From NCBI GenBank assembly GCA_016873435.1, contig VGXF01000005.1, positions 54,386-118,385 of the forward strand: a DNA stretch of 64,000 nt, written 5' to 3'. The position numbers were made by a program, and so were the translations under genes. The DNA comes from Nitrospira sp. GTDB lineage: Bacteria > Nitrospirota > Nitrospiria > Nitrospirales > Nitrospiraceae. Below are positions 1 through 64,000 of this stretch, piece by piece; the stretch's first letter is position 1, and each line of letters opens with the position of its first letter. The notes beneath the pieces were generated by a model that was not told the DNA's origin, did no database searches, and worked only from the letters and a program-made list of their open reading frames with translations.

Positions 1-32
1 TTCGTAATCCGCAGACTGCGCCGGCGTTTCAT
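1..32 (-). CDS. start of an unidentified gene, cut by the window edge
   Basis: An ATG at 30-32 on the minus strand is preceded by AGAAGG with a seven-base gap, a good ribosome binding site. It opens a frame reading MKRRRSLRIT before the window ends. It lies 54 bases downstream of the btuB stop, across a perfect hairpin. The basic start could be the beginning of a signal peptide. Nothing more can be said about its product. Confidence 0.35.
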   Translation of the reverse strand, partial: MKRRRSLRIT

Positions 33-52
33 CGCAATGCCTTCTGGGACGC

Positions 53-76
53 GGCGGTCCGCAGACGCGGACCGCC
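53..76 (-). terminator. perfect 10-bp hairpin downstream of btuB
   Basis: GGCGGTCCGC and its exact complement flank a four-base loop, 11 bases after the btuB stop. No T-run follows on the minus strand, so this is either a weak terminator or a stabilising 3' hairpin between btuB and the next gene. Confidence 0.4.
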
Positions 77-86
77 ACGCACCCCG

Positions 87-2048
87 CTAATAAGTAAACT
101 TCACCCCACCAAACACCGATCGGGTCGGCGTGCCGTAAAACAGCACTTCCTCGTAGTCCTGGTTAAACAGGTTTTCAATGCGCCCGAACGCTTGCCAGTG
201 CGTCGCGAAATCGTACGATCCCGACAGATTGACCACACCGAACGATCCCTGACGCTCGGACGGCAGATTGTTCTTAGTATCGTTCCGCGCACCCACAAAG
301 CGCCAATCCATGTTCAACTGGGCACCCACCACCGGCTGCCAGCTCAACCCCGCGCTGGCCATGTCCATTGGACGCCTCGGCAGACGGGTTTTATCGGTGA
401 GATTGCGATCGACCGTCATCGTATACTGCATTTTGACCTGGAGATTCTCGCGTAGCGTGACCGTACCTGCCAGTTCCCATCCCTGCGTCCTGGCCTGATT
501 GATGTTGATCGGACAGCCATAACTCGAGGAAGCCGGACACAGCGAGTGAGAGTTTTGAAACACGAGCAGATTACGGAAATGATTCCAGAAATAGGTCGCG
601 CTCACCTGCGCCCGCCCGCCCCACAGCGTTTGATCCACACCGACATCGAAGCTCCGGCTTTTTTCTGGCTTTAAGTCCGGCTTCGAGGAATTTTCATAAA
701 ACAAATCATTCAGTGTCGGCGTGCGGAATCCCGTGCCATAGCTGCTGCGGAGCTTGGTGCCGGTTTCATGGAGCAGGAATCCGCCGGTGACGCGATAGGT
801 GGTCGCATCGCCAAATGTATTGTAACGGTCCTGCCGCACGCCGCCGGTCAGGATCAGGCGGTTCTCTACGTTGAGCTGGGCCTGGGTGAACCCGGAATGG
901 GTACTGAGCAGACGATTCGGCTGAGCCGAGCCGTAAAACCCGCTCGAATTGCCCTGCTCCTCGCGAAATTGATATCCGCCCGTCAGCAGCAGCGGCTTAC
1001 CCACTTGAACATTGTGCTGCCACTCAAGCCGCTTGTTTCTGATATCAAGGTTGGACGGAGATTGGTACGGCGTGTCGACCACCCCCGTCCTCACATTTCT
1101 CTGAAGTGACCCACTGACCGAAGCCTGGAACTCCTGATTTTGCGCAACCGTCAGTTTTTGATCCCACCAGGACGTGATCCGCTGACTGTAGGCTCCGCTC
1201 ACCATCAAAGCCCGGTTGGTGTTGTTGGCCCCAAATACGTCCGATGCAGGCGAGCTGTCCATGGCATTGTGTGCCGTCAGCCAGCGCATATTCAATTCCA
1301 GCCGTCCGTCATGCGGCAAGGCAACGCCGAGCTTGCCCGAACCCTGCCAGTTGCGATAGCCGTCCCGCTCGTACGCCCCCCGTTTATAATTGAGGGCCGA
1401 AATCCCGCCCGTCTGCCAGCGGGAGAGCGAGAGTGAGTAATCCACGCTACCCTCGGCGCCTGATGCCTGCACGCCTTCGCGCGTCGTGGCAAACGAGCCG
1501 TACTCGAAAAAGGCACTGCCTGCGGGCTTCCCGGTCCCACGCTTGGTCGTGATACTGATCACGCCGCCAACGGCATCGGCTCCGTAGAGCATGCCTTGCG
1601 CGCCACGCAGAATCTCAATGCGATCGATATTGTCCGTAGTGAGATGGGCAAAATCATAGGCGCCGTTGGTGGGGCTGTTGACGATCACGCCATCGATCGC
1701 CACCAGCGTGTGTTTTGTGTCAGCCCCGCGAATGCGCACGTTGGCGAGCCCCCCGGGACCGCCTTGCGAGAAGGCAAACACACCCTGCGCAAGCCGCAAC
1801 GCCTCGATCACGGTTTTGATCCGCTTGCGCTGAATTTCCTCCCCGTCAATCACTTCGATCGCACTTGTCACCTGACTGGCTGGCAGCGCCGTCTTGGTCG
1901 CGCTGGTAACGACCTCCTGCACCTCGATCACAGACGTGTCTGCCTCTCTGGACAGTGACGTCTCCTCCGCCGACACAAGCGCAACATTGGCCGTCATTAC
2001 GGCCGTTGTCACCAGACATACCCGTACAAACGAAAATCCATTCGACAT
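87..2048 (-). CDS. btuB: TonB-dependent outer-membrane cobalamin receptor BtuB
   Basis: Outer-membrane transporter expected to take up vitamin B12 or related corrinoids using TonB energy. From the ATG at 2048 the protein has about 653 residues. It starts with a signal peptide (hydrophobic stretch around VCLVTTAVMTANVALVSA), then a TonB-box-like EVVTSATKT, a plug domain with VRIRGADTKHTLVAIDGV, and a long beta-barrel ending in the aromatic terminus FGGVKFTY typical of porin-fold proteins. The start at 2048 was preferred over an upstream in-frame start at 2144 because it begins the signal peptide, is preceded by GGGGGAG, and leaves the upstream cobalamin riboswitch untranslated. It is the last gene of the btuF-btuC-btuD-btuB group. 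The B12 specificity is inferred from the riboswitch and the transporter neighbours; sequence alone would allow another ligand. Confidence 0.9.
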   Translation of the reverse strand: MSNGFSFVRVCLVTTAVMTANVALVSAEETSLSREADTSVIEVQEVVTSATKTALPASQVTSAIEVIDGEEIQRKRIKTVIEALRLAQGVFAFSQGGPGGLANVRIRGADTKHTLVAIDGVIVNSPTNGAYDFAHLTTDNIDRIEILRGAQGMLYGADAVGGVISITTKRGTGKPAGSAFFEYGSFATTREGVQASGAEGSVDYSLSLSRWQTGGISALNYKRGAYERDGYRNWQGSGKLGVALPHDGRLELNMRWLTAHNAMDSSPASDVFGANNTNRALMVSGAYSQRITSWWDQKLTVAQNQEFQASVSGSLQRNVRTGVVDTPYQSPSNLDIRNKRLEWQHNVQVGKPLLLTGGYQFREEQGNSSGFYGSAQPNRLLSTHSGFTQAQLNVENRLILTGGVRQDRYNTFGDATTYRVTGGFLLHETGTKLRSSYGTGFRTPTLNDLFYENSSKPDLKPEKSRSFDVGVDQTLWGGRAQVSATYFWNHFRNLLVFQNSHSLCPASSSYGCPININQARTQGWELAGTVTLRENLQVKMQYTMTVDRNLTDKTRLPRRPMDMASAGLSWQPVVGAQLNMDWRFVGARNDTKNNLPSERQGSFGVVNLSGSYDFATHWQAFGRIENLFNQDYEEVLFYGTPTRSVFGGVKFTY

Positions 2049-2059
2049 CGCTCTGCTCC

Positions 2060-2330
2060 CCCTTGTGCACGAAGGGTTGCGTGGATCTGGTCCGACAGCC
2101 GGGTCTCCTGACTTGCGGATCGTCGCGTTCCCGCGCCTTCCCATCCTAGGTCGTTACGCATCAACCGTCAGTTGTCAGTCGCAAGAACCTTCTTGCGCTT
2201 GACGTTTCACGATTGGCGTGTAACGCCTGTCGAACAGTGGCATCCTGCGGGATTACTCCCCGCTTACAGTGGCGGCACCGTGATGGCTTTGCACCATCTT
2301 CCCCGTTCTATGGACCGAATATCCCGAACA
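2060..2330 (-). promoter_or_regulatory. cobalamin riboswitch controlling btuB
   Basis: Read on the minus strand this leader has the conserved order of a cobalamin aptamer: GGTGCCGCCACTGTAA, then GCCACTG, GGGAAGGCGCGGGAA, and the B12 box AGTCAGGAGACCCGGC at about 2094-2115. Between the B12 box and the btuB ATG, CCCTT and AAGGG (2060-2076) can pair across a seven-base loop, with AAGGG running directly into the Shine-Dalgarno. No T-run is present, so control is probably at translation initiation. The region 2331-2408 up to the btuD stop holds a 12-base palindrome GGACACGTGTCC (2381-2392) and no clear promoter. Confidence 0.9.
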
Positions 2331-2408
2331 CTCCTCCTGATAAATGTTAGCCGTGCCCCGTCTTACTTAAACAGAACGGCTGGACACGTGTCCGCTCTGC
2401 AACTTTCG

Positions 2409-3260
2409 TTAGCGTGCGCCAGATACCGCTTGTCCCGGCAGCGTGACCCGCGGCACACCCGACACCGGATGGGCATCCACTAGCACCGGGCAGCCATACA
2501 CCGAGGTAATCAAATCGGACCGAAGGACCTCCGCCGGCGTGCCGATGCGTGCGACCGATCCCCGATCCAGCAGCAACAAACGATCGCAATATTGACTCGC
2601 CAGGTTCAGATCGTGCGATGCCCAGACTACCGTCAGTCCCCGGTCGTCGTGCAGACGGCGCAGCGCTTGGCAAATTTCAACCTGATGCGACAAGTCCAGA
2701 AATGCCGTTGGCTCATCGAGCAGCAATATCGCCGGCGCCTGCGCCAGCGCCCGGGCAATCAAGGCCCGCTGCCGTTCCCCTCCGGACACGTCATCAATTG
2801 AGCGCCCGGCCAGATGCATAACGTCCATGATCTCCATGGCGGCTTCCGCCTGACACAAGTCTTCGCGCGTCTCCCAGCCGAACCCGAGCCAGCCGCCACG
2901 TGCGCGGTGGTGCGGAAACCGCCCCATCAGCACGACCTCCGCGATCGTGAATGGAAACCACGCCGGCTGTTGCTGCGGCACGAATGCCACCGCGCGCGCC
3001 AGTTCGTCCGGCGGCAGGTGCGCAAGCGGACGATCATATATGTGGACCCCGCCGTCCTGTGGCATCAGCAGGCCTGCCAGCAGCTTGAGCACCGTGGATT
3101 TGCCCGATCCGTTAGGACCGAGGAGGCCGACGATTTCTCCCTGTGCAATCTCGCACCTCATGTCCGTGACAGCCGGATGGTTGGAGGCATCGGAGCCGTA
3201 GGCAAACCTCAGGTCCGAGATCCGATAGGCCGGAACCCGCTCAACCGTCATCGCACTCAT
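2409..3260 (-). CDS. btuD: cobalamin/Fe-siderophore-type ABC transporter ATPase (BtuD)
   Basis: Cytoplasmic ATPase powering import of cobalamin through BtuC. The 283-residue protein has a Walker A motif GPNGSGKST, a Q-loop region, the ABC signature VSGGERQRA and Walker B ILLLDEPTAFLD followed by the switch histidine in WASHDLN. Its start overlaps the btuC stop by four bases, so the two are translationally coupled. The family also includes siderophore transporters; cobalamin is inferred from the riboswitches on both sides. An alternative start three codons in is possible. Confidence 0.88.
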   Translation of the reverse strand: MSAMTVERVPAYRISDLRFAYGSDASNHPAVTDMRCEIAQGEIVGLLGPNGSGKSTVLKLLAGLLMPQDGGVHIYDRPLAHLPPDELARAVAFVPQQQPAWFPFTIAEVVLMGRFPHHRARGGWLGFGWETREDLCQAEAAMEIMDVMHLAGRSIDDVSGGERQRALIARALAQAPAILLLDEPTAFLDLSHQVEICQALRRLHDDRGLTVVWASHDLNLASQYCDRLLLLDRGSVARIGTPAEVLRSDLITSVYGCPVLVDAHPVSGVPRVTLPGQAVSGAR

Positions 3261-4336
3261 GCCAGGCCGCCTTTCCTGGTCATCAGCAGATAGAGGAAAA
3301 CCGGCGCCCCGATCAGCGCCGTCACTATTCCCACCGGAAGCTCTGCGGGCAACAGGATCACGCGGGCCACCGTATCGGCCACCACCAGCAACGCGCCACC
3401 GACCAGCCCCGCAGCTGGCAGCAGGAGCCGGTGATCGGCACCCACCACCATCCGGACGGCGTGTGGCACAACCATGCCGACGAAACCAATCAGTCCGCTG
3501 ACCGACACCACCACGCCGACCAGGAGCGCCGTCACGACGAAGACCTGCCGCTTGACCCGCTCAACGTCCACGCCCATGGAGCGCGCTGACTCTTCACCCG
3601 TCGTCAACAGATTGAGCGCGTGGGCGTGGCGAAACAGCAGCCCCAGCCCGAGCGCCAGACACAGTGCCAGCCACCCCATCGTTGCATAATCCGGCGCCGA
3701 GAGCGTACCCATGAGCCAGGCGATGATCTGAAACGCCCGCGCAGGGTCCACCAGCGACGTGACGAACATGATGAGGGCCGAGCAGAGCGCGCTGACGATC
3801 ACCCCGCCCAACAACAGCGTATGTACGGCCAGCGGCCCGCAGGAGACAGCGAGGCGGTAGAGCACCAGCAGCACCAGCAATCCTCCGCCAAAGGCGCAGA
3901 CCGGGACCACCGCAGGGACCAAATGCAATACGACGGCGATCGCTGCGCCGACGGACGCCCCGCTCGAGATGCCGAGCACGTAGGGATCGGCCAGAGGATT
4001 TCGCAGGAGGGCCTGCAAGCCGACACCGACGGCCGCCAAGCAGCCGCCCACGAGAAAACCCAGCAGAATGCGCGGCAGCCGGATGTGCACGACAATAAGT
4101 TGCGCTGTTGCCGCGCCATCTGGGGCGGCCTCCTGGCGTACCAGCCGCATCACCATCGCCATCAGATCAGCCAGGCCGATGCGCTCGAGGCCGATCTGTA
4201 GGCAGATCAACAGCGTTACCAGGCTGACACCGGTCAGCGCCGCGATCGTGGACAGCCATCGCCCACGCGTCAACGTGGCCGGCAGCAGGCGCGATGCGGT
4301 TCGTGCGTCCGCCATGGTCGTGGCCACCAACGTCAT
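3257..4336 (-). CDS. btuC: cobalamin ABC transporter permease (BtuC/FecCD family)
   Basis: Inner-membrane permease of the FecCD/BtuC family, 359 residues with about ten hydrophobic segments, close to the usual family length. Family hallmarks seen are RLPRILLGFLVGGCLAAVG near the first third, NPLADPYVLGISSGAS, and GLIGFVGMVVPHAVR toward the C-terminus, which forms the BtuD coupling region. The start overlaps the btuF stop (ATGA) and the stop overlaps the btuD start, marking a tight operon. Confidence 0.9.
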   Translation of the reverse strand: MTLVATTMADARTASRLLPATLTRGRWLSTIAALTGVSLVTLLICLQIGLERIGLADLMAMVMRLVRQEAAPDGAATAQLIVVHIRLPRILLGFLVGGCLAAVGVGLQALLRNPLADPYVLGISSGASVGAAIAVVLHLVPAVVPVCAFGGGLLVLLVLYRLAVSCGPLAVHTLLLGGVIVSALCSALIMFVTSLVDPARAFQIIAWLMGTLSAPDYATMGWLALCLALGLGLLFRHAHALNLLTTGEESARSMGVDVERVKRQVFVVTALLVGVVVSVSGLIGFVGMVVPHAVRMVVGADHRLLLPAAGLVGGALLVVADTVARVILLPAELPVGIVTALIGAPVFLYLLMTRKGGLA

Positions 4337-5346
4337 TTATCGAACGCCTCGGGATGCAGCTGGCGGGCCAGCGCATCCAATCCTTCGACCACGCGCGGCC
4401 CGGGCCGGTCCAGCAGCACGCTGGGCACCTGCACGAACCGGTCGCGCTTGACCGCTGTCACCGTCGTCCATTGCCGCCAGCGCCGCTGTTCCTCCTCGGG
4501 CACGCTTTCGCCGACCCCCGCTGGAAACACGATGATTTCGGGGTCCTGCCTGAGCACTTCCTCAAGACTCAGCCGCGGATAGGCGACCGGTGAAGCCTGC
4601 GCGACATTGATCCCGCCGGCTAAGCCGATCAACTGATGGATAAAACTGCCCGTCCCCACCGTCACGAAGGGATCACCGTTGAGCACGTAGAGCACGCGTG
4701 GATGCGGACGCGATTTTGTCTTCATCGTGATGTCGGCCACCTGCTGCCGCATGCCGCCCACCACAGCATCGGCTGCGGATTGGCGGTTGAGCATGCGGCC
4801 CAGCATCTGAATGTGCCGGTACACATCTTCCACCACTGCTGCGTCCACGAACACGACCGTGGGAATTTTGAGCTGCTCCAACTTGGCCAGCGTGTCGGGA
4901 CGGATGAAGTCCTTGGACGTCACCACTAGGTCAGGCTTCAACGCCACGAGGGATTCGATGTTGGGCGTGCCCGCACTGACCTTCGGCAACGCCTCCGCCT
5001 CCGGCGGGTAATCGCAAAACTTTGTCACGCCCACAACCTGCCCGCCAGCGCCCATCGCAAAAAGCATTTCCGTCACGCTGGGCGCCAGCGACACGATGCG
5101 GACCGGCGCCGCTGCCAGAAAAATTTTCCGGTCCAGATCGTCCACAAAGGTGCGTGGCGCGAGATTGGCCATAAAGGGCATGCCGGTCAGAATGCCCTGC
5201 TGTCGGCGCTTTTTCATAACCGCTGCATCCCCGTCGTCGGCGAGCCCCAAGCCAGCCACTAGCAGGCAGCACATCGCAAATAGCCACGGGCTCCGGCCCA
5301 GACTTTCTTTACTGCACGCTATGCGCTGACCGCCACAAGCCGTCAA
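4333..5346 (-). CDS. btuF: periplasmic cobalamin-binding protein BtuF
   Basis: Binding protein that delivers corrinoid to BtuCD. The Fe3+/cobalamin-binding fold is indicated by RIVSLAPSVTEMLFAMGAGG, VGVTKFCDYPPEA and the ESLVALKPDLVV segment; length (337) is normal. A hydrophobic N-terminal stretch LFAMCCLLVAGLGLA is the likely signal sequence. The longest frame begins with TTG at 5346, ten bases after GAGG; that GAGG lies inside the 3' arm of the upstream terminator. A later ATG at 5274 would remove most of the signal sequence, so TTG is preferred but uncertain. First gene of the operon, directly under a cobalamin riboswitch. Confidence 0.85.
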   Translation of the reverse strand: MTACGGQRIACSKESLGRSPWLFAMCCLLVAGLGLADDGDAAVMKKRRQQGILTGMPFMANLAPRTFVDDLDRKIFLAAAPVRIVSLAPSVTEMLFAMGAGGQVVGVTKFCDYPPEAEALPKVSAGTPNIESLVALKPDLVVTSKDFIRPDTLAKLEQLKIPTVVFVDAAVVEDVYRHIQMLGRMLNRQSAADAVVGGMRQQVADITMKTKSRPHPRVLYVLNGDPFVTVGTGSFIHQLIGLAGGINVAQASPVAYPRLSLEEVLRQDPEIIVFPAGVGESVPEEEQRRWRQWTTVTAVKRDRFVQVPSVLLDRPGPRVVEGLDALARQLHPEAFDK

Positions 5347-5348
5347 AA

Positions 5349-5383
5349 CAAAAAATCCTCAAGGCCTGAAAGACCCTGAGGAT
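5349..5383 (-). terminator. intrinsic terminator of the btuF riboswitch
   Basis: On the minus strand ATCCTCA and TGAGGAT pair (5355-5361 with 5377-5383), extended inside by GG/CC, followed by TTTTTTG and TTTT. It lies between the B12 box and btuF and is the probable expression platform. Its 3' arm contains the GAGG that would serve as ribosome binding site for the TTG start. Confidence 0.8.
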
Positions 5384-5429
5384 CGTCCCGCAACTCACCT
5401 CACCTATTCCCCAGCCCTCGAGGGAAGGT

Positions 5430-5598
5430 TTGCGTACCAGCCGGGCAGGTCTTCTGGCTTCTGGGGTCTGCAGCTCATCCCCGCGCCTTCCCATCCATTA
5501 ACTGGACAGTGGCGCTTGCGGGGCATTCCCCAGTCACAGCGGCGGGACCGCGAGGGACTCGCACCCTCTTCCCTTCACCCGGACTGCTTGATATGGTG
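5430..5598 (-). promoter_or_regulatory. cobalamin riboswitch controlling the btuFCD operon
   Basis: The minus strand reads GGGAAGAGGGTGCGAGTCCC, CCGCCGCTGTGACTGGGGA, GCCACTG, GGGAAGGCGCGGGGATGA and the B12 box AAGCCAGAAGACCTGCCCGG (about 5437-5456). These are the conserved blocks of the cobalamin aptamer in the right order. A strong terminator follows, so this copy probably acts by premature transcription termination. Confidence 0.95.
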
Positions 5599-5604
5599 GA
5601 GCGC

Positions 5605-5634
5605 ACTGTAGGGACACCGGCTGCAGCCTGTCAA
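5605..5634 (-). promoter_or_regulatory. sigma70-type promoter for the btuF riboswitch transcript
   Basis: TTGACA at 5629-5634 and TACAGT at 5605-5610 with an 18-base spacer. The predicted transcript start near 5598 is just ahead of the first aptamer helix. Confidence 0.6.
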
Positions 5635-5669
5635 GTTTAAACTAGGCGCCCCATCCAGGGCTCACCACA

Positions 5670-6062
5670 TCAACGAGAAGATCCAGGGGAGGCGGAAGAA
5701 TTGACCGTGCCGAACCACGCATAGCGATTTTTAGCAATCACGCGGTAGAGCGCATGGGCCAGCGGACGAAGTACCGGCACCTTCCAAAACACCAGTGCGA
5801 GCCAGCCGCCACGCAGGCCTGGTAGCAACGGCACGAACGCATCCAACCCCTTCAGAATAGTCCCGTCCTGCTCAACCAGACACGCTGCGTCGGGCTGGCC
5901 GGGCCGGTAGTCGGCGGCCAGACAGTGGGCGGCTTCCTCACTCTGATAGGGCACGAAGCGGACGCCCGGCTGCGTTTCAAGCCGCTCAATCCCCTGCTTG
6001 GCCATCACACAGAGCCGGCACTGGCCGTCATAAATGAGAATACGTTGCGGTGTATCGTGCAT
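5670..6062 (-). CDS. DCC-family (DUF393) thiol-disulfide oxidoreductase-like protein
   Basis: A 130-residue protein with the family signature YDGQCRLC (D-x-x-C-x-x-C) close to the N-terminus and a downstream aromatic/hydrophobic segment around GGWLALVFWKVPVLRPLAHALY, as in DUF393 proteins. The CxxC pair suggests a thioredoxin-like redox role; the substrate is unknown. It is transcribed separately from the btu operon, with about 40 bases to the btuF promoter. Confidence 0.8.
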   Translation of the reverse strand: MHDTPQRILIYDGQCRLCVMAKQGIERLETQPGVRFVPYQSEEAAHCLAADYRPGQPDAACLVEQDGTILKGLDAFVPLLPGLRGGWLALVFWKVPVLRPLAHALYRVIAKNRYAWFGTVNSSASPGSSR

Positions 6063-6114
6063 ACCGCAACGCTAGCATCGGCATTGAGCGAAGGCAAGGC
6101 GCCGGAGCTTCTGC

Positions 6115-6120
6115 TATAGT
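6115..6120 (+). promoter_or_regulatory. -10 box just upstream of the 6129 gene
   Basis: TATAGT ends eight bases before the ATG at 6129, so a transcript from it would begin within about two bases of the start codon. No convincing -35 or Shine-Dalgarno is present. Confidence 0.35.
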
Positions 6121-6128
6121 GGTGCCCC

Positions 6129-6527
6129 ATGACTGCCCGGACAGCGACCATCGTCTTATTGATCGCATTACTGGGTGCCGGCTCGGTGCAATTGGCCACG
6201 ATCGGCACCGATTCCCCGCCCCACATGATTCTTTGGACAACGGTGCTGTTTGGGTTCCCTGTGCTGATCGCCTGCGTGCTGACACGCCAGCGATGGGCGC
6301 TCATGGGGGCGGTCATGTACGGCACCGTGGGGCTGGCGCTCGACATCGCGACCGTCGTGCAGGGGATCACAAAGCCGGATGTCCCGCAGATTGTTACGAT
6401 GCTGAGCGGGCTAACAGGCACACTGAATTTTCTGGTGATCGTCGTCAGCGGGAAGGAGTTCTTGACGATCGGAGAGCCGTTGACGCCTCGAGAATCCCCC
6501 CGTCCCAGTCCTCCATCCCCCTCTTGA
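6129..6527 (+). CDS. small multi-pass membrane protein of unknown function
   Basis: A 132-residue protein with about four hydrophobic segments (IVLLIALLGAGSVQLA; ILWTTVLFGFPVLIACVL; MGAVMYGTVGLALDIATVV; a last one near LNFLVIVVSG), then a proline/serine-rich tail. No family was recognised. The last 83 bases overlap the end of the convergent methyltransferase gene. No Shine-Dalgarno precedes the ATG; a -10-like TATAGT eight bases upstream suggests a leaderless transcript. Confidence 0.6.
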   Translation: MTARTATIVLLIALLGAGSVQLATIGTDSPPHMILWTTVLFGFPVLIACVLTRQRWALMGAVMYGTVGLALDIATVVQGITKPDVPQIVTMLSGLTGTLNFLVIVVSGKEFLTIGEPLTPRESPRPSPPSPS

Positions 6528-7488
6528 TCCTGAGCCGACGAACCTTCGCAAAGCCGGCCGCGCGCAGCCAGCGCGCCGTGTCACGTGCCGCATAGGTGTT
6601 GCCCTCGTCAGTAAACAACAGCATCGTGCCGGCAAAGAGCGTTGCGTCTTGAGGGAATAACCCCTGCCCATCGTGCAGGAAGGCATCCTGGATTAGCAGG
6701 CGCCCGCCCGGCGTCAGCGCACGGACCATCTTCCGGAACAGCGTGCAGTTGGTGTTTGGGGAATAGATATGCAGGACGTTAGAGAACCAGATGACGTCGT
6801 AGTGCCCGGGAATCGGCTGCGTGACGAAATCCAACGGCAGATAGGAGAGCCGCTTCCCCTGCGGCACGGTCGCAGCGATCTCACGCGCCACGGATAAGGC
6901 CGGTGCGCGGTCACAGATCGTCGCACGGAGCGAAGGATGGCTCCTCAAAAAAGCCAGCGCATACGTCCCCGGCCCCCCGCCCAGATCAAGGAGTGTCTTC
7001 GCACCGTGCAAATTGATCTGCGTGGCAATTTTCGTCGCCACATCAACTGACCGGTAATGCATCGCCCACGAAAACCGCCGGCGATCGGCCGGATCGTCTG
7101 ATCCCTTGTCGTCATCCACCGGCCGCCCACGCTTCACCGACTGGGTAAGTTGCGACCAGTCATGCCAATGACTACGCAGCAAATCGAGATAGGCCGAGCG
7201 ATAGTCCGGACTCTTTTGATTGAGTTCCTGTCGTGCAAAGCGGCTACTCCGATAGCGTGCGCCTGATTTGATGAGCAACCCCGCGCAGGCCAGGTTCCGG
7301 CAGAGAATCTCAAGTCCGCGCGCATTGACGCGTAACCGCTTTGCCAACGCCGGCATTGTCCAGCTTGTTGAGCCGACAGCGGTGAACAGATCAAGATCGA
7401 GGGCGGTCAGGATAAAACGCGGCAGCCGGTACGCGGCCACCGCATCGCGAAACTGGCCAAACGTATGGATCGAAGATGGCGGCGTCAT
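6445..7488 (-). CDS. SAM-dependent O-methyltransferase-like protein
   Basis: About 347 residues with the architecture of family 2 O-methyltransferases: an N-terminal winged-helix region (AVAAYRLPRFILTALDLDLF through ARGLEILCRNLACAGLL) followed by a Rossmann methyltransferase domain with motif I LLDLGGGPGTYA, an acidic motif around ICDRAPAL, and DVIWFSNVLHIYS. Substrate unknown. The start at 7488 was chosen because it forms an ATGA overlap with the upstream gene's stop; a start ten codons earlier is possible. Last gene of a six-gene coupled operon. Confidence 0.8.
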   Translation of the reverse strand: MTPPSSIHTFGQFRDAVAAYRLPRFILTALDLDLFTAVGSTSWTMPALAKRLRVNARGLEILCRNLACAGLLIKSGARYRSSRFARQELNQKSPDYRSAYLDLLRSHWHDWSQLTQSVKRGRPVDDDKGSDDPADRRRFSWAMHYRSVDVATKIATQINLHGAKTLLDLGGGPGTYALAFLRSHPSLRATICDRAPALSVAREIAATVPQGKRLSYLPLDFVTQPIPGHYDVIWFSNVLHIYSPNTNCTLFRKMVRALTPGGRLLIQDAFLHDGQGLFPQDATLFAGTMLLFTDEGNTYAARDTARWLRAAGFAKVRRLRIKRGMEDWDGGILEASTALRSSRTPSR

Positions 7489-7934
7489 GCTTTCACGGCA
7501 AAGTGCTGTTTGCACCAACGGATCGACTGCATGACCGCGTCTACGTTTAAAAAATCCACTGGCCGCTGGAAGGTAATGGCCACATATTGTTCGGTCATCT
7601 CGGTCTGCTCCTCGAACCCCGCATCCCGGAGCGGTTTGCGAAACTTCGCCACCATCGGCTGTAAATAATATTTGGCCTGCTTAGCGAGCTCGTCTGTACC
7701 CAGATCTTCTGGCGTGCCGTCAGACAACAAACTCTGAATATCTTCGATATCCATGCCGGCCTGACAGATCAGTCGGCCATCAGGCGTGATTTCCAGAATC
7801 CAGCCGTCATCGTTCAACGCAAGCGCCAGCGCCCCACCAGGCTCCAGCTCGTCGAAAGCCGGCTCCGACTGCTGCAGTCTCGTACGGGCTTCCGTCCAAG
7901 CCGGCGCGGGAGGAAGCGTGCTTTTCTCGCTCAT
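7485..7934 (-). CDS. conserved-looking cytoplasmic protein of unknown function
   Basis: A 149-residue protein without signal peptide or membrane segment. The middle reads like a small alpha/beta domain (ALALALNDDGWILEITPDGR), ending in an AITFQRPVDFLNVDAVMQSI segment. No family recognised. It overlaps both neighbours by ATGA junctions, so it is translated with the TPR protein before it and the methyltransferase after it. Confidence 0.7.
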   Translation of the reverse strand: MSEKSTLPPAPAWTEARTRLQQSEPAFDELEPGGALALALNDDGWILEITPDGRLICQAGMDIEDIQSLLSDGTPEDLGTDELAKQAKYYLQPMVAKFRKPLRDAGFEEQTEMTEQYVAITFQRPVDFLNVDAVMQSIRWCKQHFAVKA

Positions 7935-8725
7935 GCACGGGCCTTCTCGGTCAGACGACCGCGTAACGTCTTCAGCCGACCGATATTTTCTTGCAGCTTG
8001 GGCAATTGGTACTTGCGATCCATCGCCACGACCAGTTCAAGCAAGTCAGCGGCCTCCTGCAAGCGGCCCAACTGTTCGTAGCAGCCGGCCAGCACGTACC
8101 GCGCTCCCCCGACGCGCAGCTCGTCGCGCATGCGTTCTGCAATCGCCTGGCTGGTCTGGGAGCAGGCCACTGCGTCAGCGTAGCGTTGTTGCATCAAATA
8201 GGTCCGGGCTATCATGCGCCAGGCATCGGCCACCCCCCCCTGATCGTCCAACCGCTTCATCAAAGCAACCGATTGTTCGTAGAAGCGTACGGCCTCATCG
8301 TACTGGCCGGTTTCGCGGGCTACGAAACCGAGGTCTGACAGCAGTACCGCTTTCGCGGCCTCATCCTTCGCGCGATTGAGAATATCGAGCGCCTCAAGGT
8401 AGTAGGCGCGGGCCCGGCCCCACTCACCAGCATCCGCGCGCAAATTGCCAAGATTAGCCAGCGTCGTGCCGATACCCCGTTCATCCCCGAACTGTTTCTG
8501 CAGATCCAGCACCTCTTCGTAATGTTTTTGCGCTGCCTCCCGGTGGCCGCTGACACCACAGATATTGGCGAGATTTCCGAGCGTGGTCACAAGCGCACGG
8601 CGATCGCCGGTCTTGCGGTCACACTCCAGCGCTTTCATGTAACATTCGTGGGCACTGGTGTAATCGCCACGCGAGAAATGCTGGTTCCCCCGTCGGTTAA
8701 GTTGTGCGGAGCCGTGTTCGCGCAT
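7931..8725 (-). CDS. tetratricopeptide-repeat protein
   Basis: 264 residues made almost entirely of TPR-type helix pairs: about six repeats are visible, for example LNRRGNQHFSRGDYTSAHEC, LGNLANICGVSGHREAAQKH, LANLGNLRADAGEWGRARAY, LSDLGFVARETGQYDEAVRF and the final YVLAGCYEQLGRLQEAADLL. No signal peptide, so it is probably a cytoplasmic protein-protein scaffold. It starts two bases after the metallo-beta-lactamase-like gene and overlaps the next gene by four bases. Confidence 0.88.
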   Translation of the reverse strand: MREHGSAQLNRRGNQHFSRGDYTSAHECYMKALECDRKTGDRRALVTTLGNLANICGVSGHREAAQKHYEEVLDLQKQFGDERGIGTTLANLGNLRADAGEWGRARAYYLEALDILNRAKDEAAKAVLLSDLGFVARETGQYDEAVRFYEQSVALMKRLDDQGGVADAWRMIARTYLMQQRYADAVACSQTSQAIAERMRDELRVGGARYVLAGCYEQLGRLQEAADLLELVVAMDRKYQLPKLQENIGRLKTLRGRLTEKARA

Positions 8726-8727
8726 GG

Positions 8728-9321
8728 CTAGAGGAGGAGCGCTTCGACGCTGGCCTTGGCACCGGTCATGATAGAAGTGCCATCCCCAACGAGCAGCGTG
8801 TCGAAGTTGTATTTCAGCAGCCGCTTTAATCCGTCGCGAGCTTTGGCAGGATCAGCGAGACGCTCCGCCGGCAGCATGCAAACAGACCCGGGCGGCTTGC
8901 CAATCAACGCATCGCCGACAATCAGAATGCCCTTCCCCTGCTGGATGAACAGGGCACATTCACCGGGCGACTTCTGGTCTTTCAGATGTACGGCCCAGAT
9001 TCCGCCGGCCAGTAATTCACCGTCTTTATATGTCTTGTTGGATTTGACCGTCATCTGCGGCGCGTCAACTTCAGGCAGCCAGACCTGACAGCTGAACTGC
9101 TGTTGAAACGCGGCAGCCTCCCGCTCGTGATCGCGATTGGTGATCAGAATGTAATCGATCGCCCCGCCTCGCCCAGCCTGTGCCACGTCTACGGCGGTCA
9201 TTGGAGGCGGGTCCACCAGAATGCGGTGGTCTCCGATAGTCAGGAACAGGCCGTTGAAGTCGAGCTGCTTGTCCTCTGAAAACCAAGACCACTGCCAAAT
9301 GCCAGGCAACAGCTGTTTCAT
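8728..9321 (-). CDS. metallo-beta-lactamase-fold protein with degraded metal motif
   Basis: 197 residues with the strand pattern of the MBL fold: an N-terminal NGLFLTIGDHRILVDPPP, a central DYILITNRDHEREAA, and late segments KGILIVGDALIG and FDTLLVGDGTSI. The normal zinc signature HxHxDH sits where this protein has TNRDHER: the D-H pair is kept but the first two histidines are missing. It may therefore bind one metal, or none, and not be a classical hydrolase. It overlaps the upstream 79-residue gene by ATGA. Confidence 0.7.
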   Translation of the reverse strand: MKQLLPGIWQWSWFSEDKQLDFNGLFLTIGDHRILVDPPPMTAVDVAQAGRGGAIDYILITNRDHEREAAAFQQQFSCQVWLPEVDAPQMTVKSNKTYKDGELLAGGIWAVHLKDQKSPGECALFIQQGKGILIVGDALIGKPPGSVCMLPAERLADPAKARDGLKRLLKYNFDTLLVGDGTSIMTGAKASVEALLL

Positions 9322-9557
9322 AACGCCGCGATCGCGTCTTGAACCGTTTTGCGCACTTTGGCGGCAATGCCCGCGTCGCTGGGAAGGTCAATGATGTCGT
9401 CCTCCGGAATGGTGATGAACTTGCGGTTGGCTCCCTTAGTGAGCGAGATTAAAAACATGCTGTTGGTCGGCTTCACAGGCACCACCACCTGCACCGCAGC
9501 GTCCAGTTCCTTCACCAGTTCGTGAAACTTCTTCGTTCCCGCCTCGATCTCGTCCAT
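9318..9557 (-). CDS. small protein of unknown function
   Basis: 79 residues, acidic and helical in appearance at both ends, with a strand-rich middle (QVVVPVKPTNSMFLISLTK). No signal peptide or recognised domain. Its start shares TAATG with the stop of the thioredoxin-like gene and its stop overlaps the next gene, so it is part of the coupled operon and unlikely to be a chance frame. Confidence 0.65.
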   Translation of the reverse strand: MDEIEAGTKKFHELVKELDAAVQVVVPVKPTNSMFLISLTKGANRKFITIPEDDIIDLPSDAGIAAKVRKTVQDAIAAL

Positions 9558-10078
9558 TACAGCCCCTTCGCTGTGGCCAGCAGTTTGTTCACTTCCTGCA
9601 GAATCACCTCATCACCGGCCAGCTCCATGGTCCCGACCCGCTGCCAGCGGATGATGCCGTTCTGATCGATTACATACACATTCGGGATGAACTTGCCACC
9701 ACCGTAGAGCTTGTCCGTGTCCTTCTTAGGATCAACCAGATAGGGATAGGTCACCGTCACTGGAAACTGATGCAGAAACTTTGCAATTTGGTCTTTCGAA
9801 TTGCCGGCAGAATTGACGCCAACGACTTGCACGTTCTTGCCTTTGGTTGCCTCATGAACCTTTTGCAAATTGGTCCCTTGCTCCAGGCACGGCTCGCAGA
9901 TATGGAAAAGCCCCAGCACGACCACCTTGCCTTTGAAGCCCGCTAATGACACGGTGTCTCCCGTGAGAGAACTCAGTGTGAAATTCGGCGCCGGCTCCCC
10001 GATCTTGAAGAATCCAGCCGCAAGCGCCGTTGAAGTGAGAACACACACCGACAGCGCGATGAGTGCGAGACGTTTCAT
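9557..10078 (-). CDS. exported TlpA/peroxiredoxin-like thioredoxin-fold protein
   Basis: 173 residues from the ATG at 10078, which follows GGAGG and begins a clear signal peptide (MKRLALIALSVCVLTSTALA). The mature part has the AhpC/TSA-like start GEPAPNFTLSSLTGD, then KGKVVVLGLFHICEPC with a CxxC-type redox pair (C-E-P-C), and VYVIDQNGIIRW, as in TlpA/ResA-type periplasmic thiol reductases. A longer in-frame start at 10135 would destroy the signal peptide. First gene of the six-gene operon; partners of the reductase are not evident. Confidence 0.82.
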   Translation of the reverse strand: MKRLALIALSVCVLTSTALAAGFFKIGEPAPNFTLSSLTGDTVSLAGFKGKVVVLGLFHICEPCLEQGTNLQKVHEATKGKNVQVVGVNSAGNSKDQIAKFLHQFPVTVTYPYLVDPKKDTDKLYGGGKFIPNVYVIDQNGIIRWQRVGTMELAGDEVILQEVNKLLATAKGL

Positions 10079-10292
10079 GATGACCTCCGTCAACATGGTG
10101 ATACCAAGTATGTCAACGCATCCTAACATGGCCAAAATTTCTCGGGCAACAGGCCTTCCATGTATTACTAAGGGTCGTTCACAAGGCCCTCTCGCACGAC
10201 TGCAGGGCGGTCGGTGACTGTGACGTACGTTTTAGGTGCACTGCGGGGGAGACGGACAACTGAAAACAACGCTGAACGCCTTTTTTAGCGAT

Positions 10293-11774
10293 CTACGAGT
10301 GATGGGGTTCGAACAGGCCTAATTGCAGCTCTTCCGCCTTAGAAAACGGAATCGGGTACTGTTCGGTGAAGCAGGCGCTGCAATATTGAGGAGCATGCCC
10401 GGGCGACACAGCCAGCATGCCGTCGAGGCTCAGATAGGCTAGCGTGTCGGCCGTGATGTATTTTTTGATTTCCTGAAGCTTGTGGTCAGAGGCGATAAGC
10501 TCCTTCTTGCTCGGCGTGTCGATGCCATAGAAACAGGGCGAGATAATTGGTGGAGAACTGATCCGCATATGGACTTCCTTGGCGCCTGCGTGGCGGATCA
10601 TTTTGACGATCTTTCGGCTCGTCGTCCCACGCACAAGTGAATCGTCCACCACAACCACCCGCTTCCCCTTTAGCACGTCGGGTACGGCGTTTAGCTTCAC
10701 CTTCACGCCAAAGTGGCGGATCTGCTGCTCCGGTTCGATGAAGGTCCGGCCGACGTAGTGGTTACGGATCAGGCCAGTCTCGAAGGGAATCCCCGCCCCC
10801 TCAGAAAATCCCAGCGCGGCGGGGACACCGGAGTCCGGCACGGCAATGACGATGTCGGCCTGCACCTTTGATTCCTTGGCCAGTTGCCGGCCGTAGGCTT
10901 TCCGCGTCGCGTAGACCGTGTTGTTGCCGTAAATCTTGCTGTCCGGTCTCGCGAAGTAGACGTACTCGAACACGCACATGGCCTCACGCGTGTGGGTGAA
11001 GGGCCTGAGCGAGGTCACGCCGCGATGGTCAAGCATGACCAATTCACCCGGCGCGACATCCCGCACGTATTCCCCGCCGATCAGGTCGAGAGCGCAAGTT
11101 TCCGACGCCACGACCCAACTCCCCTTTACCTGCCCAAGGCAGAGCGGCCGCAGCCCATAGGAGTCGCGCGCCGCAATCACGCCCTGTTCCGTCAGAATGA
11201 CTACCGAGAAAGCACCCCGGACTTGGCTCAGCGCGTCCACGATGCGCGCGAGCAGCGTATCCGCACGCGAATGGGCGATCAGGTGAATGATGACTTCGCT
11301 GTCTGTCGTGGATTGGAAAATCGCGCCATAAGCTTCCAGCTCGTTGCGGAGCATGGGGGCATTGATCAAATTGCCGTTATGCGCGAGCGCCATGTTACCA
11401 AAGGCGAAATTAACCGTCAGTGGCTGCACATTCTTGAGCCCGCCGCCGCCTGCCGTCGAATAGCGGTTGTGGCCGATCGCCGCGTGCCCATGCAGGCGCT
11501 TGATCGCTGACTTGGTATAGATATCGGCGACGAGCCCCAGGCCCTTTTCAACGTGGAAATGTTCGCCATCCGTCGCGGCGATACCGGAGCCTTCCTGCCC
11601 GCGATGCTGCAGCGCGTAGAGGCCGAGGTAAGCGATGTTGGCTGCCTCCTTGTGGCCGTAGATGCCGAAGACAGCGCATTCGTCGTGAAACTTGTCGGGG
11701 GTAATGAATTGCGGCCGCGCGGTGCGCGACGTGGGGCGCTGGACCATCGGAAGCTCTTTACGGGTGCGGCTCAT
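10293..11774 (-). CDS. purF: amidophosphoribosyltransferase PurF
   Basis: Catalyses the first committed step of purine synthesis, PRPP plus glutamine to phosphoribosylamine. From the ATG at 11774 (AAGGAAG upstream, 13 bases after purL) the protein has 493 residues. The N-terminal nucleophile cysteine is in DECAVFGIYG (about residue 33), so a propeptide must be removed. The PRPP loop is VVVVDDSLVRGTTS. Cysteines in SPCFYGID and YCSACFTE match the Bacillus-type enzyme that carries a 4Fe-4S cluster. A frame open to 11945 would overlap purL and lacks homology. Confidence 0.97.
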   Translation of the reverse strand: MSRTRKELPMVQRPTSRTARPQFITPDKFHDECAVFGIYGHKEAANIAYLGLYALQHRGQEGSGIAATDGEHFHVEKGLGLVADIYTKSAIKRLHGHAAIGHNRYSTAGGGGLKNVQPLTVNFAFGNMALAHNGNLINAPMLRNELEAYGAIFQSTTDSEVIIHLIAHSRADTLLARIVDALSQVRGAFSVVILTEQGVIAARDSYGLRPLCLGQVKGSWVVASETCALDLIGGEYVRDVAPGELVMLDHRGVTSLRPFTHTREAMCVFEYVYFARPDSKIYGNNTVYATRKAYGRQLAKESKVQADIVIAVPDSGVPAALGFSEGAGIPFETGLIRNHYVGRTFIEPEQQIRHFGVKVKLNAVPDVLKGKRVVVVDDSLVRGTTSRKIVKMIRHAGAKEVHMRISSPPIISPCFYGIDTPSKKELIASDHKLQEIKKYITADTLAYLSLDGMLAVSPGHAPQYCSACFTEQYPIPFSKAEELQLGLFEPHHS

Positions 11775-11787
11775 GCCCCTGACTTCC

Positions 11788-14037
11788 TTACGCCTGATTA
11801 AGCGTGCGCTCGAGACTGTTGGCCCACCGGTCATGAATTGTACCCAGTTCGACGTCGATTCGGCAACCGGCTTGCTGTTTCCCGGCGTCCACTTCAATTG
11901 CCAGCCGATTGCCGCCGACCATACCGATTCGTGTAGCCGGGACACCAGCTGTCTGTGCGGCTGTCAAAACCTGGCCGGCATGTTCCGGTTTGACCGATAG
12001 AACGATCCGTGACTGGCTCTCACCGAACAGCAGTGCATCACGCCGGGTACGCCCGGCTGGAAGCTGCACGGTTGCGCCGAGCGGCTGCTCGCCCGACACG
12101 CAGCACTCGGCTAGCGCCACGGCTAGACCGCCATCCGAGCAATCGTGCGCGGACTGCACAAGCCCGTCGCGAATCAGCTTCAATGTACAGGCCTGCAAGG
12201 CTTTCTCGACGTCCAGGTCGAGCGCCGGGGGCTCGCCTTGCTCACGATGGTGGATGACACGCAGATACTCCGTCCCGCCTAAATCCTCTTTGGTTTCCCC
12301 CAGCAGGATAATGACATCGCCCTTGTGCTTGAACCACTGGGTCATGATTTTGCCGGCATCCTCGATCAGCCCGACCATGCCGAGGATCGGTGTGGGAGAG
12401 ATGTTCAGTCCGTTCGTTTCGTTGTAGAAGCTCACGTTACCGCTCACGACCGGCACGTTCAAAACGTTGCAGGCGTCGGCAATGCCCTCAACCGCCAGAA
12501 TGAACTGCCACATCACGTCGGGCCGCTCCGGGTTGCCAAAATTCAGACAGTCCGTGGCGCCGATCGGTTCAGCGCCCGAACAGACGAGATTGCGCGCGGC
12601 CTCTGCCACCGCAATCATTCCCCCAATATAAGGATGCAGGACGCAGTACCGCCCATTGCAGTCCGCCGTGATCGCCACCGCCCGTTTCGTCCCCTTAATG
12701 CGCAGCACCGCCGCATCGGAGCCGGGCCGCACCATCGTGTTTGTGCGGACCATGTGATCGTATTGCCGGTAGATCCATTGCTTGCTCGCGATGGTCGGCG
12801 CGCTTAACAAAGCGAGCAGCGTCGCGGCGTAATCTTTCGGCTCCAGCAACGCATCAATGTTGAGCGCCTGGAGCAATTCCTGATAGGCCGGGGGGGCATT
12901 GGGGCGCTCGTATTTCGGGCCCTCCTCGGCCAACGACTTGGCCGGAATCTCCGCCACGACCTTACCTTGATCCATCACACGCAGAATGCCGTCACCTGTC
13001 ACACGCCCGACCACGGCACAGTCCAAATCCCACTTGCGGCAGATGCGGAGGACCTCTTCCTCCTTGCCCTGTTTCGCTACCATGAGCATGCGCTCCTGCG
13101 ATTCGGAGAGCATCAGTTCATAGGGCGCCATGCCCGGCTCGCGCCGGGGCACGTGCGTGAGGTCCAACTCCAGGCCGTTGCCCGCACGCGAGGCCATTTC
13201 ACAGGACGAGCTGGTCAATCCGGCCGCCCCCATGTCCTGAATGCCGACCAGCAGATCCGTGGACATCAATTCAAGGCAGGCTTCGAGCAACAGCTTTTCT
13301 GTGAAGGGATCCCCTACCTGTACCGTCGGCCGTTTCGCATCGGATTTGTCGTCAAAAGAATCTGAGGCCATCGTGGCCCCGTGAATTCCGTCGCGGCCCG
13401 TTTTCGAACCGACATAGAGCACCGGATTGCCAACGCCCGCCGCCGTGCCCCTAAAGAGCTTATCCTTCTTTGCGATACCGAGGCAGAAGACATTCACCAG
13501 CGGATTGTTCGCGTAGATTTCGTTGAAGACCGTCTCGCCACCCACCGTCGGCACGCCCATGCAATTCCCGTAGGCAGAAATTCCTGCAACAACGCCTTTT
13601 AAGAGATGCCGGGTCTTTGGCTGCTCCAACAAACCGAAGCGCAGCGAGTCCAGCAGCGCGATCGGCCGCGCGCCCATCGTAAAGATATCGCGCAGAATTC
13701 CGCCGACGCCCGTCGCCGCGCCCTGGTAGGGCTCAATGAACGAGGGATGGTTGTGCGATTCCATTTTGAACACCGCGCAGAGCCCGTCGCCGATGTCCAC
13801 CGCACCAGCGTTCTCGCCCGGCCCCTGCACCACCCGCGGGCCAGTCGTTGGCAGCTTCTTCAGATGAATGCGCGAACTTTTGTAGGAACAGTGCTCCGAC
13901 CACATGACCGAGAAGATGCCGAGTTCGGTCAAGTTCGGCTCCCGGCCGAGAATCTCGACAATCTTCTTGTACTCATCATCGGTCAGATTATGCTGCTTGA
14001 TGATGTCGTTGGTAACGGTCGGGCTAGACGGCTTCAT
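11788..14037 (-). CDS. purL: phosphoribosylformylglycinamidine synthase subunit PurL
   Basis: ATP-dependent synthetase subunit of the PurLQS complex (FGAR to FGAM). 749 residues is the size of small-type PurL. Recognisable segments are [18 protein letters not shown] near the N-terminus, [20 protein letters not shown], and [25 protein letters not shown] precedes the ATG. The separate purQ and purS genes upstream confirm the three-subunit form. Confidence 0.97.
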
Positions 14038-14158
14038 TTCCCCAAACTTTCTTCCTCAATTGCGCAACCTTGAAAAAGGTGGCTGCGATGTGACGCTTAA
14101 GAACCGGCAGACGCTTGGTCACTACCCGCCAGACAATATGAGATCGAGACCAAAGTAT

Positions 14159-14296
14159 TCATGGATGCAAATCTGTCTGCGCGCCGGGATCTACTCCCCG
14201 GGAACCCCAATCAATAGAATCTGCGCACCGCCAGACTGAGTCGTCGATTTTTCCCATAACCCTCGCCGAAACACGCTGATAGATGCCTGTGCACAT
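14159..14296 (-). CDS. possible small gene coupled to purQ (45 codons)
   Basis: An ATG shares its A with the purQ stop (TGATG) and opens a 45-residue frame beginning [16 protein letters not shown]. No family can be assigned with confidence; a cysteine at position 2 is the only striking residue. The rest of the 258-base purQ-purL gap shows only the purL ribosome binding site. It may be chance. Confidence 0.2.
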   Translation of the reverse strand: MCTGIYQRVSARVMGKIDDSVWRCADSIDWGSRGVDPGAQTDLHP

Positions 14297-15012
14297 CACG
14301 CCCCACCCGTCTTAACTTTTGCCTTCGTGAGCGCATCCAAAATGGAGAGGAAGATCCATCGGCCATCGTCGTTGCCCAGTGCGTCCTCAGCGCTGCGCTC
14401 GGGATGCGGCATCATGCCTAACACATTCCCCTCGGCGTTACGGATGCCCGCGATGTTGTTGAGCGAGCCGTTGGGATTACTCTCCGCCGTCACCAGGCCA
14501 TCCGGGGTGCAGTACCGAAATACAATCTGCGCGTTGGCCTGGAGGGCTGCGAGTGTAACGGGATCAGCGTAGTAGTTGCCCTCTGCATGGGCGATGGGAA
14601 TCTTAAGCACCTGCCCCGATTCGCAGCGGCCCGTAAACGGCGTAGCAGCGTTCTCGACTTTGACATGCACGTCTTTACAAATAAATGCGAGCGAGCGGTT
14701 CCGCAACATGACCCCGGGCAGTAGCCCCGCCTCCAAGAGAATCTGGAAGCCGTTGCAGATGCCGATGACCATCCCGCCTTCCTTGGCAAACTGCTGGACC
14801 GCCATCATCACCGGAGAAAACCGCGCAATAGCCCCGGTGCGAAGATAGTCGCCATAGGAAAATCCGCCAGGGAGAATGACCGCGTCCAATCCGCGTAGCG
14901 AGGTCTCCTTGTGCCAGACTGGCGTGACCTGCTCGCCCAAGACGTCGGAGATGACGTGGATGCAGTCGTGATCACAGTTGGAGCCAGGAAAAACGACGAC
15001 GCCGAAGTTCAT
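14296..15012 (-). CDS. purQ: FGAM synthase glutaminase subunit PurQ
   Basis: Class I glutamine amidotransferase that feeds ammonia to PurL. 238 residues; the nucleophile is in GICNGFQIL, and the catalytic His/Glu pair is in the PHPERS region. The N-terminus [16 protein letters not shown] is characteristic of PurQ. It lies 57 bases after purS in the purine run. Confidence 0.97.
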
Positions 15013-15069
15013 AAGGCTGTAACGGGTGACACGTGACGCGTAACAAGCAAATTCAATGAACTCTCGCCC

Positions 15070-15312
15070 CTAACTTAGCTCGAACCGATATTCCTCAATA
15101 ATAGTATTCGCTAGCAATTTTTCGCACATGGACTTCACTTCGGCCTCAGCCTTAGTCTTGTCCTTTTCGTTTACATCCAGCTCGAGGTATTTGCCCATGC
15201 GAACGTTGCCAGCGTTTTTGAAGCCCAGCGCCTCCAGCGCATGTTCAATGGCCTTGCCCTGTGGGTCCAGAATGCCCGACTTCAGCGTGACATAAATTTT
15301 CGCTTTCACCAT
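15070..15312 (-). CDS. purS: FGAM synthase subunit PurS
   Basis: 80-residue subunit that bridges PurL and PurQ. The sequence starts MVKAKIYVTLKSGILDPQG and contains ALGFKNAGNVRMGKYLEL, the usual PurS pattern. The ATG at 15312 follows GAGGATG; the longer frame upstream is only read-through of non-coding sequence and overlaps the small membrane protein gene. Confidence 0.95.
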   Translation of the reverse strand: MVKAKIYVTLKSGILDPQGKAIEHALEALGFKNAGNVRMGKYLELDVNEKDKTKAEAEVKSMCEKLLANTIIEEYRFELS

Positions 15313-15335
15313 GACATCCTCGTATTGACGGCTTC

Positions 15336-15530
15336 CTACTGGCGATCGATGTACTTGCGAATCCAGATGATGGCACCAATAGTTGCCACGCCGCCGATTG
15401 AAAGCGCGACAAATGCCCACCGCCAGGGCGAATCGTCGAGACGATAGGCCATCAGGCCGACGGCTCCGGCCCAAACCAACACCGATGCCACCAGGCCGTA
15501 GTGCAAAAACCATTGGAGAAGACGCTTCAC
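15336..15530 (-). CDS. small two-segment membrane protein
   Basis: 64 residues with two hydrophobic helices (LVASVLVWAGAVGLMAY and WAFVALSIGGVATIGAIIW) joined by a short polar loop. GTG start at 15530 with AAGGA seven bases upstream. It sits between purC and purS, separated from purC by 119 bases containing only imperfect inverted repeats. Function unknown; no link to purine synthesis is obvious. Confidence 0.6.
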   Translation of the reverse strand: MKRLLQWFLHYGLVASVLVWAGAVGLMAYRLDDSPWRWAFVALSIGGVATIGAIIWIRKYIDRQ

Positions 15531-15649
15531 TGTTTTATCCTTAGGCTATGGGCTATCGGCCATAAGCGATGAATGAGGATAAGGCCATCTGAAACTCTTC
15601 CCCGCAGCCCAGTGCCTATAGCGTAGGGCCTGTATTGCATACCCAATGC

Positions 15650-16357
15650 CTACCCGCCGCACACGCGGCGGAGCACTTCCTGGTAGGCTTCTTCGATCTT
15701 GCCCATATCCTTGCGGAATCGGTCCTTATCCATGACATCGCCGGTCTTGGCATCCCAGATGCGGCAGGTGTCAGGAGAAATCTCATCCGCGAGGATCAGC
15801 TTGTTGTGGTGGATGCCGAACTCCAGCTTGAAGTCCACCAGCACCATCCCGCGATCCTTGAAGAAGGGCTGGAGCACCGCGTTGACGCGCCGCGCCTGCT
15901 GTTTGATGTCCTCAACAACCGACGGCGTGGCCAGCTTAAGCAGGCGCACATGCTCCTCAGCAATCAGCGGATCGCCGAGCGCGTCGTTCTTGAAGTAAAA
16001 CTCAACAACCGCCGGCTCGATCTTCTCCCCCTCCGTCAATCCTAGCCGCTTCGCAAGGCTGCCCGCCACGATGTTCCGCACGACCACCTCGATGGGCACA
16101 ATAGCGACTTTCTTTGTGATCATCTCGCGGTCGCTGAGCCGCTCAATGAAATGGGTTTGCACGCCCTGCTCTTCGAGTAACTGGAACAGGCGCGAGGCTA
16201 CCTTGTTGTTGACCACGCCCTTATCCACGATCGTGCCGCGCTTCTGCGCGTTGAACGCCGTTGCATCGTCCTTGAAATACTGAACAACGTGGTCGGACTT
16301 CTCCGTTGCAAAAACCTTCTTCGCTTTCCCTTCGTAGAGGAGCGCCCCCTTATTCAT
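15650..16357 (-). CDS. purC: SAICAR synthetase PurC
   Basis: Joins CAIR and aspartate in purine synthesis. From the ATG at 16357 it has 235 residues, the normal bacterial length. Family segments: LLYEGKAKKVF at the start, VPIEVVVRNIVAGSLAKR, and LVDFKLEFGIHH. The start overlaps the purB stop by eight bases; the 14 residues of the longer frame lack homology. Confidence 0.96.
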   Translation of the reverse strand: MNKGALLYEGKAKKVFATEKSDHVVQYFKDDATAFNAQKRGTIVDKGVVNNKVASRLFQLLEEQGVQTHFIERLSDREMITKKVAIVPIEVVVRNIVAGSLAKRLGLTEGEKIEPAVVEFYFKNDALGDPLIAEEHVRLLKLATPSVVEDIKQQARRVNAVLQPFFKDRGMVLVDFKLEFGIHHNKLILADEISPDTCRIWDAKTGDVMDKDRFRKDMGKIEEAYQEVLRRVCGG

Positions 16358-17657
16358 GCGCTTTCCCGCTGAACACACGCTTGAAAATCTTGTCCACATG
16401 ACGCAGATAATACGCCGGATCGAAGCAGGCCTGAATCTGCGATGCTTTGAGGTGTCTCGAGATGAGCGGATCCTTGCTAACCAGATCGTGGAACCCGGCC
16501 CGCCCCTTCCATGCCGACATCGCGCAGCGCTGCACGGCCTCGTAGGCCTCCTTGCGCTGGGCGCCCTTCTCCACCAGCGCCAACAGCAGCCGCTGCGAGT
16601 AGACCAGCCCGCCGGTCAGCTCGAGATTCTGCTTCATCCGCTTCGGATAGACGATGAGGTTGCGGATGAGGTCCGTGATCCGTACCAGCATGTAATCCAT
16701 CAGAATGGTGCTGTCCGGCATGACGACGCGTTCAACGGAGGAATGACTGATGTCCCGCTCATGCCAGAGCGCGACGTTTTCCATCGCCGCGAGGCTACTG
16801 GCCCGCACCAGGCGTGCGAGACCGCAGAGATTTTCCGACGCGATCGGGTTGCGCTTGTGCGGCATGGCCGAGGAGCCCTTCTGCCCTTCCGAGAAAAATT
16901 CCTCTGCTTCCAGCACCTCGGTCCGCTGAAGATGTCGGATTTCGGTCGCAAATTTTTCGATGCTCCCCGCCAGCAGCGCCAGCGCGGAGACGTAGACCGC
17001 ATGCCGATCTCGTTGCACGATCTGATTGGATACCGGATCGACCTGCAAGCCGAGTTTCTTGCAAACGAACTCCTCCACCTCTGGCCCCAGGTGTGCGAAG
17101 GTGCCCATGGCGCCCGAAAGCTTACCAATGGCGATTTCCTTGCGCACGGCGCGCAGCCGGGCGCAATGTCGCTTTGCCTCCTCGTACCAGATGGCCAGTT
17201 TGAAGCCGAACGAGACCGGCTCGCCATGGATGCCGTGTGAGCGGCCGACCATGATCGTGTCGCGATGCTCGAAGGCGCGCTTCTTCAGCACAGCAAGCAG
17301 TACCTCCAGATCGAGCAGAATGAGGTCGAGCGCCTCGCCCATCTGGACGGCAAGCGACGTGTCCACGATGTCAGACGAGGTCAGGCCCGTGTGTAGATAG
17401 CGGACGTCCCTGCCGACTGGCTTGGCAAGCGATTCAAGAAAGGCGATGACGTCGTGTTTGGTAACTTTTTCGATCTCGGCGATACGATCCGGGTCAATCT
17501 TCGCGCGCTTGCGGATGCGCGAGGCCGTACCACGCGGTACCTGCCCGGATTTTTCCAGTGCTTCGCAGGCAAGCAGCTCGACCTCTAGCCAGATTTCGTA
17601 CTTGCGCCGCAGATCCCAAACGGCTTTCATCCGTGGCAAGGTATAGCGTTCGATCAC
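16350..17657 (-). CDS. purB: adenylosuccinate lyase PurB
   Basis: Splits SAICAR and adenylosuccinate with release of fumarate. 435 residues of the fumarase/aspartase superfamily; the signature loop GSSAMPHKRNP and the catalytic histidine region VGRSHGIHGEP are both visible. Its start overlaps the nusB stop by four bases. Confidence 0.97.
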   Translation of the reverse strand: MIERYTLPRMKAVWDLRRKYEIWLEVELLACEALEKSGQVPRGTASRIRKRAKIDPDRIAEIEKVTKHDVIAFLESLAKPVGRDVRYLHTGLTSSDIVDTSLAVQMGEALDLILLDLEVLLAVLKKRAFEHRDTIMVGRSHGIHGEPVSFGFKLAIWYEEAKRHCARLRAVRKEIAIGKLSGAMGTFAHLGPEVEEFVCKKLGLQVDPVSNQIVQRDRHAVYVSALALLAGSIEKFATEIRHLQRTEVLEAEEFFSEGQKGSSAMPHKRNPIASENLCGLARLVRASSLAAMENVALWHERDISHSSVERVVMPDSTILMDYMLVRITDLIRNLIVYPKRMKQNLELTGGLVYSQRLLLALVEKGAQRKEAYEAVQRCAMSAWKGRAGFHDLVSKDPLISRHLKASQIQACFDPAYYLRHVDKIFKRVFSGKAHE

Positions 17658-18097
17658 TTGCCCGCCTCCGCCAGTTCGGCGCGCTTGCCTTCCAGCCGCG
17701 GATCGTCCCTCAACACTTTATCGAGAATGCCATTCACGAATTTTCTGGTTTCATCGTCGGCGAATTGCTTGGCCAACTCGATCGCCTCGCTCACCGTCAC
17801 CTTGGCTGGCACATCTGGAAGCCAGAGCAGTTCGTAGAGGCCCATGCGAAGAATGCTCCGGTCCACGATCGGCATGCGCGGCACTTTCCAGTTGGTCGCC
17901 AGCTTGCCAATGAGCGCATCGAGTTCCTTCTGACGATCCATCACGCCCTCGACAAGCTGCTCGGCAAACTCGCGGACTTCCGGCACGGCGGGATGCTGAG
18001 TCCAGTAATCGGCCAGCCAATGCTCGGTCGAATGGTGAATATCCCACTGAAAAAGCAGCTGAAGCGCGCAGATGCGGGACTGGCGGCGGGTACCCAT
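17654..18097 (-). CDS. nusB: transcription antitermination factor NusB
   Basis: RNA-binding antitermination protein acting with NusE (S10) on rRNA operons. From the ATG at 18097 it has 147 residues, typical size, with ALQLLFQWDIH at the start and the conserved VPRMPIVDRSILRMGLYEL plus ANEAIELAK-like VSEAIELAKQFADDETRKFV. ribH-nusB adjacency is common in bacteria. Confidence 0.94.
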   Translation of the reverse strand: MGTRRQSRICALQLLFQWDIHHSTEHWLADYWTQHPAVPEVREFAEQLVEGVMDRQKELDALIGKLATNWKVPRMPIVDRSILRMGLYELLWLPDVPAKVTVSEAIELAKQFADDETRKFVNGILDKVLRDDPRLEGKRAELAEAGK

Positions 18098-18119
18098 CAC
18101 CAGCTCCCGTGAGACAGGA

Positions 18120-18662
18120 TCATTTCCTAGCCTTCTTTGTGGCTGGATGCGCTGGCGTCTTGGCAGCTGCACCGGGCTTTCTGCTCTGTCTGAGCAACTG
18201 CCGCATCAGATTGGCCATCTGGATGGCGGTGCGGGCCGCTTCCGAACCGCGGTTATGCTCCGGCTCAGCGGACCGTTCGAGCGCCTGCTTGCCGGTATCC
18301 GTCGTGAGCACGCCGAAAATGACCGGCACCGCCACCTCCATCGCTGCCCGCGCAATGCCCCGGCTCGTTTCCGCCGCGATGACCTCAAAATGCGGCGTCT
18401 CTCCCCGAATGATCGCGCCCAAACAGATAATCGCATCGTATCGGCCGGACTTCCCCAGTTCGCGGGCTACGAGCGGAATCTCGTAGGACCCAGGTACATG
18501 AGCCACGTCGATATCGTCCTGGCTGGCACCGGCCTCGACCAATACGTCCGCTGCCCCTGCCAGTAAACGGCTGGTAACGAATTCGTTGTACTTGCTGACG
18601 ACGATGCCGAAGCGGCAACCTGCCGCGTTCAATTCGCCTTCGAATGTTCTCATGGGAACCAT
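18120..18662 (-). CDS. ribH: lumazine synthase RibH
   Basis: Condenses the DHBP product with the pyrimidine precursor to give lumazine in riboflavin synthesis. 180 residues; family motifs are FGIVVSKYNEFVTSRLL, VPGSYEIPLVAREL, IICLGAIIRGETPHFEVIA and PVIFGVLTTD. The C-terminal 25 residues (AAKTPAHPATKKARK) form a basic Ala/Lys/Pro tail beyond the usual end. An ATG three codons in (18653) is an equally possible start. Confidence 0.95.
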   Translation of the reverse strand: MVPMRTFEGELNAAGCRFGIVVSKYNEFVTSRLLAGAADVLVEAGASQDDIDVAHVPGSYEIPLVARELGKSGRYDAIICLGAIIRGETPHFEVIAAETSRGIARAAMEVAVPVIFGVLTTDTGKQALERSAEPEHNRGSEAARTAIQMANLMRQLLRQSRKPGAAAKTPAHPATKKARK

Positions 18663-18669
18663 ACGATTC

Positions 18670-19878
18670 TTAGACCTTGTTCAACAGATGCCCTAATTTA
18701 TTCTTTTTAGTCCGCAGATATTTTTCATTCGCGGGCCGGGGCGCCACCTCGATCGGCAGCCGCTCCACCACTTTCAGCCCGTACCCTTCGATGCCGACGA
18801 TCTTGCGCGGATTGTTGGTCATCAGCCTGATCTGTCGCAGTCCCAGATTGGCGAGAATCTGCGCACCGATGCCGTAGTCCCGCAAGTCCGGCTTGAAGCC
18901 GAGCTTGAGATTGGCCTCGACCGTGTCGTGCCCCTCGTCCTGCAGCTTGTAGGCCTTCAGCTTGTTGATAAGGCCGATGCCCCGCCCCTCCTGGTTGAGA
19001 TAGAGCAGGACCCCGCGGCCTTCCTTCTGAATCATCTCGAGCGCCCGGTGCAGCTGATCGCGGCAGTCGCAGCGTAGCGAGCCGAACACATCGGCAGTGA
19101 GACAGCCGGAATGGACTCTGACCGGTATGGGATCGTTCGGACTGACCCGCCCCTTCACCAGTGCGACGTGCGTACCGCCGTCCACCTCGTTTTCGAAAAC
19201 GATCGCTTCGAAGTCACCGAAAGTCGTTGGCAAATGCGCCTCAGCCACGCGCTTCACGAAAGTTTCTCGGCGCATGCGATATTCGATGAGCGCTTTGATC
19301 GTCACCATTGCCAGCTTGTGTTGCTTGGCGAAGACGCCCAGCTCGGGCACACGGGCCATGGTGCCGTCCTCGTTCATGATCTCGCAGATCACGCCAGCGG
19401 GCGCCAATCCGGCCAGCCGCGCCAAATCCACCGAGCCTTCCGTCTGCCCGGCGCGCCGGAGAACGCCGCCCGTCTGCGCCTTGAGCGGAAAAATGTGGCC
19501 CGGTCGCGCGAGATCGCCCGGTATGCACTTCGGATCGATAGCGGTGCGGATGGTTGTCGCCCGGTCGGCGGCGGAAATGCCAGTTGTGGTATTGTGACGC
19601 GCGTCGATCGAGACCGTGAAGGCTGTGCCAAACGTGGCGGTGTTTTCCGGTGCCTGCGGCGGGAGCTGCAACTGCTCCACCCGCTCGGGCGTCAGCGCAA
19701 GGCAGATCAATCCGCGCGCATGCTTGGCCATGAAATTGATCGCGGTGGGCGTGACCTTGTCGGCCGCCATCACCAGATCCCCCTCGTTCTCGCGGTCCTC
19801 GTCGTCGACGAGAATCACGAAACGACCCTTCTTGATTTCCTTGATCGCGTCTTCGATCGTATTGAACGGTGATGCCAT
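18670..19878 (-). CDS. ribBA: bifunctional DHBP synthase / GTP cyclohydrolase II RibBA
   Basis: Supplies both riboflavin precursors. Residues 1-200 are the DHBP synthase ([36 protein letters not shown]); the second half is GTP cyclohydrolase II with zinc cysteines in [17 protein letters not shown] and the [13 protein letters not shown] motif. 402 residues is normal. No FMN riboswitch fits in the 99-base gap upstream; instead a good sigma70-type promoter lies there. Confidence 0.97.
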
Positions 19879-19924
19879 CTGCCTGTCCGGTTAGTGGAAG
19901 GGAAGAGCTTGATAAGTGCTTAAT

Positions 19925-19953
19925 ATATAAAACTTTTTGAGCTTGGCTGTCAA
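19925..19953 (-). promoter_or_regulatory. promoter of the ribBA-purF run
   Basis: TTGACA at 19948-19953 and TTATAT at 19925-19930, spacer 17. Its -35 box lies inside the spacer of the oppositely directed sigma-factor promoter, so the two compete for polymerase. Confidence 0.65.
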
Positions 19954-19965
19954 CGCGTTTATAAT
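19937..19965 (+). promoter_or_regulatory. promoter of the RpoH-like sigma factor gene
   Basis: TTGAGC at 19937-19942 and a perfect TATAAT at 19960-19965, spacer 17. Only 12 bases separate the -10 from the ATG at 19978, giving a 5' leader of about six bases and no ribosome binding site. Confidence 0.6.
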
Positions 19966-19977
19966 CACCAGATTCAT

Positions 19978-20985
19978 ATGGCGAAGCGCGCGCGCAAACT
20001 TCAACGCAATACAGACGAGGTCGAGGAACCGCTGGTCCCCGTCACGCCGGAACTGGTGAACGAACCAGCCGATGGAGGGGCGGCGGACCGCGAGCCGGAC
20101 GATGCGGAGACTCGCCTAACGAGCGACGTATCGACGTCGGTTGTCCCGGTCACGACGCTGCAGAAATATCTTGCCGAAATCCGCCGTTATCCTTTTCTCT
20201 CAAAGGAAGAAGAGCTGCAACTCTTCCGGCAATACCGTGAGGGGAGCCGCGAGGCGGCGGTCAAGCTGATCCTCGCCAATCTACGCGTCTCCGTCGCCAT
20301 TTCCACGGAGTATCTGCGCAGCGGCGCCGACCACATGGACCTGATCCAGGAGGGCAACGTCGGCCTGATGCAGGCCATCAAGAAATTTGACCCGGCGAAG
20401 AACGTCCGCTTCTACGCTTATGCGGCTTGGTGGGTCCGCGCCTACATTCTCCGCTATCTCCTGAGCACTTACCGACTGGTTAAGGTCGGCACGACGCAGG
20501 ACCAGCGTAAGCTCTTCTACAATCTGCGCAAGGAAAAGGAGAAACTGGAGCGTCAGGGCTTCGTGCCTGACGCGAAACTCCTGGCAGATCGGCTCCACGT
20601 CAGCGAGCGCGACGTGGTCGAGATGGACCAGCGCATGGGTAGCTGGGAGGTGTCGCTCGACCAGCCGCTGACCCAGGACAGCGACAGCGGCACCCTAATG
20701 GACATCCTGCCCTCGCAGGAGGCGGCGCCCGATGAGCAAATCGCGAGCTTCGAGCTGCGCCGCCTGTTCCATCAGAAGCTTGCCGAATTCAGCCAGACGC
20801 TCAACGAGCGGGACGAGGACATCCTCCGCAACCGCATCCTGTCCGAAACGCCGGTCACGCTTGAGGATATGGGACAGAAATACGGTATCACCAAGGAACG
20901 AACCCGCCAGTTGGAAGCGCGCCTCATCAGCCGCCTGCGCGACTTCATCAAAAAAGACGTGGCTGATTTTCACAGCCTGCGCTGA
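19978..20985 (+). CDS. rpoH: RpoH-like (sigma-32) RNA polymerase sigma factor
   Basis: Group 3-like sigma70-family factor of 335 residues. Region 2 reads DLIQEGNVGLMQAIKKFDP and FYAYAAWWVRAYILRYLL; an RpoH-box-like QRKLFYNLRKEKEKLERQG follows at about residues 178-196; region 4 is TLEDMGQKYGITKERTRQLE. The first 55 residues are an extra acidic, low-complexity extension without the sigma region 1.1 pattern. groES-groEL follows 200 bases downstream, which fits a heat-shock role, although the groES upstream region resembles a housekeeping promoter. Could alternatively be another RpoD-family paralogue. Confidence 0.88.
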   Translation: MAKRARKLQRNTDEVEEPLVPVTPELVNEPADGGAADREPDDAETRLTSDVSTSVVPVTTLQKYLAEIRRYPFLSKEEELQLFRQYREGSREAAVKLILANLRVSVAISTEYLRSGADHMDLIQEGNVGLMQAIKKFDPAKNVRFYAYAAWWVRAYILRYLLSTYRLVKVGTTQDQRKLFYNLRKEKEKLERQGFVPDAKLLADRLHVSERDVVEMDQRMGSWEVSLDQPLTQDSDSGTLMDILPSQEAAPDEQIASFELRRLFHQKLAEFSQTLNERDEDILRNRILSETPVTLEDMGQKYGITKERTRQLEARLISRLRDFIKKDVADFHSLR

Positions 20986-20989
20986 GAAC

Positions 20990-21026
20990 AGTAAACCATT
21001 AAAAATCAATGGCTTACGATTTTACT
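20990..21026 (+). terminator. weak terminator after the sigma factor gene
   Basis: GTAAACCATT and AATGGCTTAC can pair with one mismatch around an A-rich loop, followed by GATTTTACTT. The T-run is short, so termination may be partial. Confidence 0.4.
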
Positions 21027-21066
21027 TAACCCGCCTGTCCGCAGAAAGAAAACCTCGGCCCTCCCC

Positions 21067-21094
21067 TTGACTTGCAAGAGGAAAGCACTATCTG
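21067..21094 (+). promoter_or_regulatory. candidate groESL promoter
   Basis: TTGACT at 21067-21072 and TATCTG at 21089-21094, spacer 16. No CIRCE inverted repeat and no CCCCAT-type sigma32 -10 is present in this gap. Confidence 0.35.
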
Positions 21095-21184
21095 TCTGGG
21101 TGCATGTTGTGATAGATTCGTCCGTTCTGAACGCATCACACAATAACAGCAGGCCCTAAATCACCAGTAAGGAGGAGCAGCGTT

Positions 21185-23174
<1,990 letters not shown>

Positions 23175-23205
23175 CCCGCGGCGGTCTCTAGCTTAAAGTA
23201 CGCAG

Positions 23206-23245
23206 AGAGCCGGGCAGCATACGCTGCCCGGCTCTTCGTGTTTTT
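23206..23245 (+). terminator. intrinsic terminator of groESL
   Basis: AGAGCCGGGCAGC pairs perfectly with GCTGCCCGGCTCT (13 bp, loop ATAC), followed by TCGTGTTTTT. The T-run ends at the stop of the convergent glnE gene. Confidence 0.92.
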
Positions 23246-24911
23246 AGGCAAGGTTTTGGGCAGCTTTGGCGAAACTAGAGCGAGACGGCGCGTCGAACAG
23301 GCTTTTAAAAATCCGGTTCACGTTTGCCGTGTGCCGGTGGTGGTCAGCTACAAAATCTTTTACTGCGGCGCCCCGTCTGACCGCGTCATAGCCCATCCGA
23401 ATGGCGCAGCGGGTCATTTCATCCGAGGACTCCGGGAGCGCGTGCGTCTGCAAATCGTGAACCATCTGCAGCTTGTGCTCGACATCACGCAAAAAGATAT
23501 ATGCGCGCTCCAATTCCTGCCGTGCCTTGGAAGACAGCACTCGCTGCTGTCCCAGCTTCTCCAACGCACCCATCGTACTACGGTCACGAATGGCAGGGAT
23601 CCGTGCGCCCAATAAAATTTGCGCCGTCTGCACAATAAACTCGATCTCGCGGATGCCGCCCTGCCCCAGTTTAACGTTCCGGCGCTTTTGACCCCGCCGG
23701 GCCATCTGCGAATCGATCATGTCCTTTACAGCCTTGACCTGCGCCAGCAGAGAGGCTGGATCGTGCCGCCTGCCGGGATCGAAAATAAACGCGTCGGCCT
23801 GCTTGAGAAATGCCTGACCGACCATTTCATCGCCGGCTACCGGCCAGGCCTTCAACAGCGCCATTCGTTCCCACTGTTCCCCCCTCATCAGATAATACTG
23901 CTCGTACCGTTTCAAGGACCGGGCCAGCTGGCCAGTCGTACCCTCAGCACGTAACCGGAGATCCACGCGAAAGACATGTCCCTCGGGAGAGGGATCGGCC
24001 AGCGCCTTGGTTACGTCACGTGCGAGACGCTCAAAATATTCTTCGTTGGAAACGGAACGAGCGCCAGAACGAGACGCCGGCACCGTGTTGCCCTCATCCG
24101 ACGCATAGACGTAGAGCAAGTCCACGTCGGAACTGTAATTGAGCTCTCCTCCCCCGAGCTTCCCCATGGCAATCACGGCAAAGCCGGTGTCCACTAGGCG
24201 CCCCTGCCGATCCTTGTGCATCGGCCGTCCGAATTGCTCGCGCAACGCGGCCTCGGCAACTACATAGGCCGCCTGGATCAGCACGCACGCTAGGTCCGTC
24301 AGCGCGGCGGTCGTCTCGGGTACGTCCGCCAGCTTCAACAGATCCCGGACGCCGATGCGTAGCGTCTCCCTGCGGCAAAACCGCCGCAGCGCGTCGAGTT
24401 TCCGCTCAACCATCTTCACGTTCGCTAACATCATGCGGAGCGACGCCGCTAGCATCTCCCGCGACGGCCGTCGGGTCAGGACTTGCTGGTCTGCCAGCCA
24501 ATACACCAGGAGCGGATCCCGGATCAGCGTCTGCGCCATGGCTGGGCTGCTGCCGAAGATCGCGCAGAGCAAATGCAGCATGCGAGGATGGTTACGCAGA
24601 TACTCCAGCAACTGACTTCGATGCAGGCCAGCTTGCAGCATCCGCTCCCAATGGTTCAGCCCCTGATCCGGATCGGCGGTCTTTGCCAGTCCGGCCAACA
24701 GGTCACCGAGTATCGTCGCCAGCAGCTTCCGTGTCCCTGGTTCGCCAGCCATCGCCTGGAGATTAGCGTCAGCCCGCTTGACGTCCGTCACGCCGTAGGC
24801 CGTCAGCAACGCAGCTGCCTCAGTCTGTGGCAGGTCGGAGGCAAGCAGCAGTGGTGTGGGATCCGGACATGGGCGTGAAGATGTTTTGGCAGACGTGGTC
24901 GCATGTGCCAT
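23244..24911 (-). CDS. glnE: GlnE N-terminal-half homologue (deadenylylating-type), stand-alone
   Basis: 555 residues corresponding to only one half of classical GlnE (about 950 residues, two nucleotidyltransferase domains). The nucleotidyltransferase motif GKLGGGELNYSSDVDLL places the metal-binding aspartates at about 262 and 264. Later motifs EQWERMALLKAWPVAGD and KLGQGGIREIEFIVQ resemble the N-terminal, adenylyl-removing half of the enterobacterial protein as remembered from the family, more than its C-terminal half. It would remove AMP from GlnA Tyr397. The gene is divergent from the other half, with start codons about 60 bases apart. A perfect TATAAT ends eight bases before the ATG, with no ribosome binding site, so the mRNA may be leaderless. 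Confidence 0.88.
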   Translation of the reverse strand: MAHATTSAKTSSRPCPDPTPLLLASDLPQTEAAALLTAYGVTDVKRADANLQAMAGEPGTRKLLATILGDLLAGLAKTADPDQGLNHWERMLQAGLHRSQLLEYLRNHPRMLHLLCAIFGSSPAMAQTLIRDPLLVYWLADQQVLTRRPSREMLAASLRMMLANVKMVERKLDALRRFCRRETLRIGVRDLLKLADVPETTAALTDLACVLIQAAYVVAEAALREQFGRPMHKDRQGRLVDTGFAVIAMGKLGGGELNYSSDVDLLYVYASDEGNTVPASRSGARSVSNEEYFERLARDVTKALADPSPEGHVFRVDLRLRAEGTTGQLARSLKRYEQYYLMRGEQWERMALLKAWPVAGDEMVGQAFLKQADAFIFDPGRRHDPASLLAQVKAVKDMIDSQMARRGQKRRNVKLGQGGIREIEFIVQTAQILLGARIPAIRDRSTMGALEKLGQQRVLSSKARQELERAYIFLRDVEHKLQMVHDLQTHALPESSDEMTRCAIRMGYDAVRRGAAVKDFVADHHRHTANVNRIFKSLFDAPSRSSFAKAAQNLA

Positions 24912-24919
24912 AGAGCGGC

Positions 24920-24925
24920 ATTATA
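24920..24925 (-). promoter_or_regulatory. -10 box of the stand-alone glnE
   Basis: TATAAT on the minus strand, eight bases from the ATG at 24911; no good -35 is visible. Confidence 0.45.
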
Positions 24926-24961
24926 CCGACGTCAGAGTCGTACAATCACGTGGACTTTCGC

Positions 24962-24967
24962 TATACT
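24962..24967 (+). promoter_or_regulatory. -10 box of the ACT-GlnE gene
   Basis: TATACT ends six bases before the ATG at 24974, so transcription would begin at about the start codon. The -35 is weak. Confidence 0.35.
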
Positions 24968-24973
24968 GAGATC

Positions 24974-27235
24974 ATGGAAGTCCGGTCGTCATCCCAGGAT
25001 GTCCTCCTCACCAAGCTTGCTGTGCTCGCCCCCGATGTTCCTCAGGACATTACGCGCGACCTACTGTCACGCATGGACGATACATATTTTACTTGCGTTA
25101 CGCCGGCTGACATCGCCGAACACCTGCGGCTACTCTCGCGGCTGACACTCGATCATCCCTGCGAAATTTCCGTCACCGCACAAGGCAGCGATCTGTCACT
25201 GGTCATCGTCGCCTATGACTATTTCTCCGAGTTTGCCGCCATGGCCGGACTCCTCTCCAGCCACCGGCTCGACATTCGGGAGGGTGCACTTTACACCTTC
25301 GCTGAAGCCACCGGACCTGCTCAGCCACGTCCGACCGGACCCTGGAAACGCCCGCAGACCAGACCAGGCCTCTCACGTAAAAAGATCGTGGACGTGTTTC
25401 GCGTCCGGCCGCTTCCCGGCACGACCTTCGGTTTCCCGGAACAGCAACAGCTGCAGGACGAACTCACGCAAGTCCTGCGCCTGCTGGACGCGCGGCGCTT
25501 CACGGAGACCCGCCGCTTCGTCAACCACCGCCTGGTCGAGACGCTCGGCAAGACGCGCGGCGCCTTTCAGGGCCTGCTGGCTCCCGTGCACATTCGTTTC
25601 GACAACAAGGTCTCCCCATCCAGCACAGCCATGGACATCCGTTCAACCGATACGCCGGCCTTCCTCTACGCTTTTGCCCTGGCACTATCCATGCGCGGAC
25701 TGGACATCCATCAGGCCCACTTCGAGCATATCGGCGACGAGCTGCACGACCGCTTCTTTGTCCGTGGGCGACACGGTCAGAAGGTCGAGAGCAAGACCGA
25801 GCAGCAGGAATTGCAGCTCACGGCGACTCTGGCCAAGCAATTTACCCAGCATCTGATCTGGGCCCCCGACCCCACCCGAGCACTGGAATCCTTTGATCAG
25901 TTTCTGGACCAGTTGTTTCAAGATGCAAAAGGAAAAAAGACGCTCGCTTTTCTCTCAAAAAAGACGGCGCTGCCGCTGCTGGCTAGACTGCTCGGCACAA
26001 GTGACTATCTCTGGCAGGATTTCGTACGCCGGCAGCACGCCAATCTTTTGCCGATCCTGGGTGACTACCAACGACTCCCTCTCATCCGCGCGCGCGCGCA
26101 GCTCGCGCACGCACTGGAAAAGGAGCTGGCCCGCACTCGCACCGACGACCAGCGTAGGACGGCGCTCAACGCCTTCAAGGACCGTGAGCTATTCCGCATT
26201 GACATGAAACATCTGCTGGACCGCACCACCACCCTCCAGGATTTCTCGCTGGCCTTGACCGATTTGGCTGAAACCGTTCTCGAACGTGCCGTGGCGGATT
26301 GCACCGCACGCCTGTCGCGTGAATTTGGCACCCCGCAGCTCACCGCGCGCACGCCCTGCCCCTTTGCCATCTTCGGCATGGGGAAATTTGGCGGGCGCGA
26401 GCTGGGCTATGCCTCCGACATCGAAGTGTTGTTCGTCTTCGGAGGGCCGGGACGAACGGCTGGGCAGCATCCGCTTGATCACAGCGAGTACTACGAACGG
26501 CTGGCTCAGATGCTGTTGCAGTGGATCGAAGCACGGCAGGAAGGCATCTTTCGTCTGGACGTGCGGCTTCGCCCGCACGGCGGCAAGGGCCTGCTGGCCA
26601 ACACGCTGGAGGAGATTAAAAAATACTACAGTCCAACCGGACTGGGCGCTCCGTTCGAACGGCAGGCGCTCATCAAATTACGTTTTGTGTGCGGAGACCA
26701 AACCTTGGGCAGGCAGATCGAAGCCCACCGCGATACCTTTGTCTACAGTGGGCGGCCATGGGATCTACAAACTGCGCTAGCCCTGCGCCGGCAGCAGATC
26801 AAGGAATTGACGGAACAGGGGGTAGTGAACGTGAAATACAGCGCCGGTGGTATCGTGGATATTGAATACGCCGCGCAGTATCTACAAGTGATGCACGGGC
26901 ACGCTGTGAAGACCCTACGTACGCCCAATACCCTGGAAGCCCTGACCGCAGCCCAACGCACCAAGTTGCTACCCGCTCGCGATACGCAGGCGCTACGTGA
27001 GGCCTACCTGTTTCTGCGGAGCGTGATTGACGCCCTCCGCATCGTGCGCGGACACGCTAAGGATCTCGTCCTCCCCGATACTGGCTCGGACGAGTTTATT
27101 TTTCTGGCGCGGAGGATGGGTTACGAGGAAGCAGACTGGAAGGCGGGCGCCGCGAAGCTTTCCGCAGACATCACCCGCCACATGGGCGAAGCGAGGAGAA
27201 TTTTTTCTGCCCGTTTTAAATCCGAAGCCGACTAG
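24974..27235 (+). CDS. ACT-ACT-GlnE fusion: adenylylating-type half of GlnE with GlnD-like sensor
   Basis: About 753 residues from the ATG at 24974; a GTG at 24950 would add eight. Residues about 60-145 (CEISVTAQGSDLSLVIVAYD ... KIVDVFRVR) and 205-272 (VHIRFDNKVSPSS ... HDRFFVRGRHGQKV) look like the two ACT domains at the C-terminus of GlnD. The C-terminal half is a GlnE nucleotidyltransferase: GMGKFGGRELGYASDIEVLF, DVRLRPHGGKG, APFERQALIKLRFVCGD and AGGIVDIEYAAQYL, closest to the C-terminal, adenylylating half of classical GlnE. The usual DxD is D-I-E here (about residues 482 and 484). The ACT pair suggests direct glutamine sensing (inference). Convergent with the GYD gene: both stops use the same CTAG. 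Confidence 0.85.
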   Translation: MEVRSSSQDVLLTKLAVLAPDVPQDITRDLLSRMDDTYFTCVTPADIAEHLRLLSRLTLDHPCEISVTAQGSDLSLVIVAYDYFSEFAAMAGLLSSHRLDIREGALYTFAEATGPAQPRPTGPWKRPQTRPGLSRKKIVDVFRVRPLPGTTFGFPEQQQLQDELTQVLRLLDARRFTETRRFVNHRLVETLGKTRGAFQGLLAPVHIRFDNKVSPSSTAMDIRSTDTPAFLYAFALALSMRGLDIHQAHFEHIGDELHDRFFVRGRHGQKVESKTEQQELQLTATLAKQFTQHLIWAPDPTRALESFDQFLDQLFQDAKGKKTLAFLSKKTALPLLARLLGTSDYLWQDFVRRQHANLLPILGDYQRLPLIRARAQLAHALEKELARTRTDDQRRTALNAFKDRELFRIDMKHLLDRTTTLQDFSLALTDLAETVLERAVADCTARLSREFGTPQLTARTPCPFAIFGMGKFGGRELGYASDIEVLFVFGGPGRTAGQHPLDHSEYYERLAQMLLQWIEARQEGIFRLDVRLRPHGGKGLLANTLEEIKKYYSPTGLGAPFERQALIKLRFVCGDQTLGRQIEAHRDTFVYSGRPWDLQTALALRRQQIKELTEQGVVNVKYSAGGIVDIEYAAQYLQVMHGHAVKTLRTPNTLEALTAAQRTKLLPARDTQALREAYLFLRSVIDALRIVRGHAKDLVLPDTGSDEFIFLARRMGYEEADWKAGAAKLSADITRHMGEARRIFSARFKSEAD

Positions 27236-27528
27236 GCCTTCATCTTGGCGAGAACCTTGTCCATCTCGGATGCTTCGAAAGCGCGCAGGGTTTCTGTCCG
27301 GACGCTTCCCAGCATTCCCCCGCTCAACATGATAGCGGTGGCGGTTTCCTCGTCCGGCACTTCAAACACAAACAGCCCGTCGTAGCGGCCCAACGTCCAG
27401 TAAATGCCCTTGGTCGTCCCACCGGCCTTCTTGATGGCAGCCTTAAACCGCTCGGCCCGCTTGGTTGTATCCCGCACGTTGCGGATGCCCTGATCAGTCC
27501 AGTTGAAAAGACACACGAATGTCGGCAT
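27232..27528 (-). CDS. GYD-domain protein
   Basis: 98 residues matching the GYD domain family: a ferredoxin-like fold with the name-giving motif in GRYDGLFVFEVPDEETA and an N-terminal MPTFVCLFNWTDQGIRN. Role in the cell unknown. It is the last gene of the cynS-nirC-amt-nirA cluster, 11 bases after the CBS gene, and overlaps the end of the convergent ACT-GlnE gene by four bases with no terminator between. Confidence 0.82.
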   Translation of the reverse strand: MPTFVCLFNWTDQGIRNVRDTTKRAERFKAAIKKAGGTTKGIYWTLGRYDGLFVFEVPDEETATAIMLSGGMLGSVRTETLRAFEASEMDKVLAKMKA

Positions 27529-27539
27529 TCGATCCCCCT

Positions 27540-27995
27540 TTACTGCCCGGCCACGTCAGCGTAGGCCCTGAGCAGATCCGAAACAGACAACACCCCCACG
27601 ATCGTCTGATCCTCCGTCACCGCCATGTGACGAATGCCCTTCTGCTTCATCAGGGCAATCGCGGTTGCCAGCAATTCATCGTCTTCGATCGTCAACACCG
27701 GCCGGCTCATGCACTGCTTCACGATGGTCACATTGGGATCCATACCGCGGGCCACGCCACGCCGGCTTAGATCCGTGTCGGTGATGATCCCGACATAACG
27801 CCGGCCATCGTCGACAAGCAGCGAGCCCACCTTCCACTTGACGAGGAGCCGTCCGGCTTCCCTCAACGGAGCATCTTGCTGGATGCTCCGCACGTCATAC
27901 GACACGTAGTCGGATACGAGGAGCTTAGACAGCGTACGCATCGTCGGCTTCGGCTTTGATTTCGATGCAGACTGCGTTATCCGCCGTGCGGCCAT
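27540..27995 (-). CDS. protein with a pair of CBS domains
   Basis: 151 residues: a basic N-terminus, then two CBS repeats (VRSIQQDAPLREAGRLLVKWKVGSLLV... YVGIITDTDLSRRGVA; and VLTIEDDELLATAIALMKQKGIRHMAV... IVGVLSVSDLL). Such pairs bind adenine nucleotides and act as energy sensors. It has no enzyme domain of its own, so it probably regulates a partner; position after nirA suggests nitrogen metabolism. Confidence 0.85.
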   Translation of the reverse strand: MAARRITQSASKSKPKPTMRTLSKLLVSDYVSYDVRSIQQDAPLREAGRLLVKWKVGSLLVDDGRRYVGIITDTDLSRRGVARGMDPNVTIVKQCMSRPVLTIEDDELLATAIALMKQKGIRHMAVTEDQTIVGVLSVSDLLRAYADVAGQ

Positions 27996-28055
27996 GAACC
28001 CTCCAAAAAACAGGGGGAGCCTACAGCACTGTCTGTCCGAGAAACAAGGGGGGGG

Positions 28056-29660
28056 TCAGGCCGGCTTCAACACACTCGGCGCGATAAACCCAGCCAGCGA
28101 CGACCCCGCAGTTGATTCGGGCTTGACGGCCAGCGCGGTTTTTCTTGTCTCGGCGCCCCGCACGCGGTGCATCTTCTCGCGCGTGTGGTACGGCACCAGT
28201 CCCTCCAGTACAGACGGCAGCTTGTCACAGGGGACATCTTCCATGATTTTCATAGCGAGCTTAGGATCAATTCCAGACCGGCCACCGACGAAGACGTCCA
28301 CCGCATCCACCACCTTGCCGTCAATCTTAGTTTTCTTCCCAAGCAGCCCAATGTCGGCCACTAGATGGTTGCCGCAGCCGGCCGGACAACCGGACCAGTG
28401 CATGGTGATGGGCTTGATTCCGCTACCCAGCTTCACCTCCAGCGCCTTGGCGGTTTCGACTGCCCGACTCTTGGTTTCGATCACGGCCAGGTTGCAGTAA
28501 TCGTTCCCAACACAACTGACAAGGCCTTTATGGATCGGCGCTGGGTTGTAAGTTAGCCGCTTAACCAGCGGCTCCTCAGTCAGGTCGCTCACCAGCCGGT
28601 CCACCACATTGGGAATGATGATCGCCTGTGCCGGCGAGAGACGGACATCGCCCGTACCATATTTTTCGGCCAGTGCCGCGACCGCCACCAGGTCCTTGGC
28701 CGTGATGCGCCCGACCACCACCTTGAGCCCCACATAGTTCATCCGCGGCTGCTTTTGCCGATAGATGCCGACGTGATCCTTTTCACCTGTCTTTCTCGCG
28801 TCGGTTCCTGCCCGAGCCAACGGATGCCCGACCTTTGCCTCCACCTCGCTACGAAAACGCGCAACGCCCCAGTCATCCAGCAAAAATGCCAGCCGTGCTG
28901 CCGTGCGTGTCTCGCGCGGACCGTGATCACGATAGAGCAGCATGATCGCTCGACAGACCTCGAGCGATTCTGATGGCAGGACAAAAATATCCAGCGGGCT
29001 GGCAATCCGATAGCCGCCCGATCCGAGCTTGCCACCGGCCAGCACGTTAAAACCAGTGATTTTCGCCTCGCCTTCTCCCTGATAAGCCGGCACGAGCGCC
29101 AGATCCTGCGTCTCCATATGGAGACAGTTGTCTAAGCAACCGGTCACCGCTATGTTCACCTTGCGAGGAAGATTCGTGTACTCGCGGTTCTCCAGAATCT
29201 CCTGCGTGATCGCCTGCACAACGGAGGTGGCGTCGAGCATCTCATCCGGTGTCAAGCCGGCTACCGGACAGGTCATGACGTTCCGGACATTGTCCATGCC
29301 GGTTTGCAGCGAGGTCAGCCCGACTTCTTCGAGCTTCGCAAAGATAGCCGGCACATGCTCAATGCGAATCTGACGAAGCTGTATCTGCTGACGCGTCGTC
29401 AGATCGAGAATGCCATTGCCATATTCTTGTGCAATGCCGGCCAGCGCGCGCAATTGATACGAACCGGTCTTCCCTCCAGAAATCCGCACGCGGATCATGA
29501 AATAGCCGGGCGTCAGATTGCGCAGGAATAGGCCGTACCACTTTAGCCGCTGAATGTCCTCTTCCGAGATGGACTCCCAGCCTGTCGTAGCGTACCCCGC
29601 GATGGACGCTTTCACATCCAGTCCATCACATTCGGTTTTGAGCGCTTCAATCTTGTTCAC
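28056..29660 (-). CDS. nirA: assimilatory ferredoxin-type nitrite reductase NirA
   Basis: Six-electron reduction of nitrite to ammonium with siroheme and a 4Fe-4S cluster. 534 residues with two ferritin-like half-domain repeats. The cluster ligands are Cys383, Cys389 (CVGNDYC) and Cys425, Cys429 (CPAGC), the C-x5-C and C-x3-C pattern of the family. Nitrite rather than sulfite reduction is inferred from the Amt, nirC and cynS neighbours. Starts 11 bases after amt. The C-terminus carries about 35 extra residues beyond the catalytic core. Confidence 0.88.
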   Translation of the reverse strand: MNKIEALKTECDGLDVKASIAGYATTGWESISEEDIQRLKWYGLFLRNLTPGYFMIRVRISGGKTGSYQLRALAGIAQEYGNGILDLTTRQQIQLRQIRIEHVPAIFAKLEEVGLTSLQTGMDNVRNVMTCPVAGLTPDEMLDATSVVQAITQEILENREYTNLPRKVNIAVTGCLDNCLHMETQDLALVPAYQGEGEAKITGFNVLAGGKLGSGGYRIASPLDIFVLPSESLEVCRAIMLLYRDHGPRETRTAARLAFLLDDWGVARFRSEVEAKVGHPLARAGTDARKTGEKDHVGIYRQKQPRMNYVGLKVVVGRITAKDLVAVAALAEKYGTGDVRLSPAQAIIIPNVVDRLVSDLTEEPLVKRLTYNPAPIHKGLVSCVGNDYCNLAVIETKSRAVETAKALEVKLGSGIKPITMHWSGCPAGCGNHLVADIGLLGKKTKIDGKVVDAVDVFVGGRSGIDPKLAMKIMEDVPCDKLPSVLEGLVPYHTREKMHRVRGAETRKTALAVKPESTAGSSLAGFIAPSVLKPA

Positions 29661-29671
29661 GGCGTTGCCTG

Positions 29672-30988
29672 TTACGAATAGGCCCGTTCGTTATGCTGAC
29701 TCAGATCCAAGCCCATGGATTCCTGCTCGGGTGCAACCCGAAGCCCCACGAACCGATCAATCAATTTCAGCAGCACCCAGGTCATGGCTCCAGAGAACAG
29801 GACCACTACAATGACCGCTACCGCCTGTACTATCAAAAAGTGTGTGTTACCGGCCAGCAGCCCATCTGCCCCCCCTGGATTGACCGCTTTGGATGCGAAC
29901 AACCCGGTCGCCAGTACGCCAAAGACACCGCCCACACCGTGAATGCCGACGACGTCCAGCGAGTCATCATAGCCCCACCGCCCCTTTTTAATGATTGCGA
30001 TGTAGGACAGCCCACCCGCCATCAGCCCGATCGCCATGGCGGCAAACGGCCCCACGTAGCCAGCGCTCGGCGTAACCATCGCAAGCCCGGCAATGACGCC
30101 GCTGGCCAGCCCCAATACAGTCGGCGTGCCGCGATGCACCCATTCAACCGTCATCCAGGCCAGCCCGGCCGTGACCGCGGCCGTATGCGTCGCAAGAAAA
30201 GCCACGACGGCAATTTGGTTGACTCCCAGGGCGCTCCCCGCGTTGAACCCGAACCAGCCGAACCAGACGAGCCCAGTTGCCAACATGACCATTGGTAGAT
30301 TGTGTGGCGCCATGTAGTCCACGCCGTAGCCATGCCGCTGGCCCAGCACGTAGGCACAGACCAGGGCGGCTGTTCCCGACGTCAGATGCACGACTACGCC
30401 ACCGGCAAAGTCCAGCGCGCCCCACTGACCAAGCCAGCCGCCACCCCACATCCAGTGCGCCACCGGGCAATACACCAAGACGAACCAGAGCCCTGAAAAA
30501 AGCATCATGGAGCCAAATTTTATCCGTTCGGCAAAAGCCCCGGTGATGAGCGCCGGCGTGATGGCCGCGAACATCATTTGGAAAATCATGAACACCTGAT
30601 GTGGAATCGTCGGCCCGTAGGACGAATGCGGCGAGAAGCCGACGTCGCGCAGGCCCGCCCATTCCAGTCCGCCGATCACACCCCATTTGTCGGGTCCGAA
30701 CGCCAGACTATAGCCAAATAGAATCCAAAGCACGCTGATCAGACACAGGATGGCAACACTGTGCATGATCGTGCCCAACACGTTCTTCCGGCGAACGAGA
30801 CCGCCGTAGAACAGCGCGAGTCCAGGCACGATCATCGTCAGCACCAGCGCCGAAGCAATCAGCACCCAGGCGGTGTCGGCAGCATCAACCTTGGGCATTG
30901 ATTCTGCACCTTGGGCCAGTGCATCACCGGCCATGGTAATGACGGCCACCGCTCCCGCCCCTCCTGGGGCTATCCAGTTCCGCCGCAT
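29672..30988 (-). CDS. amt: ammonium transporter Amt (cyanate/nitrite operon copy)
   Basis: 438 residues with 11 or so membrane segments and a cleavable-looking N-terminus. Amt signatures: DTAWVLIASALVLTMIVPGLALFYGG, DFAGGVVVHLTSG, and HNLPMVMLATGLVWFGWFGFNAGS. Start at 30988 chosen for GAGGAGG upstream; the longer frame overlaps nirC. In this operon it could retain ammonia released by cyanase and nitrite reductase. A second Amt lies in the nadE-glnA operon. Confidence 0.95.
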   Translation of the reverse strand: MRRNWIAPGGAGAVAVITMAGDALAQGAESMPKVDAADTAWVLIASALVLTMIVPGLALFYGGLVRRKNVLGTIMHSVAILCLISVLWILFGYSLAFGPDKWGVIGGLEWAGLRDVGFSPHSSYGPTIPHQVFMIFQMMFAAITPALITGAFAERIKFGSMMLFSGLWFVLVYCPVAHWMWGGGWLGQWGALDFAGGVVVHLTSGTAALVCAYVLGQRHGYGVDYMAPHNLPMVMLATGLVWFGWFGFNAGSALGVNQIAVVAFLATHTAAVTAGLAWMTVEWVHRGTPTVLGLASGVIAGLAMVTPSAGYVGPFAAMAIGLMAGGLSYIAIIKKGRWGYDDSLDVVGIHGVGGVFGVLATGLFASKAVNPGGADGLLAGNTHFLIVQAVAVIVVVLFSGAMTWVLLKLIDRFVGLRVAPEQESMGLDLSQHNERAYS

Positions 30989-31014
30989 CGTTTCCTCCTC
31001 GACTTGCCCCCCGC

Positions 31015-31824
31015 TCAGGCCTTCGCGTGACTCGGCGCAGGTCTGTGACTCACATAGATGGCTAGTCCGGTAAAAATCATACCGCCGAGTAGATTGCCCA
31101 GCGTCACCGGAATTTGATTCCACAGCCACCAGTCCGACACAGTCACATTGGCACCCATCATCATCCCCACTGGAATGACAAACATGTTCACGACCGTGTG
31201 TTCAAAACCCTGCGAAAAAAATAGGACCACCGGCCCCCACATAGCGATGATTTTTCCGGCCAGCGAGGTCGTGGCAAAGGCCATCACGACCGCAAGGCTC
31301 ACCAGCCAGTTGCAGAGAATGGCCTTGGTAAAGACCGCGATCATGCCGGCTGCCTGGAAGGCCGAATACCCCGTTGTTTTCTGCTCCGCCATTGCGACCA
31401 GCTTCTTGCCGATCGGCGACACGTCGCCGGACCAACTTGTCGTTAGTGCGATCGCCAGCAGCACGGCATAGAGTACGCTGCCCATCAGGTTACCGAGGAA
31501 GACCCACCCCCAGTTCTGAAAAACCCGACTGATCTTTGCGCCCTCCTTGCCCTCCATGGCGGCGACAGGTAGCAGCGCGAAACTTCCAGTGATCAACTCG
31601 GTGCCTAGCAGCACAACGAGACACAATCCGAACGGGAAAATCAGCGCACCTACGATCCACTGCCCCGTCTGCACGGCCGCCGTGACGGACATGCTCGTCG
31701 CCACCGCCAGGTAGGCCCCGGCCAGCATGCCCCGGACGACCAGTTGCTTCGCCGGTAAATTAACCTTAGCCGTTCCAACGGCCAGAATCTGACCCGCAAT
31801 TTCAGTCGGCTTCACGCAATCCAT
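31015..31824 (-). CDS. nirC: formate/nitrite transporter family channel (NirC-like)
   Basis: 269 residues of the FNT family with six membrane segments; the conserved LGTELITGSFALLP and NWLVSLAVVMAF stretches line the channel. Nitrite is the likely substrate given the nirA downstream and cynS upstream, but formate or cyanate-related anions cannot be excluded. AAGGAGG lies upstream of the start. Confidence 0.88.
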   Translation of the reverse strand: MDCVKPTEIAGQILAVGTAKVNLPAKQLVVRGMLAGAYLAVATSMSVTAAVQTGQWIVGALIFPFGLCLVVLLGTELITGSFALLPVAAMEGKEGAKISRVFQNWGWVFLGNLMGSVLYAVLLAIALTTSWSGDVSPIGKKLVAMAEQKTTGYSAFQAAGMIAVFTKAILCNWLVSLAVVMAFATTSLAGKIIAMWGPVVLFFSQGFEHTVVNMFVIPVGMMMGANVTVSDWWLWNQIPVTLGNLLGGMIFTGLAIYVSHRPAPSHAKA

Positions 31825-31848
31825 AACGCCTCCTTCTGATTAAGTGCG

Positions 31849-31877
31849 GGATGCCACCGGCCACGCCGGTGGCATCC
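31849..31877 (-). other. perfect 13-bp hairpin between cynS and nirC
   Basis: GGATGCCACCGGC and its complement flank a three-base loop, 13 bases after the cynS stop. No T-run follows. It may protect the cynS mRNA 3' end or attenuate read-through into nirC. Confidence 0.6.
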
Positions 31878-31890
31878 TGGATGTCGGTCG

Positions 31891-32340
31891 TCAGAACGTC
31901 TTGTATTCAAGCCACTTGCCGTTGAGTGTGATCTTGCAGCGGGCCTCACCCTGGCTGCCCGTCACCTTTTCCATGTCGAGTGTAAAATCAATGGCGCTCA
32001 TAATGCCGTCGCCAAACATCTCGTTGGCCATCTCGCGCATTGGATCGCCGTAAACGCCGATAATTTCTAACAACCGGTACTTGAATGGATCCGTGGTGAT
32101 GGGGAAATCCGTCCGCACCGGAAATTTGCTCAACGACGCCGTCGTGTCCCTGTCGAGATCGAGCAGGGTGCCGATTTTCTGTGCTTCCTGCGGCGGCAGT
32201 TTGTGGTTGCCGGACAGGGCCGCCGCGACAAAGGTCGGATTGCGGCCTACCGCCTTGGCCAGCTCGGCGATCGTGACTTTTTTCTCTAATCGCTTCGCCT
32301 TGATGATGTCGCTTGCGGCTTTCTTTCCGTTCTCGTTCAT
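31891..32340 (-). CDS. cynS: cyanate hydratase (cyanase) CynS
   Basis: Converts cyanate plus bicarbonate to ammonia and CO2. From the ATG at 32340 (AGGAGG upstream) the protein has 149 residues, the typical cyanase length. An N-terminal helix-turn-helix-like domain (VTIAELAKAVGRNPTFVAAAL) is followed by the catalytic C-terminus with Arg89, Glu92 and Ser115 in KYRLLEIIG and GDGIMSAIDF, the known active-site trio. A longer frame upstream reads through the attenuator region and is not coding. First gene of the operon with nirC-amt-nirA. Confidence 0.96.
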   Translation of the reverse strand: MNENGKKAASDIIKAKRLEKKVTIAELAKAVGRNPTFVAAALSGNHKLPPQEAQKIGTLLDLDRDTTASLSKFPVRTDFPITTDPFKYRLLEIIGVYGDPMREMANEMFGDGIMSAIDFTLDMEKVTGSQGEARCKITLNGKWLEYKTF

Positions 32341-32416
32341 CCCGCCCTCCTGGTTGATGTGCCTGCCGGCACGGTTGACTGCCCTTGCTGACGTTGACTC
32401 GCTCTGCTGTGTGCGC

Positions 32417-32512
32417 AAAAAAAACGTCCCCACTCCCACACGGGAATGAGGACGTCTTTGTCCTACTTGCCGAGTGCGCACGCACCACCCGGCCCGAGAC
32501 GGCACCGTCTCG
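32417..32512 (-). promoter_or_regulatory. ANTAR-type attenuator B in the cynS leader
   Basis: Three elements in order on the minus strand: hairpin P1 CGAGAC/GTCTCG (32495-32512, loop GGTGCC); hairpin P2 AGGAC/GTCCT (32449-32464) with six-base loop AAAGAC, having A1 and G4 as in ANTAR targets; and a terminator (32417-32456) whose left arm overlaps P2 and which ends in eight Ts. Forming P2 excludes the terminator. P1 lacks the A1 loop base. Confidence 0.6.
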
Positions 32513-32527
32513 TTATACAAATAAAAT

Positions 32528-32612
32528 GGCGTCCGCCACTCTTTTCAGAATGACGGACGCCTTTGTCCGTTTCGTCTTGAAGTTGCGTGTTAGGCGCCTT
32601 TGCCTTAACACG
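32528..32612 (-). promoter_or_regulatory. ANTAR-type attenuator A in the cynS leader
   Basis: P1 at 32586-32612 is a stem CGTGTTA/TAACACG extended by GGC/GCC with six-base loop AAAGGC. P2 at 32554-32569 is CGGAC/GTCCG with the same loop AAAGGC. Both loops have A1 and G4. A terminator-like hairpin at 32528-32561 (GGCGTCCG ... CGGACGCC then ATTTTATTTG) overlaps P2, so P2 and terminator are mutually exclusive. The linker between P1 and P2 is 16 bases. Confidence 0.65.
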
Positions 32613-32623
32613 TAACCAGGTGA

Positions 32624-32652
32624 ACTATAGCATGCCTCTCGCTCACCGTCAA
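32624..32652 (-). promoter_or_regulatory. sigma70-type promoter of the cynS operon
   Basis: TTGACG at 32647-32652 and TATAGT at 32624-32629, spacer 17. Expected start near 32617, giving a leader of about 277 bases with two attenuators before cynS. A run of seven Ts at 32662-32668 after glnA has no clear hairpin, so glnA transcripts could also read in. Confidence 0.75.
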
Positions 32653-32678
32653 CCCATCCGAAAAAAATCCCAACCGGT

Positions 32679-34088
32679 CTAGACGTCGTAGTACAGGAAG
32701 AACTCGTACGGATGCGGCCGTAACCGGATCGCATCCACTTCCTTCGACCGCTTGTAACCGATCCAGGCCTCGATCAGATCCTCCGTGAACACACCCCCCT
32801 TGAGAAGGAACTGATGGTCCTTCTCGAGGTTCTTGAGCGCGTCGTCGAGGCTCCCCGGCATGGTCGGCACCCGGGCCGCTTCGCGAGCCTCCAGATCGTA
32901 GAGGTCCTTCTCCATCGGCTCTCCCGGATCGATCTTATTCTGGATGCCGTCCAGTCCGGCCATCAGCATGGCCGCGAAGGCCAGGTACGGGTTCGTGGAC
33001 GGATCCGGGAAACGCACCTCGATTCGCTTCGCCTTAGGGCTCGGCGAATACATCGGGATGCGGATGCCGGCCGAGCGGTTGCGGCTCGAGTAGGCCAGCA
33101 TCACCGGCGCCTCGAAGCCCGGGGTCAGCCGCTTGTACGAGTTGACCGTCGGATTGGTGATCGCCGCCAGTGCCGGTGCGTGCTTTAGAATACCGCCGAT
33201 GTAATAGAGACACATCTGCGACATGCCGGCATATTCTTTCCCGGCAAACAGCGGCTTGCCCTCCTTCCAGATACTCTGATGCGTATGCATGCCGGACCCG
33301 TTGTCACCAAACAACGGCTTCGGCATGAAGGTCACGGTCTTGTGATGACGCCGGGCCACGTTCTTAACGATGTACTTATACATCATCATCTTGTCAGCCA
33401 TGACGACCAGCGAATCGAACCGAAGGTCGATTTCGGCCTGCCCTGCCGTCGCCACCTCGTGGTGATGCTTCTCGACAGCAATACCCGCCTTCTGCATCTC
33501 CAGTACCATTTCGCTACGGATGTCCTGCTGCGTGTCCGTCGGCGGCACCGGGAAGTAGCCCTCCTTGTGCCGAATTTTGTTGCCGAGGTTGACGCCCTCT
33601 TGGCCCGCGTTCCAGATCCCCTCCTCGGAATCCAGGAAGTAGTAGCCGCTGTGGCTCGTCTGGTCGAACCGGGCGTGGTCGAAGATGAAGAATTCGGCTT
33701 CCGGGCCCCAGTAGGAGATGTCGCCGATCTTCGTCCTCTTAAGATATTTCTCCGCCTTCTGCGCGATGAAGCGCGGGTCACGCTCGTAGATCTCGCGCGT
33801 GATCGGATCCATCACGTTACCGACCAGGCTCAGCGTCGGCACAGCCGTGAAGGGGTCCATACACGCTGTAGCCGGATCCGGCACGACCAGCATGTCGCTG
33901 TTATTGATCGCCTTCCAGCCGCGGATGGACGAGCCGTCCAGGCCGGAGCCATCCTTGAAGGTACCTTCGTTGAGTTCTTCGATCGGGATCGTGAAATGCT
34001 GCCAGGTGCCCGGCAAATCCACGAATTTCAGGTCGACGACCTGTGCCTTGTTTTTGTTTGCGTACTCGAGTACCTCACGCGGAGTCAT
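32679..34088 (-). CDS. glnA: type I glutamine synthetase GlnA
   Basis: ATP-dependent synthesis of glutamine from glutamate and ammonium; dodecamer in the cytoplasm. 469 residues, as in enterobacterial GS-I-beta. Signatures: DGSSIRGW, the metal/ATP site [16 protein letters not shown], and NRSAGIRIP. The adenylylation tyrosine is Tyr397 in KDLYDLE, the same number as in E. coli, so it should be a substrate for the GlnE pair encoded in this window. AAGGAGGAGG precedes the ATG; 48 bases separate it from glnD. Confidence 0.98.
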
Positions 34089-34136
34089 CCCTACCTCCTC
34101 CTTTTCAAGCAGCCCGATTAAAAATTGATAATGGCG

Positions 34137-37159
<3,023 letters not shown>

Positions 37160-37165
37160 TCAGGC

Positions 37166-38485
37166 TTACGAGTACGCACGCTCATTGTGCTGGCTGAGAT
37201 CCAATCCCGTAGCCTCTTCCTCTGGTGACACACGGAGCTTGATCATGCCATCCAACACTTTCAGAATTATGTAGGTGCCGACAAAAGCAAAGACGGCTGC
37301 CACGACGGCAGCCAGCATCTGCGTGCCGATCTGTCCCGGATTGCCGAAAAACAACCCATTGGGACCGGCCGGATTGACGGCGCTCGACGCGAACAGACCG
37401 ACACCTACCATGCCGACTACCCCTCCGACAGCGTGCAATCCCACAACATCCAACGTGTCATCATAGCCAAACTTGCCCTTCCAGACAATGGCCAGATAGG
37501 CGAGCGGTCCAGCAGTGGCACCGATCAGCGCTGCCGACATCGGCCCAAGAAATCCTGCGCCAGCCGTGACAGAGGCCATCCCGGCAACTGCTCCGCTAGC
37601 CACCCCCAGCACAGTCGGCTTGCCCCGATGCGACCATTCGACGGCCATCCATGAAAGGGCTGACGCTGCCGCAGCAATGTGTGTAGCAACCACGGCCCCG
37701 GCCGCCACGCTGTTGGCGCCCCGCGCGCTGCCGCCGTTGAATCCAAACCAGCCGAACCAGAGCAGCCCCGTGCCAGCCAGCACCAAAGGAAGATTGTGCG
37801 GTGCCATATAATCCGTCCGCCAACCGCGCCGTTTGCCCACGACAAGCGCGCAGGCCAGCGCCGAGGCACCCGAACTCAGATGGACGACCGTGCCGCCGGC
37901 AAAATCCACCGCGCCGAGCTTGCTGAGCCATCCTCCGCCCCACATCCAATGCGCAAGCGGTGCATACACAACCAGTGACCAAGCCATCACAAACCAGATC
38001 AGCGCGCTGAACCGAATTCGTTCCGCAACGGCGCCGACGATCAGCGCCGACGTGAAGGCCGCAAAGAATAATTGAAAGATCATGAACGCCAGGTGCGGCA
38101 CGGTCGGCGCATAGGCAGCATGCGGCGCCGTACTGACGCCGCTGAGAAAGGCCCAGTCCAGCCCGCCGATGACGCCCCCCTTGTCCGGCGCGAAGACAAG
38201 GCTGTACCCGCACAGCACCCAGAGCAGGCTCACCACGCACAGAGTCAAAAAGCTGTGCATCATAGTGCCCAGCACGTTTTTGCTCCGCACCATACCCCCG
38301 TAGAACAGTGCCAGCCCTGGCACGACCATTGCCACAACCAGCGCCGAGGCCGTTAGCATCCAGGCCGTGTCGCCGCTGTCAATGCGAGGGGCTGCCACCA
38401 CATTCTCCGCCCAGGCGGACGTACTTCCGGACAACAGAACTACCACCCACGTCGCATGCATCGCTCGTGTCCATATCACGTTCAT
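37166..38485 (-). CDS. amt: ammonium transporter Amt (PII-linked copy)
   Basis: 439 residues with signal-like N-terminus (MNVIWTRAMHATWVVVLLSG) and about 11 membrane segments. Amt motifs DTAWMLTASALVVAMVVPGLALFYGG and DFAGGTVVHLSSG are close to those of the other copy, and both end in ATGLDLSQHNERAYS-like tails (here EEATGLDLSQHNERAYS). Next to glnK, so it is probably the copy blocked by PII. Confidence 0.96.
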   Translation of the reverse strand: MNVIWTRAMHATWVVVLLSGSTSAWAENVVAAPRIDSGDTAWMLTASALVVAMVVPGLALFYGGMVRSKNVLGTMMHSFLTLCVVSLLWVLCGYSLVFAPDKGGVIGGLDWAFLSGVSTAPHAAYAPTVPHLAFMIFQLFFAAFTSALIVGAVAERIRFSALIWFVMAWSLVVYAPLAHWMWGGGWLSKLGAVDFAGGTVVHLSSGASALACALVVGKRRGWRTDYMAPHNLPLVLAGTGLLWFGWFGFNGGSARGANSVAAGAVVATHIAAAASALSWMAVEWSHRGKPTVLGVASGAVAGMASVTAGAGFLGPMSAALIGATAGPLAYLAIVWKGKFGYDDTLDVVGLHAVGGVVGMVGVGLFASSAVNPAGPNGLFFGNPGQIGTQMLAAVVAAVFAFVGTYIILKVLDGMIKLRVSPEEEATGLDLSQHNERAYS

Positions 38486-38503
38486 TATGCTGCCTCCTGA
38501 CGG

Positions 38504-40279
38504 TCAGATGTTGCGGTACCGGTTAGTAATCGGCATCCGGCGATCCTTACCAAACGCCCGATGCGTAATCTTGATACCAACCGGCGCCTGGCGGCGTTTG
38601 TATTCGCTCCGGTCCACCATCGTGATGACCCGCGCCACCGTCTCACGGTCGAATCCCATTTCGACAATTTCGTCCGGCGCCCGATCCTCCTCCACGTAAG
38701 CCTTGAGGATCGGATCGAGGATCGCGTAGGGCGGTAGCGTATCCTCGTCTGTCTGATTCGGCTTCAGCTCAGCCGTCGGAGCCCGATCGAAAATCCGTTT
38801 GGGAATGACCGGCTCGCGGCCCCGCTTGTTGCGCAGCCGCGCCAGCTCATAGACCATTGTCTTCGGTACATCCTTGATGACGGCGAACCCGCCGGCCATG
38901 TCGCCGTAGAGCGTAGCATAGCCGACGCTCATCTCACTTTTATTCCCGGTCGTTAGGACCAAATGCCCGAACTTGTTGGAGAAGGCCATAAGAAGATTAC
39001 CGCGAATCCGGGCCTGAAGATTTTCCTCTGTACTATCAGGCGGGCGACCAGCAAAGGCCGGTGCCAACTCCCGATTGTAGGTTTCGAACGTCTTCGTGAT
39101 TGGGATGGTCTGAACGGAAATGTGCAGACGCCGCCCCAGTTCCTTGGTATCCTCCCCACTCTCCCGCGACGTGTAGGGCGAGGGCATGAAGAGGCCCATA
39201 ACATTGTGTGCCCCCAGCGCATCCACGGCTACGGCTGCCGTAAGGGCCGAATCGATGCCCCCACTTAAACCAATGACGACCTGCTTAAATCCGTTCTTAC
39301 CCACGTAGTCCTGAACGCCCAGGACCAGCGCGCGATAGACTTCCTCCAGCGGATCCAACGGAGCCGCACTGACCGGCACCAGCCGCGCGCGCCTTACACC
39401 GTGCAGCGCACCCGACACCACCACACGCTCGACACTCACCCGCGACCGCCCCGCCAGTTTTTTCCGACCATGCGCGAGCCTGGCCCGTGCCGCCGCGACA
39501 ATATTGAGATCGGTGACCAGCAGATCTTCCTCGAATGCCTTCCCGAGAATAATCACCTCGCCCGCCTGGTCGAGCACAAGGCTGTTGCCATCGAACACGA
39601 GTTCGTCCTGCCCGCCGACCATGTTCGTGTAGGACACGATGACACCGTTTTCCCGTGCGCGGGTGGCCAGCATCTGCTCGCGCAAGCGGCTCTTCCCCAC
39701 GTGAAACGGCGAAGCATTGATGTTCACAATCACTTCTGCGCCAGCCATTGACTGCGTCCGCGTCGGTCCCTCCGGGTACCAGATGTCCTCGCAAATGTTC
39801 ACCCCGAAGGTAACGCCGCCCAGCACCACTACGGGAATCCGTCCGCCCGGATGGAAATAGCGGCTTTCATCGAAGACGCCGTAGTTCGGCAGATAGCGTT
39901 TGGCATAGGTGGCCACGATCCGTCCGCCGGCAATCACTACCGCTGCATTGGACAACTCGTGCCGGCCGGCCGCAACCACCGTGGGGCGATCCGTCTGCGT
40001 ATCCGACAACGCATCATCTCCGACATATCCAACGACAACAGCCAGTCCGCGGCTCTGGCGGACAATCTCTTGTAACGCCCGCCGGTTCTCAGCCAGAAAT
40101 CGGGGCTTCAACAGGAGATCCTCCGGCGGATAGCCGGTGATGGCCAATTCGGGAAAAGCCACCAGGTCGGCACCAGCCTTCTTTGCTTCCCGCAGCCAGG
40201 CAGTGATCTTTCGGACGTTCCCGTCCAAGTCACCAACCGTCGGGTTCATCTGGGCCATGGCAAGACGAAATGGTCGCAT
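38504..40279 (-). CDS. nadE: glutamine-dependent NAD+ synthetase NadE
   Basis: Last step of NAD synthesis using glutamine as ammonia donor. 591 residues: an N-terminal nitrilase-type glutaminase (FPELAITGYPPEDLL, nucleophile in VNICEDIWYPEG) and a C-terminal synthetase with the PP-loop VIGLSGGIDSALTA. First gene of the operon with amt, glnK, glnD and glnA, an unusual place that ties NAD synthesis to nitrogen control. The ATG follows directly on the U-tract of the leader terminator; the nearest Shine-Dalgarno, GAGGG, is in that terminator's 3' arm. Confidence 0.95.
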   Translation of the reverse strand: MRPFRLAMAQMNPTVGDLDGNVRKITAWLREAKKAGADLVAFPELAITGYPPEDLLLKPRFLAENRRALQEIVRQSRGLAVVVGYVGDDALSDTQTDRPTVVAAGRHELSNAAVVIAGGRIVATYAKRYLPNYGVFDESRYFHPGGRIPVVVLGGVTFGVNICEDIWYPEGPTRTQSMAGAEVIVNINASPFHVGKSRLREQMLATRARENGVIVSYTNMVGGQDELVFDGNSLVLDQAGEVIILGKAFEEDLLVTDLNIVAAARARLAHGRKKLAGRSRVSVERVVVSGALHGVRRARLVPVSAAPLDPLEEVYRALVLGVQDYVGKNGFKQVVIGLSGGIDSALTAAVAVDALGAHNVMGLFMPSPYTSRESGEDTKELGRRLHISVQTIPITKTFETYNRELAPAFAGRPPDSTEENLQARIRGNLLMAFSNKFGHLVLTTGNKSEMSVGYATLYGDMAGGFAVIKDVPKTMVYELARLRNKRGREPVIPKRIFDRAPTAELKPNQTDEDTLPPYAILDPILKAYVEEDRAPDEIVEMGFDRETVARVITMVDRSEYKRRQAPVGIKITHRAFGKDRRMPITNRYRNI

Positions 40280-40283
40280 AGAT

Positions 40284-40385
40284 AAAAAAAAACGCCCTCA
40301 ATCCCGCCAGGGAAGGAGGACGTCAGCGTCCAGGTTCAAGCCGAGCGTACTGTGCGGCCTGACTTTCGGAGACTTCATTGTCTCC
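40284..40385 (-). promoter_or_regulatory. ANTAR-type attenuator in the nadE leader
   Basis: On the minus strand: P1 GGAGAC/GTCTCC with six-base loop AATGAA (A1, G4) at 40368-40385; P2 GGAC/GTCC with loop GCTGAC (G4 but not A1) at 40318-40331; and a terminator ACGTCCTC...GAGGGCGT (about 40291-40324) followed by nine Ts. P2 shares its 3' arm with the terminator's left arm, so they exclude each other. The layout matches NasR/EutV-type leaders. Confidence 0.65.
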
Positions 40386-40405
40386 ATACATTCAGTGATG
40401 CGCCG

Positions 40406-40435
40406 TGTATAGCATCCGCCTTCCGACAGTGTCAA
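40406..40435 (-). promoter_or_regulatory. sigma70-type promoter of the nadE operon
   Basis: TTGACA at 40430-40435 and TATACA at 40406-40411, spacer 18, six bases after the stop of the antiterminator gene. Start expected near 40399, giving a leader of about 120 bases. Confidence 0.7.
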
Positions 40436-40440
40436 CGCAA

Positions 40441-41700
40441 TTATCTGGCGCGCTCCTCGATTTGCCCAGCCAGGAGAATGGCTTCAGCGATTTCCCGCAT
40501 GGATTTGCGCATATCCATGCTCTGCCGTTGAATAAGCCGAAACGCCTCCTCCTCTGACAGCTTCTTTGATCGCATCAAAGACCCCTTTGCCTGCTCGACC
40601 AGCTTGCGCACTGCAAGAGCCTCCTGCATTTCGAAGGATTTTTCCAGCAGCGTCGTGTGCTCGATCGCGATAGCCGCCTGATTGGCGATAGCCTGCATCA
40701 GCTTGACCTCCTCGGTCGAGAATTGATGCGGCTTAGACGTGTAGCTGTTGATCACACCGACCGCCTTGTCGCGAACGAGCATGGGCACCGACAACAGTGC
40801 GCAGAGCCCTTCTTTTTTGGCCATGTCAGGGTACATGTAGTCCCGGTCGTGCGTGACGTCCTGCACGATCATTGGGCGCCGCTCCTGCACCGCCCGCCCG
40901 CTGATGCTCTGCCCGATCTTCAAATTCGGCTTCAATCGGTACTGCTCGCTCAGGCTCTGCGTGGCCACGATCCGGAGTTCCCCCGTTGGCTGATCCAACA
41001 GCATGATCGAGCAAATTTTCGAATTCATCATCTGCGCAGTCATCGTGACGATCAACTGCAAAATGTCATCAATCAGACGATTGGACGTGACCGTCTCCGA
41101 CACTTGCGAGAGCGTCTCGATCTGGTGAGCCTTCCGCATAGTCTCAGCATAAAGCCGGGCATTTTCGATCGCTCCGCCGACCTGGCCAGCGATCGTAGAT
41201 ATAAGCGCCAGTTTGTCCGGACGGTACCGGCGGGGACGTTTATGCTGGACATTGATGACGCCGACGACTTCGTTTTTCGCCAGGATCGGTACAGAGACGA
41301 ACGCCTGGTAGCGGTCCTCCGGAAGATCGTGAAAGAACTTGAATCGGGGATCGTCGCTGGCGTTACTGGGGATGACCACGCGCATCCGCTCCCGCGCCAC
41401 CCAGCCGGTAATGCCTTCGCCCATCCCGATCGTGATGCGGCCGATCAACTTGGGATGGGGATTCTTGGATGCCCGCAGGCTCAGCTCATCACGACTATCG
41501 GACAATAAATAAAGCAGGCAGGCATCGGCCCTCGTAACCTCGACGACGATATCCACGATGTGCTTGAGCACCGCCTCCAAATCCAGCGTGCCGCTGATGG
41601 AGTCGGTGATATGGTGCAGGACGTCCACCTCGCGGGTTTTTTCCCGCAGGGCCTGCTCCATCTGTTGTACGGACGGGCGCGACTTGGTTTCCTTGGCCAT
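40441..41700 (-). CDS. GAF-GAF-ANTAR transcription antiterminator
   Basis: 419 residues from the ATG at 41700. Two GAF sensor domains: about 28-185 (LHHITDSISGTLDLEAVLKH ... VSVPILAKNEVVGVINVQHK) and 195-350 (LSVPMLVRDKAVGVINSYTS). Residues 360-413 form an ANTAR RNA-binding domain with LVEQAKGSLMRSKKLSEEEA and MREIAEAILLAGQ, as in NasR, AmiR and EutV. No receiver domain or kinase is adjacent, so the GAF domains probably sense a ligand themselves; the ligand is unknown. It starts three bases from the aroB stop, and its likely target, the nadE leader, begins immediately after its stop. A longer frame from 41778 overlaps aroB and is less likely. Confidence 0.9.
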   Translation of the reverse strand: MAKETKSRPSVQQMEQALREKTREVDVLHHITDSISGTLDLEAVLKHIVDIVVEVTRADACLLYLLSDSRDELSLRASKNPHPKLIGRITIGMGEGITGWVARERMRVVIPSNASDDPRFKFFHDLPEDRYQAFVSVPILAKNEVVGVINVQHKRPRRYRPDKLALISTIAGQVGGAIENARLYAETMRKAHQIETLSQVSETVTSNRLIDDILQLIVTMTAQMMNSKICSIMLLDQPTGELRIVATQSLSEQYRLKPNLKIGQSISGRAVQERRPMIVQDVTHDRDYMYPDMAKKEGLCALLSVPMLVRDKAVGVINSYTSKPHQFSTEEVKLMQAIANQAAIAIEHTTLLEKSFEMQEALAVRKLVEQAKGSLMRSKKLSEEEAFRLIQRQSMDMRKSMREIAEAILLAGQIEERAR

Positions 41701-41702
41701 GG

Positions 41703-42851
41703 CTATGCGCGCCCCCTGCTCGCGCGCACCTGCCGCAGCGACGGGGAAGCCTTCCGTGACGGCAGACTGCGAAACCATTGCTCGCAGGCCTCACGCTCAA
41801 GCGGTCGAATGACCACCCGCCCAATCCGTTCGGGAAATACGCAGTGGACCTGCCCGTGGACCGTTTTCTTATCGTGCAGCATGGCCTTCCAGAAATTCGT
41901 GAACGTGCAGGGCGGCATCGCACCAGGCAGGCCGGCGCGACGGACCAGCTCACGCTGACGGTCGACGACATCCGGCGAGCAAAGACCGAGGTGCCGAGAC
42001 AAATCGGCCTCCTGCACCAGCCCCATCGCAATCGCCTCGCCGTGAATCCACTTGCGATACCTGCCCAATGACTCCAGCGCGTGCCCGATCGTATGGCCGT
42101 AATTCAACACGCGTCGCAGACCGGATTCCCGCTCGTCTTTCCCAACCACGTCGGCCTTGATTTCGCAGGACCGGACAATCGCCCAGCTCGCCAGCTCCAT
42201 GTCCAGCTTGACCAGCCGGTCCATCGAGCGTTCCAGTTCAGCACAAAACGATTCATCGGCAATCACGCCGTATTTGATCACTTCGGCCAGTCCTGCCGTC
42301 CATTCCCGTGGTGGCAGCGTGCGGAGCGTCTCCGGATCGATCAGCACCAGCCGGGGCTGATAGAACGTCCCAATAAGATTTTTTCCAAGCGGATGGTTCA
42401 CGCCGGTTTTGCCGCCGACGCTCGAATCCACCTGTGCCACCAGGGTCGTCGGCACCTGCACGAAGGGTATACCACGCAGATGGATCGAGGCGGCAAACCC
42501 GGTCAGGTCTCCGATGACACCCCCTCCCAGTGCCACAAGGAGTGATTGGCGCTCGAAGCGGGCCTTAATCAGCGCATCGAGGATGGTGGTGACAGACGAT
42601 AGCGACTTGGATCGCTCCCCCTCAGGGATCACAATGGTGACGGGATCAAACCCAGAGGACTTGAGCGAATGCAGGATCGTTTTTGAGTAGAGCCGTCCGA
42701 TGACCGGATTGGTCACGATTCCAACTTTCCCGCAAAATCCGAGCGCGGCCAGGTGCGCACCGATCTCGCCAAGCGAGCCCGGCTTGATCAGAATGTCATA
42801 GCTGCGGTCGGCCAGCGAGACGGTTACACGGCGTACGTCGCCTAAAGACAC
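41703..42851 (-). CDS. aroB: 3-dehydroquinate synthase AroB
   Basis: Second step of the shikimate pathway, NAD+ and metal dependent. About 382 residues from a GTG at 42851 that follows GGGAG by seven bases; an upstream GTG at 42929 has no ribosome binding site. Motifs: VALGGGVIGDLTGFAAS, VDSSVGGKTGVNHPLGKN and the metal-site LNYGHTIGHALE. Part of aroC-aroB. Confidence 0.95.
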   Translation of the reverse strand: MSLGDVRRVTVSLADRSYDILIKPGSLGEIGAHLAALGFCGKVGIVTNPVIGRLYSKTILHSLKSSGFDPVTIVIPEGERSKSLSSVTTILDALIKARFERQSLLVALGGGVIGDLTGFAASIHLRGIPFVQVPTTLVAQVDSSVGGKTGVNHPLGKNLIGTFYQPRLVLIDPETLRTLPPREWTAGLAEVIKYGVIADESFCAELERSMDRLVKLDMELASWAIVRSCEIKADVVGKDERESGLRRVLNYGHTIGHALESLGRYRKWIHGEAIAMGLVQEADLSRHLGLCSPDVVDRQRELVRRAGLPGAMPPCTFTNFWKAMLHDKKTVHGQVHCVFPERIGRVVIRPLEREACEQWFRSLPSRKASPSLRQVRASRGRA

Positions 42852-42942
42852 CGGGGTTCTCCCGCCCGTACGAGCACGGGCATCATGCGCTGAACGTGGT
42901 GAGACGTAAAAGCGAAGGAATCGTAGCACAGGGGCGGTGAAA

Positions 42943-44103
42943 CTAAAAGGTGCGGACGTAGGCCTGATAAGCGTCGTAATTGCGCTTCATTTCCTCGAGA
43001 CTGTCGCCGCCGAACTTCTCGATCATGGCATTGGCCATCTCGTAGGCCACGACGGCCTCCCCCACGACACCGGCTGCCGGGACCGTACAGATATCAGACC
43101 GTTCCACTGTGGCGTCGAAGGGCTCCTTCGTCTCAATGTCCACGCTCTTCTTGGGGCTATAGAGCGTCGAAATGGGTTTCATGGCCACGCGCAGAACGAT
43201 CGGCTGGCCGTTGGTGATGCCACCTTCCAATCCGCCGGCGTTGTTGGTTTTCCGGACAAATTCCTTAGAGCCTTTTTCGAAATAGATTTCGTCATGAACT
43301 TCGGAACCGAACCGGCGCGCGGCCTCGAACCCCATGCCGATTTCAATGCCCTTCATGGCCTGGATGCTCATGGCTGCCATGGCCAGCCGGGCGCTCAGAC
43401 GGCGATCCCACTGTGCATAGCTGCCCAGCCCGATCGGTGCATTGGTTACAACAACCTCAAAGACACCGCCCAGGGTATCGCCCTTGTGCTTGGCGCCTCG
43501 GATCTGTTCGATCATCCTGGCACCGGCAGCTTCGTCCGGGCAACGGACGTCGGAGCGTTCGGCCCGATCGTAGGCCTGCAGCGGATCGTCCCCGCAAGTG
43601 GCCGTGACGTCGCCGATGGAGACGGTATAGCTCACCACCCGCATGCTGAAGTGACTCAGGAGGGCCTTGGCCACACCGCCGATCGCTACACGAATGGCCG
43701 TTTCGCGCGCGCTGGCCTTCTCCAGGACGTTCCGGATGTCCCGATGGCCGTATTTGATAGCACCGACGAGATCGGCATGGCCCGGGCGCGGACGCGTGAC
43801 CACCTTGGACGGAGGCACATTGACGGGCTCGGCCGCCATCACCTCTTTCCAGTTTTCCCAGTCCTTGTTGGCAACGAGCAGCCCGATGGGGTTGCCGAGG
43901 GTCTTGCCGTGGCGGACGCCGCAGGCAAATTCGACGCGGTCTTCCTCGACACGCATACGACCGCCACGCCCGTAGCCTTTTTGACGACGGGCGAGGTCGC
44001 TGTTGACCATATCAGAAGTCAACGGAAGGCCAGCAGGCACGCCTTCAACCACAGCCAACAGATATTTGCCGTGGGATTCCCCCCCGTTTAAATACCGCAG
44101 CAT
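42943..44103 (-). CDS. aroC: chorismate synthase AroC
   Basis: Final shikimate-pathway step (EPSP to chorismate, needs reduced FMN). 386 residues; family signatures GGESHGKYLLAVVEGVPAG, RPGHADLVGAIKYGHRDIRN and the C-terminal RSDICTVPAAGVVGEAV are seen. ATG at 44103 is preferred; a GTG two codons earlier is possible. Confidence 0.96.
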   Translation of the reverse strand: MLRYLNGGESHGKYLLAVVEGVPAGLPLTSDMVNSDLARRQKGYGRGGRMRVEEDRVEFACGVRHGKTLGNPIGLLVANKDWENWKEVMAAEPVNVPPSKVVTRPRPGHADLVGAIKYGHRDIRNVLEKASARETAIRVAIGGVAKALLSHFSMRVVSYTVSIGDVTATCGDDPLQAYDRAERSDVRCPDEAAGARMIEQIRGAKHKGDTLGGVFEVVVTNAPIGLGSYAQWDRRLSARLAMAAMSIQAMKGIEIGMGFEAARRFGSEVHDEIYFEKGSKEFVRKTNNAGGLEGGITNGQPIVLRVAMKPISTLYSPKKSVDIETKEPFDATVERSDICTVPAAGVVGEAVVAYEMANAMIEKFGGDSLEEMKRNYDAYQAYVRTF

Positions 44104-44119
44104 AGCCACACATCCGCCA

Positions 44120-44254
44120 TTAGTTCTTCACGATAATCGGTACCAGGAAGATCCGCAGCTCTTGCTAGCCCCCCGTCTCGCTCTTGCTTTTCAACAACCC
44201 GTCCTGCCCCAGCATACGATCGAGCACGGCACCCCCGCCACTTTCAAAAAATAC
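44120..44254 (-). pseudogene. possible secretin (PilQ-like) C-terminal remnant
   Basis: Directly before aroC a frame reads LDRMLGQDGLLKSKSETGG, a TAG at 44165-44167, then QELRIFLVPIIVKN and TAA. The second part resembles the ELLIFxTPxIV end of type IV pilus secretins, whose genes often precede aro genes. With an internal stop and only 44 residues it would be a relic. The 404-base gap 44110-44513 otherwise holds a hairpin and a promoter. Confidence 0.2.
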
Positions 44255-44285
44255 TTACGCCAAATTTTTGCAGCTCAGCATGGTT

Positions 44286-44314
44286 AATATAGTCGTACCG
44301 TCAAGAAATAGCAA
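44286..44314 (-). promoter_or_regulatory. candidate promoter of aroC-aroB-antiterminator
   Basis: TTGCTA at 44309-44314 and TATATT at 44286-44291, spacer 17, in an AT-rich patch of the otherwise GC-rich gap. Confidence 0.4.
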
Positions 44315-44325
44315 AATTTTAAATG

Positions 44326-44340
44326 CCGCTCCTGGAGCGG
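44326..44340 (-). terminator. small hairpin downstream of hpf
   Basis: CCGCTC/GAGCGG with a three-base loop; on the minus strand CATTTAAAATTTTG follows. A possible weak terminator for the lpt-rpoN-hpf transcript. Confidence 0.35.
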
Positions 44341-44513
44341 GTTTTACGATTTTTTCGGCCGGTTTGAGGCTGCCCTCTACTTGGGCAGTGTAAGACCTGA
44401 GAAACCCGCAGACCGTGGCTTGCTCGGTCGTGGACGGCAGTCCCAAAGCAACTCCAGCGACGTACCTGCGATCGAGCTGCACGGCAGACAGAACAATCGG
44501 TCTTCAGGGGATA

Positions 44514-45041
44514 TCAGAAAAACCGGTCCAACGCTGGCTCAACTAGCCGGGTCACTCCATCTTCTCCGCGGCACAGAATCAGGATTTTTCTTGAGGGCGC
44601 CTCGCGAAACACTAGAATGCTTTTCGCATCCTTTCGAAAAGACGCAATCGCTCCGTCCCGCGTCAACGTCGGCACAGCAACGGAGACTTTTTCAACGCTC
44701 TCCGCCTCATCGTCCAGTCGTGGGCGCTGTCGGACCTCCACCACGCGTGGCACTTTATAACATTCCAAACGTTCCTTTTTCTTCTGAATCTGTAACACCA
44801 ACTTGTGCATCAGCGCGTCGACGGAGACGTACATGTCGCTGGTCGCCGCTTTGGCCGTCACCGCCCCCCTCCGCGTGGATACCGTCCCTTCGGCTGTCTG
44901 GCGAAACCGCTCCACGCTGAACACCACGTGCACTTTTTCCGTTCCGTCAAGAAAGCGCTCAAGTCGCGTCAAGCGTTGCTCAACATGCCGCCGCAATGCT
45001 GCAGTTACCGTCATGTGGCGCCCCACGATTTGTAGCCTCAT
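44514..45041 (-). CDS. hpf: ribosome hibernation promoting factor HPF, long-form-like
   Basis: Binds the 30S decoding centre and forms inactive ribosome dimers. 175 residues from the ATG at 45041 (AAGGA upstream). The N-terminal S30AE/YfiA domain runs MRLQIVGRHMTVTAALRRHV to VDALMHKLVLQIQKKKERL. The C-terminal part (RKDAKSILVFREAPSRKI, CRGEDGVTRLVEP) looks like a shortened version of the dimerisation domain of long HPF. Placement after rpoN is the classical order. Confidence 0.9.
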   Translation of the reverse strand: MRLQIVGRHMTVTAALRRHVEQRLTRLERFLDGTEKVHVVFSVERFRQTAEGTVSTRRGAVTAKAATSDMYVSVDALMHKLVLQIQKKKERLECYKVPRVVEVRQRPRLDDEAESVEKVSVAVPTLTRDGAIASFRKDAKSILVFREAPSRKILILCRGEDGVTRLVEPALDRFF

Positions 45042-45073
45042 CGGCATCCTTGTCTGCAATGCATGCGACGAAG

Positions 45074-46594
45074 TCAAAAAAATCGCTTGCGCTGACTGGC
45101 AGAGCGAATATTGACTTCGGTGCGGTACTTGGCAACCGTACGGCGGGCGATAACGATCTGATGACTTTGCAGGCGGGCGGCGATCTCCTCGTCTTTTAGT
45201 GGCCGCTGCGGGTTCTCCTCGGCGATCATTTTCCGGATCATTTCGCGAACGGTCACTGAGGACAGCGCCTCCTGACTCTGATCCGTACGCTGCAATGCCG
45301 CATTGAAAAAGAACTTCAGCTCGAGCAGGCCCTGCCCACAGTAGAGATATTTATTAGCGGTAACACGGCTGACCGTCGACTCATGCATGCCGATGTCCTC
45401 TGCCACCTGCTTGAGCACCAGCGGCTTGAGATATTGTACGCCTCGTTCAAAAAACGGCTCCTGAAATTTGACGATGCTTTGCACTGCTTTGAGGATCGTT
45501 TTGTTACGCTGCTCGATGCTCCGTATAAGCCATTGTGCCCCGCGATACTTCTCCTCCAAATAGACTTTGGCCGCCTCAGAATCTTCTTTCTCGCTACCCC
45601 CCAGCATCTGCTTGTAATAGGGACTAATCCTGAGGCGCGGCAGCCCATCATCATTGAGCGCCACCACCCATTCTCCCTCATTCTTCACGACAAACACGTC
45701 CGGGACGATGGTAAAATTGGCCGCAGAGAAATATGGCCGCCCGGGCTTTGGTTCCAGTGCCTCGATGACACGCGTGGCTTCCGCCACCGCCTCTACTGTG
45801 GTATTCAACGCCTTGGCAATGCGGGCATATTGCTTCTTCTCGAGATCCTTGAGATGAAGACGAACGATCGATTCAACCAGCGACCCCTTCAGAGTCCCGT
45901 TGCGCTTGACCTGCGCGCCCACCTGATTATGATCGAGAAAACCGAGTTGAATAAGTAGGCATTCCTGGAGGTCCCGCGCTCCCACGCCGGCCGGGTCAAA
46001 CGACTGGACCTGCCGGAGAACCGATTCCACCTGTTCCATCGGAGCCTTTTCGTCGATCGCAATATCCTGCACTGATGCCTGCAGATACCCGTCATCATCG
46101 ATGTTGCCGATGATGTTTCGGGCAATCATTTTCTCCGCCTCTGGCATCTCAGTCAGGGCCAACTGCCACAGCAGATACTCTGCAAGCGACGTCGGCTTGG
46201 CCAATGTCTGCTCATAGGGCGGCAACTCGTCCTGGTTCGATGCCGCTGTCTCCCGCCCCCCCGCCACCCGGTCGCTGTCGAAATAGTTGTCCCAGCTTTC
46301 CTGAGAAATCTCATCCGGCCGCTCTGTGTCCTCAGACTTTTCCGAGTCTGATGCCCCTGACGCTTCCGCGGGGTCCCGCTCCTGCGACTGCCCCTGTTCG
46401 CCTTCCTCGATGGCTATGCCCCCCTGTTCCTCCGCATCCACCTGGAGTTCTTCAAGCAGCGGATTCTCCATTAGATGCTGCGAGAGGGTCTGCTGCAGCT
46501 CAAGGCGGGACAGTTGTAGCAGCTTGATCGCCTGCTGCAACTGCGGCGTCATGATCAGCTTCTGGCTGAGACGAAGGTCCAGTCTGAGCTTCAT
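45074..46594 (-). CDS. rpoN: RNA polymerase sigma-54 factor RpoN
   Basis: 506 residues from the ATG at 46594. Region I is glutamine/leucine-rich (LSQKLIMTPQLQQAIKLLQL); an acidic region II follows (about residues 55-130); the C-terminus has the HTH and the RpoN box ARRTVAKYR. A longer frame to 46672 runs into lptB and has no homology. No clear -24/-12 promoter was found in front of the nitrogen operons in this window. Confidence 0.97.
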   Translation of the reverse strand: MKLRLDLRLSQKLIMTPQLQQAIKLLQLSRLELQQTLSQHLMENPLLEELQVDAEEQGGIAIEEGEQGQSQERDPAEASGASDSEKSEDTERPDEISQESWDNYFDSDRVAGGRETAASNQDELPPYEQTLAKPTSLAEYLLWQLALTEMPEAEKMIARNIIGNIDDDGYLQASVQDIAIDEKAPMEQVESVLRQVQSFDPAGVGARDLQECLLIQLGFLDHNQVGAQVKRNGTLKGSLVESIVRLHLKDLEKKQYARIAKALNTTVEAVAEATRVIEALEPKPGRPYFSAANFTIVPDVFVVKNEGEWVVALNDDGLPRLRISPYYKQMLGGSEKEDSEAAKVYLEEKYRGAQWLIRSIEQRNKTILKAVQSIVKFQEPFFERGVQYLKPLVLKQVAEDIGMHESTVSRVTANKYLYCGQGLLELKFFFNAALQRTDQSQEALSSVTVREMIRKMIAEENPQRPLKDEEIAARLQSHQIVIARRTVAKYRTEVNIRSASQRKRFF

Positions 46595-46625
46595 GAAACG
46601 GCCTTGCCTGCTCCCGTCTGTCTCA

Positions 46626-47375
46626 TCACAGCTTGAACCGATTCCCAAGGTAGATCGCCTGGGCGGTGGCACTGTTTACGATGACCTCCGGCGTGCCAGC
46701 CTCGAGAATCGTGCCCTCGTTGATGATGTAGGCGCGATCCGTGATGGAAAGCGTCTCCTGCACATTGTGATCTGTGATCAGCACGCCGATCTGTTTGTCT
46801 TTTAAGCGGGTGAGGATGTGCTGAATATCTGCCACCGCAATCGGATCGATGCCGGCAAACGGCTCGTCCAGCAGTAAAAACTTCGGGCGCATCACCAGCG
46901 CACGCGTGATTTCCAGCCGTCGCCGTTCGCCTCCGGACAACGCATAGGCCTTGCTGGCTCGCAGATGGGTCAGATCTAGCTCCTTAAGTAGTTCATCGGT
47001 CCGTCCTGCGCGTTCCTGCGCTGTGAGGGGTATCATTTCGAGTATGGCCAGGATGTTTTCCTCAACAGACAACCGGCGAAACACTGACGATTCCTGAGGC
47101 AGATAACTAATGCCGTGCCGAGCCCGCTTGTACATCGGCAGATCAGTGATGGTCTCATTGTCCAGTACAATCGTACCGGCATCGGGCTGGCAAAGCCCGA
47201 CCACCATATCGAAAATGGTTGTCTTGCCGGCACCATTCGGCCCCAGTAGCCCGACAATCTCGCCCGCACACACCTCAACACTGACGCCTTTGACCACCGT
47301 GCGGCCACGAAAGCTTTTGACCAGTCCGCTGGCCTTTAACACCTGCCCCACCGGTTGGGTCGTCGCAGGACTCAC
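46626..47375 (-). CDS. lptB: LPS export ABC transporter ATPase LptB
   Basis: Cytoplasmic ATPase that drives LPS extraction with LptFG. 249 residues with Walker [15 protein letters not shown], signature [11 protein letters not shown], Walker [14 protein letters not shown] and the LptB-typical [15 protein letters not shown]. Start overlaps the lptA stop by four bases; rpoN follows after 31 bases. Confidence 0.96.
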
Positions 47376-47962
47376 TTCCCCCCCTGCGCCGCGCAGCCTG
47401 TGTGTGGCGCTCCCCCGGCCTGATCAAGCGTGACGCGAGACTGCCCTTCCACAATTGTCCGGTCATCATCCAGAAACATCGTAATTTGCCCCCCAGATAC
47501 GCAGGTCCCTTTCTCCCACGCGACCGGATCGCCGTCCAGAATAATTTTTCTGCTTTCTTCGTAATAGGTCGCCTTACGGGATGTCGAATGCCCGTCGCCT
47601 TTTTTAATCCGTACAACCCTCCCCGTGGCTTCGATGATACTGACCGCTCGGTTCGACACAGTGGGCAACTCAGCGTCGCCCTTTCGGGGCGGCGGGGCTG
47701 TCACGGCAGGCGCCGATTCGTTCTGCGGTTTGAAATGCATGATCATGACATCGGACTGGACGGTCAGCACACCCTTTTTCAGCACCACATTGCCTTCAAA
47801 GATTGCCTTGTTTTCCTGATTGCGCATGGTGATCTTTGTCGCTGTGATATCCGTGCGTCCATTGGCCGATGGTTCCGGCTCAGCGGCATCGGTGGCTCTT
47901 CCCAGCCCCACCGCAAGCAGGATGCCCAGCGCAAAGACCCGGCTATGGTGCAATCGCCACAT
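47372..47962 (-). CDS. lptA: LPS transport periplasmic protein LptA
   Basis: Periplasmic beta-jellyroll bridge protein. About 196 residues from the ATG at 47962 (GGAAG six bases upstream), with a signal peptide [20 protein letters not shown]. OstA-type repeats: [24 protein letters not shown], then [21 protein letters not shown] and [17 protein letters not shown]. An unusual proline-rich insert ([17 protein letters not shown]) interrupts the repeats. Overlaps lptC. Confidence 0.85.
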
Positions 47963-48509
47963 GCACATCTTCCAGGATTTGAAACTCCTCAAGGTCCAGC
48001 TTCCCGATCAATCCTCGGCCGCTAACTTCCAATCCATGCCCCGTGATGGTCACAGGGTCACTCGTCGCAACTTCGCGCCGTTCGTCTGTCCAGGCCAGGT
48101 GATTCGTCAGAATGGTATAGCCGCTCGCCAGTTCAACGGCGATGGTGCCGGTGCGTTTCATCAGTCTGAAGTTTTTCTTTGCCGTGTCGATCGTACCTTC
48201 GTCCCCAGACAGCTGGAGCTCACGCCCCTTCGGTCCGTAGAGTGTAACTTGGACGCCTTCCAACACAGCCCGGTGTTCGGCTTCCACCAGATGGGCCCGC
48301 TGCGCCTGAATCTGCCACTGCACGGCTCCCGCCTTGGTCTGCGTAAAGGTAAACCGGTCGATGCCGGCATCGGCACGGGCCAGACTCTGCGATGTAGCGG
48401 GCGGCGACGTTTGTGCAGGTTCAACGCGAGTGGTCAGGATATACACGAGAAAGATGGCCAATAGCCCACTCAGCAGAAGCAGCGCATCTCGAACATATCG
48501 CTGCCACAT
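47943..48509 (-). CDS. lptC: LPS export protein LptC
   Basis: Bitopic inner-membrane protein handing LPS to LptA. 188 residues: one N-terminal membrane anchor (ALLLLSGLLAIFLVYIL) and a periplasmic beta-jellyroll with GAVQWQIQAQRAHLVEAEH, LQLSGDEGTIDTAKKN and TGHGLEVSGRGLIGKL. First gene of lptC-lptA-lptB-rpoN-hpf. Confidence 0.88.
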   Translation of the reverse strand: MWQRYVRDALLLLSGLLAIFLVYILTTRVEPAQTSPPATSQSLARADAGIDRFTFTQTKAGAVQWQIQAQRAHLVEAEHRAVLEGVQVTLYGPKGRELQLSGDEGTIDTAKKNFRLMKRTGTIAVELASGYTILTNHLAWTDERREVATSDPVTITGHGLEVSGRGLIGKLDLEEFQILEDVHVAIAP

Positions 48510-48559
48510 AATAAAGACCCCTAAATCAATTGCTTACGAGGATTGGAGCTAGTGGCACG

Positions 48560-48588
48560 ATAGTAGCATACGGAACACGGCGAGTAAA
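48560..48588 (-). promoter_or_regulatory. candidate promoter of the lptC operon
   Basis: TTTACT at 48583-48588 and TACTAT at 48560-48565, spacer 17, about 50 bases before the lptC ATG. Confidence 0.45.
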
Positions 48589-48654
48589 CGAGGCCGGAGT
48601 GGGAACTATCGGGATTACATGAGCGACAGAGCGAATCGAACAGATAGCGACAAA

Positions 48655-48682
48655 CCTAGCCGATCAATGACGATCGGCTAGG
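48655..48682 (-). terminator. hairpin ending the ribosomal-protein run
   Basis: CCTAGCCGATC pairs with GATCGGCTAGG (11 bp, six-base loop), 22 bases after the rplQ stop; followed on the minus strand by TTTGTCGC. The T-run is short. Confidence 0.6.
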
Positions 48683-48704
48683 CCTATGCAAAAGGGACGA
48701 CCGG

Positions 48705-49133
48705 CTAGGCCTTTTCGGAGGGTTTGTCCTTCTTAGCCGGTTCGGATTTGTCGGTTTTCGTCTCAGCAGGGGTGCTGCCCTTGGCCACCAGCTCGATGGC
48801 GACCATGGCGGCGGCATCACCGCTTCGTTGCCGCGTCTTGATGATCCGGGTATAGCCGCCGCTACGATCGCGGAACCGGCCGGCTACATCGTCGAACAGC
48901 TTTGACACGACCGCCTTGTCGCGAATGAAGCTCAACGCGCGACGGCGGTTATCTAGCCCGCCCCGCTTGCCCAGTGTGATCATCCGCTCCGCGTAGCCTC
49001 GGATCTCCTTAGCCTTTTGCTCCGTCGTCTCGATCCGCTCGTGGTCCAGCAACGACGTCACCATGTTCCGGAAGAGTGCCCCCCGATGCTTGGTGTCACG
49101 GCTGAGTTGTCTGCCTTTTTTTCCGTGGCGCAC
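48705..49133 (-). CDS. rplQ: ribosomal protein L17
   Basis: 142 residues. The L17 core MRHGKKGRQLSRDTKHRGAL to RQRSGDAAAMVAIELV is followed by about 22 extra lysine/glutamate-rich residues. Last gene of the alpha operon, 17 bases after rpoA. Confidence 0.97.
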   Translation of the reverse strand: MRHGKKGRQLSRDTKHRGALFRNMVTSLLDHERIETTEQKAKEIRGYAERMITLGKRGGLDNRRRALSFIRDKAVVSKLFDDVAGRFRDRSGGYTRIIKTRQRSGDAAAMVAIELVAKGSTPAETKTDKSEPAKKDKPSEKA

Positions 49134-49150
49134 AGGCCCCTCCCCGCAGG

Positions 49151-50152
49151 TTAAGCGTCCCGCTTGCTACCCTCAGACGAGGACAGCGTATCCAGCTTCA
49201 TGCTGAGCCCCAGGCCCATCTCGGCCAAGATTTCCTTGATTTCGTTCAAAGATTTCTTCCCGAAGTTCTTGGTCTTCAGCATTTCCATTTCGGACTTCTG
49301 CACCAGATCTGCGATGGTCTTGATGTTCGCGTTCTTGAGGCAGTTGGCGGCGCGCACCGACAATTCCAGCTCGTTCACGCTCCGGAAGAGATTCTTGTTG
49401 ATCTCCCGGCGCTCCTCCTCGCGGCGCGCCTCGGGCTTCATCTCGCCCAGCTGGTCCGGATGGATCAAGATGTCCAAGTGGTCGCGCAGGATCAGCGCGG
49501 CGGACGATACGGCGTCCCGCGGCGTGACACTCCCGTCCGTCCAGACTTCCAGCGTGAGTTTATCGTAATCCGTGACCCGGCCAACGCGCGCATTCTCGAC
49601 GTGGAAGTTCGCACGCGTGACGGGTGAGAAAATGGAATCGACCGGGATCACGCCGATCGGCAGCCCCTCTTCCTTGTTCCGCTCGGCCGGCACGTAGCCG
49701 CGGCCCGGCTTGACAACCAATTCCATGTCGAGCACCGCTTCCTTGTCCAGAGTAGCGATGTACAAGTCCTTATTCAGAACCGTCACGTCCGCGTCATGCT
49801 GGATGTCCGCTGCCGTGGCCTCGCCCGGCCCCTTCTTCCTGAGGCGGATTGTCTTTGGCTTGTCGGTGTGCAGCTTCAACCGCAGACTCTTCACGTTCAG
49901 AACGATGTTGGTCACGTCCTCCGTCACACCAGGCACCGTCGAAAATTCGTGCTGGACGCCCTCGATCTTGACGGTCGTCACCGCCGCACCGGTCAGCGAC
50001 GAGAGTAGCACGCGCCGCAGGGAGTTCCCCACCGTGGTACCGAACCCGCGCTCGAACGCTTCCGCTGTGAACCGTGCATAGTGCTCGGACGGGATTTCTT
50101 TCTCTGTCTCAATGCGCATCGGAATCTGAAAGTCTTTCATGCTTTTAATCAT
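49151..50152 (-). CDS. rpoA: RNA polymerase alpha subunit
   Basis: 333 residues. N-terminal assembly domain (FERGFGTTVGNSLRRVLLSSL), and C-terminal DNA/activator-binding domain (LELSVRAANCLKNANI, FGKKSLNEIKEILAEMGL). Normal length; sits between rpsD and rplQ as in most bacteria. Confidence 0.98.
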   Translation of the reverse strand: MIKSMKDFQIPMRIETEKEIPSEHYARFTAEAFERGFGTTVGNSLRRVLLSSLTGAAVTTVKIEGVQHEFSTVPGVTEDVTNIVLNVKSLRLKLHTDKPKTIRLRKKGPGEATAADIQHDADVTVLNKDLYIATLDKEAVLDMELVVKPGRGYVPAERNKEEGLPIGVIPVDSIFSPVTRANFHVENARVGRVTDYDKLTLEVWTDGSVTPRDAVSSAALILRDHLDILIHPDQLGEMKPEARREEERREINKNLFRSVNELELSVRAANCLKNANIKTIADLVQKSEMEMLKTKNFGKKSLNEIKEILAEMGLGLSMKLDTLSSSEGSKRDA

Positions 50153-50193
50153 GGTGTCCCCTTAGCCTCGTTGAACCCGCGACCCGCCTGCGC

Positions 50194-50820
50194 TTATCGC
50201 GAATACAACTCGACGATCATCTGTTCGTTGACTGGCAGCGCGATCTCATCCTTCGTCGGGATGGCCTTGACCGACCCCTTGAAAGCGGCGCGATCCAGTT
50301 CTAGCCAGGCCGGGATCCCGCGCCCCTCCACCGCATCCAGGGACGCGACGATCGAGGCCACCTCGCGGCTGCGCTGCCGCACTTCCAACACATCGCCCAC
50401 ACGAACCTGATAGGCTGGCACGTCCGTCTTGCGGCCGTTTACCAGGAAATGTCCATGGTTGACCAGTTGCCGGGCCTCCCGGCGAGAGCAGGCAAAACCC
50501 AGCCGATAGACCACGTTGTCAAGCCGGCTCTCGAGCAGCTTCAGCAGACGCTCGCCGGTAATGCCTTCATGGCGCTCCGCCCGCTCAAAAATGCCGCGGA
50601 ATTGCCGTTCTTGCAGCCCGTAAATGCGCCGCAACTTCTGTTTTTCTCGCAACTGCGCGCTGTACTCTGACACGCGCTGCCGCCCCTGCCCATGCTGGCC
50701 GGGCGGGTAGCTCCGGCGCTCGATGGCGCACTTTTCCGTCATACAGCGCGAGCCCTTCAAAAACAGCTTCACCCCTTCGCGCCGGCAAAGCCGGCAGACC
50801 GGACCGCGATACTTTGCCAT
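50194..50820 (-). CDS. rpsD: ribosomal protein S4
   Basis: 208 residues; 30S assembly initiator. The N-terminus CRLCRREG and CMTEKC keeps four cysteines, so this is the zinc-binding form. The S4 RNA-binding domain ([20 protein letters not shown]) is intact. Start abuts the rpsK stop. Confidence 0.98.
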
Positions 50821-51203
50821 TAGACTCTCCTCCGTTTCGGGGGACGGCAGCCATTGTGCGGAATCGGTGTCACGTCGCGGATCAGATTGATCCGCAGTCC
50901 CGCTGCCTGCAACGAACGAATAGCTGACTCCCGCCCGGAGCCCGGCCCGTTCACGTACACATCGACCTGCCGCATGCCGTGCTCCATCGCCTTGCGCGCC
51001 GCCATTTCCCCCGCGCGCTGAGCGGCGAATGGCGTGCTTTTGCGCGAGCCCTTAAAGCCCTGGTTGCCCGAGCTGGCCCACACCACAGTGTTGCCACTCA
51101 TGTCTGTAATGGTCACGATTGTATTATTGAAGGAGGCCTGCACGTGTGCAACCCCGCCCTGCACGATTTTCCGTTCTTTCTTTTTGCCCTTCTTTACGCT
51201 CAT
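50820..51203 (-). CDS. rpsK: ribosomal protein S11
   Basis: 127 residues of the 30S platform protein; [22 protein letters not shown] and [18 protein letters not shown] are standard S11 segments. Confidence 0.98.
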
Positions 51204-51233
51204 ACGTGTTCCTCTTTTCGCCCTTCAAAATGA

Positions 51234-51623
51234 CTATGTCTTTGCAGGAGCCGCCGCCGGCTTCCGCATGGCGCCCATGGATTTCTGGCGGCCCTTGCGG
51301 GTCCGCGCGTTGGTCTTCGTCCGCTGCCCCCGCACCGGCAGGCCCTTGCGATGCCGCAGGCCGCGATAGGTCCCGATGTCGACCAGTCGTTTGATGTTCA
51401 TGGACACGGCGCGCCGCAGATCGCCCTCGACCTCGTGACCACCAATGACTTCACGCAGCTTCACAATCTGATCCTCTGTCAGATCCTTCACTCGGATCGC
51501 ACCATCGACGCCGGCCTTCTTCAAAATCTCGATGGCCATAGCACGCCCGATCCCAAAAATATAGGTCAGGCCGATGTCCGCCCGCTTCTCTCTAGGCAAA
51601 TCCACTCCCGCAATACGAGCCAT
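51234..51623 (-). CDS. rpsM: ribosomal protein S13
   Basis: 129 residues; starts [14 protein letters not shown] and has the conserved [20 protein letters not shown] tail that contacts tRNA in the head of the 30S subunit. GGAGG upstream. Confidence 0.98.
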
Positions 51624-51650
51624 CAGATCCTCCTTACCGCCTGCGCGCCG

Positions 51651-51764
51651 CTAGCCCTGCCGCTGTTTGTGGCGCGGATTCTCGCAGAGCACGCGCACCA
51701 CGCCGCGCCGGCGGACCACCCGGCACTTGGAACAAATCGGCTTGACCGACGATTTCACTTTCAT
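51651..51764 (-). CDS. rpmJ: ribosomal protein L36
   Basis: A 37-residue gene, reading [17 protein letters not shown] and ending [11 protein letters not shown]. The three cysteines and histidine form the zinc ribbon, so this is the zinc-binding version. It lies in the canonical place between infA and rpsM. Confidence 0.97.
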
Positions 51765-51774
51765 GACAACCCCT

Positions 51775-51993
51775 TCACTTGAACCGGTACGTGATGCGCC
51801 CTCTCGTCAAATCGTAGGGCGACAATTCCACCGTCACCTTGTCCCCCGGGAGGATCCGGATGAAGTGCATCCGCATCTTGCCGGAGATATGGGCCAGAAT
51901 GATGTGGCCATTGTCCAATTTCACACGAAACATCGCGTTCGGCAATGTTTCCGTCACGCTCCCCTGCGCTTCAATGACATCTTCCTTGGACAT
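51775..51993 (-). CDS. infA: translation initiation factor IF-1
   Basis: 72 residues; S1-like OB fold with [19 protein letters not shown] and GRITYRFK at the end. Upstream neighbour is map, as in many bacteria. Confidence 0.98.
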
Positions 51994-52010
51994 CCGTCGC
52001 TGCGCGTCTC

Positions 52011-52760
52011 CTACAGCTTGCTCAAAATTCTTGGCGGCCCGCTCGACTGAATCGCGATCGTATGCTCAAAATGCGCCGAGAGGCTCCCGTCCTTCGTTAC
52101 TGCCGTCCACTGGTCATCCAAGATTTTTATGTCGCTCTTGCCCATGTTCACCATGGGCTCGATTGCCAGGACCATGCCCGCCTGCAGCCGCGGCCCCTGC
52201 CCGGGCTTGCCGTAATTCGGCACCTGCGGCTCTTCGTGCAGCTGGCGCCCGATCCCGTGCCCCACAAACTCTGTCACGACCGAAAAACCAGCCGACTCCG
52301 CCCGCTCCTGCACCGCATGCGAAATGTCGGACAACCGGTTGCCCACCACCGCCTGCTTGATGCCGGCATAGAGGGCCTCTTCGGTCACCCGCAATAGTTC
52401 GGCCGCCTTGGGATCGATTGTCCCGACCGGCAGCGTCAGTGCGGAATCGCCGTAGAACCCGTTCACTATTGCGCCCAGATCCAGTCCAACGATGTCGCCT
52501 TCCTGCAAGACCCGCTTCGACGGAATCCCGTGTACCACCTGATTGTTCACCGAGATGCATAGCGTCTTGGGATAACTGTGATACCCCTTGAACGCTGGCT
52601 TCCCGCCGCGCGACCGGATGAACTCTTCAGCCAGCCGGTCGAGTTCGTCCGTCGTCACGCCCGCCGTCACGTGCGCCTTCAGATACTGCAGCGTCTCGGC
52701 GACCAGCCGGGATGCCTGTGCCATGATCTCGATCTCCTCTGGCGTCTTGAGAATGATCAT
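52011..52760 (-). CDS. map: methionine aminopeptidase type I
   Basis: Removes N-terminal methionine from new proteins. 249 residues; metal-ligand segments [20 protein letters not shown] and [19 protein letters not shown] are present. Start overlaps the adk stop by four bases. Confidence 0.97.
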
Positions 52761-53413
52761 GCCACGCCATGGGATCGCAGCAACTCCACAACCCTCTGCT
52801 GCACCTGCTCCACTGGACCGACTCCGTCCACGTCCGACAGCAGATTGCGCTGCCGGTAATAGGCAATGAGTGGGGCCGTCTGCTGCTCATAGACGGAGAG
52901 CCGATTCTCAACCGTCGTGCGCGTATCGTCACTCCGCTGCATCAGCGCTCCTCCGCACCGGTCGCAGATACCCGCTTGCTTCGGCGGCGTGAACTCCACA
53001 TGAAACACCGCCTGGCATTTCGGACAGCTCCGGCGCCCTGTCAGTCGCCGGACAATGGCTTCACGTGGTACCGTGAAGTTGACCGCCCGATCGAGCGGCA
53101 GCCCACTGGCCTCCAGCATCGCGCCCAGTTCTTCCGCCTGGGCCATCGTTCTCGGAAATCCGTCCAAGAGAAACCCGCTGGCACAGCCCGGCTCCGCAAG
53201 CTTGTCCTTGACGATACCGACCACCACGGCGTCTGGCACTAACTGCCCCTGATCCATGCACGCTTTCGCCTGCAGTCCCAGCAACGTCTTATTCCGCACC
53301 GCCTCCCGAAGAATGTCGCCGGTTGAAATCTTTGGGCAACGAAACTTCGCCGCCAACAGATCGCCCTGCGTGCCCTTGCCCACACCGGGAGCACCCAGTA
53401 GCATCACACGCAT
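52757..53413 (-). CDS. adk: adenylate kinase
   Basis: 218 residues; P-loop GAPGVGKGTQ, LDGFPRTMAQAE, and a long LID with four cysteines (CPKC and CDRC) indicating a structural zinc. Two bases separate it from secY. Confidence 0.98.
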   Translation of the reverse strand: MRVMLLGAPGVGKGTQGDLLAAKFRCPKISTGDILREAVRNKTLLGLQAKACMDQGQLVPDAVVVGIVKDKLAEPGCASGFLLDGFPRTMAQAEELGAMLEASGLPLDRAVNFTVPREAIVRRLTGRRSCPKCQAVFHVEFTPPKQAGICDRCGGALMQRSDDTRTTVENRLSVYEQQTAPLIAYYRQRNLLSDVDGVGPVEQVQQRVVELLRSHGVA

Positions 53414-53415
53414 GG

Positions 53416-54721
<1,306 letters not shown>

Positions 54722-54729
<8 letters not shown>

Positions 54730-55168
54730 CGCTGATGACCTCAGCCCGACCGCCGGCTTTCTGAATCTTTTCCATTGCTGACTTGCTGAACTTGTGGGCC
54801 TGGATGGTCAGCGGCCGCGCCAGCTCGCCGACGCCTAGAATCTTGACCGGCTGCGACTTCCGCTTAATCAGCCCCGCGTCCACTAGCACGCCCGGCGTCA
54901 CCTGATCCGCCTTCAGCGCCGCGAGGGACTTCAAATTGACGATCGCATACTCCGTGCGGAACGGGTAGAGAAAGCCGTACTTTGGCATCCGACGGATCAA
55001 AGGCATCTGTCCGCCCTCAAAGCCCGGCCCTTTGCCGCCGCCGGAGCGTGCGAGCAGACCCTTGTGGCCCTTGGTGGCAGTTTTCCCGTGACCTGATCCC
55101 GGCCCGCGGCCAATCCGCTTACGATTCTTTTTTGCTCCCACTGAAGGAGCCAGCGTGTGCAGCTTCAT
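54722..55168 (-). CDS. rplO: ribosomal protein L15
   Basis: 148 residues from the ATG at 55168, which overlaps the rpmD stop. Starts MKLHTLAPSVGAKKNRKRIG, with the glycine-rich GRGPGSGHGKTATKGHKG. The frame stays open upstream to 55543 but that part is antisense-like read-through of rpsE/rpmD. Confidence 0.97.
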
Positions 55169-55365
55169 GCGTTCTTCACTTCCAGGAGATACGAGACCTT
55201 GCCAATCAGCCCGCGCACTTGCGGCGTGTCCGGCCGAACCACCGTCTGATGCGGTTTGCGCAACCCCAATCCCTGCAATACGAGCCGGTACCGGTACGCC
55301 GTCCCGATCGGACTTCGCTTCAAGGTAATCGTCAGATTTTTTGTGCCTGCCGTGCTCTTCGCCAT
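55165..55365 (-). CDS. rpmD: ribosomal protein L30
   Basis: 66 residues; LTITLKRSPIGTAYRYRLVL and GLGLRKPHQTVVRPDTPQ match L30, which is close to its minimal bacterial length. Confidence 0.96.
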   Translation of the reverse strand: MAKSTAGTKNLTITLKRSPIGTAYRYRLVLQGLGLRKPHQTVVRPDTPQVRGLIGKVSYLLEVKNA

Positions 55366-55370
55366 ATTCC

Positions 55371-55865
55371 CTATCCGACCTTCTCCACTCCGCTCCGGCG
55401 GATGCGCACCACTTCCGCGGGATCCCGCAGTTGGCGCAACCCTTCAAGCGTAGCCTTAACGGTATTGAACGGATTGCCCCGCCCCAACGTCTTCGCCACG
55501 ATGTTATGTGCACCCGCCAGCTCGACGACCGCCCGCACCGCACCGCCGGCGATGATGCCTGTGCCCGCTGACGCCGGCTTAAGCATTACGTGCTCGCCGC
55601 AATAGGTTCCATGCACCTCGTGCGGGATGGTGTCGCCCTTCAACGGAACGCGGACGAGATTTTTCTTGGCCTGCTCCACTGCCTTCGAGATGGAGGCTGG
55701 CACCTCCGCCGCCTTCCCCTTGCCGATCCCCACCCAGCCAAGCCCGTCGCCCACGACCACCAGCGCACAGAAGTTGAACCGCTTGCCGCCTTTGACCACC
55801 TTGGCCACGCGGTTGATGAACACCACCTTGTCCTTCAGGCTCAGTTCGTCTGGATTGACACGCAC
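55371..55865 (-). CDS. rpsE: ribosomal protein S5
   Basis: 164 residues from a GTG start at 55865 (AAAGGGG upstream). Double-stranded RNA-binding half ([19 protein letters not shown]) and C-terminal half ([16 protein letters not shown]) are intact. Shorter at the N-terminus than enterobacterial S5 by few residues. Confidence 0.97.
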
Positions 55866-55888
55866 GCGGCTGTTCCCCTTTCGTCCCG

Positions 55889-56254
55889 TTAAAACTGCAA
55901 TCCGCCTTCGCGCGAGGCTTCTGCCAGCGCCTTGATGCGGCCGTGATACAAGTGCCCACCACGGTCAAAGACCACGGCGCCGATATTTGCCGCCTTGGCA
56001 CGGTTGGCAATCAGCTTGCCCACTTCTTTGGCCGCCTCGATCGGCGCCTTTGACTGCACCGCCTTCTTCACTTCCGGATCCAGCGTGGACGCGGCCGCCA
56101 GCGTCCGCCCCTTACTATCATCGATAACCTGGGCGTAGATATGACTCTTGCTGCGGAACACGCTCAGGCGCGGACGCGCTGGCGTGCCGTACACCCGCTG
56201 CCGTACCCGCTGCTTCCGCCGCTCCAGCTTGTCAGTTTTTTCACGCAGTCGCAC
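55889..56254 (-). CDS. rplR: ribosomal protein L18
   Basis: 121 residues; binds 5S r[23 protein letters not shown] and [20 protein letters not shown] are standard L18 segments. Confidence 0.97.
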
Positions 56255-56261
56255 GTTGCAC

Positions 56262-56798
56262 CTACTTACCGGTCTTGCCTTCCTTCTTGCGAAGGACTTC
56301 GCCTGAATACCGGATGCCTTTTTGCTTGTACACGTCCGGTGGCTTCACCGCCCGCAGATTGGCAGCCGTCTGCCCAACCAGCCGCTTGTCGATACCTTTC
56401 AGCAGAATAATCGTTTGCTTGTCGATCTTGACCTCAATTCCCTTCGGCACCGCAAACGAGACCGGCTGGTTGTACCCGACACTCAGTTGCAGATTCTGAC
56501 CCTGCTGCTGTGCCTTGTAACCCACGCCGGTCATTTCCAGCGTCTTCTCATAGCCCTTCGTCACGCCGGCGATCATGTTGTTCAGTTCGGCGCGTACCAG
56601 TCCGTGCATAGCGCGCACGGAAGGCTCATTGCCCGCGCGGGTGACCTGCACCTGACCATTCGCCACCGCCACGTCAATGCCGGACTTGAGCGGCCACTGC
56701 AACTGGCCGAGCGGTCCCTTCACGGATACGGTCCGTCCTGCCACGGCCACATCGACCTTTTGCGGTACTGCGATGACTTTTCGTCCGATCCGAGACAT
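56262..56798 (-). CDS. rplF: ribosomal protein L6
   Basis: 178 residues with the duplicated L6 fold; [17 protein letters not shown] at the start and the signature [20 protein letters not shown] at the end. Confidence 0.97.
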
Positions 56799-56825
56799 AT
56801 CTTTCCTGTTTTTCTGCGCCCGTCC

Positions 56826-57221
56826 CTACCAGATATGACAGAGCACTTCGCCGCCCAAATTGGCTCGCCGCGAAGCCTGGTCCGTCATGATGCCCTTTGA
56901 ATTCGACACGATCGCCAGCCCCATCCCGCCCATTACCTTCTGCATCTCTTGCTTGCCCGCATAGACGCGGCGGCCCGGACGGCTGATGCGGCGCATGCCA
57001 GTGATGACCGGCTGCCCGTCGTTGATATACCGCAGCCGGACCTTCAACACTGAATGGCCGTCGGCGGTCGTCTTCTCGTAGGCACCAATGAACCCCTCAG
57101 CTTGCATGACTTTCAGAATCTCCGTCTTGAGCCGGGACGCAGGGATAGACACGGCCTCCTGCCCGCGGCGCGCCGCGTTTTGGATGCGAATCAACAGGTC
57201 TGCAATGGGATCAGTTACCAT
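56826..57221 (-). CDS. rpsH: ribosomal protein S8
   Basis: 131 residues; VTDPIADLLIRIQNAARRGQ start and the C-terminal signature GIMTDQASRRANLGGEVLC that binds 16S helix 21. Confidence 0.97.
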   Translation of the reverse strand: MVTDPIADLLIRIQNAARRGQEAVSIPASRLKTEILKVMQAEGFIGAYEKTTADGHSVLKVRLRYINDGQPVITGMRRISRPGRRVYAGKQEMQKVMGGMGLAIVSNSKGIMTDQASRRANLGGEVLCHIW

Positions 57222-57231
57222 GGGCTCCTCG

Positions 57232-57417
57232 TTACCAACTAGCCTTCGTCACGCCGGGAATTTCCCCCTTCAGACTCAACTGCCGGAAGCAGATGCGGCA
57301 CATCCGAAATCGCCGGAGAAATCCCCGCACGCGCCCGCACAAGGCACATCGGTGGTACTGCCGGGTGGAAAACTTCTGCTTGGTAACCGACTTGAGCCGC
57401 AATGCTTTACGTGACAC
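57232..57417 (-). CDS. rpsN: ribosomal protein S14, zinc type
   Basis: 61 residues, the short zinc-binding S14: CALC and CRIC supply four ligands in [20 protein letters not shown]. With zinc-type S4 and L36 in the same cluster, the cell appears to rely on zinc ribosomal proteins. Confidence 0.97.
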
Positions 57418-57432
57418 GCAATGCCTCCCGCC

Positions 57433-58104
57433 TTAAGTTCTGAACGGCATCCCGAGATGCCGCAGCAGCGCCTTGCCCTCGTCGTTGGTCCCGGCCGACG
57501 TCACGAAGGTGATGTCCATGCCGTGAATCGAGGCAACGCTGTCGTATTTGATCTCCGGAAAAATCAACTGCTCCTTCAGCCCGAGCGTGTAGTTGCCGCG
57601 TCCATCGAACGCTTTGGGCGAGATACCCTTGAAATCACGAATGCGCGGCAACGCCACCGTGACCAGGCGATCTACGAATTCGTACATCTGGTTGCTGCGC
57701 AGGGTCACCTTGGCACCGATGGGCATGCCCTGGCGGAGCTTGAATCCGGCAATCGCTTTTTTTGCCTTTGTCATGACCGGCCGCTGCCCGGTGATAATAC
57801 CCAACTCGGCGGACGCACTCTCCAATAACTTGACGTTCTGGATGGCTTCCCCCATGCCGACGTTCAGCACCACCCGCTCCAGCCGCGGCACCTGCATCGG
57901 ATTCTTGTATCCGAACTCCTTCATCAGAGCCGGCACGATCTGGCTGAAATAGGTCGTCTTCAGCCGCGGGGGCGTCTTGGGCCCCGAGGGGGCGTTATCA
58001 ACCGCACCCGGCTTCACCCCGGCCGCCGCTTCCTTGTTATGCGCCGCTTTCTTGCCGGTGCCCTTGGGGGCTGCGCCCTTGTCGTCTTTGGTCGTCACGT
58101 CCAT
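57433..58104 (-). CDS. rplE: ribosomal protein L5 with N-terminal extension
   Basis: 223 residues, of which the last 178 or so are normal L5 ([56 protein letters not shown]). The first 44 residues are an extra lysine/alanine/proline-rich stretch ([20 protein letters not shown]), not found in usual L5. No ribosome-binding internal ATG marks a shorter start; ATG at 58104 is two bases from rplX. Confidence 0.95.
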
Positions 58105-58106
58105 CC

Positions 58107-58442
58107 CTATTCAATGACCGACTGGTCTTTCTTGTTGATCCGCACCCGATCCCCGTTTTCCAACACCTTGGTGCCGAGCCGGACCGGCTTGTTCAGACTC
58201 GCACTGTAGTACATCACGTTCGAAATCGCGATCGGCGCCTCCCGCTCGAGAATCCCGCCTTGCTTGACCTTCTGGTTCGGCTTCGTATGCCGCTTGACAA
58301 TATTCAGCTTCTCAACCACCACCGACTGGTCGACCGGATGGACCGACAGCACCTTGCCCGTTTTCCCGCGCTCACGCCCGGAAATGACCATCACCGTGTC
58401 GCCCTTACGGAGTTTCACTTTTGCTGTTCCACGCACGCTCAT
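58107..58442 (-). CDS. rplX: ribosomal protein L24
   Basis: 111 residues; KOW motif in [20 protein letters not shown] and the [20 protein letters not shown] region. 50S assembly initiator. Confidence 0.97.
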
Positions 58443-58453
58443 CGCGATCCTCG

Positions 58454-58822
58454 CTACAGTACTTCCGGGGCGAGCGAAATGATTTTCATAAACTTCTTCC
58501 AGCGCAATTCCCGCGCGACCGGCCCGAAGATACGGGTCCCAATCGGCTCACCCTGCGCGTTGATCAGCACACAGGCGTTCCGGTCAAACTTGATGTAAGA
58601 GCCGTCCTCGCGCCGCACCCCCTTGGTCGTCCGCACAATCACGGCCTTGCTCACATCGCCCTTCTTCACTGTCGCCTGCGGAATGGCTTCCTTCACTGAG
58701 ACCACCACCACATCGCCCAGCGATCCGTAACGACGCCTCGTCCCGCCCAGCACGTGGAAGCACATCACCTGCTTGGCGCCCGAATTATCAGCCACGTCCA
58801 TGTATGTGTAGTCCTGGATCAT
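58454..58822 (-). CDS. rplN: ribosomal protein L14
   Basis: 122 residues; [20 protein letters not shown] and [20 protein letters not shown] are near-universal L14 segments. A methionine and tyrosine replace the usual T-x-L at the start (DYTYMDV). Confidence 0.98.
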
Positions 58823-58824
58823 GG

Positions 58825-59091
58825 CTACTCAGTCCGATTCTTCTCAAGAATTTCGACCACCCGCCAGTGCTTGTGCTTGCTGATCGGCCGGGTCTCAATA
58901 AGCTTTACGCGATCACCGACCTTGCACTCGTTCTTCTCGTCGTGCGCCTTCAGCTTCGTCACCCGACGCAGGGTCTTGTGATAAAAGGGATGGCGCACCA
59001 CGCGCGAGACGGTGACCACGACAGTCTTGTCCATCTTGTCGCTGATAACCTCGCCGACCCACTCGTGCCGTTTCTGTTCCTGTTCCACCAT
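58825..59091 (-). CDS. rpsQ: ribosomal protein S17
   Basis: 88 residues with OB fold; [18 protein letters not shown] and the S17 signature [20 protein letters not shown]. Confidence 0.97.
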
Positions 59092-59097
59092 TCGTTC

Positions 59098-59325
59098 CTA
59101 CCTTGCCTGTTTCTTGCTAGCTGCGCCCTGCGCCAGCGTCTGCTGACGAAGCACGGTCTTCACGCGCGCCAGATCCCGGCGGGTCTGCCGGATCTTCATT
59201 GGATTTTCCGCACGGCCGGCTGCCATCTGAAACCGGAGATTGAACAGCTCCTGCGTGAGCTGCTGCGCCTTCTCAGCCAGTTCGGCCCCTGTCAGATCTT
59301 TCAGGTCCTTCACGTCCATGGACAA
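59098..59325 (-). CDS. rpmC: ribosomal protein L29
   Basis: 75 residues; helical hairpin protein near the exit tunnel, LTQELFNLRFQMAAGRAENP and the RRDLARVKTVL signature. Confidence 0.96.
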   Translation of the reverse strand: MSMDVKDLKDLTGAELAEKAQQLTQELFNLRFQMAAGRAENPMKIRQTRRDLARVKTVLRQQTLAQGAASKKQAR

Positions 59326-59342
59326 CTCGTTGATCGCTCCCG

Positions 59343-59756
59343 TTACATTTCGCTGCGCGCCACGAACTTCGTGGCAATCGGCAGCTTGTAGGCCGCCAGC
59401 CGGAACGCCTCCTTGGCGATCTCTGGCGTTACGCCGCCCATTTCGTACATGATCCGGCCCGGCTTCACGACGGCTACCCAGTATTCCGGGTTGCCCTTCC
59501 CCTTGCCCATACGCGTTTCCGCCGGCTTCTTCGTGATCGGCTTGTCCGGAAAAATGCGCGTCCAGACCTGCCCACCGCGCTTCACATAACGCGTGATGGC
59601 GATACGTGCCGCCTCAATCTGTCGGCTAGTGATCCAGCCCGGCTCGAGCGCCTTGAGACCGAACTCACCCAGCGTGAGCGAGCCGCCCCGGTAGGCCTTC
59701 CCATTCATTCGGCCCTTTTGCATCTTCCGAAATTTAATCTTCTTGGGTGCCAGCAT
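59343..59756 (-). CDS. rplP: ribosomal protein L16
   Basis: 137 residues; [19 protein letters not shown] start, [19 protein letters not shown] and [19 protein letters not shown]. Confidence 0.98.
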
Positions 59757-59762
59757 GTTCTG

Positions 59763-60428
59763 TTACCGACGCTCGAACGTCGATTCGCCTTTTTCTAGCA
59801 TGGCCACCTGTACCTCACCACGGTAGATCCACGTCTTCACGCCAATCTGGCCCATGGTCGTACGCGCTTCGGCAAATCCGTAATCAATGTCCGCGCGGAG
59901 CGTGTGCAGCGGTACTCGCCCTTCGCGATACCATTCGGTGCGCGCAATTTCTGCCCCACCCAACCGGCCCGCGACGCAGACCCGGATTCCCTGCGCGCCC
60001 AGCCGTAGTGCCGCAGCGATGCTGCGCTTCATCGCCCGCCGGAACGCTACCCGCTTCTCTAATTGCGCGGCAATGTTCTCGCTCACGAGCTGCGCATCCA
60101 ATTCGGGCTTCTTAATCTCCTTGACCGTGATATAGACCTGATTGCCGTATTCCTTCTCAAGCGACGCCTTGAGCTTATCTACTTCCGCGCCCTTGCGTCC
60201 GATGATGATACCGGGGCGGGCCGTGTGAATGATTACGCGCGTCTGGTCGCCCGACCGCTCGATCTCCACCTTAGCCACGCCAGCGTGATAAAGCTTTTCT
60301 TTCACAACCTTCCGGATCTTCACGTCCTGATGGAGTAGCTTGGCAAAGTCCTTCTCCGCGTACCACCTGGAATTCCAGGTACGGTTGACGCCCAGCCGGT
60401 ACCCGATCGGATGTGTTTTCTGCCCCAT
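59763..60428 (-). CDS. rpsC: ribosomal protein S3
   Basis: 221 residues from the ATG at 60428, giving the canonical [20 protein letters not shown] domain [20 protein letters not shown] and C-terminal [21 protein letters not shown] longer frame upstream to 60488 overlaps rplV and is not conserved. Confidence 0.98.
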
Positions 60429-60444
60429 AGTGGTTCGCGTTCCT

Positions 60445-60807
60445 TTATTTCTTCTTGCCCGCTTCGACCGCATCCGGCGCCGACACAATCACCGTGATGT
60501 GGCTCGTCCGCTTGTGAATCGAAAACGCACGCCCCTGCGCACGCGGCTGAAACCGCTTCATGATCGTTCCGCAATTGACGTAAGCCTGCGAGACCCACAT
60601 GGCTTCGCTATCGCCCATTTCTTTCTGCTCGGCATTCGCCACAGCGGAGCGCAACACCTTTTCCACGACCAGCGCTGCAGCACGCGGTGCGTACTTGAGC
60701 ATCGCCAACGCCTGCGGCACTTGTTGTCCGCGGATCATGTCCACCAGAACGCGGGCCTTGCGGGGCCCTACCCGGACATGTCGCAAAATTGCTTTCGCTT
60801 CAGCCAT
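60445..60807 (-). CDS. rplV: ribosomal protein L22
   Basis: 120 residues; [18 protein letters not shown] and the tunnel-lining hook around [19 protein letters not shown]. Confidence 0.97.
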
Positions 60808-60818
60808 CGTTTCCCCTG

Positions 60819-61106
60819 CTACTTGAGCGCAACCGCCTTTTCCGTCTTGACCGCCCCGTGCGCCTTAAAGAAGCGGGTCGGCGCGAACTCGCCCAGCTTG
60901 TGACCGACCATATTCTCCGTCACGAAGACCGGAATAAACTTCTTTCCGTTGTGCACAGCGAACGTATGACCAATCATGTCTGGTACCACCGTGGACCGGC
61001 GCGACCAGGTCTTGATGAGCTTCTTGTCGCGCTCTTGATTCATCTGCTCGACCTTCTTTAGCAGATGCCCGTCGACAAATGCGCCCTTGCTGACTGAACG
61101 TGGCAT
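60819..61106 (-). CDS. rpsS: ribosomal protein S19
   Basis: 95 residues; [19 protein letters not shown] and the signature [19 protein letters not shown]; ends with [12 protein letters not shown]. Confidence 0.98.
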
Positions 61107-61121
61107 ACTCGAATTCCTCGC

Positions 61122-61949
61122 CTACTTTTTGCGCCGTGCGATGATGAACTTGTCGGTCTTCTTGTTATTGCGCGTCTTGTAGCCCTTGGTCGGCAGACCC
61201 CACGGCGACACCGGATGGGGATTGCCCTGCCCCGACTTGCCTTCGCCGCCGCCATGGGGATGGTCCACTGGGTTCATCACCACACCCCGCACATGCGGCA
61301 AGCGCCCCCGCCAGCGAGACCGGCCCGCCTTGCCCACCGACTCGTTCTCATGATCAAGGTTGCCCACCTGCCCCACCGTGGCCATGCAGGTCTTCAACAC
61401 CTTCCGCATTTCTCCAGACTTGAGCCGGATCTGGACATAGTTGCCTTCGCGGCCCATGACCTGCGCGAAGCCGCCGGCGCTCCGAATGAGCTGCCCGCCC
61501 TTTCCCGGCTTGAGCTCGATATTATGAATCGTCGTTCCGAGCGGGATCGTATCGAGCGGCAGCGCATTTCCCGGTTTGACCTCAGCGGCCGGACCCGACT
61601 GCACCATCTCGCTCACCGCCAGACCGACTGGCGCCAGAATGTAGCGCTTCTCACCGTCGGCGTAGTGCAGCAGCGCAATACGGGCCGAACGATTGGGGTC
61701 GTATTCGATTGACGCCACCCGTGCCGGCACGCCCGCCTTGTCGCGTTTGAAGTCAATCCGACGATAGAGCCGCTTGTGTCCTCCGCCACGGAACCGCGAG
61801 GTGACCCGCCCGTTGTTGTTGCGGCCGGCCGTGCGTAAATGGAATTCTGTCAGGCTCTTCTCTGGGCGCTTCTTGGCCAGGTCACCCGTTGTGACCGCCG
61901 ACATGCCACGCCGTCCCGGAGATGTTGGCCGATAGAGTTTCAGTCCCAT
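61122..61949 (-). CDS. rplB: ribosomal protein L2
   Basis: 275 residues; peptidyl-transferase-centre protein. [19 protein letters not shown], and the signature [20 protein letters not shown] near the C-terminus. Confidence 0.98.
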
Positions 61950-61967
61950 GATTGTTCCTGCGATCTC

Positions 61968-62261
61968 CTACGCGCTCTCGTACAATTCGAGCTTCTCGCC
62001 CTTCTTGAGCGTCACAATGGCTTTTTTCCAGTCCGATCGCTTGCCGGCAAACCGACCCAGCCGCTTGATCTTGCCCTTGACGGTCATCACGTTGACACGT
62101 TCGACCTTCACCTTGAGCAGCGCCTCAATCGCCTTCTTGATCTCCACGCGATTGGCATCCGCGCGGACGGCGAAGCCGACCTGATTGGCCCCTTCGCGAA
62201 GCGCCGTCATCTTTTCCGTCAGCAACGGACGGCGAAGCACCGAATGCAGCCCCGTTGTCAT
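61968..62261 (-). CDS. rplW: ribosomal protein L23
   Basis: 97 residues; RPLLTEKMTALREGANQVGF and KKAIEALLKVKVERVNVMTV. Docking site for trigger factor and SRP. Overlaps rplD stop by four bases. Confidence 0.97.
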   Translation of the reverse strand: MTTGLHSVLRRPLLTEKMTALREGANQVGFAVRADANRVEIKKAIEALLKVKVERVNVMTVKGKIKRLGRFAGKRSDWKKAIVTLKKGEKLELYESA

Positions 62262-62881
62262 GCCCAGACCTCCTGCACGCGGGGAACATCGCGCTCTAAG
62301 ATCACCAGCTTGTCGTGGCGTAACACGTCGTATACGTTCAACGTCTCTGGCTGAACCACTTTCACCTTTGGCAGATTGGCCGCCGCCCGCTCCAGATCGT
62401 TATAGCCCGTCCCGACCACGACCAGCGTCGAGGAGGTGAGCCCTAACTGGGTTAGCGTTTTCGCCAGCAACTTCGTTTTGGGCGACTCCAGCGTCAAACC
62501 CGATAGCACCACCACGCAGCCTTCCGCCAGCTTGGCCGACAGCGCATTCTGCAGCGCCGTCCGATACTTCTGCTTAGGCATGCCATAGGCGTAGCTGCGC
62601 GGCTTCGGACCGAACACCGATCCGCCGTGACGCCACACCGGAGACCGCAGAGAGCCGGCCCGAGCCCGCCCCGTGTGCTTCTGCTTCCACGGTTTCTTGC
62701 CCGATCCGCTGACCTCGCCACGCCGCAGCACAGAGGCAGTACCCTGCCGCTCGCAGGCGCGCTGCATAATCACAACCTCATGCACCAAGCCCACTGCCGG
62801 CTTCGCCCCGAACACGGTCGCCTTCAACTCGACCGAGCCGACCTTGCGTTTATGGATATCGACAACATCAACCGTTGGCAT
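62258..62881 (-). CDS. rplD: ribosomal protein L4
   Basis: 207 residues; the tunnel loop region KKPWKQKHTGRARAGSLRSP and GPKPRSYAYGMPKQKYR are typical. Confidence 0.97.
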   Translation of the reverse strand: MPTVDVVDIHKRKVGSVELKATVFGAKPAVGLVHEVVIMQRACERQGTASVLRRGEVSGSGKKPWKQKHTGRARAGSLRSPVWRHGGSVFGPKPRSYAYGMPKQKYRTALQNALSAKLAEGCVVVLSGLTLESPKTKLLAKTLTQLGLTSSTLVVVGTGYNDLERAAANLPKVKVVQPETLNVYDVLRHDKLVILERDVPRVQEVWA

Positions 62882-62883
62882 CG

Positions 62884-63525
62884 TTACGCCTTCTTGGACT
62901 TTCTCACGACGAGCAGGCCACCACGAGCGCCGGGCACCGCTCCGCTGACGAACAACAGATTTTCATCCGGACGGGCCTCAACTACTTGCAAGCGCTGCAC
63001 TGTCACCTTGACGCTTCCCATGTGGCCAGGCAACGATTTGCCTCTCCAGACACGGGACGGAAATGAACTGCTGCCGATTGAGCCGGGGGCGCGGTGAAAC
63101 ATGTGGCCGTGCGTCTCGGGACCGCCGCGATAATTGTGACGCTTCATGACGCCCTGGAAGCCCTTCCCCTTGGACACGCCCTCGACGTCCACCCATTCGC
63201 CCTTCTGGAACACGTCCGCCTTGACAGTCTGCCCGACCTGCACATCATTCAGCTTCTTGAATTCCTTGATCCAGCGGCTGGCCGGCGCCTGTGCCTTCTT
63301 CAAATGCCCGGTCACGGCCTTGCCGATCTTCCGTTCCTTTGTTTCCCCAAATGCCAGCTGCACGGACTCGTAGCCGTCGCGCTCCTTGGTCTTGACCTGC
63401 GACACTCGGCACGGGCCGGCTTCGATCACTGTCACAGGGATCAGGCGGCCGTCCTCATCAAACACCTGAGTCATACCCAGTTTCTTGCCAAGCAATCCGT
63501 TGGTCATGCTGGTTTCGGCGCTCAT
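62884..63525 (-). CDS. rplC: ribosomal protein L3
   Basis: 213 residues; [20 protein letters not shown] start and the signature [20 protein letters not shown]. An ATG six codons in is a possible alternative start. Confidence 0.97.
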
Positions 63526-63528
63526 AGC

Positions 63529-63843
63529 TTACAGCTTGATCTCCACGTCCACACCGGCCGACAGGCTAAGCTTCATCAGAGCGTCCATGGTTTCAGGCGT
63601 GGGATCCATGATGTCGAGCAGCCGCTTGTGCGTGCGGATCTCAAACTGCTCGCGCGACTTCTTGTCCGCGTGGGTGGCCCGCTGCACCGTAAACTTTTCG
63701 ATACGCGTGGGCAGCGGAATCGGCCCGGCGATCCTGGCGCCACTGCGCCGCACCGTTTCCACGATTTCGGTCACCGACTGATCGAGGAGCCGGTAATCAA
63801 ATCCCTTCAGTCGGATCCGAATGCGCTGGTCCACTTTCACCAT
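63529..63843 (-). CDS. rpsJ: ribosomal protein S10 (NusE)
   Basis: 104 residues from the ATG at 63843 (a GTG two codons earlier is possible). [17 protein letters not shown] and [19 protein letters not shown] are conserved. Also acts as NusE in antitermination with NusB, encoded at 17654. Confidence 0.97.
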
Positions 63844-63873
63844 GGTCACGTTCCGTTCTCTTTTGTCCGTCTG

Positions 63874-64000
63874 TTAGGCCAGGATTTCTGTAACGACGCC
63901 GGAGCCGACGGTCTTGCCGCCCTCGCGCACTGCGAAGCGTAGCCCCTGATCCATGGCCACCGGGCTGATGAGCTCGCCCGTCACCGTCACGTTATCCCCC
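63874..64000 (-). CDS. tuf: elongation factor Tu, C-terminal end (partial)
   Basis: The frame running in from the right edge reads [20 protein letters not shown], then [20 protein letters not shown] and A-stop, which is the end of EF-Tu domain 3. About 41 residues are inside the window. tuf directly before rpsJ is the usual order. Confidence 0.95.

Follow-up and report, generated by a model that had tools for sequence, protein, structure and literature searches.

A candidate tandem ANTAR antitermination leader between glnA and cynS in Nitrospira

The Nitrospirales include widespread nitrite oxidizers and complete ammonia oxidizers, and an ANTAR-type regulator of nitrogen assimilation was not found for this order in the papers searched. 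The window analyzed here, a 64,000-nt stretch of the Nitrospira sp. contig VGXF01000005.1 (54,386-118,385), raises the question of such a regulator at one locus, where two attenuator-like modules precede genes for cyanase, a nitrite transporter, an ammonium transporter and a nitrite reductase. What do these modules do, why are there two of them, and which protein would read them? The answer that we favor, with a probability of roughly 0.86, is that the leader works by ANTAR antitermination, through two tandem modules that act in series under one reader.

The leader (32652-32417, minus strand) consists of a promoter, located directly behind glnA, and two P1/P2/terminator modules in series, called A and B, which are followed by four genes:

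32624-32652, minus strand: sigma-70-type promoter TTGACG-17-TATAGT (10 of 12 matches, mean 0.0 in shuffles)
32586-32612, minus strand: module A P1, the recruitment hairpin, CGTGTTAAGGC[AAAGGC]GCCTAACACG (A1 and G4 in the loop; one bulged A in the stem)
32553-32570, minus strand: module A P2, the antiterminator hairpin, ACGGAC[AAAGGC]GTCCGT (motif scan and covariance model R1)
32518-32561, minus strand: module A intrinsic terminator including its tail ATTTTATTTG (stem-loop 32561-32528; 15-bp stem, 4-nt loop)
32495-32512, minus strand: module B P1 hairpin CGAGAC[GGTGCC]GTCTCG (G1 and G4 in the loop; off-consensus, conserved as a class)
32449-32464, minus strand: module B P2, the antiterminator hairpin, AGGAC[AAAGAC]GTCCT (motif scan and covariance model R1)
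32417-32459, minus strand: module B intrinsic terminator including its 8-T tail (stem-loop 32459-32420)
31891-32340, minus strand: cynS, cyanase, first gene after the leader (TIGR00673 over cut-off)
31015-31824, minus strand: nirC-like formate/nitrite transporter (profile match)
29672-31129, minus strand: ammonium transporter, the second amt (uncertain start codon; reading frame, as listed, overlaps nirC)
28056-29660, minus strand: nirA-like ferredoxin-nitrite reductase (profile match)

The sequence, the coordinates and the promoter are as the original prediction had given them, and its statement that each P2 overlaps the left arm of its own terminator also holds, the 3' arms of P2-A and P2-B both forming part of that arm. 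The P2 fold and the terminator fold of each module are therefore mutually exclusive. The fold of the whole leader stands at z = -8.1 relative to shuffles, minimum free energy folds place both terminators, and the free energies of terminators A and B (about -28 and -27 kcal/mol) compare with -8.1 and -5.6 kcal/mol for the respective P2 hairpins. By these calculated energies the terminators would outcompete P2, so that the default state is predicted to be off, and something would have to hold P2.

The same prediction had described two full modules, which is exact for A and only partly so for B. Module A has the two expected hairpins, whose six-base loops (AAAGGC and AAAGGC) both carry A1 and G4; the linker between them measures 15-21 nt, the exact value varying with the length assigned to the P1 stem, and P2 overlaps an intrinsic terminator. 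Module B shares the overlap of P2 with an intrinsic terminator, and its P2 loop (AAAGAC) carries A1 and G4, but its P1 loop, GGTGCC, keeps G4 and has G1 in place of A1; moreover, its linker measures 30 nt in the window, against the 2-25 nt given for ANTAR-target RNAs (PMC8164766). In the window, the P1-B loop can also close a G1-C6 pair, which leaves a tetraloop. Judged by sequence, module A is thus a putative member of the ANTAR-target RNAs, and module B a putative variant that departs from the A1 and linker rules.

That these modules are not products of chance is indicated by several lines of evidence. The covariance model R1 was made from 26 A1/G4-loop modules taken from other genomes and contains neither window sequence nor terminators. 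It detects both modules, A with a score of 40.7 bits (E 6.5e-9) and B with 26.8 bits (E 1.9e-5), bearing out the proposal of ANTAR-type attenuators in tandem; the covariance-model check suggested with that proposal also recovers the leader of nadE (30.3 bits). Modules that combine P1, P2 and a strong overlapping terminator number two in the real window and none in 40 dinucleotide shuffles of it. An overlapping terminator is present at 86 of 107 distinct R1 matches and at 20 of 2140 random positions. The P1 and P2 stems covary, with nine of 12 pairs changed on both sides, and 92.3% of the cells in these stems are paired, against 40-49% for slid-partner controls. Around the glnA, cynS and ANTAR genes of relatives, a motif scan recovered the same modules throughout; the P2-A pattern ACGGACAANGRCGTCCGTC is present in 61 of 175 family genomes, and its reversed control gives 0. 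The leader is conserved but the gene that follows it is not, which is why searches upstream of cynS in other genomes mostly missed the modules and those anchored on glnA and the ANTAR gene succeeded. Outside the order, R1 matches are few and weak (three genomes).

Within the window, the leader is one of several elements that point to a common regulator:

40441-41778, minus strand: GAF-GAF-ANTAR protein, 445 aa, the only ANTAR protein found in the assembly (domain search)
40290-40435, minus strand: third element, the promoter and ANTAR module of nadE-amt-glnB-glnD-glnA (detected by R1)
40368-40385, minus strand: P1 of the third element, GGAGAC[AATGAA]GTCTCC
40318-40331, minus strand: P2 of the third element, GGAC[GCTGAC]GTCC, overlapping the terminator
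32679-40279, minus strand: nadE, amt, glnB (PII), glnD and glnA, behind the third element

A fourth module with its own terminator lies elsewhere in the same genome, at G000:C2:75678-75731 on the plus strand (1679-1732 of region L212), and precedes a porin-like gene for which Pfam gives no match; this genome therefore carries four modules for three units: nadE through glnA, cynS through nirA, and the porin-like gene. The block GACGTCCTC-TTCCC, which terminator B shares with the nadE terminator and from which a common origin had been proposed, is real, but it is weak evidence of duplication, being partly fixed by P2 (GTCCT occurs in 70 of 86 terminator-bearing modules). The nadE module, like module B, pairs one A1 loop (AATGAA in P1) with one G1 loop (GCTGAC in P2). 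A weak R1 match (20.3 bits) at 48659-48733 on the plus strand corresponds to a long intergenic hairpin, CCTAGCCGATC[AATGAC]GATCGGCTAGG, and is probably not an ANTAR leader. The window also holds two divergent genes that match GlnE, the glutamine synthetase adenylyltransferase (23244-24911, minus strand, 555 aa; 24950-27235, plus strand, 761 aa), possibly a split or duplicated GlnE. At curated thresholds, Rfam finds two cobalamin riboswitches only in the whole window (2081-2347 and 5427-5597, both on the minus strand).

The candidate reader is encoded directly upstream of nadE-amt-glnB-glnD-glnA. Synteny of its gene with nadE and glnD is widespread, and in two families it extends to amt, glnB and glnA. 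The ANTAR domain of the protein can be aligned to those of Rv1626, EutV and NasR. Residues of EutV have been tied to RNA binding by mutagenesis (PMC8934654), and five of nine EutV RNA contacts are identical here (R142, K143, E160, M172 and R175), while four are changed (Y164 to F, N173 to D, K147 to Q and R177 to S). The protein thus retains a majority of the RNA-contact residues expected of an ANTAR reader; the loss of K147 and R177 speaks against this role, the latter residue being absent from Rv1626 too. Its GAF part resembles the GAF domains of PtsP and NifA, and by this analogy we infer that the GAF pair could respond to the internal nitrogen state, for example through glutamine or 2-oxoglutarate. 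The claim that the cynS operon shares its regulator with the nadE-amt-glnB-glnD-glnA operon is in keeping with the single ANTAR protein in the assembly, which, on sequence evidence, very probably opens both switches of the leader.

If the protein reads the RNA, the two should occur together, and across the order they do. Among 162 genomes of at least 90% completeness, an ANTAR gene is present in 116 and an R1 match in 103; both occur in 101, the RNA alone in two, neither in 44, and the protein alone in 15, where strict filters lie behind the RNA calls. The association is strong (Fisher p 3e-24), with the caveat that these genomes are kin and the p-values overstate their independence, and the contrast comes nearly entirely from genus g6, in which the RNA is found in nine of nine genomes with the protein and in two of 44 without it. 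The RNA accordingly tracks a genome-encoded ANTAR protein, as is expected of ANTAR antitermination. The genomes with only one of the two partners count against the favored reading. In one of them (G108), no ANTAR gene was found, yet L262 (about 2107-2171) is a well-formed ANTAR leader complete with promoter and terminator, either a remnant of loss or the result of an assembly gap. A nitrogen-anabolism cluster has been described as present in canonical nitrifiers and absent from comammox Nitrospira (PMC12342949); the joint absence of protein and RNA in 42 g6 genomes, to which no comammox status is assigned here, fits that description. Among cultured strains, Nitrospira moscoviensis and Ca. N. 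defluvii both carry the candidate ANTAR regulon.

The genes behind these leaders are nitrogen genes and porins. Downstream of 138 core modules, a set into which one genome entered twice, so that several copies are duplicates, are nadE, porins, NMT1_2 substrate-binding proteins (nitrate-type transporters), nirC, amt and cynS, as well as genes for a urea-type binding protein and a NirB-like reductase. The porins comprise BBP2 and two porin-like groups; a Pfam scan of the target genes found no match for these two or for one small protein that resembles lipoproteins. Behind glnA, the leader is constant and the next gene varies by genus: cynS in the window genome, nirC in L076, L081, L213 and L221, and an nrtA-like gene in L070, L082, L101 and L228-L231. 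In five loci of other genera (L063, L078, L079, L083 and L100), glnA is followed by a single module with a P2 of the type CTGGC[AAAGGC]GCCAG and a large-loop terminator, and three of these, judged by eye, precede a sigma-54-type activator; they look like a second form of the switch downstream of glnA. A single ANTAR protein and a small set of leaders would, as far as sequence can tell, constitute a concrete regulon for nitrogen assimilation.

The tandem layout itself is widespread. A single pattern, which required an AAnGnn loop, gathered 50 distinct tandem leaders, and the layout is also found in two more genera (L214, L215). Tandem leaders are known from at least 11 genera (including g1, g2, g6, g7, g9, g12, g14, g16, g18, g19 and g21); many of the sequences belong to a few genera, and the counts do not represent independent events. 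Tandem leaders stand ahead of different genes, namely cynS, nirC, nrtA-like and porin genes. Conservation of the loops across species, on which the original prediction had staked itself in advance, was observed. When the best hairpin with any six-base loop is taken, the P1-A loop has A1 and G4 in all 50 relatives, and A1-A2-N-G4 in all or nearly all, and the P1-B loop has G4 in 90% and G1 in 70%. When a purine at position 1, G4 and a C-G closing pair are required, the P1-B loop has G1 in 41 of 47 relatives. Ahead of P2-B, 45 of the 50 spacers contain a C[RnnGnn]G hairpin, compared with 1% after shuffling. GGTGCC in the window is thus the local version of a second, conserved type of first loop rather than a chance product of decay. 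The genera g19 and g21 carry the G1 loop in P2-B instead of P1-B. The distance from P1-B to P2-B in relatives is about 2-39 nt, mostly 19-39 nt. In g2 and most of g6 (L264, L269-L278), the G1 hairpin lies just 2-7 nt before P2-B, and in g6 it is preceded by a second strong hairpin, GCTTC[TTCGTC]GAAGC. The scan of tandem leaders did not find a strong hexaloop P1-B in N. moscoviensis (L271) or in L217.

These differences between the modules are what gives weight to the suggestion that only module A is an ANTAR switch and that module B is an ordinary back-up terminator, closed or partly opened, which bears a P2-like arm by descent. It would agree with the breach of the A1 rule in P1-B, at variable distance, with the lack of a strong hexaloop in the two leaders just named, and with an R1 score for B far below that of A. 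We nevertheless hold it to be rather unlikely: the hairpin ahead of P2-B is far more frequent than in shuffled spacers, P2-B has an AAnGnn loop overlapping the terminator in the 50 tandem leaders (the loop having been required by the search), and a constitutive terminator at B would silence the operon. Very improbable is a role of the terminated leaders mainly as small RNAs that sequester the ANTAR protein, rather than as attenuators in cis. Such sequestration is known for EutV, by EutX/Rli55 (PMC8934654), and P1-A and P1-B do remain free in the terminated leader, but P2 is locked inside the terminator when the leader terminates, and the modules recur in cis ahead of nitrogen operons.

The position of the element directly behind glnA also evokes a plain double intrinsic terminator that closes the glnA operon, with hexaloops as a by-product of strong inverted repeats, and by eye no TTGAC-type promoter is seen in L063, L078 and L079, where modules could gate read-through from glnA. 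This explanation is highly doubtful, given that the P1 and P2 loops are conserved as ANNG with C-G closing pairs on covarying stems, that shuffles give no such modules, that their presence follows the ANTAR gene, and that the element in the window has its own promoter. A metabolite riboswitch, for instance of a glutamine class, or another leader RNA would suit the nitrogen genes downstream; it is scarcely credible, as the leader yields no match to an Rfam riboswitch family above threshold, and the conserved part is a dual hexaloop hairpin.

The tandem ANTAR element with a single reader remains the preferred reading, and the mechanism that we infer from its anatomy, conservation, mutually exclusive folds and co-occurring protein would run as follows. 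With the regulator inactive, the nascent RNA would fold terminator A, and polymerases that pass it would face terminator B, so that little cynS-nirC-amt-nirA mRNA would be made. The active GAF-GAF-ANTAR protein, which on the model of EutV is probably a dimer, would bind the hexaloops through G4 and would stabilize P2-A and then P2-B, each terminator thereby losing its left arm. Read-through would approximate the product of two probabilities, with less leak and a steeper response. A two-input switch, which had been offered as one purpose of the doubling, is not supported, given the single ANTAR protein and the common loop class of both P2s; two modules in series with one reader would instead form an AND gate of low leak, and the doubling is best read as producing a tighter serial gate.

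How a G1 loop might be read is suggested by work on EutV, in whose RNA-bound structure G4 is the sole base-specific contact and A1 is uncontacted, A1 having been proposed to keep the loop from self-closing (PMC8934654). Mutation of this first loop base nonetheless reduces induction in vivo (PMC3369931), which, together with the possible closure of the P1-B loop into a tetraloop, speaks against the favored reading. By analogy, a G1 loop should still be readable, probably more weakly, and the off-consensus P1-B suggests that module B may be a lower-affinity step or may use protein already recruited by A. One could go further and tentatively imagine a gate that opens in two ordered steps and relies on two classes of loop. 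Recruitment would occur at a strong A1 hairpin in A, B would have a weak or differently recognized G1 hairpin, and either an ANTAR dimer loaded at A would be carried on to B, or a second step of lower affinity would open B. If true, one recruitment site would serve two antiterminators, controlling nitrogen acquisition in many canonical Nitrospira. The conserved G1 loop provides a natural test of the loop position that the EutV structure leaves uncontacted. With nitrite as the only nitrogen source, N. moscoviensis expresses cyanase among its top 100 genes without added cyanate, and two of its three ammonium transporters strongly (PMC6606698), which agrees with a switch that opens without ammonium, the leader of that strain being different.

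Within Rfam, the only notable sub-threshold full-length resemblance in the leader is to RF00625, the Pseudomonas sRNA P11, whose consensus GGACAAAGGCGUCC plus terminator aligns over its full length with module A. At 29.6 bits against a gathering threshold of 70, membership was rejected, and the match was not found in three related loci. P11 is a nirB leader under NasT.

ANTAR attenuation of nitrogen genes is established, and Desulfotomaculum acetoxidans even has units with more than one element (PMC3369931). In the main texts of the papers searched, no ANTAR system in Nitrospira is described, although the supplementary tables of PMC3369931 may list Ca. N. defluvii, and the sole paper mentioning both ANTAR and Nitrospira concerns Paracoccus. 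The eut leaders of Enterococcus faecalis (PMC3369931, PMC8934654) resemble the present one in their P1/P2 hexaloops with A1 and G4, in the overlap of P2 with the terminator and in ANTAR antitermination; EutV, however, is a REC-ANTAR response regulator for ethanolamine, whereas here a GAF-GAF-ANTAR protein is encoded beside nitrogen genes, and the window leader has two serial modules, the second with a G1 loop. The NasR-nasF leader of Klebsiella and the NasT/NasS system (PMC3369931, PMC3795266) likewise involve ANTAR antitermination of nitrate/nitrite assimilation genes, but NasR carries a NIT domain and NasT works with NasS, where the present protein has two GAF domains, and the modules described here also precede a GS/PII operon, NAD synthetase, cyanase and porins. 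D. acetoxidans has several ANTAR attenuators per unit (at least 13 in six units) in nitrogen metabolism; it belongs to another phylum, and the main text of that report mentions no conserved loop difference between successive modules. ANTAR attenuation is known, and what appears new, relative to the papers searched, is a putative order-wide regulon and a tandem variant under a candidate GAF-GAF-ANTAR reader.
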